From Myxococcales bacterium (GTDB taxonomy: Bacteria; Myxococcota_A; Polyangia; Polyangiales; Polyangiaceae), in contig CAHJWM010000046.1 in NCBI GenBank assembly GCA_903642325.1, positions 1 to 37,310 on the forward strand: a stretch of 37,310 nucleotides of DNA, read 5' to 3'. Positions 1 through 37,310 of this stretch are shown piece by piece. A program made the position numbers and the translations under genes. The notes under the pieces are model-generated. The model saw nothing but the letters and a program-made list of their open reading frames with translations. It did no database searches and had not been told where the DNA came from. The number at the start of each line of letters is the position of its first letter. Position 1 is the stretch's first letter.

Positions 1-2
1 GC

Positions 3-218
3 GGCTTCGGCGGTGTAGGCGGAACCGGTGGCGGTGGCACGGCCCCGGGAGGCGGTGGGAACGCGGGGGCTGCCGTGGCCGTCAAGCCGGCGTCCCAAGA
101 TGACTCTGGTTGCAGTTGCACTCTGGCCGGCAGCAAGACCCCCGCGCGCCTGCCGAACATCGCCGCCCTGCTGCTTGGCATCGCCGCCATCACCCGTCGT
201 AGCAAGCGCCGCTCGTGA
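3..218 (+). CDS. C-terminus of MYXO-CTERM-type surface protein (5' partial)
   Basis: This reading frame is open from the left edge of the window and ends with TGA at 216-218, giving the last 71 residues of a protein that starts outside. It opens with a Gly-rich stretch (GFGGVGGTGGGG), passes through a short Cys-containing GCSC motif, then a hydrophobic segment (PNIAALLLGIAAI) and a basic tail (TRRSKRRS). That order, a Gly-Cys motif, one transmembrane helix and a cluster of Arg at the very end, is the layout of MYXO-CTERM sorting tails. In myxobacteria these tails anchor or sort exported proteins at the cell surface. The nature of the upstream protein cannot be told. The call rests on architecture only; an overlapping frame starting at 28 is a shadow. 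Confidence 0.72.
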   Translation, partial: GFGGVGGTGGGGTAPGGGGNAGAAVAVKPASQDDSGCSCTLAGSKTPARLPNIAALLLGIAAITRRSKRRS

Positions 219-566
219 GCTGAACGCGCCCATCGCCCATCGGCTGCTGAGCAGGGCACTCATCCTCGACGATCGGTGTCGCGACGACAGCGTGCTCGAG
301 CAGCCGGGCGCCGGTACCGCCGTGCGTCTCCCGAGGGTGGACCTGCGCACGCGAAGCTAACGTAGCGTGGGCCCCTTCGAAGCGGCAGCGAGCGACCAGT
401 GAGCGCCCCGCCCCAGGCTTGAAAGCTGGACACCCGGACAACCGCGCCCAAGCGTGCGCCAAAGCGTGCCACGGGCATTTGTGGGTGACGCGGAAATGTG
501 TGGTAGTCGTGCAGCCCGATTCGGGCATGTATTTGCGTATGAACTTTGCTTGGAGCAGCAGCACGG
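219..566. other. Intergenic stretch, no gene recognised
   Basis: About 350 bases between the surface-protein tail and the membrane protein. Open frames on both strands exist here, but they are Arg/Ala-rich, overlap each other and resemble no family, so I regard them as GC-driven shadows. The part closest to the downstream gene (about 480-560) is less GC-rich than the rest, which would suit a promoter, but no convincing -35/-10 pair was found. Confidence 0.5.
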
Positions 567-2006
567 ATGAGAGCTGGATGGGAGTTGTCCGAGGGATTCA
601 CGGGCTTGGTCGCACTCTATATTTGGATACCTGCGATCATTTTTGCGTTCGGTTGGTTGAGACCACTGCCCTGCACCCTTGCGGTCTGTGCAATCCTTGT
701 CCTGGTTGCCCGAGCCGCGATGGTCGCGCTGCGCGGGATGAAGACGGTCAATTGGCGGCGCGAGCTACCCGCCTTGGCCGTGCTGGGGCTGATCGGCCTG
801 GGCTGGGTCTTTATCTCAGGCTGCGGGGGTTGGGCTTTCGAGAACGGCGACTACTTCAAGCATAATGGGATGCTGGGGGACTTGATCCATCGGAGCTGGC
901 CCGTTTCCTACCCAGCGACCGAGAACCCCTCTTTGGTCGGATCGTTGGTCTACTACATCGCCTATTACCTGCCCGCCGCGCTGGTTGGTAAGTGGCTGGG
1001 TTATAGGGCTGGATCCGACTTCATGCTGGTCTGGGCCTGGCTCGGAACCCTCCTCTGTTTGCGAGCTTTTTCTGCACTCGGATCCCAGGCGCAAACCTTT
1101 CGCCGGCACGTGCTGAGTGCCCTATTTTTCATAGTCGCGAGCGGCGCAGATTTTCTGGGTACCTATTTGGTGCGTGGCACGCCCCCGGGCCTCGGCGAGC
1201 ACATCGAGTGGTGGAACGGCATGTGCGAATACGCCTCGAACATGACTTCCTTGTTTTGGGTTCCCCAACACGCTCTGGCAGGCTGGCTCGCCACCGCCGT
1301 CGTCCTTTCCGACCGGCGGGACCGCCGCTCGCTCACCCATGCTTTCCAAGTCGTCGCCGGGACGGTGCTCTGGTCCCCTTTCGTGACGGTGGGGCTGTTG
1401 CCGTTCTTGCTGGTGCGCACTCTCCGCCTGCGTGAAAAGCCAAGTTACGCCATGCTCATCCAGGGCGCGCTGCTCGGGGTTTGGGGCGTGGTGATGTCTC
1501 TTTACCTGATGGCCGGCCGCGATAAAGTGCCCATGCACTGGGTTTTTAGCAATCCGAACTACACGCTGTTACACCTGCTCGAGTTCTACCTTCTCGAGTT
1601 CGGCTTGTTGGCGATCGTGGTTTGGGGCTGTCCCGAGCTAAAACCGGCGCGCTGGTCTTTGGTCGTCGCCGTCGTTTGCCTGTTGTTTTTACCGTTGCCC
1701 GCGGTGGGCGACCGCAGCGACCTCACCATGCGCAGCTCGATCCCTGGGCTGTTCTGCGTGTCGGTGTTCGTGATACGCGGCCTGTTCAGCGTGGGCATGC
1801 CGCGCTTCGAACGGCGCACTCTCGAATTCCTCGTGCTCGTCGGAAGTCTCACCGCCTTGTCAGAGCTCGCGCGCAGTTTGAATAACTGGCCCAGCGAACG
1901 CTACGTCCCGAACCATTACACCTCCGCGCTGCAAATGCAGTGGGACGAAGCCCACCAGTACATCGCCACGCCCCGGCGCCTGGTGAGTGCCTGGTTGTTC
2001 AAATAG
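567..2006 (+). CDS. Polytopic membrane protein, GT-C glycosyltransferase-like
   Basis: A 479-residue integral membrane protein with roughly 11-13 hydrophobic segments spread over its whole length. After the third segment comes a loop with the sequence GDYFKHNGMLGDL followed by SWPVSYP. Such acidic-then-His/Asn loops before 'WPV.YP' occur in uncharacterised GT-C-fold membrane proteins that may transfer sugars from polyprenyl-phosphate carriers in the inner membrane. The family link is recalled from motif appearance and is not certain. I take ATG at 567 as the start because it sits just ahead of the first membrane helix; a TTG at 546 would add seven residues. The gene stands alone on the + strand. 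Alternatives include any large permease-like protein of unknown role. Confidence 0.6.
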   Translation: MRAGWELSEGFTGLVALYIWIPAIIFAFGWLRPLPCTLAVCAILVLVARAAMVALRGMKTVNWRRELPALAVLGLIGLGWVFISGCGGWAFENGDYFKHNGMLGDLIHRSWPVSYPATENPSLVGSLVYYIAYYLPAALVGKWLGYRAGSDFMLVWAWLGTLLCLRAFSALGSQAQTFRRHVLSALFFIVASGADFLGTYLVRGTPPGLGEHIEWWNGMCEYASNMTSLFWVPQHALAGWLATAVVLSDRRDRRSLTHAFQVVAGTVLWSPFVTVGLLPFLLVRTLRLREKPSYAMLIQGALLGVWGVVMSLYLMAGRDKVPMHWVFSNPNYTLLHLLEFYLLEFGLLAIVVWGCPELKPARWSLVVAVVCLLFLPLPAVGDRSDLTMRSSIPGLFCVSVFVIRGLFSVGMPRFERRTLEFLVLVGSLTALSELARSLNNWPSERYVPNHYTSALQMQWDEAHQYIATPRRLVSAWLFK

Positions 2007-2141
2007 AAAGCGCGACACCGCCATTCACGGTTGCGAAAGGCAGGGATGCGCATCGTGCCGTCGATTTAACGCACGATGGGGGAAAGCCGCCGAGCGGGAC
2101 TCACGCTTTGGATCGAGCCTCGACCGAGCTACACTGCCGGC

Positions 2142-3386
2142 ATGGCGCGGCGTAGCGGAAGCGCAGATTTGCCCTTGCACGGAGGCCGCGTGCCGCCGTG
2201 GCTTTCCGGGCGCATGGCGCGTCTCGGGCGGGTCATCGTGGAAGCGGTCGCCCATCATTACGGCACGGAAGAAGTGCTGCGGCGGCTGTCGCATCCGTTT
2301 TGGTTTCAGTCCTTTGGCGCGGTGATGGGCATGGATTGGCATTCATCGGGTATCACTACGAGCGTGCTCGGCGCCCTGAAGCGCGGACTTGGGCCCGTGC
2401 AGGATGAGCTCGGCTTGTACGTTTGCGGCGGGCGCGGCAAGCAATCCCGGAAAACGCCGGCGGAATTGCTGGCGGTTGCAGAGCGAACGGGCTTGGACGG
2501 AGGGCAGCTTGCCCGCACCAGCCGCCTCGTGGCAAAGGTCGATAGTGCCGCGGTACAAGATGGCTTTGCCTTGTATCTGCACGGCTTCTTCCTGGCGCGC
2601 AGCGGCGCGTGGACGGTGGTGCAGCAGGGCATGGATCCCGCTCGGCGCGAAGCGCGGCGCTATCATTGGCTGTCCGAAGGTCTAAAGGACTTCGTGGACG
2701 AGCCGCACGCGGCCATCGATGGTCAAGAGCGGGGTCAGATCGTGAATTTGACCGATCACCGCGCAGCGGCTTCGCGACGTGCGCAGCTGGCGCTCGTGAC
2801 GAGCGGTCCTTCGGTGATCGTGGACGCTTATGCCGACAACCTGGCGCGTACGGCCAAGGCCTCGCCAAAACGCGCTCATCCCGAGCCGTCTCAGCTCACG
2901 CTGCCGCATCTGTCGCTGCCGCATCATCATGAAGTGACGGCCAAGGACGTCGTGCTCCGCCGCCTGCACGGCACGCTGAGCGCCGCCCACGAAAGCGGCC
3001 CCCGGGACTTCTCCGAGCTGCTCTTGGTTCCGGGCGTGGGCGCCCGCACGGTGGAAGCGCTGGCCATGGTGAGCGAGGTGATCCACGGCGCGCCCTACCG
3101 CTTCTCCGACCCCGCGCGCTTCTCCCTGGCCCACGGGGGCAAAGACCGTCACCCCTTCCCCGTGCCGCTCAAAGTCTACGACCAGACATTGCACGTCCTG
3201 CGCGACGCACTGACTCGCGCCAAGCTCGGCCAAGACGACCGCCTCGCCGCTCTTCAGCGCCTCGACCAACAAGCCCGCCTTTTCGAGCGGGAGCTCAGCG
3301 GTCCTTCGTTCGAGGAACACGTTGCGGGGGAGCTCGAACAATCCGCCAAGCTCGGCGGAATGAGTGTTTTCGGGCCTGAGCGCTGA
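2142..3386 (+). CDS. DUF763 family protein with helix-hairpin-helix
   Basis: A 414-residue soluble protein whose N-terminus (ARRSGSADLPLHGGRVPPWL) and following block (HPFWFQSFGAVMGMDWHSSG) are the hallmark conserved regions of DUF763, a family found in archaea and scattered bacteria with no settled function. Near the C-terminus, around residues 295-307, lies LVPGVGARTVEAL, a helix-hairpin-helix motif of the kind that binds DNA backbone non-specifically. A role on DNA is therefore plausible but unproven. ATG at 2142 was chosen because the family signature starts right there; an in-frame ATG at 2076 would add 22 residues unlike the family. Length agrees with the family. It appears monocistronic. 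Confidence 0.85.
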   Translation: MARRSGSADLPLHGGRVPPWLSGRMARLGRVIVEAVAHHYGTEEVLRRLSHPFWFQSFGAVMGMDWHSSGITTSVLGALKRGLGPVQDELGLYVCGGRGKQSRKTPAELLAVAERTGLDGGQLARTSRLVAKVDSAAVQDGFALYLHGFFLARSGAWTVVQQGMDPARREARRYHWLSEGLKDFVDEPHAAIDGQERGQIVNLTDHRAAASRRAQLALVTSGPSVIVDAYADNLARTAKASPKRAHPEPSQLTLPHLSLPHHHEVTAKDVVLRRLHGTLSAAHESGPRDFSELLLVPGVGARTVEALAMVSEVIHGAPYRFSDPARFSLAHGGKDRHPFPVPLKVYDQTLHVLRDALTRAKLGQDDRLAALQRLDQQARLFERELSGPSFEEHVAGELEQSAKLGGMSVFGPER

Positions 3387-3433
3387 GCGCTACCGGCTCG
3401 GCCGTCCTCGCTGCCGGTGCTCTGCGCTGTTTT
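3386..3433 (+). terminator. Possible terminator hairpin after the DUF763 gene
   Basis: Just past the stop codon, AGCGC (3386-3390) and ACCGGC (3392-3397) can pair with GCCGGT (3413-3418) and GCGCT (3424-3428), and a short T run (GTTTTG) follows. The stem has a five-base bulge on one side and the T tract is short, so this is a weak intrinsic-terminator candidate. Confidence 0.3.
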
Positions 3434-3531
3434 GCACAACGGCACTTTGTTCATGGGCGCGAGCTCGTTGGCGTTGATGACCACCGTGCTCTATTGATAA
3501 GAGTCGCGACTCTAGCAAGTCGGAGCGAGCC

Positions 3532-4776
3532 ATGAAATTCACGCCGTATCAGAGCTTCGTCATTGCCGTGCTGGCGTTTCTGCAGTTCACCGTCGTCCTC
3601 GATTTCATGATTCTCTCGCCGCTGGGTGCACTTCTTTTGCAGGAGCTGCACATCAGCACCAGGCAATTCGGCGCGGTGGTCTCCGCCTATGCGTTCAGCG
3701 CCAGCGCCGCCGGGTTACTTGCGGCCGGGTTCGCCGACAAGTTCGATCGCAAGAAACTGCTGCTCTTTTTTTACTGCGGTTTCGTACTGGGCACGTTCTT
3801 CTGTGGGATCGCACCAAGCTATCCGTTTTTATTCGCCGCCCGGATGGTGACGGGGTTGTTCGGCGGCGTCATCGGCTCCATCAGCTTTGCCATCGTCGCC
3901 GACCTGTTTCCGTTCGAGGCGCGCGGTCGCGTCATGGGCTTCGTCATGACCGCCTTTTCTGCGAGTCAAATCCTTGGCATTCCCGTCGGTCTCTATCTTT
4001 CCAATCGCTGGGGTTGGCACGCACCGTTCCTGATGATCGTGGCCATCGGTTCCGCCGTCGGAGTCGTGATCGCCGTGCGACTGAGACCGATCGACCAGCA
4101 CTTGAAGATCCCGTCCGATCGCAATGCGCTCCGACACCTGTTGGCGACGCTGGCCGAGCCGGGCTATTTTTGGGCGTTTGCGGCCACCATGCTGCTCGCC
4201 GTCGGCGGCTTCATGCTCATGCCCTTCGGCAGCACGTTCAGCGTTTACAACCTCGGCATCCCCATGAACAAGCTGCCCATGGTTTACATGGCGACGGGCA
4301 TCGCTTCCATCATCGCGGGGCCGGTGCTGGGTCGTTGGAGCGATGCCATTGGCAAGTACACGATGTTCTGCATTGCTTCGGGCATGGGCATCGCGCTCGT
4401 CATCTACTATTGCCGTCTCGGGGTCACCCCGCTCCCGATCGTGATCGCCGTCAACATGGTGCTGTTCATCACCGTGACCGCGCGCATGATCTCGGCCCAA
4501 GCTCTGTCCTCGGCGGTGCCCGCTCCCAACGACCGCGGCGCCTTCATGGCCATCAACGCGTCCCTGCAACAATTGGCCGGCGGCGTGGCATCGTCGGCGG
4601 CAGGCTTCATCGTCGTGCAAACGCCGCAGGGCTCGCTCGCACACTATGGAGAGCTTGGGTATGTCGTAGCGGCGGCGATGCTAGCCAGTGTTATCTTGAT
4701 GTCCCAGGTCAACCGCACGGTGCGCGCCAAGCTCGCGGCGGCAAAAGTGCCGGTCAGCCCTTCGCCCAGCGTTTGA
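3532..4776 (+). CDS. MFS transporter, DHA1-like efflux permease
   Basis: A 414-residue protein of the major facilitator superfamily with about twelve membrane helices. The first helix carries VVLDFMILSPLG. The loop between helices 2 and 3 has the family motif A in the form GFADKFDRKKLL (about residues 66-77), and helix 4 follows with ARMVTGLFGG. This arrangement fits drug/sugar-efflux permeases of the DHA1 or AraJ type, which export small molecules using the proton gradient; the substrate cannot be predicted. The ATG at 3532 is preceded by GGAG-like bases (cggagcgagcc) at suitable spacing. The gene stands alone between intergenic gaps of about 150 bases. A 271-residue frame on the opposite strand is a shadow. 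Confidence 0.88.
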   Translation: MKFTPYQSFVIAVLAFLQFTVVLDFMILSPLGALLLQELHISTRQFGAVVSAYAFSASAAGLLAAGFADKFDRKKLLLFFYCGFVLGTFFCGIAPSYPFLFAARMVTGLFGGVIGSISFAIVADLFPFEARGRVMGFVMTAFSASQILGIPVGLYLSNRWGWHAPFLMIVAIGSAVGVVIAVRLRPIDQHLKIPSDRNALRHLLATLAEPGYFWAFAATMLLAVGGFMLMPFGSTFSVYNLGIPMNKLPMVYMATGIASIIAGPVLGRWSDAIGKYTMFCIASGMGIALVIYYCRLGVTPLPIVIAVNMVLFITVTARMISAQALSSAVPAPNDRGAFMAINASLQQLAGGVASSAAGFIVVQTPQGSLAHYGELGYVVAAAMLASVILMSQVNRTVRAKLAAAKVPVSPSPSV

Positions 4777-4949
4777 GGGCCACGGCGAGCTGCGCCTGAA
4801 GAGCAGGTCAGCGCCGGCCGAGCCTCGGTTCTATGGTTCTGCGCACGGCGAAATTTTTGCCTCGACGGGAAGATCGTCCAATCCGTGTCGATTGTGTGAC
4901 CGATCGTGATCGATCCGTTGACGCGGCGGACACATCGAAGCGAGGACAG

Positions 4950-6041
4950 ATGGGCTCAATTTTGTTTCGTGGTGGCGGCGTGGTTTGGGCGGCTACGGTC
5001 CTAAGCGGCCTTGCATTACTGCATTGTTCCTCGTCGACGGACGGAGGAGGTACGGCCAGCGCGGGCGCGAGCACTGGGCACGGTGGGGCGAGCGGCTCGG
5101 CAGCGCAGCCCACGGCGGCGGGGGCGGGGCAAGGAGGCACCGGAGGCAGCTCACTCGGTTCTATTGGCGGCGGCGGTACTGCAAGCTTGGACGGTGGCGG
5201 CGCGGGCGTCAGTGGCAGCGCCGGGGCCAGTAGCAGCGCCGGGGCCAGTGGCAGCGTGGGAGTCAGCGGCGGCGTGGGCGTCAGTGGCGGCGCGGGCGTC
5301 AGTGGCAGCGCCGGGGTCGGTGGCAGCGCGGGTAGCGGCGGCACGGTGGATGTCTCGAAGCTCGATAAGTTCAGCTTCTTCGTCACCAGTATGGTCGCCA
5401 TGCGCAAGCTTTCTGGCAGCCAAAATGGCTTCGGTGGCGATTTCACTTACGGCACGGGGGATGGCCTGAAAGGCGCCGATAAAATCTGCACGGAGATCGC
5501 CGAGTCATCCATGCCTGGCTCGGGCGCGAAGCAGTGGCACGCCTTCTTGAGCACCAGCAAGGTAGATGCCGCCACCCGCATCGGCAGCGGACCCTGGTGG
5601 GATCGGAGGCAGCGCTTGATCGCCAACAACTTGAGCGAGCTGCTGCAAGATCGCCCGAGCACCGCCAGCAGCGTCATCAAGCAAGATTTGCCGAACGAAA
5701 CCGGCCTCGGTAATCATCGCCCGGATTTGACCAAGCCGGAGGACGACAACCACCACACGCTGACTGGATCCAACGCGCAGGGCAAATTGTACAGCGCAAC
5801 GGCCACCTGCAAAGATTGGACGACCAGCAGCACGGACAACAAGACTACCGGGCGACCGCGCATCGGCTTCTGCTGGTCCACCCAGGGCCGTACGAATTGG
5901 GTTTCAGGCCAAGACGAAGGCGGCTGCGGCGCGGGCGTGACGGGCGTGGGCACGGAGAACGGCGGCTCCAATCCGAATAACCCAATCGTGGGCTCGGGCG
6001 GCGGTTACGGTGCTATCTATTGTTTTGCGATGGTCCAGTGA
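4950..6041 (+). CDS. Secreted/lipoprotein with Gly-Ser-Val repeat linker
   Basis: A 363-residue exported protein. The N-terminus has a hydrophobic signal (VVWAATVLSGLALL) ending at Cys26 followed by SSS. The residue before Cys is His, so the lipobox is non-canonical and processing is uncertain. Residues about 27-130 form a Gly/Ser/Ala/Val linker, including eight hexapeptide units such as GAGVSG. The globular part, from about residue 135 on, starts KFSFFVTSM and contains GADKICTEIAESS, GSGPWWDRR and a Cys-rich end (GFCWSTQ, GAIYCFA). This recalls the endostatin/lectin-like fold of DUF1554-type proteins, but only loosely. ATG 4950 follows GAGG at 4942-4945; a longer frame from 4833 lacks a signal peptide. 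The next lipoprotein gene starts 7 bases after the stop, so the two are likely co-transcribed. Confidence 0.75.
   Translation: MGSILFRGGGVVWAATVLSGLALLHCSSSTDGGGTASAGASTGHGGASGSAAQPTAAGAGQGGTGGSSLGSIGGGGTASLDGGGAGVSGSAGASSSAGASGSVGVSGGVGVSGGAGVSGSAGVGGSAGSGGTVDVSKLDKFSFFVTSMVAMRKLSGSQNGFGGDFTYGTGDGLKGADKICTEIAESSMPGSGAKQWHAFLSTSKVDAATRIGSGPWWDRRQRLIANNLSELLQDRPSTASSVIKQDLPNETGLGNHRPDLTKPEDDNHHTLTGSNAQGKLYSATATCKDWTTSSTDNKTTGRPRIGFCWSTQGRTNWVSGQDEGGCGAGVTGVGTENGGSNPNNPIVGSGGGYGAIYCFAMVQ
5199..5342 (+). repeat. 18-bp imperfect tandem repeats coding a hexapeptide linker
   Basis: Eight consecutive 18-base units inside the lipoprotein gene encode GAGVSG, SAGASS, SAGASG, SVGVSG, GVGVSG, GAGVSG, SAGVGG and SAGSGG. 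Units differ mainly at third positions and at Ala/Val codons. The array probably expands or contracts by slippage or recombination and sets the length of the flexible linker between membrane anchor and folded domain. Confidence 0.8.
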
Positions 6042-6048
6042 GCGAATC

Positions 6049-7044
6049 ATGAAAGCTACATCACGTTATTTCGACACGCTGTGCGCTCTTGGTTTTGCCG
6101 TAGCCAGCGCCGGTTGCTCCTCGGACGCCTCACCTGCCGCAAGCACGGCGGGCAGCAGCGGCTCCGCCGGCGCTGCGACCAACGCGGGCGCTGGGGGCGG
6201 CAGCGCGAGCGACGCGGTCATCGGCGGCTTCACGGTCGAGCTAGTGCCCAAAAAAGGCGACAGTGCGCCATTCACGAGCGTGGCCGGTGAAGTGTTCGAT
6301 GGCCCGAGCCCGGCAACGCTGGTTTGGAAGAAAGAAAAGGAAAGCGGCGACTGTCAGTTGCTCGTGCCTCAAGTGCCGTTCTGCGATCCGGGCTGCGGCG
6401 GCAGCGCCGTGTGCGTGGCCGACGGCGTATGCCAGAACTACCCGAGTGCTAAAGACGTCGGCACGGTAGTGGTCAAGGGATTGGGCGAGGATCTGAGCAT
6501 GAAGGCGATCGCCGGCACTTATCAAACCTCCGTGGATAGTCCGTATCCGGCGGCAGCAGAAGGCAAACAGGTGAGCGTCGCCACGACGGACGGCGTATTC
6601 GGCGCGTTCCAAATCAGCACGCTGATGGTCGCGCCGGTGGTACTTCCGAGCACGACCTTGGAGCTAACGCACGATGCCGCGCTGACCCTCGCCTGGCACG
6701 CGCCCGGCGGCAGTGCCAAGTCGCGCATGGCGATCAAGGTCGACATCTCGCATCATGGCGGGTCGAAGGGCGAAATCCTGTGCGACGTGCCGGACAATGG
6801 CACGCTCGAAATTCCTGCCACGCTCGTGTCTGCATTGATCGATCTGGGCGTGGCCGGGTTCCCGGGTGTCACGTTCACTCGTTCGACCTCCTCCTCGACG
6901 CGTATCGCGCCTGGCACCGTCACCCTGCAGGCGCTGTCCGCAGTCACCGCGAACCTCACCGTAGCCGGCGTGACCTCGTGCTCGACGGATGCGGACTGCG
7001 CAACGGGCAAGACCTGTCAGTCGGACGAGACATGCATGAAATGA
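6049..7044 (+). CDS. Polyangia-type lipoprotein of unknown function
   Basis: A 331-residue lipoprotein. The signal peptide ends with the lipobox SAGC, Cys23, followed by SSDAS and a short Ala/Gly/Ser linker. The body contains paired-cysteine blocks typical of secreted myxobacterial proteins: FCDPGCGGSAVCVADGVC in the first third and CSTDADCATGKTCQSDETC at the extreme C-terminus. The latter resembles small Cys-rich repeats seen at the ends of such proteins. No catalytic motif is recognised. ATG 6049 lies 7 bases after the previous stop, so the gene is probably in one operon with the upstream repeat-linker protein, and the two may work together at the outer membrane. Function unknown. Confidence 0.78.
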   Translation: MKATSRYFDTLCALGFAVASAGCSSDASPAASTAGSSGSAGAATNAGAGGGSASDAVIGGFTVELVPKKGDSAPFTSVAGEVFDGPSPATLVWKKEKESGDCQLLVPQVPFCDPGCGGSAVCVADGVCQNYPSAKDVGTVVVKGLGEDLSMKAIAGTYQTSVDSPYPAAAEGKQVSVATTDGVFGAFQISTLMVAPVVLPSTTLELTHDAALTLAWHAPGGSAKSRMAIKVDISHHGGSKGEILCDVPDNGTLEIPATLVSALIDLGVAGFPGVTFTRSTSSSTRIAPGTVTLQALSAVTANLTVAGVTSCSTDADCATGKTCQSDETCMK

Positions 7045-7118
7045 GCGCTTAGCTCACAACGACGAGGCGCCCGTTGCATTGACGCTGACCCGCCATCCCA
7101 TGCACACTCCTCGCCCGC

Positions 7119-7697
7119 ATGAGGACCAACAGACTCGAAGCCTTCAGCGATGGCGTGCTCGCGATCCTGATCACGATTATGGTGCTGGAGCTCAGAGTCC
7201 CCCACGGCGCCAATCTGGAAGCGTTGCACCACATCACTCCCGTCTTGTGCGCTTATGTGCTGAGCTTCATATACGTCGGTATCTATTGGAACAACCACCA
7301 CCATATGCTGCACACCACGGATCGAGTGAGCGGCGGTATTTTGTGGGCTAATTTGCACCTTTTGTTTTGGTTGTCGCTGATCCCCTTCGCGACCGATTGG
7401 ATGGGCGAGAACCACCTTGCGCCGCTGCCTACCGCCCTGTACGGCGCTGTCTTGTTCGCTTCTGCCGTGGCTTACCTGATCTTGCAGGCCACGATCATCC
7501 GCCGCCAAGGAGCGGGCTCCAAGCTGCGTGCGTTCATTGGACGGGACGTCAAGGGCAAGCTGTCGGCGGTTTTATATGTCCTTGGCATCGGCTTCAGCTT
7601 CCTGCATACCGCCGTGGCGCAGCTGATTTATGCGAGCGTGGCCGGTCTTTGGCTCGTTCCGGATCCGCGCATCGAAGCCAAACTCGCCGAAGACTAA
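7119..7697 (+). CDS. TMEM175-type (DUF1211) potassium channel subunit
   Basis: A 192-residue membrane protein starting RLEAFSDGVLAILITIMVLE. The R..xFSDGV.AI..TIMVL signature of its first helix is that of the TMEM175/DUF1211 family. Bacterial members have six membrane helices per subunit and assemble as tetrameric potassium-selective channels, with hydrophobic residues of helix 1 forming the gate; no P-loop filter is used. The second helix region holds IYWNNHHHMLH, also typical of bacterial members. Length is right for the single-repeat bacterial form. ATG 7119 is only two residues ahead of the conserved Arg. The gene is preceded by 74 bases of non-coding DNA and followed by a gene pair unrelated in function. 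Confidence 0.88.
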   Translation: MRTNRLEAFSDGVLAILITIMVLELRVPHGANLEALHHITPVLCAYVLSFIYVGIYWNNHHHMLHTTDRVSGGILWANLHLLFWLSLIPFATDWMGENHLAPLPTALYGAVLFASAVAYLILQATIIRRQGAGSKLRAFIGRDVKGKLSAVLYVLGIGFSFLHTAVAQLIYASVAGLWLVPDPRIEAKLAED

Positions 7698-7788
7698 GTG
7701 GTGCCGCTCCAAGGCCGCGGCGCTTTGCGGCCGGCCGCCAAATGCCGAGCCGCCGCTTGACGCCAGCACACCTGCTAATGCTATCCGT

Positions 7789-8220
7789 ATGAATTTCACT
7801 CCCATCCCTGCGCTGCTCGGCGGGGCGCTGATCGGCCTCAGTGCTTCCGCGCTGTTGCTTCTGAACGGCCGTGTTGCTGGCGTGAGCGGCATTTTGGGCG
7901 GAGCGATTCAGCCGGCCAAAGCCGAGTCGGGTTGGCGATGGGCGTTTCTTTTGGGGCTTCTGCTGGGCGGAGCACTGTTGATGCGGTTCTACCCCGCGGC
8001 GCTGCCGTCGGCTGGCACCGGCGTGCCGCTTTTCGTAGTCGCGGCGGCGGGTTTGTTGGTTGGGGTTGGCACTCAACTCGGCAGTGGCTGCACGAGCGGG
8101 CACGGCGTGTGCGGTCTCAGTCGCGCCTCCGTTCGCTCGCTCGCGGCAACGTGCACCTTCATGGTCGCCGGAGCGCTGTCCACATTCTACGTGCAACACG
8201 TCTTCTTGGGGATCCGGTGA
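7789..8220 (+). CDS. YeeE/YedE family membrane protein, first half
   Basis: A 143-residue membrane protein with about four helices carrying the motif [15 protein letters not shown], the conserved cysteine loop of the YeeE/YedE (Sulf_transp) family. In E. coli YeeE, such cysteines relay thiosulfate across the inner membrane. Here the family is split in two genes, this being the N-terminal half (PmpA-like). Start: ATG 7789 directly precedes the first helix ([14 protein letters not shown]); a longer frame from 7630 overlaps the previous gene and adds a Lys/Pro-rich stretch unlike the family. Its stop shares GTGA with the start of the second half, indicating translational coupling. Sulfur-compound uptake is inferred from the family. 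Confidence 0.87.
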
Positions 8221-8666
8221 AACGGCTCGTCGCGGCATTCGGGGCCGGCTTGGTTTTCGCTCTCGGACTCGGGATCTCCGGAATGACGGATCCGCGCAAG
8301 GTGATAGCGTTTTTGGACTTCACGGGGCATTGGGATGCAAGCCTGGCTTTCGTCATGCTAGGCGCGATAACGGTGCATGCGCTCTTCGTGCGCATCGCGC
8401 TCCGCCGCACCCGCCCCGTGCTCGCTTCGACATTCGTCTTACCCATGAGCACGGGGATCGACGCCGCGTTGATCGGGGGTGCTGCGCTCTTCGGCCTGGG
8501 CTGGGGCGCGGCGGGCTATTGTCCGGGTCCCGCGGTCGTGGCGTTGGCGGGGCTGACCTCGCCGGCGTTCGTCTTCGTGGGATCGATGTTGCTCGGCATT
8601 GCCGGCTATCGCTGGCGGCCTCGCTTCACCGCGGGTCGCTCACGAAGCACGGCCGAACCGGCATGA
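8217..8666 (+). CDS. YeeE/YedE family membrane protein, second half
   Basis: A 149-residue membrane protein, the C-terminal partner of the preceding gene. It starts with GTG at 8217, overlapping the upstream stop by 4 bases. The body begins [28 protein letters not shown], which is the usual opening of PmpB-like proteins, and later holds GLGWGAAGYCPGPA, the second conserved cysteine motif of the family. The two halves should associate in the inner membrane to form one transport unit for a reduced sulfur compound such as thiosulfate or sulfide-derived species. No rhodanese, persulfide dioxygenase or ArsR-type regulator, often found beside such pairs, is seen nearby; an XRE-type regulator lies convergent downstream. 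Confidence 0.87.
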   Translation: MKRLVAAFGAGLVFALGLGISGMTDPRKVIAFLDFTGHWDASLAFVMLGAITVHALFVRIALRRTRPVLASTFVLPMSTGIDAALIGGAALFGLGWGAAGYCPGPAVVALAGLTSPAFVFVGSMLLGIAGYRWRPRFTAGRSRSTAEPA

Positions 8667-8697
8667 ATCGAGCCCCTCGGCCGCAACAAGGTCGCCG

Positions 8698-9180
8698 TCA
8701 AGGCGGCCGCCGGGGCTTGGCACGTGACTTTTTCGTGACGCGTTCGGCGGGAACCGGGGCAATCGTACGGCTGTCGGCGACGATCAGCTTGCGCGGCTCG
8801 CGGGCTCGCGACCCGTAGCCCGTTTTGGCCGGCGTGGACGGACCGCGTTCCGCATGCGGCCCGCGCGGCATGTCGCGAAGCAGTTTTCGAATCGTGCCGG
8901 GACCAAGCCAACGACTGCGGTCGATCAGCTGCTGACGTTCGCTGTCTTCCGGAAACGTGAGCAGGTCGACCAGCAAGACCTCTAAGTAATTTGCGATCGC
9001 GACCAGCGTACGCAGCGAAGGACTGGCCAAGCCTTGCTCGATATCACTCAAGAATCCCTTCGACCTCAGGTCACTCTCGAAGGCCAGACGCTCTGCCGTT
9101 AGGTTGCGTTCGCCCCTAAGCTGGCGAATTCGCTGCCCAACAGCCTTCGCCGTCGGGTCCGGCGTAGCGCGGCGAGGCAT
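8698..9180 (-). CDS. XRE-family HTH transcriptional regulator
   Basis: A 160-residue protein with an N-terminal lambda-repressor-type helix-turn-helix, about residues 12-68. It contains VGQRIRQLRGERNLTAERLA, then KGFLSDIEQGLASPSLRTLVAIANYL, the classic XRE/Cro second and third helices. The C-terminal 80 residues are rich in Arg, Lys and Pro, end in a basic tail (KKSRAKPRRPP) and match no domain I know. The start is ATG at 9180, immediately before the basic residues leading into the HTH; the frame extends upstream without a better start. It faces the YedE pair tail to tail and need not regulate it; autoregulation or control of a distant target is equally possible. Confidence 0.82.
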   Translation of the reverse strand: MPRRATPDPTAKAVGQRIRQLRGERNLTAERLAFESDLRSKGFLSDIEQGLASPSLRTLVAIANYLEVLLVDLLTFPEDSERQQLIDRSRWLGPGTIRKLLRDMPRGPHAERGPSTPAKTGYGSRAREPRKLIVADSRTIAPVPAERVTKKSRAKPRRPP

Positions 9181-9564
9181 GAATCGGACCGTAAGCGAAC
9201 GGTCCCACCCCCTCGTTCGTCGGAGACGAACCGCGGTTGACGACCGCAATTCGAACTGCCAACCACTTGGCCGGCGCTAGCGACGGTCCTCGACCTATTC
9301 TTGATGGGCACAAAGCACGGCGCGGCCTTCCTAGCCTTCGGCGTCGAGGCCCGATGGCGGACCCGAACGCGGCGGGCCCATCGACCCAAGACGCGCCGGC
9401 CTACTTACCCGTCGGCGTGGCCCGTTCTCGGAGGCCGGGTCAGCGCCTCCCGTCAGCGCCTCCCCTTTGCGCATTCTGCGGTCCTGCACTCGCTGGCCGG
9501 TCAGAGCGCAGCTCGCCCGGGTCCGTCGCGTCGCCAAGCCAATTGGCGGAGCTTAGATGAAAGT
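9181..9564. other. Intergenic stretch with a short tandem duplication
   Basis: Nearly 400 bases between the divergent XRE gene and the Fur site. Several overlapping open frames on both strands are Arg/Pro-rich and lack family resemblance, so I call none. A perfect 13-base direct repeat (gtcagcgcctccc) occurs twice in tandem at 9439-9464. The AT content rises sharply after about 9550, where the Fur-box region begins. Confidence 0.5.
9439..9464. repeat. Perfect tandem duplication of 13 bp
   Basis: gtcagcgcctccc is present twice back to back, at 9439-9451 and 9452-9464, in non-coding DNA. It looks like a replication-slippage product; no function is implied. Confidence 0.8.
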
Positions 9565-9583
9565 GATATTGAGAATCATTTTC
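9565..9583 (+). promoter_or_regulatory. Fur box (strong match)
   Basis: The 19 bases GATATTGAGAATCATTTTC match the classical Fur consensus GATAATGATAATCATTATC at 16 of 19 positions and sit in an AT-rich island within very GC-rich DNA. A TTGACT hexamer follows at 9593-9598 and TTAAAT lies at 9585-9590, so the site is placed to block a promoter firing to the right. The first plausible gene in that direction is the zinc-finger gene at 9734. Iron-dependent repression is inferred from the site alone. Confidence 0.75.
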
Positions 9584-9733
9584 ATTAAATCCTTGACTGA
9601 GGTCGGGGCGGCATGAGATTGCTGAAGCCGTGTCACCCGCTCGCGATGCAAGCGGTAAGCGGTTATTCAGCCAGTCAGTCGCGAGGCGGCGGGCGGCGAC
9701 GCAACTCGGAAAGCGTGTTCCCTCGAGGAGCCA

Positions 9734-9988
9734 ATGAAGTCAGAAGAGGCGTCCAGCGAGAGTTTTTCGGACCAGCAAACTGAAAATGAGACTCAATTTC
9801 AACTCGGCGGCGCGGGCCCGCCACCGATCGAGCCCACCTACAACGACGACCTGTTGCGCTGCGGGTGCGGCGCACTGTTGGCGCGTTGGGTCGCCGCTGG
9901 CTTGGAGCTCAAGTGCCGGCGCTGCAAGTCTTTGACCCTGATCCCTTACCCCAAGCGATCGCCGATCACTCGACGACGACCAGTTTAG
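9734..9988 (+). CDS. Small Com-like zinc-finger protein
   Basis: An 84-residue protein with an acidic/Gln-rich N-terminus and a C-terminal four-cysteine finger, LLRCGCGALLARWVAAGLELKCRRCKSL: two Cys pairs (CGC and CRRC) separated by 19-20 residues. The spacing and the 'LLAR...ELKCRRC' wording match the Com zinc-finger family, named for phage Mu Com, which activates mom translation by binding RNA. No mom or phage gene is near, so the phage role does not transfer. The first pair is Cys-Gly-Cys, tighter than the usual C-x2-C. ATG 9734 has AGGAG at 9726-9730. The gene lies about 150 bases downstream of the Fur box and 7 bases ahead of another tiny gene, suggesting an iron-responsive two-gene unit. 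Metal binding is likely; function unknown. Confidence 0.75.
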   Translation: MKSEEASSESFSDQQTENETQFQLGGAGPPPIEPTYNDDLLRCGCGALLARWVAAGLELKCRRCKSLTLIPYPKRSPITRRRPV

Positions 9989-9995
9989 GCCCCCC

Positions 9996-10262
9996 GTGAG
10001 CGACAAATCCGACAACCATCACTCGGACATCATCCGGTTAGCCGAGAGGGACGCCGTGGCCGCCGATATGTGCGGCTGCGGCGCACTGCAGGTCCACCTC
10101 GGCGAGCTGTCACTGCGCTTGCCCGCGGAGGCGGTAGCTAACTTGGCGCGAACCCTCAGCGCTGAGCTCGCCCGCCGCCAGACGCTTTTAGCGAGCCGCG
10201 CCAACACCGATCCCCAAACCACCAGGAGGTTGGGCGGCGAAGCGCCACGGGGAAAAGCTTGA
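9996..10262 (+). CDS. Small conserved-looking protein, partner of Com-like gene
   Basis: An 88-residue protein starting with GTG at 9996, 7 bases after the zinc-finger gene. The core reads MCGCGALQVHLGELSLRLPAEAVANLARTLSAEL: a Cys-Gly-Cys, a short beta hairpin and an amphipathic helix. Small proteins of this plan ('H(L/V)..G...LRL....F..LA..L') are, from memory, found near iron/haem uptake genes in Proteobacteria, but I cannot name a family. The shared CGCGAL motif with the preceding gene product is striking and may reflect a common metal or partner. Likely co-transcribed from the Fur-controlled promoter. Ends with TGA at 10260. No export signal or membrane segment is seen. Confidence 0.62.
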   Translation: MSDKSDNHHSDIIRLAERDAVAADMCGCGALQVHLGELSLRLPAEAVANLARTLSAELARRQTLLASRANTDPQTTRRLGGEAPRGKA

Positions 10263-10363
10263 GCGAGCGACGCGACGTCAGATAACAACTTTCGGTGCTG
10301 GGGCTTGCCACTCTGTTTCCTGATCTCCGTCGGAGTGAGCGAGCCCCGGCACCGGGAACCAAC

Positions 10364-11461
10364 TCAGAACGCGGTGCTCTGATACTGGGCCCACAGGGTA
10401 TCGGCGTCCTTTCCAAATGTCTTCATGAGCAAGTTATTAACCGCCGTGAAAGAGGCATCATCTCTGGTGCCCGCGAGCGCGAGGTTCAGCTTGTAGGGAA
10501 GGTCGAGGTCGTGCTGCGGATAATTCTCTGAATGGAAGGCGCAGGGGCCGGTCAGCCAGGAATAAAAGAAGCCGGACGACGTGTAGGGAGTCTTCCACGA
10601 CCCGCCCTTGACCCAACGGCTTCGCTGGTAGTAGCCCGTACGCGTGCGAACGAGGTCAGCCATCCCTTCGCCCGTGCCGTTATTGCCGTAATTTTGATAG
10701 ATGTGCACCGTTTCGTGCTGCAAGACACCGAGCATCTCCTGCTTGGTGATGGCTTCGCTCTTATTGGCATAGCCGTTGATGTAGTTGAGATCGAACTGAA
10801 TGGTCGCGTTGCCGGTCTGGGCGACGCCGCCGTAAGCCTGCAGGTGAACGGTGACGGTCGTCGGCTGTTCGTTCTTCGGCATCTCGCTCGGAGATCGGTA
10901 CAGCATCGAGCAGGCGGTGCAGGTGATGTCTTTCATCGTGGTCTCGACGTCTGGAACCACGTTCGTGAAGACCTTGCCCTTGCCGTTCGGGTCGTCGTTG
11001 ATAAAAACGATCTTTGGTTTGCATACTGTCTCGAAGACGGGCTGGCAGGTCATCACGCCGAACTGCCCGACTGTCCCGCTCCCAGCGGCACCGCCGGAAG
11101 CGCCAGCGGTACCTCCGATGCCTGCGCTGCCGCCCGACGCGCCGCCTGTACCGCCTGAAGCGCCGCCTGTACTGCTCGACACGCCGCCGGTTGCGCCCAC
11201 GCCCCCACTTGGTGCACCGCCGGTGGGCGAAGCGCCCGCCGTCCCGGTGTCGCCGCCCGTTGCCGATCCCCCCTCTCCCGCGGGGGTTGACGAGCTGCCA
11301 CCGATGCTCGTGCCGGCCCCGGCCGTCGCGACGGTGCCGGCCTTGCCGGCGTCATTGCCGCCCGAAGTGGTGTCGGCATCACTACTGCAGGCCAAGGACA
11401 TGGCGGCGCCGCAGGCAACCGCCGATATCAAACTGAGCGAAAGTGCGCGAGGTGTTTTCAT
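10364..11461 (-). CDS. Secreted BSP-type zinc metallopeptidase lipoprotein
   Basis: A 365-residue lipoprotein with signal peptide ending at SLAC (Cys25), a Gly/Ala/Ser-rich linker to about residue 145, and a C-terminal catalytic domain. The domain carries GVLQHETVHIYQ with the zinc site H249-E250-x2-H253, followed by GEGMADLVRTRTGY. That combination, HExxHxxQ then (I/G)EG.AD.VR, marks the basic secretory protein (BSP) peptidase family of plants and bacteria (PF04450). It probably cleaves proteins at or outside the cell surface. Two Cys pairs ahead of the domain (MTCQPVFETVC, CTAC) may form disulfides. ATG 11461 follows GGAG at good spacing; a TTG at 11476 is less likely. Monocistronic; substrate unknown. 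Confidence 0.85.
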   Translation of the reverse strand: MKTPRALSLSLISAVACGAAMSLACSSDADTTSGGNDAGKAGTVATAGAGTSIGGSSSTPAGEGGSATGGDTGTAGASPTGGAPSGGVGATGGVSSSTGGASGGTGGASGGSAGIGGTAGASGGAAGSGTVGQFGVMTCQPVFETVCKPKIVFINDDPNGKGKVFTNVVPDVETTMKDITCTACSMLYRSPSEMPKNEQPTTVTVHLQAYGGVAQTGNATIQFDLNYINGYANKSEAITKQEMLGVLQHETVHIYQNYGNNGTGEGMADLVRTRTGYYQRSRWVKGGSWKTPYTSSGFFYSWLTGPCAFHSENYPQHDLDLPYKLNLALAGTRDDASFTAVNNLLMKTFGKDADTLWAQYQSTAF

Positions 11462-12155
11462 ACGATGTTTCTCCAAGCCGGCAAATCAGAGCGGCTGTCC
11501 ATGGATGGCGAGAACGCGGGCATGGGCTCAGGTATTTATCGACGCGGCCATTGGTCCAATTTCAATGAAATATTACGATGTGCGTAGCCGAACGATTACG
11601 CAAGGACCCAGCCACATCGACTTTAGCACCGAGCTCGGCGAGGCGCCCCTGAGCGAGGTGAGTGGCGCTCTGAATTCCGCAAGCGCGGTTGGCTAGGTGG
11701 GGTATCCAGCGCGAAGGAGATCGTGACGTCCACGACCAGCAACAATGGTGCTTCAGCGCTCTGGCGCTCAGCGCGGATTAGCGTCAGCCGCCGGCCTTGG
11801 CGCGAAAGCGCGGTGAGCGGGCACCGCTCGCCCCCCATCTGCAGCGCATGAACGCGGACTCCTCTCGAGCTCGCGCGCTGGCAAACAGCGACGGCCGCTC
11901 ACATCGATAGTCCCCTGTCAGGTGGCTCCAGCGCCGGCCGGTGTCGATGCGCGCTCGCGAAGCGGCGACAACCTGCCTCGAGCTCCTCGAGGTTCCGTGT
12001 TGGCTACGAGCGGTCTTGCCAGCGACCCGCTGAACAATCAACAGGTCGCTAGGCGGCAGTCATGACCATAGCTTGATTCGTTGGGCGGAGGAGCGAGCAG
12101 ATACGCAGCTCCTAGCACCCGGCGTGTTAATTCGCGGTCGGTGTTGATGACGATC
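11462..12155. other. Long intergenic region, no gene recognised
   Basis: About 690 bases between the metallopeptidase and the stress-protein genes, both on the - strand. Open frames here are short, Arg-rich and unlike any family. The segment 11555-11580 is AT-rich; read on the - strand it holds TAATAT about 110 bases ahead of the metallopeptidase start, a plausible -10 element without a clear -35. Nothing else, RNA or repeat, was recognised. Confidence 0.45.
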
Positions 12156-13007
12156 TCAGGAGACCGACGGAGGAAGCGTGCCGGTGGTTTTCGGGCCGGC
12201 GATTTGCTCGACTTGAACGTCCTTCCGACGCAGCGTGTCGTGGATCGTTTCGTCGCGTTCTTCGACTGTCTTGCCGACTACCACTTCTTCGACTACCCGA
12301 GCGCGCTTCTCGACCACTGCTTCTTCCCCCATCGCCGTCACGTCGATCGAACGCTCTTTGAAGGCGAGGTCGCTCGCATCCGCCGCGCGATTGACCGGTC
12401 GACGTTCGACGTTTACGCGCTCTTCTCGGAGCTTGACTAGCTCTTGCACTGGCCGCTCTTCGATGTAGCTGTGAATTCGCACCCCGCCGCGCTGAACGAC
12501 GCGGGTCCCGATCGCCAATTCCTCCTGCACTACGTCAAGCTTCGCGGGCTCGTCGCTCGAGTAGGCCGCCAGCTCGCGAGCGCGCTCGGCCTCCGTAAAT
12601 TGGGAGGCCGACGCATCGACCTGACCCGTATAGCCATTGGCCTTCCAATATTCCGATCGTTTCGTGACATCGACGCTGCCGACCTGATTCAACACGCTCG
12701 CCGCTTCATCGACTTTGTCGGATTCCACGTCTGCAACCACGACGAAGTGCCCACGCCTAACGGCTTCAGTGTAATCGTGCGCTTCCTGCCGATCGACGCC
12801 ATCGGACTCTTCGAAAATTGACCCAAACCATGCGCTGGCTTTTTCCACCCAAGTCTTGTTGGTTGGGTCCGCCGCACTCGCGCCGGAAGCATCCGAGTTA
12901 TCGAGCAAGCGCGCGTGGTCGGAATTGACGCCGATGCTCGCCAGCTTTTGCAATGCGCTCTGCGCGGCTTCCAGGGTGTCGAACGTTCCGACTAATGTTT
13001 TTGCCAT
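12156..13007 (-). CDS. YflT-like plus YsnF/AvaK (DUF2382) stress protein
   Basis: A 283-residue soluble protein with two parts. Residues 1-100 (AKTLVGTFDTLEAAQSALQKLASIGV, later AVRRGHFVVVADV) resemble the YflT/general-stress-protein-17M domain, an alpha-beta fold of bacterial heat- and stress-induced proteins. Residues about 155-270 form a YsnF/AvaK domain (DUF2382): repeated EEL.I..RVV..G.V.I...IEERPV..LV.LREERV.VERRPV strings that give long beta strands of alternating charge. Function of DUF2382 is not established; it is linked to stress response in Bacillus and cyanobacteria. The start codon at 13005-13007 overlaps the upstream DUF2382 gene by 16 bases, implying translational coupling. 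The DNA is unusually repetitive in Glu/Arg/Val codons. Confidence 0.85.
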   Translation of the reverse strand: MAKTLVGTFDTLEAAQSALQKLASIGVNSDHARLLDNSDASGASAADPTNKTWVEKASAWFGSIFEESDGVDRQEAHDYTEAVRRGHFVVVADVESDKVDEAASVLNQVGSVDVTKRSEYWKANGYTGQVDASASQFTEAERARELAAYSSDEPAKLDVVQEELAIGTRVVQRGGVRIHSYIEERPVQELVKLREERVNVERRPVNRAADASDLAFKERSIDVTAMGEEAVVEKRARVVEEVVVGKTVEERDETIHDTLRRKDVQVEQIAGPKTTGTLPPSVS

Positions 13008-13672
13008 GCTATACCTTCATTCTCTGGTTGTTGTGGGGTTTCTGAGCCAAGTGTTTGGGCCTGCGGCGCGTCGTCGATGTGCTCTACGAGCACTTGCTCA
13101 CTGCGCAGCGTGACGGTTTCAGAGCGCGTTTGTCGGGACAGAGAGCGGGTCACGCGCACTTCCTCTCGCAGCACGAGGCGCTTCTCGACGACGTATATTT
13201 CTTCATAGACGGGCACGATCAACGTGTCGCCTTCGGTGCGAGGCGCCGCCGCGACGTCCACGATGCGACCGATGGCGACGCGCTCGATCGATACCTCCTC
13301 ATTGTTGGTTTCAAGCTCGACGACCTCATCACGAGTTGAAACGTGGGTCGTGACCCGCACATGATCGCGTATCACCGGCACTTTGTTGACGTGCAGCGAT
13401 TCCTCGAGCGCTTCGAATGTTTCCTCGACGATCTCGAGCGACCCCTCCTGGCCTTCGAGCTTCAGTTGATTACCGCTCGTTTGCGCGACGCGCGGGGCGT
13501 CGAACGCGCGCGCGTAGCGGAAGCCTTCCGCCGTATGCTCGACCAGCGAGCGGGGGACGAGTACGTGTCTGCCACTCGGCAACGTCACATCGAGGCGGTT
13601 CGGATCAGTGCGATCAGTCACCGCGGCGGCGCGAATTCCACAAGCGTCCAGCACGACAAAGGGTTCTTCCAA
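12992..13672 (-). CDS. YsnF/AvaK (DUF2382) domain protein
   Basis: A 226-residue protein. Its N-terminal 60 residues (GIRAAAVTDRTDPNRLDVTLPSG, HVLVPRSLVEH) look like a small beta-barrel, perhaps PRC-like. The rest, about 85-205, is a full DUF2382 domain with strings such as VNKVPVIRDHVRVTTHV, NNEEVSIERVAIG and EEIYVVEKRLVLREEVRV. The start is uncertain: an in-frame stop lies at 13682-13684, so only TTG at 13672 or the GTG six codons downstream, which has GGAAGAA upstream, are available. The end overlaps the start of the next - strand gene by 16 bases, making an operon of two related proteins that could co-assemble. Role: general stress, by family association only. Confidence 0.8.
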   Translation of the reverse strand: MEEPFVVLDACGIRAAAVTDRTDPNRLDVTLPSGRHVLVPRSLVEHTAEGFRYARAFDAPRVAQTSGNQLKLEGQEGSLEIVEETFEALEESLHVNKVPVIRDHVRVTTHVSTRDEVVELETNNEEVSIERVAIGRIVDVAAAPRTEGDTLIVPVYEEIYVVEKRLVLREEVRVTRSLSRQTRSETVTLRSEQVLVEHIDDAPQAQTLGSETPQQPENEGIAWQKH

Positions 13673-14189
13673 GTGCGTCTTTCAGCGCGCCGCGGGTTGC
13701 GTCGCCCAGGTCGGCTGACACATGCACTTAGCGGGCCGCAGGGATAAGGCAGCGCACTCCGCGATATTCAATGCATCGCCGATTCGTCGCGTGACGGGCC
13801 GCCCCGCTTTGCCGCGCACGCGACGAATCGCTACGACACGCTGCGGAGTGACGGCGACGATGTCAGCGGCGACGAAACATTCCGCGTCCCATGCGGCGCG
13901 CCGTGCCCGAAGCATTCCGGGCGCCCACGCCGTCGCGCGACGAGGTTCAGACGCGCGGACGTCTAGCGCCGCCGAAGGCTGTGACGGGCCGTGGGCAGAT
14001 GCATGACCATCAAGAAACCGTCGAAGGCTCGTCGTGCAGCTTCGGAAACAAAGCGCTGCCGGGCTGGGTACGCGGGCCACGCCTCGAGCTCGACGCTATG
14101 GCGGGCTACTCCAAGGCCACTCAGCAATCGATCGCCAAGTCGGAGCTCATCCGGGTTGGCAAAAAGCCCCGCTCGTATTTCGGGCGCGC
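13673..14189. other. Intergenic region with nested inverted repeat
   Basis: More than 500 bases between the DUF2382 operon and the DUF2252 gene. Open frames exist on both strands, the largest a 132-residue one on the - strand, but their composition (Arg/Ala/Ser with no hydrophobic core) argues against real genes. The notable content is the nested palindrome at 13755-13850, listed separately. Confidence 0.5.
13755..13850. repeat. Nested inverted repeat, 14-bp and 8-bp stems
   Basis: cgattcgtcgcgtg at 13780-13793 is the perfect reverse complement of cacgcgacgaatcg at 13817-13830, leaving a 23-base loop. Outside it, cactccgc (13755-13762) pairs with gcggagtg (13843-13850). The two stems are coaxial with unequal 17- and 12-base spacers. 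No T tract follows on either strand, so it is not a simple terminator. It could be a structured RNA, a protein-binding site or the remains of a small mobile repeat. Confidence 0.7.
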
Positions 14190-15467
14190 TCAGTCGCCCG
14201 TTACGTGATGCGATACGATGCCGTCGGTAACTAACGGGGAGCTTACGATTCCGATGAGGGCGTGCTTTCGGCAGTGCTCCAAATAGGCTCCCTCGTGCAA
14301 CGCGACGAGGTCGACGACAGCGGCCCAAAGCCATGCGGGCGCACTCAAGTTTTTGGCATTGCCTTTACGAAAACTCTCCAGCCACAACCCGGCGCCAGCG
14401 GGCGTCAACTGTCGGCCATGGGCGACGGCGACGACTCCCGCCAAATAATGACCAATGGCCATCGCTTCATGCTCGCGCAGGGTTTCCAACTCGAATTTCA
14501 AATCTTGCGGCAGGAGCTCGCGAATGAAGACTTGCTTGTCGAGGATGTTGGCGGCGGCCATTCGGTCGCCGAGCGACGGCGAGAGGGCACGAGCGCCGGC
14601 CACGACTCGCTCCCCTTCATGGCTCGGAATCGGAGCCCCCGCGGGGTGCGGCGAGAGCGGCGCCGTAGCTTGCTTGATATCGATGAGTGCCAGGGATTCT
14701 TCCTTGCCGGCACCAACGCGGATCAACGCGGCGGCACGCCAAAGCCCGAGTGAGCTACAGCCTTTGATCCAATAGGCGGCGTCGACCAGCTCGAGCGCGG
14801 CGTCGTGGTGACGCGAAGTCAAGCCAGTGATGAGCTTTCGCGCTTGCGCCGTGTTTACGAGCTCGGCTACCGCCCGCCGCTCTTCGGGCAGGAGCGGCCA
14901 AAAGCGTTTGCCAATCGGGATCTTGCCGTCATTTTTTCCAAGACGCTCGGCGAACAGCTGCTTCCGCGAGCGCGCCCGCGCCTCGCGCAAGACACTCGTC
15001 ACTTGCTCGGGCGGCTTTTCCAAAGAAACCGGGCGCTCGGAAGCGGCCGCCTCCAACACCTCTTCGTACCCGCGCGCGACACTCTCGACCACATGCGCGG
15101 TGATCGCTCCGGGCAGCCCCGATGCCCGCACTGCCATTGCCAGGGATAGGGTCAAGCGAACGACGTCGTGAGCGGGAGAACCCATCACGGTTTGATCCAG
15201 ATCGCGCAACACGATCGAGATCTCCGAGTCCTTTGCGGCGACGGGGCCCAAATTGCCCACGTGACAGTCGCCGCCGATCCAGATCGTAGGCGCTTCGGGC
15301 AAAGACTGGCCCCGCGCGCTCGCCAGCCACTCGTAGAAGCGCTTGGTGCTCCCCCGGACGTACGCATGCGCGCTCGACGACATCTTCGCTTCACGTCTGG
15401 CGTCGAGGAGGGGCAAACGCTCCTCCGGCGAAATGGGAAGCCGTTCTTTGGTTGAATAAGTGCTCAT
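14190..15467 (-). CDS. DUF2252 family protein
   Basis: A 425-residue soluble protein of the DUF2252 family. The conserved centre is IWIGGDCHVGNLG (Asp67, His69, Asn72) followed by ISIVLRDLDQT (Asp89, Asp91) and GSPAHDVVRL. The G-D-x-H-x-x-N then D-x-D arrangement recalls the catalytic and metal loops of aminoglycoside-phosphotransferase/kinase-fold enzymes, so a phosphotransfer role is possible, but no activity is known to me for this family. ATG at 15467 was chosen because the family similarity begins shortly after; the frame continues upstream to 15533, over the divergent kinase leader. The gene is transcribed away from the hybrid kinase at 15730, with 262 bases between them for both promoters. 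Confidence 0.85.
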   Translation of the reverse strand: MSTYSTKERLPISPEERLPLLDARREAKMSSSAHAYVRGSTKRFYEWLASARGQSLPEAPTIWIGGDCHVGNLGPVAAKDSEISIVLRDLDQTVMGSPAHDVVRLTLSLAMAVRASGLPGAITAHVVESVARGYEEVLEAAASERPVSLEKPPEQVTSVLREARARSRKQLFAERLGKNDGKIPIGKRFWPLLPEERRAVAELVNTAQARKLITGLTSRHHDAALELVDAAYWIKGCSSLGLWRAAALIRVGAGKEESLALIDIKQATAPLSPHPAGAPIPSHEGERVVAGARALSPSLGDRMAAANILDKQVFIRELLPQDLKFELETLREHEAMAIGHYLAGVVAVAHGRQLTPAGAGLWLESFRKGNAKNLSAPAWLWAAVVDLVALHEGAYLEHCRKHALIGIVSSPLVTDGIVSHHVTGD

Positions 15468-15729
15468 GTCTAATGTTCGCGTTTGCTCGGAAAGCGTCGA
15501 CACCGTACATCGCAAAGACGACTTACGCTTCAAAGAAGCGCTCGAATGTTTGACCGTTCCCGAACGAGGTCACGCGGTTTGTTTCATTCGTCGCTCTCAC
15601 TCGACGAACAGGCGCAATTTGCATCAGCAGCTCGAGCCGCTCGGCGTTGTGATTTGCGACCGCGAGCATTCCGCGCTAACTGACCTCGATGACTCATCAG
15701 CGGATCGCCTCGAAGCATTGAACTTCGAG

Positions 15730-17985
15730 ATGTCACTTCGAATAAAGTTCGCGGCGGTCTTCGCGTCTGCGGCGTTGGTCCTAGTGGTCGCCGCCGCCGC
15801 CTACGTGTCGCTTTCCTATGAAAGCAACTCGCAAGCTTGGGTTAGTCACACTTACGATGTCATCGATGCGCTCCGCAAGGTAGAATTACGCGTGGCGGAA
15901 GCGGAGGCCGCACAGCGTAATTATCTGCTCTCGGGGGACCCGACTTACCTTACGACGTTTCGCGAAGAGCAAGCGCGAGCCATAGCATCGGTTCCAGTCG
16001 TGCGCCGGCTGACGATCGATAACGCGAGCCAGGGTGTACGCGTCGCCCGCCTGGACGCAGCGGTGAAGGCCCGCATGGCTTACTTTGCCGAGACCGCCGA
16101 GCTGTATGAGAGCGCCGGTTTGCCCGCGGCGATGCAACGAATCACCGGCACCCAAGGTCGAGCTTTGACCTCGAACCTGCACTCGATGTCGGCCGAGATG
16201 GTGAACGAGGAGCGACGGCTGCTTGCACTCCGCTCGAGCCAGGCATCCGGCCGCACGCTGGCCACCAAAGCCGTGCTCGTCGTCGGAAGCCTGCTCTCGT
16301 TTTTGCTGGCGATTCAGACGATGCGCAAGTTGCAGGGCGAAGTCGAGCATCGCGAGCGCGCGCGGCATCTGATCGAAGAGCAGGCAAAGCGTCTCGAAGA
16401 GCAAGCACTCGTGCTGGAAGCCAGTAAGGAAGCCGCGGAAGCAGCTAATCGCACGAAGAGCATGTTTCTAGCAAATATGAGTCACGAGCTCCGCACTCCT
16501 CTGAATGCGGTGATCGGTTACAGCGAAATGCTGCAGGAAGAAGCGGAGGAGCGCGGCGTTGGCGCATTCATACCGGATCTGCAGAGCATCCACACCGCTG
16601 GCAAGCACCTGCTCGGGCTAATCAATGACGTGCTCGACCTCTCGAAGATAGAAGCCGGCAAGATGGATCTTTATATCGAGGATTTCGATATCAAGGAAAT
16701 GCTGCAGGACGTGACTGCCACCATCAAGCCTTTGATCGCACAACGAGGAAACACCTTCGAGCTGATAGGCGGGGAGCTCGGTGTCATGCACGCGGATCTC
16801 ACGAAGGTACGTCAGACGCTGTTCAACATTTTGTCGAACGCGAGCAAATTCACCGATCACGGGCAGATTCGCTTGGAGGCCAAAGTGGACGAGCCGGATG
16901 CCGAGCCGTGGCTTTCGATACATATCTCCGACACCGGCATCGGCATGACGACCGACCAGGTCTCGCGCCTGTTCGAGCCGTTTACGCAAGCTGACGCATC
17001 GACTACGCGCAAGTTCGGTGGCACCGGGCTAGGGCTGGCTATTTCGCGGCGGTTCTGCCGGCTAATGGGCGGCGATGTCAGCGTCGTTAGCGCCAAGGGC
17101 AGCGGTTCGACGTTCACGGTGTCGTTGCCCATGTCCGTCAAACGCGCCGACCGCGAAACTTCTCTGCCGGCCGCGAGAAGGGAGTCGCGCCACGACCCGC
17201 GGGTGGGTGAGAGCGTCTTGGTCATCGATGATGATCCGGACACTCGCGACTTGATGGAGCGTTACCTCGAGAAAGAGGGCTTCGCCGTCCGCACGGCCGC
17301 GACCGGCGAGGAAGGGCTGCAGCTCGCCCGCGACCTTCGGCCTTTGGCGATCACCCTCGACGTCATGATGCCGAGCACGGATGGCTGGGCCGTCCTGACC
17401 GAGCTGAAAGCGGACCCGAACCTGCGTGAGATTCCGGTGATCATGTTGACGATGGTCAGCGATCGCGGCCTCGGATACCGACTCGGAGCCTCTGAATTTC
17501 TCACCAAACCTCTGGATCGCAAGCGCCTCTCGCTCGTACTGCGTAAGTATCGTTCGGGCGCAGTCCCCCATACGGTGTTGCTGATCGAAGACGATGAGCC
17601 GACGCGCCGCATGACCCGGCAGCTACTCGAAAAAGACAGCTGGACGGTGAAAGAGGCGGAGAACGGCGAAGCGGCGTTGGACCGCGTCGCCGAGCTCACG
17701 CCGGATGTAATTTTGCTCGACTTGATGATGCCGGAGATGGACGGTTTTCAATTCGTCGAGGCACTCCGCGAGCACCCCGAGTGGCGTTCGATTCCGATCA
17801 TCGTTCTTACGGCTAAGGACATCACCGAGGAAGATCGCTCGAGGCTCAACGGTTGCGTCGAAAAGATCGTGCGCAAAGGGTCTTACGATCGGCAAAATCT
17901 TCTGAGCGACGTCCGCGACATCGTCGCCAAGCACGCGCAATCGCGCGCGGCTCAAGTCGCCACTCCGGAACAAAGCGATGCCTAA
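15730..17985 (+). CDS. CHASE3 hybrid histidine kinase with two receivers
   Basis: A 751-residue membrane sensor kinase. Helix 1 (about 7-27) and helix 2 (about 177-197) bracket a periplasmic CHASE3-like domain (AEAAQRNYLLSGDPTYL). A coiled coil leads to HisKA with [10 protein letters not shown], phospho-acceptor His252, and HATPase_c with NILSNASKFT (N box), DTGIGM (G1) and GGTGLGLAI (G2). Two receivers follow: VLVIDDDPDTRDL with Asp544, and VLLIEDDEPTRRM with Asp664. In the first, the stretch where the switch Thr is expected reads MLTMVSDR, so check it. The last 8 bases overlap the single receiver gene, so the two are coupled. ATG 15730 sits at the first helix; the frame runs further upstream (to 15460) but overlaps the divergent gene. 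The ligand is unknown. Confidence 0.9.
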   Translation: MSLRIKFAAVFASAALVLVVAAAAYVSLSYESNSQAWVSHTYDVIDALRKVELRVAEAEAAQRNYLLSGDPTYLTTFREEQARAIASVPVVRRLTIDNASQGVRVARLDAAVKARMAYFAETAELYESAGLPAAMQRITGTQGRALTSNLHSMSAEMVNEERRLLALRSSQASGRTLATKAVLVVGSLLSFLLAIQTMRKLQGEVEHRERARHLIEEQAKRLEEQALVLEASKEAAEAANRTKSMFLANMSHELRTPLNAVIGYSEMLQEEAEERGVGAFIPDLQSIHTAGKHLLGLINDVLDLSKIEAGKMDLYIEDFDIKEMLQDVTATIKPLIAQRGNTFELIGGELGVMHADLTKVRQTLFNILSNASKFTDHGQIRLEAKVDEPDAEPWLSIHISDTGIGMTTDQVSRLFEPFTQADASTTRKFGGTGLGLAISRRFCRLMGGDVSVVSAKGSGSTFTVSLPMSVKRADRETSLPAARRESRHDPRVGESVLVIDDDPDTRDLMERYLEKEGFAVRTAATGEEGLQLARDLRPLAITLDVMMPSTDGWAVLTELKADPNLREIPVIMLTMVSDRGLGYRLGASEFLTKPLDRKRLSLVLRKYRSGAVPHTVLLIEDDEPTRRMTRQLLEKDSWTVKEAENGEAALDRVAELTPDVILLDLMMPEMDGFQFVEALREHPEWRSIPIIVLTAKDITEEDRSRLNGCVEKIVRKGSYDRQNLLSDVRDIVAKHAQSRAAQVATPEQSDA

Positions 17986-18352
17986 AATATTGTTGGTCGA
18001 GGATAACGAAAAGAATTGGGACATGCTTTCGCGTCGCTTACGGCGACGTGGGTACGAGGTCGTGCTCGCGTTCGATGGCGCGCAAGGCGTCGCGATGGCG
18101 CGGGCAGACAAGCCGGATTTGGTGCTGATGGACATGAGCTTACCGGTCATGGACGGCTGGGAGGCTACTCGGCAAATCAAAGCTTCCACGGAGACGTCGA
18201 CCATTCCCGTCATCGCCCTCACCGCTCACGCCATGTCGGGCGATCGCGAAAAGGCGCGCTTGGCCGGCTGCGACGATTACCATCCCAAGCCGGTCGATTT
18301 GGCCGCATTGCTCACGCAGATTGAAGCGGCGCTGACCAAGAGCGGCACATAA
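17978..18352 (+). CDS. Single-domain response regulator (DivK-like receiver)
   Basis: A 124-residue protein made of a single receiver domain: ILLVEDNEKN acidic pocket (Glu8, Asp9), phospho-acceptor Asp52 in LVLMDMSLPVMDG, switch Thr in VIALTAHAM and the conserved Lys in HPKPVD. There is no output domain, so it works as a phosphate shuttle or by protein contact, as DivK-type receivers do. It starts 8 bases inside the end of the hybrid kinase gene and precedes a second kinase by 37 bases, so all three are probably one operon and this receiver may carry phosphate between them. The W14 in the first helix (NEKNWDML) is typical of receivers next to such kinases. Confidence 0.9.
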   Translation: MPKILLVEDNEKNWDMLSRRLRRRGYEVVLAFDGAQGVAMARADKPDLVLMDMSLPVMDGWEATRQIKASTETSTIPVIALTAHAMSGDREKARLAGCDDYHPKPVDLAALLTQIEAALTKSGT

Positions 18353-18389
18353 CCCCGCCCTGGCCGGCAGATTGACGAGCTGACTGTCG

Positions 18390-20186
18390 ATGCGAGACGA
18401 AACGATATCAAGCGCAGGCCCATTCGAGCAGGCGCCCGGCAGCCGAAATCAGAAGGCGCTGCTCGTTGCGTCCGCGCTGGCGTTGGGCTTTTTGTGCACC
18501 ACCGCTTATGTCCGTCTGCGCCGGGCGGCCGTCGAGCGGCGGCGCTCGGAGTCGTTGATTCGCGAGAGCGAGGCTCGCACGGGAGCGATCCTGGCCGCGG
18601 CCCTCGACGCCATCATCACCATCGACGAACGCGGATCGATTGCCGAGTTCAACCCCGCTGCGGAGCGAATTTTTGGCTATCGCCGCTCGGAGGTGCTCGG
18701 GCTCGGGTTCGGGCTCCTCGTCCCGCGGGCGGCGGGCGATCGACGTCACGGTTTTTCGCATTACTTGCAAAGCGAAGGTCACTCCCCACTCGGCGCGCGC
18801 ACGGAGGTAAGCGCTACGCGCGCCGACGGGCAAGAGCTCACTATCGAGCTTTCGATCAACGCCATCGAGGTACATGGCCCGCCTATGTTCACGGCCTATA
18901 TTCGCGACATCAGCGAGCGCAAGCGCGAGGAAGTGGCGGCGGCCGAGCGCGTGCACCTTGCGGCCTTGGCCGCCGACGTTGGGTACGCCCTCAGTCGAGG
19001 CGATAGCTTACCCTCGATGTTGAATCATTGTTGCGATGTCCTCGTCCAACATTTGGATGCGGCGTTCGCGAGAATCTGGACATTGGACGAACGCGAGAAC
19101 GTGCTCGTGCTTCGAGCCAGCTCGGGGATGTACACCCATTTGGATGGACCGCACGGGCGCGTGCCGGTCGGCAAGTTCAAGATCGGCCTGATCGCGGCCG
19201 AGCGGCGACCGCACCTGACCAACGACGCGGTCGGTGATCCGCGCGTGGGCGACCAAGACTGGGCGCGCCGCGAAGGGATGGTCGCATTCGCGGGCTACCC
19301 GCTGATGGATGACGAACGGCTCGTGGGAGTCATGGGGATGTTCGCTCGCCACCCCCTTTCGGAAGCGGCACTCCAGGCAATGGCCACCATGGCGACCGGC
19401 GTCGCGCTCGGAATCGAGCGCAAACGCGCCGAGGACGAGCTACGCCGCGCCAAGGACGAGGCGGAAGCGGCCAACCGCGCGAAGAGCGTTTTCTTGGCCA
19501 ATATGAGCCACGAGCTTCGCACGCCGTTGAATGCGATCATCGGCTACAGCGAGCTGCTTCAAGAAGAGGCGACGGCGACTGGTTATGGCAACTTGGTTCC
19601 GGACCTCGAAAAGGTGCTCGAGGCCGGCAAGCATCTATTACACATGATCAACGACATCCTCGATCTCTCGAAGATCGAGGCCGGCAAGATGGACCTCTTC
19701 ATCGAGACTTTCGGCGTTTCAGACGTCATCAGCAGCGTGGTCGACAGTTTGCGGCCATTGATCGAGAGCAGCGGTAACTTCCTGGCCGTCGAAGGCCTCG
19801 ATGACCTGGGGCTCATGCGCAGCGATCTGACCAAGGTTCGTCAAGGGCTTTTGAATCTGGTGAGCAATGCCAACAAGTTCACCAGCAAGGGAACGATCAC
19901 CGTCCGGGGGACGCGCGAGCATCGCGGCAGTTGCGATTGGTTGGTGTTGAGTGTGATCGACAACGGCATTGGGCTGACGGCTGCCCAAATCGCTGGGCTG
20001 TTTCGGCCATTTGCTCAAGCGGACGCCTCGACCACACGCCGGTACGGCGGATCCGGGCTTGGTCTCGTGATCACGCGCAGATTTTGCGAGCTGATGGGGG
20101 GTGAAGTCACCGTCGAGAGCGCTCCCGGGCGTGGCTCCGCGTTCACCATCGGGCTGCCGGCTGACGCTCCGGCCGCCAATACGTGA
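18390..20186 (+). CDS. PAS-GAF sensor histidine kinase
   Basis: A 598-residue kinase. A single membrane helix (about 22-42) is followed by a PAS domain (about 62-180; [20 protein letters not shown], then [13 protein letters not shown]), a GAF domain (about 190-345; [26 protein letters not shown]), a HisKA domain with [10 protein letters not shown] and His374, and HATPase_c with [16 protein letters not shown] and GGSGLGLVI. It ends without a receiver, so it must signal to a separate one, most simply the single-domain receiver just upstream. The GAF domain is a close paralogue of that in the hybrid kinase at 21803, and the catalytic core is related to that of the CHASE3 kinase at 15730. GAF ligand unknown. 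Confidence 0.9.
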
Positions 20187-20205
20187 CCCAGACCAGCGAG
20201 TTGGC

Positions 20206-21447
20206 TCAGCGTCGTATTCGGTTTCCGATCACGAATCCGAGCAAGCCGGTGATCGATATACCGATCAGTGCCTGAGCACCGCTCAAGAAATAGACGAACT
20301 CACCGCGCGGCTGAACCCCGATGCCCGGGCTCCCGGAGGTCGTGAGCGCTAATAGGCTAAACACGGCAAGGTCGATGGGCGCGCGCGTTATTACTGGATT
20401 TCGCGAGGCGCCTTGCATACGGACCACGCTGCCGGTGACCCCATAAAGCAGCGTGAAGAATAGATAAACCACGAGCAGCGCCCCGAACACGCGCGGGACG
20501 CTTTCCCCGTAATCGCACAGCCACTCGACCAACTGATCGTTGGCGTATGAGCCGTACAAGCGAGCCGCGCTCCACCAATTGCGCGCTTTACGCTCAGCAA
20601 CCGCGCGCTGTCGTACGTCTTGTTTTTGCATTCGACGACGCTTGCCATAGGCCCATCGCGCCGCGTCCTGATCGCCCAGCTCGGAGAAATTGCGCTCGAG
20701 GGCGAAGTACCCGCGCGCCGCTCCCCGGTAATCCTTCTTGAGCTCTTCGCCCAGCGCTCCGCCGAGCTGCGCCTGCGAGAGCTGGGTCTTTTCCAGACGC
20801 GCCCCGGCAAGATGAACGCCGTGCATATCCGATGACGAGAAATCGAGGCCCTGCAGTTGGGCATCATTGAGATCCGCCCCGCGGAAGCTCGTGCCGCGCA
20901 GGACGACTTGCTGCAAGTTCGCGCCCCTCAGACTCGCGTTTCGCAAGATTGCGTTCACGAGCACCGCGCCTTGTAGATCCGCGCCGTCGAGCTGCGCGCC
21001 TTCGAGATTTGCCTGTTCTAAGATGGAACCGCGGAAGTTTGCGCCGGCAAAGTCGGCTTCGCGCAAATCAGCGCCGTGGAAATCGGCGCGCTCCAAATTC
21101 GCGTTTTCGAAAAAGCATCGCCGGGCATTTGCATAGCGCAGGTTCGCGTCCTGCAGATTGGCGTCCTCGAGCATCGCGTCCTGCAGGTTAGCCTCGCCGA
21201 AAATCGCGCCCTGCAACGACGCCCCCGCCAGATCACTCCCCTCGAGATTGACACCTTCGAGCGTCGCGCCTCGCATGTTCGCCCGTCCGAAGTGCGCAAA
21301 AGCGAAATCCGACTGACTGAGATCCAAGCCCTCGAAATTCACGAGGCGGAGGTTTGCGCCGCGAATGGTCGTGCCTCGTAGCGATAACGTCTCGCCGTCA
21401 ACGCGCGCGGCTAGGATTGCAATCAGGTGTTCTTGGTGCTCAATCAC
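20206..21447 (-). CDS. Pentapeptide-repeat protein with two-helix channel-like pore
   Basis: A 413-residue protein of unusual build. Residues about 20-232 are some forty pentapeptide repeats (A(D/N)LxG type: GANLRLVNF, GADLQGAVL), which fold as a right-handed quadrilateral beta helix. A helical segment (about 237-285, ALERNFSELGDQDAARWAYGKR) leads to a membrane helix at about 320-342, a re-entrant-like segment with TTSGSPG at 369-375 and a last helix at about 386-408. Helix, P-loop, helix is the plan of two-TM potassium channels, but the filter reads TTSGSPG and not T-x-G-Y/F-G, so potassium selectivity is doubtful. Start is GTG at 21447. Convergent with the PAS-GAF kinase (19-base gap). The Fur-like site at 21563 is upstream. 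Confidence 0.85.
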   Translation of the reverse strand: MIEHQEHLIAILAARVDGETLSLRGTTIRGANLRLVNFEGLDLSQSDFAFAHFGRANMRGATLEGVNLEGSDLAGASLQGAIFGEANLQDAMLEDANLQDANLRYANARRCFFENANLERADFHGADLREADFAGANFRGSILEQANLEGAQLDGADLQGAVLVNAILRNASLRGANLQQVVLRGTSFRGADLNDAQLQGLDFSSSDMHGVHLAGARLEKTQLSQAQLGGALGEELKKDYRGAARGYFALERNFSELGDQDAARWAYGKRRRMQKQDVRQRAVAERKARNWWSAARLYGSYANDQLVEWLCDYGESVPRVFGALLVVYLFFTLLYGVTGSVVRMQGASRNPVITRAPIDLAVFSLLALTTSGSPGIGVQPRGEFVYFLSGAQALIGISITGLLGFVIGNRIRR

Positions 21448-21802
21448 TCGCGGTCACCCACTCGGGGCTTGGGCTGCACGCCGGGCCTTGCGGGGGAGCC
21501 TACCTGCTGCTGACCGGTGCGTCACCGTGAAGCGGCTCGAGGCGCCGGCGCGCCGACGAAGTGCAAATGATAATCATCTCCATTTAGCCGTAAGATTCGA
21601 TCATCGAGAGCCGCGCGAGTTTCGCGGCGACGATACTGGCAAAAACGACTCAGTCCGTGTGCCGGCGGCAAATGCGCGCCCGCGCCGCGGTTTTCCCGCA
21701 CGGAAGTGAAATGAGCGGCCTTGCGCCGTGGATGTGAGAGGCTCCCAGCGCTCAGAGCACGATGTTGCTAGCCCGGGCTTCATCGTCAATGCGCACCTAC
21801 CT
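21448..21802. other. Divergent intergenic region with Fur-like site
   Basis: About 355 bases between the divergent pentapeptide-channel gene and the PAS-GAF-PAS kinase. It holds the Fur-box-like palindrome at 21563-21581 and, on the + strand, TAAGAT at 21591-21596 as a possible -10. No coding region was recognised, although the kinase frame remains open back to a GTG at 21728. Confidence 0.5.
21563..21581 (+). promoter_or_regulatory. Fur-box-like palindrome
   Basis: The 19 bases GCAAATGATAATCATCTCC match the Fur consensus GATAATGATAATCATTATC at 14 of 19 positions, including the uninterrupted palindromic core ATGATAATCAT. The site lies 116 bases ahead of the pentapeptide-channel start (- strand) and about 220 bases ahead of the hybrid kinase (+ strand), so either or both could be iron-regulated. 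Confidence 0.62.
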
Positions 21803-24340
21803 ATGACCGCACCCCCTCTAGACATCGGCTCTGACCGCGACCTTCTTCAAGAAAGCGAAGCCAAATACCGTTTTCTTGCGGAAACCATTCCGGTTCAGAT
21901 ATGGACTGCGCTTCCGGACGGAGGGCTCGACTACGTCAGCGAGCAAACCGCGGCGTATTTTGGGCTCACCGTGGAACAACTGCTGGCCGATGGCTGGCAA
22001 AATGTCGTCCACAGCGAGGACCTGTCACTCGTCATCGAGTCGTGGACGCTCGCGTTGAGGACAGGCAACCCGTACGGGGTCGAGTTCCGCTTGAAGAGTG
22101 TAACGGGGGACTACCTTTGGCACCTCGGTCGCGCCGTTCCACAGCGAGACGCTCTCGGTACCGTGGTGCGCTGGTTTGGCACGAATACCAATATCGAAGA
22201 GCAGCGCGCGCACCAGCGGGAAGTCGAATCGTTGCTTGCCCGGCTCCGCGAACAGAACCGACTGCTGGCGCTCGACGCGGAGCTCGCCGCCATATTGGTC
22301 CGCCCTTCATCCTCCTCTGACGTGCTTCAAGCGTGCACCGAAGCGGTCGTGAGGCACCTCGACGCGGCATTCGCACGCATCTGGACGACGAACGATGCGG
22401 GGACGGTACTCGACCTGCAAGCAAGCGCTGGGCTTTACACCCACCTCGACGGCCCCCACGGGCGTATCCCGGTTGGGAAGTTCAAGATCGGTCAAATAGC
22501 CGCCGAACGAACGGCACACTTCACGAATCAGGTCGTTGGCGATCCGCGAGTGAGTGACCAGGATTGGGCGAAAAAGCAGGGGATGATCGCATTTGGCGGC
22601 TGTCCAATCGTGTTCGCAGACAAGGTCGTCGGCGTAATTGCAGTGTTTGCGCGCCACCCGCTCTCGGATGCGGCCCAAACGGGATTGAAGTCCGTGGCTG
22701 ATGCGCTGGCGCAGTCACTCGAGCGCTTGCACTCCGAGGAGAAGGTGCGACTGAGCGAGCTCTGGCTCTCGACGACGCTATCCAGCATCGGAGACGGAGT
22801 CATTGCAACCGATGCGCTGGGCGCCGTCACGTTTTTGAACCCCATCGCGGCCATGCTCACCGGATGGTCGGCCGAGGATGCGTTTGGTAAGTCGATCGAG
22901 GTCGTGTTTCCGATCGTACGCGACGAGACCGGGGCAGCGGTCGAGAGCCCAGTCTCGAACGTATTACGCGAAGGGCGGATCGTCGGCCTCGCCAACCACA
23001 CCGTTCTTTTGCAACGCAATGGCGGAAGGGTGCCGATCGAGGATAGCGCCGCCCCGATCCGTGGTCGAGACGATCGCATCACCGGAGTGGTTCTCGTATT
23101 TCGTGACGCGGGTGAGAAACGGCGCGTCGAAGCGGAAAGGAGCCGATTGCTGGCGGCCGCGGAAGAGGCGCGCGACAAGGCGGACGCCGCCAGCCGGGCA
23201 AAGGACGAATTTTTGGCGACGGCCTCTCATGAGCTTCGCACTCCTTTGAACGCGATCCTCGGTTGGGCTCGCCTGCTACGCGGCGGCGCCCTGGAGCCGA
23301 GCATTTTCGCCCGCGGGCTCGAGACGATCGAGCGCAATGCTTTGGCGCAGGTCCAATTGATCGAAGACATTCTCGACGGCTCGCGCATCATTACCGGCAA
23401 GCTTCAGCTCGAAATTCGCTCTACTGATCTTGCGCTGATCTTGCATGCCGCCGTGGACGCTTTCCGACCTGCGGCGGCGGCCAAGAGCATCGCTCTGAAT
23501 TTGACGCTGGACGAAGCCGCATCGCGCATCCAAGGAGATCCGGATCGGCTGCAGCAGGTCGTGTGGAACTTGGTCAACAATGCGCTGAAGTTCACGCCCA
23601 AATGCGGGCGGATCGACGTGCGACTCGAACGCGTGGGGACTTCCACCGAGGTATCGGTGACCGACAATGGCCAGGGAATCTCGCCAGAATTTTTGCCGCA
23701 TGTGTTCGAGCGCTTTCGACAAGCCGACGGCAGCACGACACGGCGTTCCGGGGGGCTTGGTTTGGGGCTCGCGCTCGTGCGGCACTTGGTCGAAGCCCAT
23801 GGCGGGACCGTGCGGGCCGACAGCAAGGGCGAGGGCCTTGGAGCGTCGTTCACGGTCACTTTACCCGTTCAAGCCGTCTACCCCGAGACGGTCGAGGCGA
23901 TCCGCCTCGCGCCGGTTGGCGGTGTTTCGGGCGTTCCGAGCGCGGCACCGAGCCTGAGCGGCGTCCACATTCTAGTCGTCGACGACGAGCCAGATGCGAG
24001 GGATTTAGTGGCCACGCTGTTGCGCGCGCATGGGGCCGAAGTGGCCGTAGCCAAGTCGGCTGAGTCGGCGCTCGAACAACTTCGAGTACGCGCCCCAACT
24101 GTGCTCATCAGTGATATTGGCATGCCGAACACCGATGGTTATTCACTGATCAGTAGCGTGCGGGCGCTGCCGCATCCCGCGTCCGAGGTCCCCGCCATCG
24201 CGCTCACGGCCTACGCCCGCGAAGAGGACCGGCGTCGAGCGCTGACTGCGGGCTTTCAGAGTTACGCATCTAAACCGGTCGAGCCAGCAGCATTGATTCG
24301 CTTGGTTAGCGAGCTCGCGCGTTCGCGCGCTACGGATTGA
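21803..24340 (+). CDS. PAS-GAF-PAS hybrid histidine kinase with receiver
   Basis: An 845-residue soluble-looking hybrid kinase. Order: PAS_3-type PAS (about 15-137; AETIPVQIWTALPDGGLDYV, then WHLGRAVP), GAF (about 150-315; [26 protein letters not shown]), PAS (about 322-440; LSSIGDGVIATDALGAV), HisKA with [10 protein letters not shown] and His476, HATPase_c (NLVNNALKFT, DNGQGI, GGLGLGLAL), and a receiver (ILVVDDEPDARDL, Asp771 in VLISDIGMPNTDG, switch Thr in IALTAYA, Lys in YASKP). No membrane helix is evident, so it senses a cytoplasmic signal. The start is uncertain: ATG 21803 is taken, while GTG 21728 would add 25 residues of no known domain. Its GAF closely matches that of the 18390 kinase. 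Confidence 0.9.
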   Translation: MTAPPLDIGSDRDLLQESEAKYRFLAETIPVQIWTALPDGGLDYVSEQTAAYFGLTVEQLLADGWQNVVHSEDLSLVIESWTLALRTGNPYGVEFRLKSVTGDYLWHLGRAVPQRDALGTVVRWFGTNTNIEEQRAHQREVESLLARLREQNRLLALDAELAAILVRPSSSSDVLQACTEAVVRHLDAAFARIWTTNDAGTVLDLQASAGLYTHLDGPHGRIPVGKFKIGQIAAERTAHFTNQVVGDPRVSDQDWAKKQGMIAFGGCPIVFADKVVGVIAVFARHPLSDAAQTGLKSVADALAQSLERLHSEEKVRLSELWLSTTLSSIGDGVIATDALGAVTFLNPIAAMLTGWSAEDAFGKSIEVVFPIVRDETGAAVESPVSNVLREGRIVGLANHTVLLQRNGGRVPIEDSAAPIRGRDDRITGVVLVFRDAGEKRRVEAERSRLLAAAEEARDKADAASRAKDEFLATASHELRTPLNAILGWARLLRGGALEPSIFARGLETIERNALAQVQLIEDILDGSRIITGKLQLEIRSTDLALILHAAVDAFRPAAAAKSIALNLTLDEAASRIQGDPDRLQQVVWNLVNNALKFTPKCGRIDVRLERVGTSTEVSVTDNGQGISPEFLPHVFERFRQADGSTTRRSGGLGLGLALVRHLVEAHGGTVRADSKGEGLGASFTVTLPVQAVYPETVEAIRLAPVGGVSGVPSAAPSLSGVHILVVDDEPDARDLVATLLRAHGAEVAVAKSAESALEQLRVRAPTVLISDIGMPNTDGYSLISSVRALPHPASEVPAIALTAYAREEDRRRALTAGFQSYASKPVEPAALIRLVSELARSRATD

Positions 24341-24380
24341 GTCGCCCCGCGGCGGCAAGCCCGAAATCGGCACCAGCTGC

Positions 24381-24959
24381 TCAGGTAATTCTTGGAAAAA
24401 GTATGCCGGTGAGCTGAAACCATGCCGGCTCCTGGCTTGGATTGCGTTCCAGCCGCATACCCAAACGCTTCATGACCGCGGCCGACCGTACGTTGTCGTC
24501 AGTCGTACACGCGAAGAGCCGCGTTACGTTCAGTGAGCTGAAGGCAAACGCGGCGAGGGTGCGCGCTGCCTCGGTAGCAAAACCTCGCCCTTGAAACGCC
24601 GGGCGCAATGCCCAAAAGAGACCAACCTCCGCCGAGGACCGAGCATCTGCTTGGCCAGAAAACGACGGAAGCTTTTGGAAAGGTGCAAGTAGCGGCACGA
24701 GACCGACGAGGCCGATGAGCTGGCCACTTTGCTTCTCGACGATCGCTCGTTCGCCGTAGGGCGGCTGATGAAGTGCCGTCAACTGCTCATAGCTGCGTAT
24801 CGTCCAATCCAGCCAGCGCCGATGCCGCTCGATTTCGTCTTGGGCGCTTGCTTGTACATCAGCCCAACCTATCTCGACGTTGAGCTCGTGACAGGCGCGC
24901 AGGTCGCCTGATGTGAGCATGCGGATCGATAAACGCTCACTCTGCAGTTCTTCGAACAT
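24381..24959 (-). CDS. GNAT acetyltransferase, RimJ/RimL-like
   Basis: A 192-residue GNAT-family acetyltransferase. The N-terminus is typical of the RimJ/RimL branch (LQSERLSIRMLTSGDL). The acetyl-CoA-binding motif A follows as EVGLFWALRPAFQGRGFATEA, with Q/R-x-x-G-x-G/A (QGRGFA), and the end of the domain carries LFACTTDDNVRSAAVMKRLGM, the usual N-x-x-S...LGM signature. It should acetylate an amino group, for example a protein N-terminus or a small molecule; the substrate is unknown. It is read divergently from the OM-like protein and ECF sigma operon, and convergently with the hybrid kinase. ATG 24959 is the natural start. Confidence 0.88.
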   Translation of the reverse strand: MFEELQSERLSIRMLTSGDLRACHELNVEIGWADVQASAQDEIERHRRWLDWTIRSYEQLTALHQPPYGERAIVEKQSGQLIGLVGLVPLLAPFQKLPSFSGQADARSSAEVGLFWALRPAFQGRGFATEAARTLAAFAFSSLNVTRLFACTTDDNVRSAAVMKRLGMRLERNPSQEPAWFQLTGILFPRIT

Positions 24960-25149
24960 GTCGAGCCCTCCTAAATCGTACGGTGCGCTCTACCGAGCGC
25001 AGGCCGCAAGTCCCCGGCACGAGCCCCGCCGCCGAAGGAATTGCCGCGGACCGCCCGGGCGCGTGACCAATGACCCAAGCTCTCGAAAAATCATTACCAG
25101 CGCTTGCGTTTTCGTGATCGCGGTCACCGCCGCTTTCCATTATCTTTGT

Positions 25150-26193
25150 GTGAATCGACGGTATGTCGCGTATTTCAGGGTTTTGCTGCTAGGTGCAGTG
25201 TTCGCGCTCCCTTCCAGCGCGCTAGCGCAGGCGGCCGCTCGCTTGCATTACACGGCGCCCGCGGGCTGCCCCGCGCAGGCGGAGTTCGAGGCGGCGGTGG
25301 CGGCCCGGGGCGGGCAATTCGACTCCGAACCAGCACGAGATAGCGCGTTCGACGTATCGATCAACGCGGCGGTGGAAGGCTTTCGCGCTTCGCTCACCGT
25401 GCGAAGTGCGACAGGCACGTCCAACCCGCGCGAGGTACGAGCCGCGAGCTGCGACGCAGTCGCCGACGCCCTCGCTGTAGTCACGGCGATTGCGTTGAAC
25501 CCCGACGCACCGGCCGATATTTGGTCAGAGCCGCGGAGCGATGCGCGGCCCTCAGCGCCGCCAAAGATCACGCGCCCGGCATTGCGCGGCGGGGCGGACC
25601 TTGCGCCGCGCGTCGTACACGTCGATGCGGGTGAGCTGCGTCTAGACCATGCGCTCGCACTGGAAGCATTCGCCGGACCCGTGATTGGCTTCGTTTCGGG
25701 GCGCGCCAGCGAGCGCTTGGACATCACGGCATCACGTGCGAACTTCGTTAGCTTGCCCAGCGGACAAAGCTACCTACTTGGTACCATCGTGCGGCTGCGC
25801 GGAAGCGTTCTGTTCAATCGAACCTACCGATTGGGCGATTTTTCGAGTGAAGTGGGCGGTCAAGAGGTCGGCGCGAGTCTCTGTTTTTCGCCTCACTACG
25901 ACACTGACGGTTGGGTGCTGCTGGGCTGCGCAGAAATTTCCGCCGGCTTGCTTGCCTTGCGGACGAAAGACGCGACCGGAAAAGTCACGCAAGACAAGAC
26001 TCAGGGGTTTGGCGCACTAGGGCTAAGCATCGAAACCAGCTACAACCTGGCCGCGCATTTTCAGTTGGGTCTGCGGCTCGGCGCGCAAACCCTGACCAGC
26101 CGTACGACTGCAGAGCGGCCAGATGGCAGCGAGCTCCTCCGCTCCTCGGGAGTCATGGCTTCGGGCATGTTGGGCGTTGGAACGCACTTTTGA
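25150..26193 (+). CDS. Outer-membrane-like protein of an ECF sigma operon
   Basis: A 347-residue exported protein. From GTG 25150 the N-terminus is a good Sec signal peptide (FRVLLLGAVFALPSSALAQA). The mature part starts with a domain containing TAPAGCPAQAEFEAAVAARG and later CDAVADALAVVTAIALNP. In Polyangiales this pattern ('GCP...F...V', 'C..V..ALA.V.A..L.P') recurs in uncharacterised proteins beside ECF sigma genes. The C-terminal half has alternating Gly/aromatic strands (LAAHFQLGLRLGAQTLTS, ending GMLGVGTHF with terminal Phe), suggesting a small outer-membrane beta barrel. The frame stays open back to 24913, but that stretch lacks a signal and runs over the divergent promoter. The stop overlaps the sigma-factor start (TGATG), giving tight coupling. 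Function unknown. Confidence 0.7.
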   Translation: MNRRYVAYFRVLLLGAVFALPSSALAQAAARLHYTAPAGCPAQAEFEAAVAARGGQFDSEPARDSAFDVSINAAVEGFRASLTVRSATGTSNPREVRAASCDAVADALAVVTAIALNPDAPADIWSEPRSDARPSAPPKITRPALRGGADLAPRVVHVDAGELRLDHALALEAFAGPVIGFVSGRASERLDITASRANFVSLPSGQSYLLGTIVRLRGSVLFNRTYRLGDFSSEVGGQEVGASLCFSPHYDTDGWVLLGCAEISAGLLALRTKDATGKVTQDKTQGFGALGLSIETSYNLAAHFQLGLRLGAQTLTSRTTAERPDGSELLRSSGVMASGMLGVGTHF

Positions 26194-26831
26194 TGAGGGT
26201 GCCGAGCGTTATCCCTAATCCCGGCGCGTCATTCCAGGGCGATGCCAGCCGAAGCAGCGCCCGCCCGGCAGAGGCCAGCGTGCAGGCCGCGTTGAGCGGC
26301 GGTGTTCGAGATCTGCGAGCTCTGTTTCGCGGACACTACGCCTCGGTCTGGCGGTTGCTCCGCCGCTTTGGCGTGCCCGCCGCCGAGCTCGACGACCACG
26401 CGCAAGAGGTCTTCTGGGTCGCCGCGCGCCGCTTCGCCGACCTGCAACCAGGGCGCGAGGCGGCGTTCTTATATGGGGTCGCGGTGCGCGTTGCATCCAA
26501 CGTAGCCAGGCGCGGGAAGTCGACACCTCTGAGTGCGCAGGATGAAGCATTCGAAGCCTTGATCGATCCGGGACCGTCCCCGGAAGAGGCGCTCAATCAA
26601 CGGCAAGCCTTACTATTGCTCGACCAAGTGCTGGACCGCATGCCGCTCGAGCTACGCACCGTCTTCGTGCTGTTCGAGCTCGAAGGCATCTCGGTCATTG
26701 ACATCGCAGAGATCGAGGGCATTCCAGTGGGCACGGCGAGCTCTCGCTTGCGCCGCGCGCGGCAAGAATTTTCCGCGATCAGCAAGCGAGCTCAGGCGGC
26801 CCTGGTCACCCAGAAAGCGCCACGCCGATGA
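26193..26831 (+). CDS. ECF-type RNA polymerase sigma factor
   Basis: A 212-residue sigma factor of the extracytoplasmic-function class. Region 2 is LRALFRGHYASVWRLLRRFGVPAAELDDHAQEVFWVAARRF; the DDHAQEVFW part replaces the common D..Q..F motif. Region 4 is LDRMPLELRTVFVLFELEGISVIDIAEIEGIPVGTASSRLRRAR, with a clear helix-turn-helix. A poorly conserved N-terminal extension of about 45 residues precedes region 2. ATG 26193 overlaps the upstream stop by one base, and the downstream gene overlaps its end by 4 bases (ATGA), so the three are one operon. The membrane protein that follows is the likely anti-sigma factor. It directs RNA polymerase to a small regulon, probably for the cell envelope. Confidence 0.88.
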   Translation: MRVPSVIPNPGASFQGDASRSSARPAEASVQAALSGGVRDLRALFRGHYASVWRLLRRFGVPAAELDDHAQEVFWVAARRFADLQPGREAAFLYGVAVRVASNVARRGKSTPLSAQDEAFEALIDPGPSPEEALNQRQALLLLDQVLDRMPLELRTVFVLFELEGISVIDIAEIEGIPVGTASSRLRRARQEFSAISKRAQAALVTQKAPRR

Positions 26832-27595
26832 CAACCAGCGATCAAGATCCGCGGGATACAATAGACATGTTCGAACGCAAGCTGCTCGATTCCGCTCGCT
26901 CATACGAATTGAGCCCAGAAGCGGTTGAAAGGGCATGGCTGCGTTTTTCTGGGTCGATGGCGGCCGGAGCGACGGCTGCTGGCTTGGACGTAGCAAGCTC
27001 GAACGAAAGCAGCGCGCGGATGCGAGCCCGGTATGGCGCCGCCAAGTATTTGCTGATCGGCGCGCTGAGCGGTAGCGCGCTGATGTTCGCGTGGCTCGGT
27101 ATGCGTGCACCCTTGTCCCCGCGCGGAATCACCGTGCGGCCTACCGCCCTGCCGACCAGCGCGCCGCCCCCGTTGTCGAGCACCGGCAGGGTCGCTGCTC
27201 TCGATGTCAAACAGGTTTTTTTTACGGAGCGCATCCGCCCCCCGCACCGCGGCGCAGAGGCCCGCACCCCGCGAGCGCAAGAACCAACCTTGCCGCCGCC
27301 CGCAGCCGGCACCGAGTCCAGCGCTCCTTCCACGCTCGCGGCCGAGGTGGCAGCGCTGGACGCAGCACGCGCCGCGGCCCGCGCCGGCGCCTACAACCGC
27401 GCGCTCGATCTGCTCGGACAATATCAACGAGATTTCCCCGCCGGTGCACTAGGTGCGGACGCAGACGTGGCAACCATCGAAGTGCTCTACGCGAAGCGCG
27501 ACCGCGCTGAAGCCACGCGCCGCGCGGAGCACTTCTTGGCTCAATTTCCCAATGACCCGCACTCAGCAGTGGTGAAGCGGCTACTCACGCCTTAG
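26828..27595 (+). CDS. Membrane-anchored protein, likely anti-sigma factor
   Basis: A 255-residue protein with a cytoplasmic N-terminal part of about 70 residues, one membrane helix (about 72-92; AKYLLIGALSGSALMFAWLGM), a Pro/Ala/Ser-rich periplasmic linker, and a C-terminal helical domain (DAARAAARAGAYNRALDLLGQYQRDFP, later RAEATRRAEHFLAQFPNDPHS) of TPR/YfiO-like look. The start (ATG 26828) overlaps the sigma gene by 4 bases. Position and topology fit an anti-sigma factor that holds the ECF sigma at the membrane until an envelope signal arrives, but the N-terminus has no ZAS (HxxxCxxC) zinc motif. Assignment is by context and topology, not by a recognised domain. Confidence 0.72.
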   Translation: MTTSDQDPRDTIDMFERKLLDSARSYELSPEAVERAWLRFSGSMAAGATAAGLDVASSNESSARMRARYGAAKYLLIGALSGSALMFAWLGMRAPLSPRGITVRPTALPTSAPPPLSSTGRVAALDVKQVFFTERIRPPHRGAEARTPRAQEPTLPPPAAGTESSAPSTLAAEVAALDAARAAARAGAYNRALDLLGQYQRDFPAGALGADADVATIEVLYAKRDRAEATRRAEHFLAQFPNDPHSAVVKRLLTP

Positions 27596-27793
27596 AGTCG
27601 GGCAACGAGACGCATCGCGCGCGTTGCAGGTGCCCCGAGATTGGCGGTAGGGACCCCGTGCTTGCGCTTGGGCCGCCCCGGGGCCGCCGATATCCGACGT
27701 ATGCCTGAGGAAATGCATGCAGCGTTGTTCCGCCGTCAATGCGTAGTTTTGGCTTCGTCCGGCTCCAAGGTCCCGCTCGAAGCGCCGCGTCCT

Positions 27794-28459
27794 TCAGCAC
27801 ATCATGAACAACTCGACGTCTTCGGCGAAGGGCACGGCTAGGTAGCCGTTGGCCGGGTTCCGAATGAACGCTAGGAAGTCTGGGTTGTGATCGGCGTTGT
27901 CGGCGAGCACCAAGGAACCCGCGCGCAAACGCGGTGCAACGAGGGCAAGGACGCACGGATAAAGCACTTTCGCGCCGTCCAAGAGCAAGAGATCGACGGC
28001 TTCGGGCAAGTCGCGCGCGAGCGTTTCGGTCGCATCTCCCTCGCGGATTTCGATCAGATCGGCCAAGCCCGCAGCGGCAAAGTTTTCGCGGGCACGGGCG
28101 ACTTTGGCTGGTTCGAACTCACTGCCAATCAAGCGGCCGCCGCCGTTGTCGCGCAGCGCGGCTGCAAGGTGCAGCGTCGAGAGCCCGAAGGACGTGCCAA
28201 ACTCGACGATTTGTCGCGCGTTCATGGCGCGCGCGAGCAAGTACAAGAGCCGACCGGTCTCGGGCGAGACGGGTAAGAACATGTCTTTGGCCATGCCGTA
28301 GAAACCGCGATAGTCGGTCTTCGCGCGGTCCATCAGCGCGGCGCGTTCGGCATCGCTGCTTTTCGCGAGCGTTTGACGGAGCGGTGCGTCGGCGGTTTGG
28401 GCCTCCGCAAACAGCCGAGTGAGAAGGGGTGCGAGCGGCGCGTTGAGCAAAGTATTCAT
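27794..28459 (-). CDS. SAM-dependent O-methyltransferase (Methyltransf_3-like)
   Basis: A 221-residue class I methyltransferase. Motif I is IVEFGTSFGLSTLHLAAAL, binding S-adenosylmethionine. Then come the acidic end of beta 2 (LIGSEFEPAKVARARENFA), REGDAT, and DLLLLDGAKVLYPCVLAL with the metal-linked Asp of catechol/caffeoyl-CoA-type O-methyltransferases. The closing VPFAEDVELFMMC is the usual C-terminal strand of that family (COG4122). It would methylate a hydroxyl of a small molecule in the cytoplasm; substrate unknown. It is divergent from a TetR regulator, 53 bases between starts, and such pairs usually mean the regulator controls the enzyme. ATG 28459 is the first plausible start. Confidence 0.88.
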   Translation of the reverse strand: MNTLLNAPLAPLLTRLFAEAQTADAPLRQTLAKSSDAERAALMDRAKTDYRGFYGMAKDMFLPVSPETGRLLYLLARAMNARQIVEFGTSFGLSTLHLAAALRDNGGGRLIGSEFEPAKVARARENFAAAGLADLIEIREGDATETLARDLPEAVDLLLLDGAKVLYPCVLALVAPRLRAGSLVLADNADHNPDFLAFIRNPANGYLAVPFAEDVELFMMC

Positions 28460-28512
28460 ACCGGTTAGAATACGAGGGATCCTTCGCCTTCGTGCTTCGC
28501 ATTCCCCGCCCC

Positions 28513-29163
28513 GTGACCAAGGTTAAGCAATCGCCAATAACTGCGCGAAAAGCGCCGGCGCAGGCGCGCTCGCGGCGGCTCGTGTCCGACATTCTCGAAG
28601 CCGCGGCTCGCGTTTTGGCGCGCGAGGGCTCGCGCCGGTTCACCACCGAGCGGGTCGCCGAAGAAGCCGGCGTCAGCGTGGGCTCGCTGTATCAGTACTT
28701 CGCGAGCAAGGAAGCGTTGCTGTTTCGCTTGCAGACCGACGAATGGCAGGACACCTGGGCAATTCTGGATGAGATTTCGAGGGACACGCGCCTCGTGCCG
28801 CTCGAACGGCTGCGCAAAGTAGTGATCGTGTTCTTTCGCTCGGAGCAGCAAGAGGCGGCACTGCGCGTGGCCCTCGACGACTCGGGCGCGCTGTTCCGTG
28901 ACGCGCCGGAAGCGCGAGCTTTTACTGCGCTCACGCGTCAGCGCATGCGCGACTTCTTCAAGGAGCTCTTACCCGGCGTACCGGCGGACAAGCAAGAATT
29001 CGCGGCCGACGTCGTGCTCACGGCCATGGCGGCGACTGCGGAGAAAGTAACCGTACAAGGCTTGGATCGGCGGACCGTCGATGCTTGGGCCAAAGCCAAC
29101 GCGGAGATGTATTGCACTTACCTCGAGGCGCTGCTTCGGCTCGCTCCCTCACGGCGCCGATAG
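28513..29163 (+). CDS. TetR/AcrR-family transcriptional regulator
   Basis: A 216-residue TetR-type repressor. The N-terminal DNA-binding domain (about 15-65) reads RRLVSDILEAAARVLAREG and FTTERVAEEAGVSVGSLYQYFASKEALLFRL, the hallmark helix-turn-helix with the Y-x-Y/H-F motif. The C-terminal ligand domain is helical and unassigned. Start: GTG 28513 is preferred because it gives the short basic leader usual for the family; GTG 28492 would add seven residues. TAGAAT at 28466-28471 could be its -10 element. Divergent from the O-methyltransferase, which it probably represses together with itself; the 53-base gap would hold a shared operator, though I could not pick out a clean palindrome there. 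Confidence 0.88.
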   Translation: MTKVKQSPITARKAPAQARSRRLVSDILEAAARVLAREGSRRFTTERVAEEAGVSVGSLYQYFASKEALLFRLQTDEWQDTWAILDEISRDTRLVPLERLRKVVIVFFRSEQQEAALRVALDDSGALFRDAPEARAFTALTRQRMRDFFKELLPGVPADKQEFAADVVLTAMAATAEKVTVQGLDRRTVDAWAKANAEMYCTYLEALLRLAPSRRR

Positions 29164-29715
29164 CTGAAAGAGCTCGATGTCGTCTCGCGAGTCGAGCTTT
29201 TTCTTTAGAGGTTGCGGATAGCTCGTGACGAACACTTCGAGCGTCGGTGAGACCACGGCCCCAACGAGGTGACCGCCAAACGCGCGCCCGCTTTCGCGAC
29301 CGAGCGTAACGTGCGCGTGCACCACCGTTTTGCCCTCCGCGCCGACGCCGATGTCGCCGATCAGCGAAAGCACCTCGAGCTGTTCGTCGAGACGCATGGC
29401 CTTGTACTGCTGCTTGGCGAAGTCGAACCAACCCACCTCTGCGTCACGCACGGCGCCGATTGCCGTGAAGCTCGCGGCCGTAACTCGTTCGGCTCGGGCA
29501 AAGTCGCTGAGCGCGGTCATCACTTCGTCCCCTCGCGCGAGCACGAGCGCGTATTCTTTGGAGCCGTCCCCGCGCGTCGCGAGTAAGCGATGTTGCGCGC
29601 CGGGCGCAGCGCCTGTTGGTTTCAGCTCGGCACGCGACAGATAGCGAACCATGGGGTCGTGGTGTTGGGCGCAAGCGGTGGCGGCAGCGAGCACGAGTAG
29701 GGCGACGACGCGCAT
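29149..29715 (-). CDS. PPC/DUF296-domain lipoprotein
   Basis: A 188-residue exported protein. It has a short signal peptide (RVVALLVLAAATAC) with a lipobox-like ATAC, Cys15, then a PPC (DUF296, PF03479) domain from about residue 40. The signature VHAHVTLGRESGRAFGGHLVGAVV and an ending strand TLEVFVTSY are clear; the His-x-His plus GGHL pattern binds a metal in some members. Most PPC proteins are cytoplasmic or fused to AT-hooks, so an apparently lipid-anchored copy is unusual. The start at ATG 29715 was chosen because it yields the signal peptide; the frame runs on to 29916 without a signal. The last 15 bases overlap the convergent TetR gene. The function of free PPC domains is not established. 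Confidence 0.8.
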   Translation of the reverse strand: MRVVALLVLAAATACAQHHDPMVRYLSRAELKPTGAAPGAQHRLLATRGDGSKEYALVLARGDEVMTALSDFARAERVTAASFTAIGAVRDAEVGWFDFAKQQYKAMRLDEQLEVLSLIGDIGVGAEGKTVVHAHVTLGRESGRAFGGHLVGAVVSPTLEVFVTSYPQPLKKKLDSRDDIELFQLSAP

Positions 29716-29952
29716 GGGTGAACTTACCACCGTCCAGCAAGCGCTCGAGTGAGGCGATTCCGTGCTGGTACAGGTCACAACACGCGCGCGTGCGCGAACC
29801 GATCGACTTGCGTGGCAACGACGCAGGCCGCGAGGTGCGTGGCTGGACCTACGATCGCCCCTCGCAAGCGTTCGAGTGGGAGAAGAGCGCGGCAAACGCG
29901 GGCCGCGCGGGCCCAAACGTGGAGGCGCAAGCTCTTCTCCTTGCCGACCCGG

Positions 29953-30921
29953 CTAACCGAGCGGCTCTTCGAAAGCGGCGAAGCGACCCGCCAGCCACCC
30001 ACCGACGAGTAATTGCAGGGGATGGTAGATCATGATTGGCAGCAAGATGACGCCCAAACCCGGGTGTGCACCGAAGATCAGACGGGCCATGGGTACGCCG
30101 GAGGCGAGCGTCTTCTTCGAGCCGCAGAACAAGGCCGCGATGCGATCGGGCAGTTCGAAGCCGAGTGCGCGACTCACCGCGGTCACGAAAAGCATGACCA
30201 AGGCGAGCAGCGCAAGCGAGGTCAATGTCGAGATGAGCAGGGGCGCGGCACCCGCGCTCCACACGCCCGCCATGACCGAGTCACAGAAGGACGTGTAAAC
30301 GAGCAAGAGGATGGTGAGGCGATCGAGCACCGCTATCTGCGCCTTATGCCGGCTAGCCAGCGCACCGAGCAGCGGGCGCGTGGCCTGGCCGATGAACAAC
30401 GGCAGCACCAGCCAGATCAGTAGATCGAGCACGACCCGTGCGAACGGCAATGAATGACCCGCGGCGCCCAGCACGAGGCCGAGCCAGAGCGGGGTGAGCA
30501 CGACGCCGAGCAAGCTCGAGAGCGTGGCGTTGAACACCGCGCCCGGAACATTGCCACGCGCGGTCGCCGTGAGCGCCACGGACGACGACACGGTGGACGG
30601 CAGCACGCACAAGAAGAACAGACCCGTGCGTAAGTCGGGGCCTATTGCCGAGCCAAAGGCACATAAAATCAGCAGGCCGAGCAGCGGAAACAACAGGAAT
30701 GTGCACAGCTGGACAAGCGCGTGAAGGCGCCAGTTGCGCGCGCCCGCCGCCATCGCTTTAAACGAGAGCGTGAGGCCGTGCAGAAAGAAGATCAGCGACA
30801 CCCCGAGCTTGTTCAGCAGCTCGGGATGCAAGCTTCCGCCCTTGGCGCCTGGGTTGGGCAGCAACCAAGAAAATACGACGGCCACGCCCATGCCGATCAA
30901 AAACCAATCTGGCTTCTTCAA
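29953..30921 (-). CDS. SBF-like bile acid:sodium symporter family protein
   Basis: A 322-residue inner-membrane protein with about nine or ten helices, related to YfeH/SBF-like members (PF13593) of the bile acid:sodium symporter (BASS) superfamily. Typical blocks are GVSLIFFLHGLTLS near helix 2, LPSTVSSSVALTATARGN (crossover motif region) and FCGSKKTLASGVPMARLIFG near the C-terminus. Bacterial members exchange or import organic anions with sodium; the substrate here is unknown. The start is a TTG at 30921 preceded by GAGG at 8 bases spacing; the frame continues upstream to 31029 (TTG) with no better start. It is read divergently from the reductase at 31222 with a 300-base gap. Confidence 0.87.
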   Translation of the reverse strand: MKKPDWFLIGMGVAVVFSWLLPNPGAKGGSLHPELLNKLGVSLIFFLHGLTLSFKAMAAGARNWRLHALVQLCTFLLFPLLGLLILCAFGSAIGPDLRTGLFFLCVLPSTVSSSVALTATARGNVPGAVFNATLSSLLGVVLTPLWLGLVLGAAGHSLPFARVVLDLLIWLVLPLFIGQATRPLLGALASRHKAQIAVLDRLTILLLVYTSFCDSVMAGVWSAGAAPLLISTLTSLALLALVMLFVTAVSRALGFELPDRIAALFCGSKKTLASGVPMARLIFGAHPGLGVILLPIMIYHPLQLLVGGWLAGRFAAFEEPLG

Positions 30922-31221
30922 TCCGCTGACCTCGTGAGATGCGTTCTGATTCTGCCAAGCCTGAAGCCCGAGGTCGATCGCGACGCGCCGTTCACCGGCC
31001 GGCTCGGTGTGCAGGCGTGAGTGTCGCAAGAGTCACTCTGTTCCGTCACTTGCCCCACGCGGCGCGGGTCGGCCGAAGGCGTGCAAGTCCACCGCCTAGC
31101 GCGTCATCGTGCTTCGTGCCAGGCTCGCCACCGAGTGCCTCCCGTGCAGCGCGAGCCGCCGAGCTCGCATTGACCGCCAGGCTCGGAGTGCGGCTCGTTT
31201 GCGACGAACAAGGAGCGAAGT
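30922..31221. other. Divergent intergenic region, nothing specific seen
   Basis: 300 bases between the divergent symporter and reductase genes. Overlapping frames in this interval are shadows or the 5' extension of the symporter frame. No palindrome of note and no confident promoter were recognised, although promoters for both genes must lie here. Confidence 0.4.
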
Positions 31222-31860
31222 ATGGACATTGGCATCATCGGGTCGGGCAACATGGGTGCGGCATTGGGTCAACGATTCGCGGGCAGTGGGCACCGCGTGT
31301 TGTTCGGCTCGCGCGATGCCGACAAAGGGCGAGCGCTGGCGGAAAAGGCCGGCAACGGCGCCCAGAGTGGCGACTTCGCTGCCGCGGCAAAGTTTGGCGA
31401 GCTTTTGATTTACACCGTGCGCGGAGTGTTCCCGTCCGCGTTGCTGGGCGATGTGACCACGCTTGCGGGAAAGATCGTGATCGACGTCAACAATACCGAC
31501 CTCACGCCGGACGCGCGCCCCATCGACCCCGGGGGGCCGACGCTCGTCGAGCAGCTCGCGGCGGACGTGCCGGCGGCGCGGGTGGTCAAAGCGTTCACCT
31601 CCACGCCAGCTCAGGTGATTGCGTTACCGCGCTATAAGCTGGCCGAAGCGCAGGTGGCAACACTGATATGCGGCAATGACGAAGCGGCGCGCGCCCAGGT
31701 CATGCATCTGGCGAGCGAGCTAGGATTTAGCCCAGTCGACTGTGGCGGGCTCGCCTACTCGCGCACGGTGGACGGCGCCGCCGACTTCGTGCGTTTTCAG
31801 ATCGCCAACCGTGGGCTCGGTCCCTTCGCGGTCTTGTCGCTGCGCGTCTTGTCGCCGTAA
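31222..31860 (+). CDS. F420/NADP-type oxidoreductase (COG2085-like)
   Basis: A 212-residue Rossmann-fold oxidoreductase. The N-terminus IGIIGSGNMGAALGQRFAGSGH is the nucleotide-binding GxGxxG motif, followed by FGSRDADKG, where the Ser-Arg-Asp after the second strand favours NADP(H). Later blocks VIDVNNTD and RVVKAFTSTPAQVI fit the NADPH-dependent F420 reductase-like family (COG2085), whose bacterial members often do not use F420 at all. Therefore the cofactor partner and substrate are open. ATG 31222 is preceded by AAGGAG (in caaggagcgaagt) at normal spacing, one of the best ribosome-binding sites of the window. The gene is alone on its strand; the next gene begins 169 bases on. Confidence 0.85.
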   Translation: MDIGIIGSGNMGAALGQRFAGSGHRVLFGSRDADKGRALAEKAGNGAQSGDFAAAAKFGELLIYTVRGVFPSALLGDVTTLAGKIVIDVNNTDLTPDARPIDPGGPTLVEQLAADVPAARVVKAFTSTPAQVIALPRYKLAEAQVATLICGNDEAARAQVMHLASELGFSPVDCGGLAYSRTVDGAADFVRFQIANRGLGPFAVLSLRVLSP

Positions 31861-32029
31861 ACAGAAACTGCCCGTATGAAGCCGATCGCTCGTGGCGGAG
31901 GTGCACACGTGCAGCTCGGAGGTCATTTCGGCTCAAACGGTCATTCGACGATGAACCTCGAGTCGTGGACACTGCGAGGTCGGCGGCTCGACGAGCGCTG
32001 CAGATTGGCGAGGGCTGTAGGGCGGTGGT

Positions 32030-34036
32030 ATGCCGGAAGCCCCGCTCGGGTCTGCTCGCTTTCTTCATCGCATGCCCACATCATCACATGGCGAAAGGCC
32101 GGCTGGCGAGGCGCTCCAAAACTGCATGCCGGCAAGCGGCGGCGACGCCGTCGTCACGACCGATCGCGACGGGCTCGTTGTTTTTCTCGACCGTGTCGCT
32201 GAACAGCTCACCGGTTGGTCGAACGAAGATGCCCGGGGTCAGCCCATCGCCAACGTTTTGCGACTCGTCGATGAGTCGACCCGAGCCACTGTCGATGGCC
32301 TAGTGACGCGCGCTTGTCGCGAATGCGTCACCGTCCGTCTGACGAATCGGACCTTGTTGATTCGCAAGGACGGCCGCGAGCTTCCGGTCGAAGCGAGCGC
32401 GATTCCAGTCCTAAACTCGAGCGGGGCGGCGACGGCAATCATCGCTCTATTTCGAGATCAGACCCCGGCCCGGGAGCAAGAAAGCTCAGCGACGCGCGCG
32501 GAAGGTGAGCGGCAGCAGACCGCTCCAAAAGTCGACCAGGCACGAGCCCACATCGCGGCGGTGCTCGAAAACTCGCCAGTATTCATGTGCACGCTGCGAG
32601 GCCCACAGCACGTCTTCGAGTTGGTGAACTCTGCCTATCAAACGCTCGTCGGAGACGAACGAAAGCTCATCGGGCGACCGGTGGCGGAAGCGCTGCCGGA
32701 GGTCAGTGCCCAGGGTTTTCTCGCCATTCTCGATCGAGTGTACGAGTCGGGTCAGCCCTTCCACGGCAGTGAGACGCCGATCCGATTGGACCGGAACGGC
32801 AATGGCTATCTCGAGGATGCATTCGTCAGCTTCGTCTACCAGCCTGCGCGCAGCGCATCGGGGGCAATTGCTGGCATCGACGCCTTCGGCTTCGATGTCA
32901 CCGAGCAAGTCAGAGCGCGCCGTCAGGTCGGATTGCTGGCAAGCGCGGTGGGGGCTCGTGAAGAAGAGCTACGTGCGGTCACCGACGCGATTCCTTTGCT
33001 GGTGTCGTTCGTAACTCACGATGGCCGATATGGCATCGTGAACAAGGCCTATGAAGAGTGGTTCGGGCAACGGCGGGAGGAGCTCGTTGGGCAGAAAGTG
33101 CGAGACGTCATCGGCGAAGCGGCCTGGAGCAAGCTCGGCGCATCGGTCGAACGTGGCTTGGCCGGCGAGCGGTTCGACTTCGAAATGCACTCGGTTGCGT
33201 ATCGCGCGGGCGGTTCGCGTGACGTCAAGGTCTCGTTCGTTCCCCGTCATGATGTCGTCGGAAACCCACACGGGTACGTCGCATTGATCGAAGACATCAC
33301 GACGCGGCGTCGGCTGGAGCAGGAGCGCGAGGCGGCGCTAGCCCGCATATCCGAGATGCTGACGTTCGAACGACAGCTGATCGGGATTGTCAGCCACGAC
33401 TTGAGAAATCCACTCAATGTCATCGTACTGTCGGCGAACCTGCTGGCGCGTAGTGCGCACATCGGTGCGGATGTCGCGAGCCTCGTGGCGCGGATTCAGA
33501 GGGCGTCGGACCGCGCGACCCACATGGTGAGCGATCTGTTGGACTTCACTCAGGCCCGGCTTGGCGGTGGTCTGCAGGTTCAGCCTCGGCATACTGAACT
33601 TACCGTCGTCCTGCACGCAGTCACGAACGAAATCGAGCTCGCATTTCCTGCTCGACGCTTGGAGATCGACGAGGAGCCTGGCCTGAGCGGCCAGTGGGAC
33701 CCCGGCCGGCTTGCACAAGTCTTTCAAAACCTAATCACGAACGCGCTCAAGTACAGTTTCGAGTACACGCCGGTGCGCATCGTCACTCGTCGCGAAGGCA
33801 CGCAGGCGGCCATTAGCGTTCACAACGTTGGTGAGCCCATTGCCGCATCGAAGCTAGCGACCGTGTTCGAGCCCTTCGAGCGGGCGGGTCTTGCCGACAG
33901 CAGCACCCGTAGCGTGGGCCTTGGGCTTCACATAGTGCGGCAGGTGGTCAACGCTCATCATGGCACGGTGGACGTTCAATCGAGTGAGGCCGAAGGCACG
34001 ACTTTCACCGTACGGCTCGCATGCGCGAACGAGTGA
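32030..34036 (+). CDS. Triple-PAS sensor histidine kinase
   Basis: A 668-residue soluble histidine kinase. Three PAS-like domains come first: about 35-145 (GDAVVTTDRDGLVVFLDRVA, ALFRDQT), 175-300 (LENSPVFMCTLRGPQHVFEL, IDAFGFDVTEQ) and 318-435 (VTDAIPLLVSFVTHDGRYGI, IEDITTRRR). HisKA follows with IGIVSHDLRNPLNVI (His456), then HATPase_c with NLITNALKYS, HNVGEPI and SVGLGLHIVRQVV. The G1 box reads HNVGEPI in place of DxGxGI, that is, Asn replaces the usual Asp and the second Gly is lost, as happens in a subset of kinases. No receiver is attached and no regulator gene adjoins. Start candidates are ATG 32030, 32072 and 32126; the PAS begins after the last. Confidence 0.87.
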   Translation: MPEAPLGSARFLHRMPTSSHGERPAGEALQNCMPASGGDAVVTTDRDGLVVFLDRVAEQLTGWSNEDARGQPIANVLRLVDESTRATVDGLVTRACRECVTVRLTNRTLLIRKDGRELPVEASAIPVLNSSGAATAIIALFRDQTPAREQESSATRAEGERQQTAPKVDQARAHIAAVLENSPVFMCTLRGPQHVFELVNSAYQTLVGDERKLIGRPVAEALPEVSAQGFLAILDRVYESGQPFHGSETPIRLDRNGNGYLEDAFVSFVYQPARSASGAIAGIDAFGFDVTEQVRARRQVGLLASAVGAREEELRAVTDAIPLLVSFVTHDGRYGIVNKAYEEWFGQRREELVGQKVRDVIGEAAWSKLGASVERGLAGERFDFEMHSVAYRAGGSRDVKVSFVPRHDVVGNPHGYVALIEDITTRRRLEQEREAALARISEMLTFERQLIGIVSHDLRNPLNVIVLSANLLARSAHIGADVASLVARIQRASDRATHMVSDLLDFTQARLGGGLQVQPRHTELTVVLHAVTNEIELAFPARRLEIDEEPGLSGQWDPGRLAQVFQNLITNALKYSFEYTPVRIVTRREGTQAAISVHNVGEPIAASKLATVFEPFERAGLADSSTRSVGLGLHIVRQVVNAHHGTVDVQSSEAEGTTFTVRLACANE

Positions 34037-34119
34037 GGGGGCCTCGTGGGCGGCGTCAGGAGCGACCCACGGTGTCCACGGCGCTCTCCCAGCCCTCGCC
34101 TTCGAGCTGATGGCGAGCT

Positions 34120-35340
34120 TCACTCGAGGAACGCGTCCACCGCCAGCACGCCGTCTACCTCGAAGGGTACGGTATCGCGCATCGCAAGGTCGAAGTAGCG
34201 CGCGCCGTTCCCACCTGCGGTGACTACCACCGGAAGGCTGTAAGCAGGCGCTAGTACGGATCGCATGCGCTGTTGGTAGTCAGTGCGCAAGCCGCGCAGG
34301 GCATTGGCACCGCTGCCGAGCGCGACCTGCGGCTTGGCGGGAGCGAACGGCGTGCTAGCGATGTTCGTTGGGTCGGCGAGCGGATAAGGCAGCGCGCTGG
34401 CTGGACTGCTGGTGGGCCATTGCTCGTTGCTGGGCTCGACCACCCAGTACCGCACGACCCCACTTACCGGGCTGCCTGCGTCGTACAAGCGCGGCAGCCA
34501 CTTGTCATTAGCCGTGGTTAGCGCGGTGGTCTCGCAAGACGAATGAACGCGATCTGCACCAAAAGCGAAGCCTTGAGTGGGGGCATCCGAACAGCCGCTC
34601 GGCGGGCGATCAAGCCCGTTCCACGCGCCCAACTGAAAATCTCCGGCCAAGCTCGCGGCGTCCGCGTCGCTCAACGTGGCGCTGTGAATCGCGTGATCCG
34701 GCGCCGTCATCGCGTAGTACCGGCACTGCCCGTCGATCAATAAGAAGGACCAACCCAGCTCCGCAACGAGCGCCGGAATACCGTTCAGGTTTCCGCCGCC
34801 GTTGGTTGCGGCGAAGCGCAACGCGGAGCTGCCGTCGCACAACGCTGCGTTTTTTCCCACGAACACGCTACCGATGGTCTCCGGTTCGTGTGTGCCACCG
34901 AACGAGTCGCCGCGCACCTGCACCGCTACGCGAGTCGCGTCCGACGGCAGCGCGATTGGAACACGGAAGGAATAGCCGCACACGCACTTCGTCACCGTCG
35001 CCGGGTGCATGTCACAAGGTTGCAGCAAGAGCTCGGCATCGGCGTCGGACGCATCGAGATACGCGCACACGGCCTGCTCACAGCGGAAGGTGGCAGAATC
35101 GACTTGCAGCGCCTTACCGTCCGTGGACCATCGCACGCTCGCCGTGAGCGGCGTGCCCACGGTGTTGTCCGAGCACTCGCCCTGTTCGACGCTCAGCTGT
35201 CTTTGAGAGTCAAAGCCGACCGGCAACTCTGCCGAGCTTGGGGCGCTCGCGCTCGACCCACCGCAACCGCCCAACCCTACCGCCGCAAGCAGCGCGCCCC
35301 ACCTTGAAAAGTGCCCTTTACCTCCGACCACGGCCTCCAT
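34120..35340 (-). CDS. Lipoprotein of unknown function
   Basis: A 406-residue lipoprotein with signal peptide ending in the lipobox LGGC (Cys26), followed by GGSSASAPSS. The mature part is Cys-rich in its first third (FRCEQAVCAYL, QPCDMH, TVTKCVCGYSF), implying disulfides in the periplasm or outside. Further motifs (GWSFLLIDGQCRYYAM, GFAFGADRVHSSCETTAL) are clear but unfamiliar. A segment with RYWVVEPSNEQW and LRTDYQQRM follows, and it ends VLAVDAFLE. It may be a surface sensor or binding protein; no catalytic motif could be named. ATG 35340 begins at the natural signal sequence. It belongs to a run of three - strand exported proteins. Confidence 0.78.
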   Translation of the reverse strand: MEAVVGGKGHFSRWGALLAAVGLGGCGGSSASAPSSAELPVGFDSQRQLSVEQGECSDNTVGTPLTASVRWSTDGKALQVDSATFRCEQAVCAYLDASDADAELLLQPCDMHPATVTKCVCGYSFRVPIALPSDATRVAVQVRGDSFGGTHEPETIGSVFVGKNAALCDGSSALRFAATNGGGNLNGIPALVAELGWSFLLIDGQCRYYAMTAPDHAIHSATLSDADAASLAGDFQLGAWNGLDRPPSGCSDAPTQGFAFGADRVHSSCETTALTTANDKWLPRLYDAGSPVSGVVRYWVVEPSNEQWPTSSPASALPYPLADPTNIASTPFAPAKPQVALGSGANALRGLRTDYQQRMRSVLAPAYSLPVVVTAGGNGARYFDLAMRDTVPFEVDGVLAVDAFLE

Positions 35341-35461
35341 CCCAGCAATTTGCGCGCCAAACCCTCGGGCCTAAATCTCGCGCAAATTCGAGGCCTAGCG
35401 TAGGTTGAGACACAGCTGAGCCAATCACCGCGACAGTCGAGTCACCGCTTGCCCGGGGGTG

Positions 35462-35491
35462 CAGGCCGTGCTCGGCCAGGCCGTGCTCGGC
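35462..35491. repeat. Perfect tandem duplication of 15 bp
   Basis: caggccgtgctcggc occurs twice back to back, at 35462-35476 and 35477-35491, in the gap between two - strand lipoprotein genes and just past the end of the second one. Likely a slippage product. Confidence 0.8.
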
Positions 35492-35512
35492 CTCAGTCTC
35501 GGGTTGCGCTGA

Positions 35513-36463
35513 CTAGCGGTAATGGTCAGCGACCATGTTCGCCCACGCCGTGGCACCCGCCGGGCTAGGGTGCGGCGGGTTCGAAGTGAACTCCGCACAC
35601 GTCTTGGCTTCGAACTTGGGCGCGACGACGACGACGCCTGGGTTGGCCGCCGCGACCTGAGCCATTGCGTCGTCTTGTGCGGGAGTTATCGTGGAGCGTT
35701 TGGCGGGCGCTTGAGCGCACGGTTGGTCGCCGGGCGCGCGAATGAACGACATCAGCTCGATACGCTTGGCGCTCGCATATTTGGTGCGCAGATTCTTCAC
35801 CGCTGCGGTCAATGGCGGCAGCCATTGACCCGAGGTGTCGAAATCGAAGTTCAAGGCGACGAACAGCACGCGATCTGGCGTGCTGGCGTTCTGTCCGCAA
35901 GGCGAGAGCACGGCCGTGGACCAGACGGGATCCTTGGCATCGGCCCAAAGCTCGACGAACCCGCTGTGCACGTAGATCAGCTCCCATTTGGAGTTGTCGA
36001 CGATTTTCTCGAAGCCCGCGTCGTACCATTCCTGAGTAGCCGTGATTCCGATCAGCAGGGTGCACGCGTAGGCGGTGTTGTCCGGCCCCGCGCTGCCCGC
36101 GCTGCCCGCAGCTCCAGCAGCGCTGGCGCCCGCGCTGCCAGCCATTGCGGCGCTCCCGCCGACGGCGGAGACCCCGCCCGCCGGAGCCCCGCCACTGACC
36201 CCGCTAGAGCCCGCACCGGAAGCGCCCAAACCTGCTGCGCTCGTGCCCGGTTCATTGCTGCTACCGCCCGTGACGTTTGCCCCGCCCGCGTTCGCCCCGC
36301 CCGCGTTCGCCCCGCCGCTTGCCGCTCCCGAGGCGCCCGCTGTCGACGTGCCGGCGCTGCCGTCGGCGTCGCTCGAGGAAGAGCTACCGCATTGCGAAAG
36401 CAGGATGAGCAGGCCTGAGCCGCACAACCCACGCTGAACCGATCGAATGAAGTAATTTCTCAT
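35513..36463 (-). CDS. SGNH-like lipoprotein with degenerate active site
   Basis: A 316-residue exported protein with a signal ending LLSQC (Cys25, lipobox weak because of Gln) followed by SSSSS and a Gly/Ala/Ser/Asn-rich linker to about residue 130. The C-terminal domain looks like an SGNH (GDSL) hydrolase: LLIGITATQEWYDAGF matches the block I strand-plus-turn, and NPPHPSPAGATAWANMVADHY matches block V with His298. The block I Gly-Asp-Ser position reads Gly-Ile-Thr, so the nucleophilic Ser is replaced by Thr141 or lost, and the Asp of block V is not obvious. It may be a non-catalytic binding relative. ATG 36463 fits the signal peptide. The neighbouring gene at 36628 is a normal-looking SGNH member. 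Confidence 0.75.
   Translation of the reverse strand: MRNYFIRSVQRGLCGSGLLILLSQCGSSSSSDADGSAGTSTAGASGAASGGANAGGANAGGANVTGGSSNEPGTSAAGLGASGAGSSGVSGGAPAGGVSAVGGSAAMAGSAGASAAGAAGSAGSAGPDNTAYACTLLIGITATQEWYDAGFEKIVDNSKWELIYVHSGFVELWADAKDPVWSTAVLSPCGQNASTPDRVLFVALNFDFDTSGQWLPPLTAAVKNLRTKYASAKRIELMSFIRAPGDQPCAQAPAKRSTITPAQDDAMAQVAAANPGVVVVAPKFEAKTCAEFTSNPPHPSPAGATAWANMVADHYR
36279..36316 (-). repeat. 15-bp repeats coding a GGANA linker
   Basis: The + strand unit gccccgcccgcgttc is repeated at 36279-36293 and 36294-36308, followed by a partial third copy. On the coding strand it gives GGANA-type units inside the Gly/Ala/Asn-rich linker of the SGNH-like lipoprotein. Confidence 0.75.
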
Positions 36464-36627
36464 GGTCCCGGCCAACCGCGGCAGAGATTCCGCTAACGAC
36501 GACCGTGGCGCAAGAAGCGCCTGCCTTTGCCGCAATGATGACCACTGGTCGGGCCGCGGCCGAGCCCGGCTGCTCGCTTCACGCGTCGCGCCGCCGCATT
36601 TCCGCGAGCCGTCCACGCGTTTGGAGC

Positions 36628-37310
36628 TCAGGGCGCTTGCTTGCTGATGACGGCTTCCGGGATCTTCGCTGCAATCACTTTTTGCACGAGTATGGCGTGT
36701 GCCGCGTCGTTCATGTGCGTGCCGTCGCCCGCTCCCCACATGGCCAGGATGTTGCCACTCGGGTCGGCGAAGCCATCCCAGAAATCGATATTACGAGCGC
36801 CATATTTGCTGACGATGGCGTCCCGGACCACCATGAGAAGCGTGTGCCTGGACTGGACCACGCTTGCGGATGCGCCTGTGAAGTCTCTGGGCTGAGTGGT
36901 CGTCACCCAGCAGAGGACGCCGTTCTTGGCGGCGAGCGCGGTCACTCGGTCGAAGTTTGCCATCTGATCGGCCGCCGAATAATCGGCGTTCGTGTCGTTC
37001 GTGGGCATATTGATGATGATCGCGTTGGGCTTCAGGCTGAGCGCTTTCGTGACATTGTGGCCGGTGTCCGGACCGGGGCGGCCGCTCGGGGGCTTGTAAT
37101 CCGACGGTTGCATTTGATAGGTCGTGTAGCCGCCGACCGCCAAGTTGGTCAGCACGAACTTGGGAAAGTTCGCGCTGAGATAGGTACGGTAACGCTCGAC
37201 CCAGGCATTCTTCGGATCCTTGGGGCCGGTGCCGGCGGCGGTAGAAGAACCCAGCACGACGATGACGCCCGCTGCATTGTGATCGATGACCGTGGCCCCG
37301 CCGCTGCCTG
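36628..37310 (-). CDS. SGNH/GDSL hydrolase (5' partial)
   Basis: A 227-residue fragment read on the - strand; the 5' end lies beyond the window. The four SGNH blocks are clear: VVLGSSTAAGTG (block I, Gly-Ser-Ser with nucleophile Ser), NLAVGGYTT (block II Gly), NMPTND (block III Asn) and GDGTHMNDAAH (block V with the Asp-x-x-His equivalent Gly-Thr-His). It should be an active serine esterase/lipase-like hydrolase, probably exported since upstream residues begin with a Gly/Ser string (GSGG). Its substrate may be a polysaccharide acyl group or lipid. It precedes the degenerate SGNH lipoprotein by 164 bases on the same strand; the two may be an expanded family. Confidence 0.85.
   Translation of the reverse strand, partial: GSGGATVIDHNAAGVIVVLGSSTAAGTGPKDPKNAWVERYRTYLSANFPKFVLTNLAVGGYTTYQMQPSDYKPPSGRPGPDTGHNVTKALSLKPNAIIINMPTNDTNADYSAADQMANFDRVTALAAKNGVLCWVTTTQPRDFTGASASVVQSRHTLLMVVRDAIVSKYGARNIDFWDGFADPSGNILAMWGAGDGTHMNDAAHAILVQKVIAAKIPEAVISKQAP

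Follow-up and report, generated by a model that had tools for sequence, protein, structure and literature searches.

Results

Domain order of the protein

The window, by which we mean the whole stretch of DNA analysed here (37,310 nucleotides, contig CAHJWM010000046.1 of the Myxococcales bacterium assembly GCA_903642325.1), carries on its minus strand, at 20206..21447, a gene starting with GTG. Its open reading frame, Pfam matches, structural model and homologues describe the 413-aa product as a pentapeptide beta-helix joined to a two-TM pore. The right-handed beta-helix occupies about residues 20-222 (20782..21390, minus strand) and was delimited from PF00805, the pLDDT and the match to HetL. 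PF00805 was found in 7 stretches with 176.8 bits (E 4.3e-53), above the gathering cut-off of 20.2. Sampling every fifth residue from residue 23 gave 42 positions in a single phase, of which 41 hold L, F, I or M, and the "about forty" repeats of the first-pass annotation were thus counted correctly. The modelled beta-helix superimposes on HetL (3du1) with Z 29.1 and rmsd 1.9 over 222 aligned residues. HetL, Qnr and MfpA share this beta-helix with the window protein; they are not known to have a pore, and the window protein reached none of the cut-offs of the HetL, Qnr and MfpA families.

A linker follows at residues 225-316 (20500..20775, minus strand), mostly helical in both of our models and marked by conserved columns. 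It ends with C-D-Y-G-E-S directly before TM1, and in this pre-TM1 motif the glycine of Y-G and a later R are invariant in an 18-row alignment of the family. The outer helix, TM1, spans residues 317-338 (20434..20499), as placed by hydropathy, the model and the match to KirBac3.1. The pore helix (residues 357-369, 20341..20379) was placed by the model and by the distance from the conserved FS to the filter, which is that of most canonical relatives. The altered selectivity filter, T-S-G-S-P-G, lies at residues 370-375 (20323..20340; residues 369-375 read T-T-S-G-S-P-G) and was assigned from alignments, an HMMER profile against KirBac3.1 and a register test described below. The inner helix, TM2, defined from the model and the alignment, covers residues 383-412 (20212..20301, on the minus strand like the other elements) and ends in GNRIRR.

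Predicted fold of the C-terminal part

The structure was predicted for the full protein as a template-free AlphaFold2 monomer, and the C-terminus was also folded alone. The full model has a mean pLDDT of 84, mostly above 90 in the rod after residue 40 and 49-76, in blocks of ten, from residue 311 onward; the C-terminus folded alone has a pLDDT of 71. Against the KirBac3.1 pore the full model gave Z 12.1 with rmsd 2.1 Å over 88 aligned residues (model 316-413) and the isolated C-terminus Z 11.5, while against NaK the latter gave Z 11.4 with rmsd 2.0 over 84 residues, all of these scores lying in the range, below about 13, where Z may reflect an arrangement common in helical folds. The 50 structural neighbours of the pore are nearly all ion channels. 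HalA, the Hailong channel discussed below, is absent among these 50 structural-alignment rows (VIA-align), which excludes nothing.

Foldseek with the C-terminus alone returned no match at E<=0.001. In Pfam, neither the window protein nor its C-terminus matched an ion-channel family, including Ion_trans_2 (PF07885), the comparison proposed by the first-pass annotation; among six subfamily members, Ion_trans_2 matched one, a Nostoc protein, with 38.7 bits against a cut-off of 22.5. A six-row profile of the C-terminal halves of the window protein, four Aureimonas proteins and a Nostoc protein was searched against the PDB sequences. It gave 39 matches at E<=10, the best being KirBac3.1 (E 0.0012), and 37 of them are tetrameric-channel entries: 12 of KirBac3.1 and 25 that we took, by name and length, as NaK and its variants, one being listed only as "Transporter". 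The other two were a tailspike and "Embryo defective 2737". The 18-row family profile matched KirBac3.1 at 3.1e-13. Since these structural neighbours consist almost entirely of ion channels and the sequence profile points the same way, a KirBac/NaK-like fold for the last ~100 residues is, despite the caution on Z, well supported by model and profile together. The succession of helix, P-loop-like turn and helix that had been read from the letters, and the fusion of a pentapeptide beta-helix to a two-helix pore, are therefore borne out by Pfam, the profiles, the fold comparisons and the predicted monomer.

KirBac3.1 and NaK resemble the window protein in their pore fold (Z 11-12), but their filters are TIGYG and TVGDG, against TSGSPG here. 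Neither is known to have a beta-helix, and the soluble domain of KirBac comes after the pore, whereas that of the window protein comes before it. The beta-rod and the linker would lie in the cytoplasm and likely act there as a sensor, to judge by the basic residues that precede TM1 and by those of the C-tail (3 K+R against 0 D+E). This topology is a soft call, as the linker holds 17 K+R but also 13 D+E.

A proline at the second filter glycine

To our 40-row alignment 29 proteins of the window's phylum, four of haloarchaea and one of Aeromonas contributed, together with the window protein, four Aureimonas proteins and one from Nostoc; the protein of a second Nostoc (N. flagelliforme), with an identical filter, was omitted from the count as a near copy. 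At the position of the second filter glycine, 34 of the 40 rows have G and six have P. All 34 glycine rows, which are the more distant relatives and include Aeromonas, fit [TS]-x-G-[YFL]-G-[DNEG]. The proline filters are TSGSPG in the window protein, TSNPPE in three Aureimonas proteins and TANPPE in the fourth, and TIGFPD in Nostoc. The window protein thus departs from the T-x-G-Y-G signature, with T-S-G-S-P in its place, and in Aureimonas the first glycine is gone as well, replaced by Asn. Two extra residues follow the filter in the window and Aureimonas proteins; Nostoc has no such insertion. The first-pass annotation was right in seeing here something other than a standard K+ filter, and the comparison of orthologues that it called for shows the alteration to be common to the nearest relatives, with proline in the five nearest rows and glycine in the other 34.

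The six proline rows fall on one side of a branch in the 40-row tree, with support of 95/78 and in 94% of 200 bootstrap trees, some long-branch joins elsewhere in this tree being flagged unsure. The same split is weaker in an 18-row tree (77/72, 80% of bootstraps). The window and Aureimonas proteins group together at 100/99. A single origin of the proline filter fits these trees, with moderate support.

The alignment register of the proline was examined in 34 pairwise alignments of the window protein, ten of which did not cover it. In 22 of the remaining 24 it stands opposite the second glycine. In the other two it is shifted, and this register would give the window S-P-G-I-G, with two glycines kept. 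For one Aureimonas protein 14 of 19 alignments agree with the main register and five differ. The Nostoc proline lies opposite the second glycine in all 34 of its alignments, and the HMMER alignment of the subfamily profile with KirBac3.1 agrees as well. We regard the register of the window proline as probable and not fully secure.

In the four Aureimonas proteins the pore has dN of 0.08-0.13 against dS of 0.6-1.1, and is therefore under purifying selection. Identity among the four is 78-86% in the pore, 67-82% in the repeats and 63-78% in the linker.

The window's phylum also contains a large family of pentapeptide two-TM channels whose filter is TLG[YF]G[DE] and whose C-terminus resembles NKMARRAD; the C-terminal pattern [NST][KRT][MLV][AGS]RR occurs in 23 of 23 proteins of that family. 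Three further proteins of the phylum make up a second divergent group; their filter is TSGFGD, and the stretch before it is one residue shorter than in the others.

Distribution of the architecture and of the close relatives

Searched at E<=1e-15 against 377 genomes of the window's phylum, probably Myxococcota, the 18-row family profile matched 35, one of them the window's own. We read 29 of the other 34 matches, the remaining five having no locus. By a simple in-phase count, at least 20 pentapeptide-like steps are present in 22 of these 29 proteins and fewer in seven, one of which is cut by a contig end. A plasmid search with the Nostoc C-terminus as query gave 20 records, including its own and that of Aureimonas AU20, and six of the other 18 were read. 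Four of these are haloarchaeal proteins with linker and pore, the Pfam repeats being strong in that of Halorubrum and weak in that of Halorarius; the Haloarcula and Haladaptatus relatives are annotated as pentapeptide repeat proteins. The fifth, from Aeromonas, has linker and pore and no Pfam repeats, and the sixth, from Rhodobacter, is a bare channel.

The pentapeptide two-TM channels of the phylum and of the haloarchaea agree with the window protein in domain order, in the pre-TM1 motif, in the pore and in TM2 and, where annotated, are called pentapeptide repeat or potassium channel proteins. They differ from it in keeping [TS]-x-G-[YFL]-G; the window protein reads T-S-G-S-P there, followed by two additional residues. 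The architecture had been called a rare plan; in view of the matches in 35 of 377 genomes and of the haloarchaeal relatives we reject this, the more so as HalA apparently shares it.

The close relatives are far more scattered. In the window's own taxonomic family the gene was found, at E<=1e-7, in one of 108 genomes, that of the window itself. The others, four from Aureimonas and two from Nostoc, came from the plasmid set and from one scan of a genome collection, which relied on a pair of short peptide patterns and could have overlooked many. This scattered pattern, with one genome of the window's family, Aureimonas and Nostoc, suggests horizontal transfer. Misbinning of the contig was considered and rejected, since the catalytic part of the neighbouring kinase is 63-66% identical in two genomes of the same genus and the contig therefore fits its genome. 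A viral origin was likewise set aside, with no relative in three viral-contig scans. Among literature matches judged by title and the opening of the abstract, in several cases a small share of those returned, we found none on a pentapeptide two-TM channel or on a natural proline filter.

Genes around the pore gene

Histidine kinases lie on both sides of the gene, as had been noted at first sight. A PAS-GAF-HisKA-HATPase sensor kinase (18390..20186, plus strand, from Pfam) is convergent with it and ends 19 bp from it; a PAS-GAF-PAS-HisKA-HATPase-REC hybrid kinase (21728..24340, plus strand, from Pfam) is divergent. Over 150 aa of the GAF part the two are 55% identical.

Aureimonas AU20 and ME7 also have PAS hybrid kinases near their proline-filter genes, with 84% identity between the two. 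At one of these loci the kinase lies upstream of the gene, at the other immediately downstream of it and convergent. Six query kinases found no match in the flanks of the other two Aureimonas and of both Nostoc loci, the A. phyllosphaerae flank searched being short downstream. As to whether the gene keeps its place in a kinase cluster, a hybrid kinase is thus nearby at two of the four Aureimonas loci, and the flanks searched at the other two and at both Nostoc loci show none; the link to the kinases is weak.

Other genes were read at these loci. In A. ureilytica the next gene, by eye, is gyrB. One Nostoc copy is carried by a mobilizable plasmid, where recombination genes and a gene for a COR-domain protein lie close to it. 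In A. phyllosphaerae the stretch 2335-5151 of the locus, upstream of the proline-filter gene, encodes a Beta_protein (PF14350); further genes there, read by eye, look like those of an ImmA/IrrE-like protease and of an sce7726-like protein. Together these genes may be a defence or mobile set.

Within the window, 15460-18352 holds a CHASE3 hybrid kinase with two receivers and directly after it a single-domain response regulator, and the kinase part of the former is ~50% identical to the Aureimonas kinases near proline-filter genes. A TMEM175-type potassium channel (PF06736, E 3.4e-31) is encoded at 7119-7697 on the plus strand. Two adjacent DUF2382 stretches at 12156-13672 lie in different minus-strand frames, their ORFs overlapping by 16 bases, and are possibly two genes or the product of a frameshift.

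A Fur-box-like sequence

Between the gene and the divergent kinase lies a putative Fur-box-like sequence (21563..21581, plus strand) with 14 of 19 matches to a Fur consensus, in a scan that covered the plus strand. In 40 first-order Markov sequences of the window's length, stretches with at least 14 matches occurred at 0.025 per sequence, and the window has two more, near 9.57 and 9.79 kb, so that the motif is above chance within it. Three overlapping Fur-box-like matches at 9559-9589, with 16, 13 and 13 of 19, are stronger than the site by the gene, and Pfam scans beside them recognised no iron gene. Used as a pattern with at most 3 mismatches, the site by the gene was matched 13 times in the genome, over 9 places (1 in the control). 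At two of the seven places other than the site itself and 9.57 kb, the ORFs read by eye were a galactokinase, a lipoprotein and a CAAX-type protease, with no obvious iron gene. The Fur-like site that had been reported is thus present as a sequence; the suggested link to iron, with no iron gene at the two places read, is unsupported, which does not prove it false.

Comparison with HalA

HalA, the effector of the Hailong anti-phage system, is described as a channel that poly-dA adducts of HalB block (PMC13275509). Its PDB entry 9nyi contains four chains of one sequence. In Foldseek the whole window model found 9nyi at rank 43 (E 1.2e-6, 371 columns), as a loose superposition with TMq 0.21 and rmsd 16.8. 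With the C-terminus alone HalA was at rank 1 (E 0.021, probability 0.99, TMq 0.36, rmsd 10.2).

The HalA family model NF051894 gave 19.3 bits with the window protein, best over the repeats, where 250 are needed. In 20 relatives it gave weak matches in 9 and none over the cut-off. Among eight relatives looked at by position, three canonical proteins are matched over the last ~95 positions of the model, one over repeats only, and the Nostoc protein nearly in full (positions 50-338 of 338; 25.8 bits, cut-off 250), while Aureimonas AU20 and two others gave nothing at E<=0.01. A search for HalA in the window's phylum found it in 0 of 377 genomes at E<=1e-12, with a silent control, so that this zero may not mean absence. 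PDB sequence searches did not recover the HalA pore sequence, and the linker profile had weak matches only, of which a kinesin-light-chain-like protein from a bacterium was the best (E 0.016). A Pfam scan of 30 ORFs of the window, the two kinases beside the gene among them, showed no nucleotidyltransferase domain and no counterpart of HalB, and PADLOC of 2023 gave no match.

HalA is like the window's family in having a pentapeptide-like part followed by a C-terminal part (about 243-338 of the model) that the pores of the relatives match. It differs in the extent of its repeats, matched in the HalA model within about 47-149, against ~42 repeats in the window protein. HalA thus appears, by sequence and model, to belong to the same pentapeptide two-TM superfamily, and we infer that the two share ancestry in the pore and perhaps over the whole chain.

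Discussion

How would a protein of this kind work? The reading that we prefer, and to which we give about an even chance of being right as a whole, is that of a tetrameric, HalA-like membrane effector which has lost the outer K+ sites of its filter and forms a poorly selective cation pore under the control of the beta-rod. Four copies would form one pore, lined by the two C-terminal helices and the re-entrant loop. The beta-rod of about 200 residues and the linker would lie in the cytoplasm and be regulatory or ligand-binding, so as to respond to a trigger. Among the window ORFs scanned, no partner gene that might provide such a ligand came to light. Since the second filter glycine is replaced by proline, the outer two K+ sites, formed by the Y-G half of the filter, presumably could no longer form in the usual way, with the inner T-S-G retained. 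Such a pore would pass cations with little discrimination between K+ and Na+, and its opening would depolarise the cell.

The argument for poor selectivity is one of analogy. As described in PMC9822992, the standard TxGYG makes four K+ sites, and NaK (TVGDGN), a non-selective channel, has just the inner pair, S3 and S4. According to PMC10761061, CNG channels with TIGE are non-selective for monovalent cations and have six transmembrane segments per subunit. They are a functional analogy alone, in that the filter has retained its inner half and lost the outer one; their six TM segments and their cyclic-nucleotide binding set them apart from the window protein, and no membership is claimed. The window protein likewise keeps the inner part, T-S-G, with S-P-G as the outer half, and the closest working model is a cation pore of poor selectivity. 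A cation path is not assured, given the loss of the first glycine in Aureimonas and the two extra residues after the filter in the window and Aureimonas proteins. The proteins may, as a more tentative proposal that we consider possible and on balance doubtful, be a separate, horizontally spread clade of beta-rod channels in which the K+ filter has become a proline filter (T-x-x-x-P) and permeation follows a new chemistry, such as a wide path for divalent or organic cations, in a gated depolarising effector.

The odd filter could also be an error of alignment or sequence in an ordinary K+ channel. The S-P-G-I-G of the two shifted alignments speaks for this, but proline occurs at the same place in the four Aureimonas proteins and in Nostoc, where, with no insertion, every alignment sets it against the second glycine. 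Given also the open reading frame and the purifying selection on the Aureimonas genes, we hold this explanation to be very improbable. Somewhat less so, and still unlikely, is a non-conducting sensor, in which the pore fold would be a membrane anchor with a dead filter and the beta-rod would signal to the adjacent sensor kinases. It would account for the loss of one filter glycine, and of both in Aureimonas, for the kinases flanking the window gene and for the PAS hybrid kinase near two of the four Aureimonas genes, in two different arrangements. However, the pore is the best conserved part of the four Aureimonas proteins and the altered filter hardly varies among them, which would be unexpected if it were dead. 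The window gene, moreover, is convergent with one kinase and divergent from the other and hence in an operon with neither, and the flanks searched at the remaining two Aureimonas and at both Nostoc loci gave no relative of these kinases.

The preferred reading, a gated cation effector, is compatible with a further proposal that adds a role to it: a HalA-like effector of abortive defence, shut until phage infection opens it and then arresting or killing the cell. The similarity to HalA in fold and in the family model points this way, as do the sporadic distribution (one of 108 genomes of the window's family), the relative on a mobilizable plasmid and the Aureimonas locus where Beta_protein PF14350 lies, by eye, among defence- or mobile-looking genes. 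Against this, the HalA score of the window protein is far from the cut-off, AU20 has no HalA match at E<=0.01, and PADLOC is silent. The 30 Pfam-scanned window ORFs include neither a nucleotidyltransferase nor any recognised defence gene. We therefore consider a defence role conceivable and, at present, rather doubtful.

In conclusion, the plan of a beta-rod on a two-TM pore is already widespread, and the unusual feature of the window protein is its filter. The comparison suggests that HalA, described as a phage-defence channel, is part of a wider set of bacterial and archaeal beta-rod channels. Few residues of this channel class are as strongly conserved as the second glycine of the K+ filter; this glycine is kept in all 34 more distant relatives aligned, and the proline relatives come from the window's phylum, the Alphaproteobacteria and the Cyanobacteria. 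This proline clade may be regarded as a natural experiment in how the filter scaffold can function without K+ selectivity.
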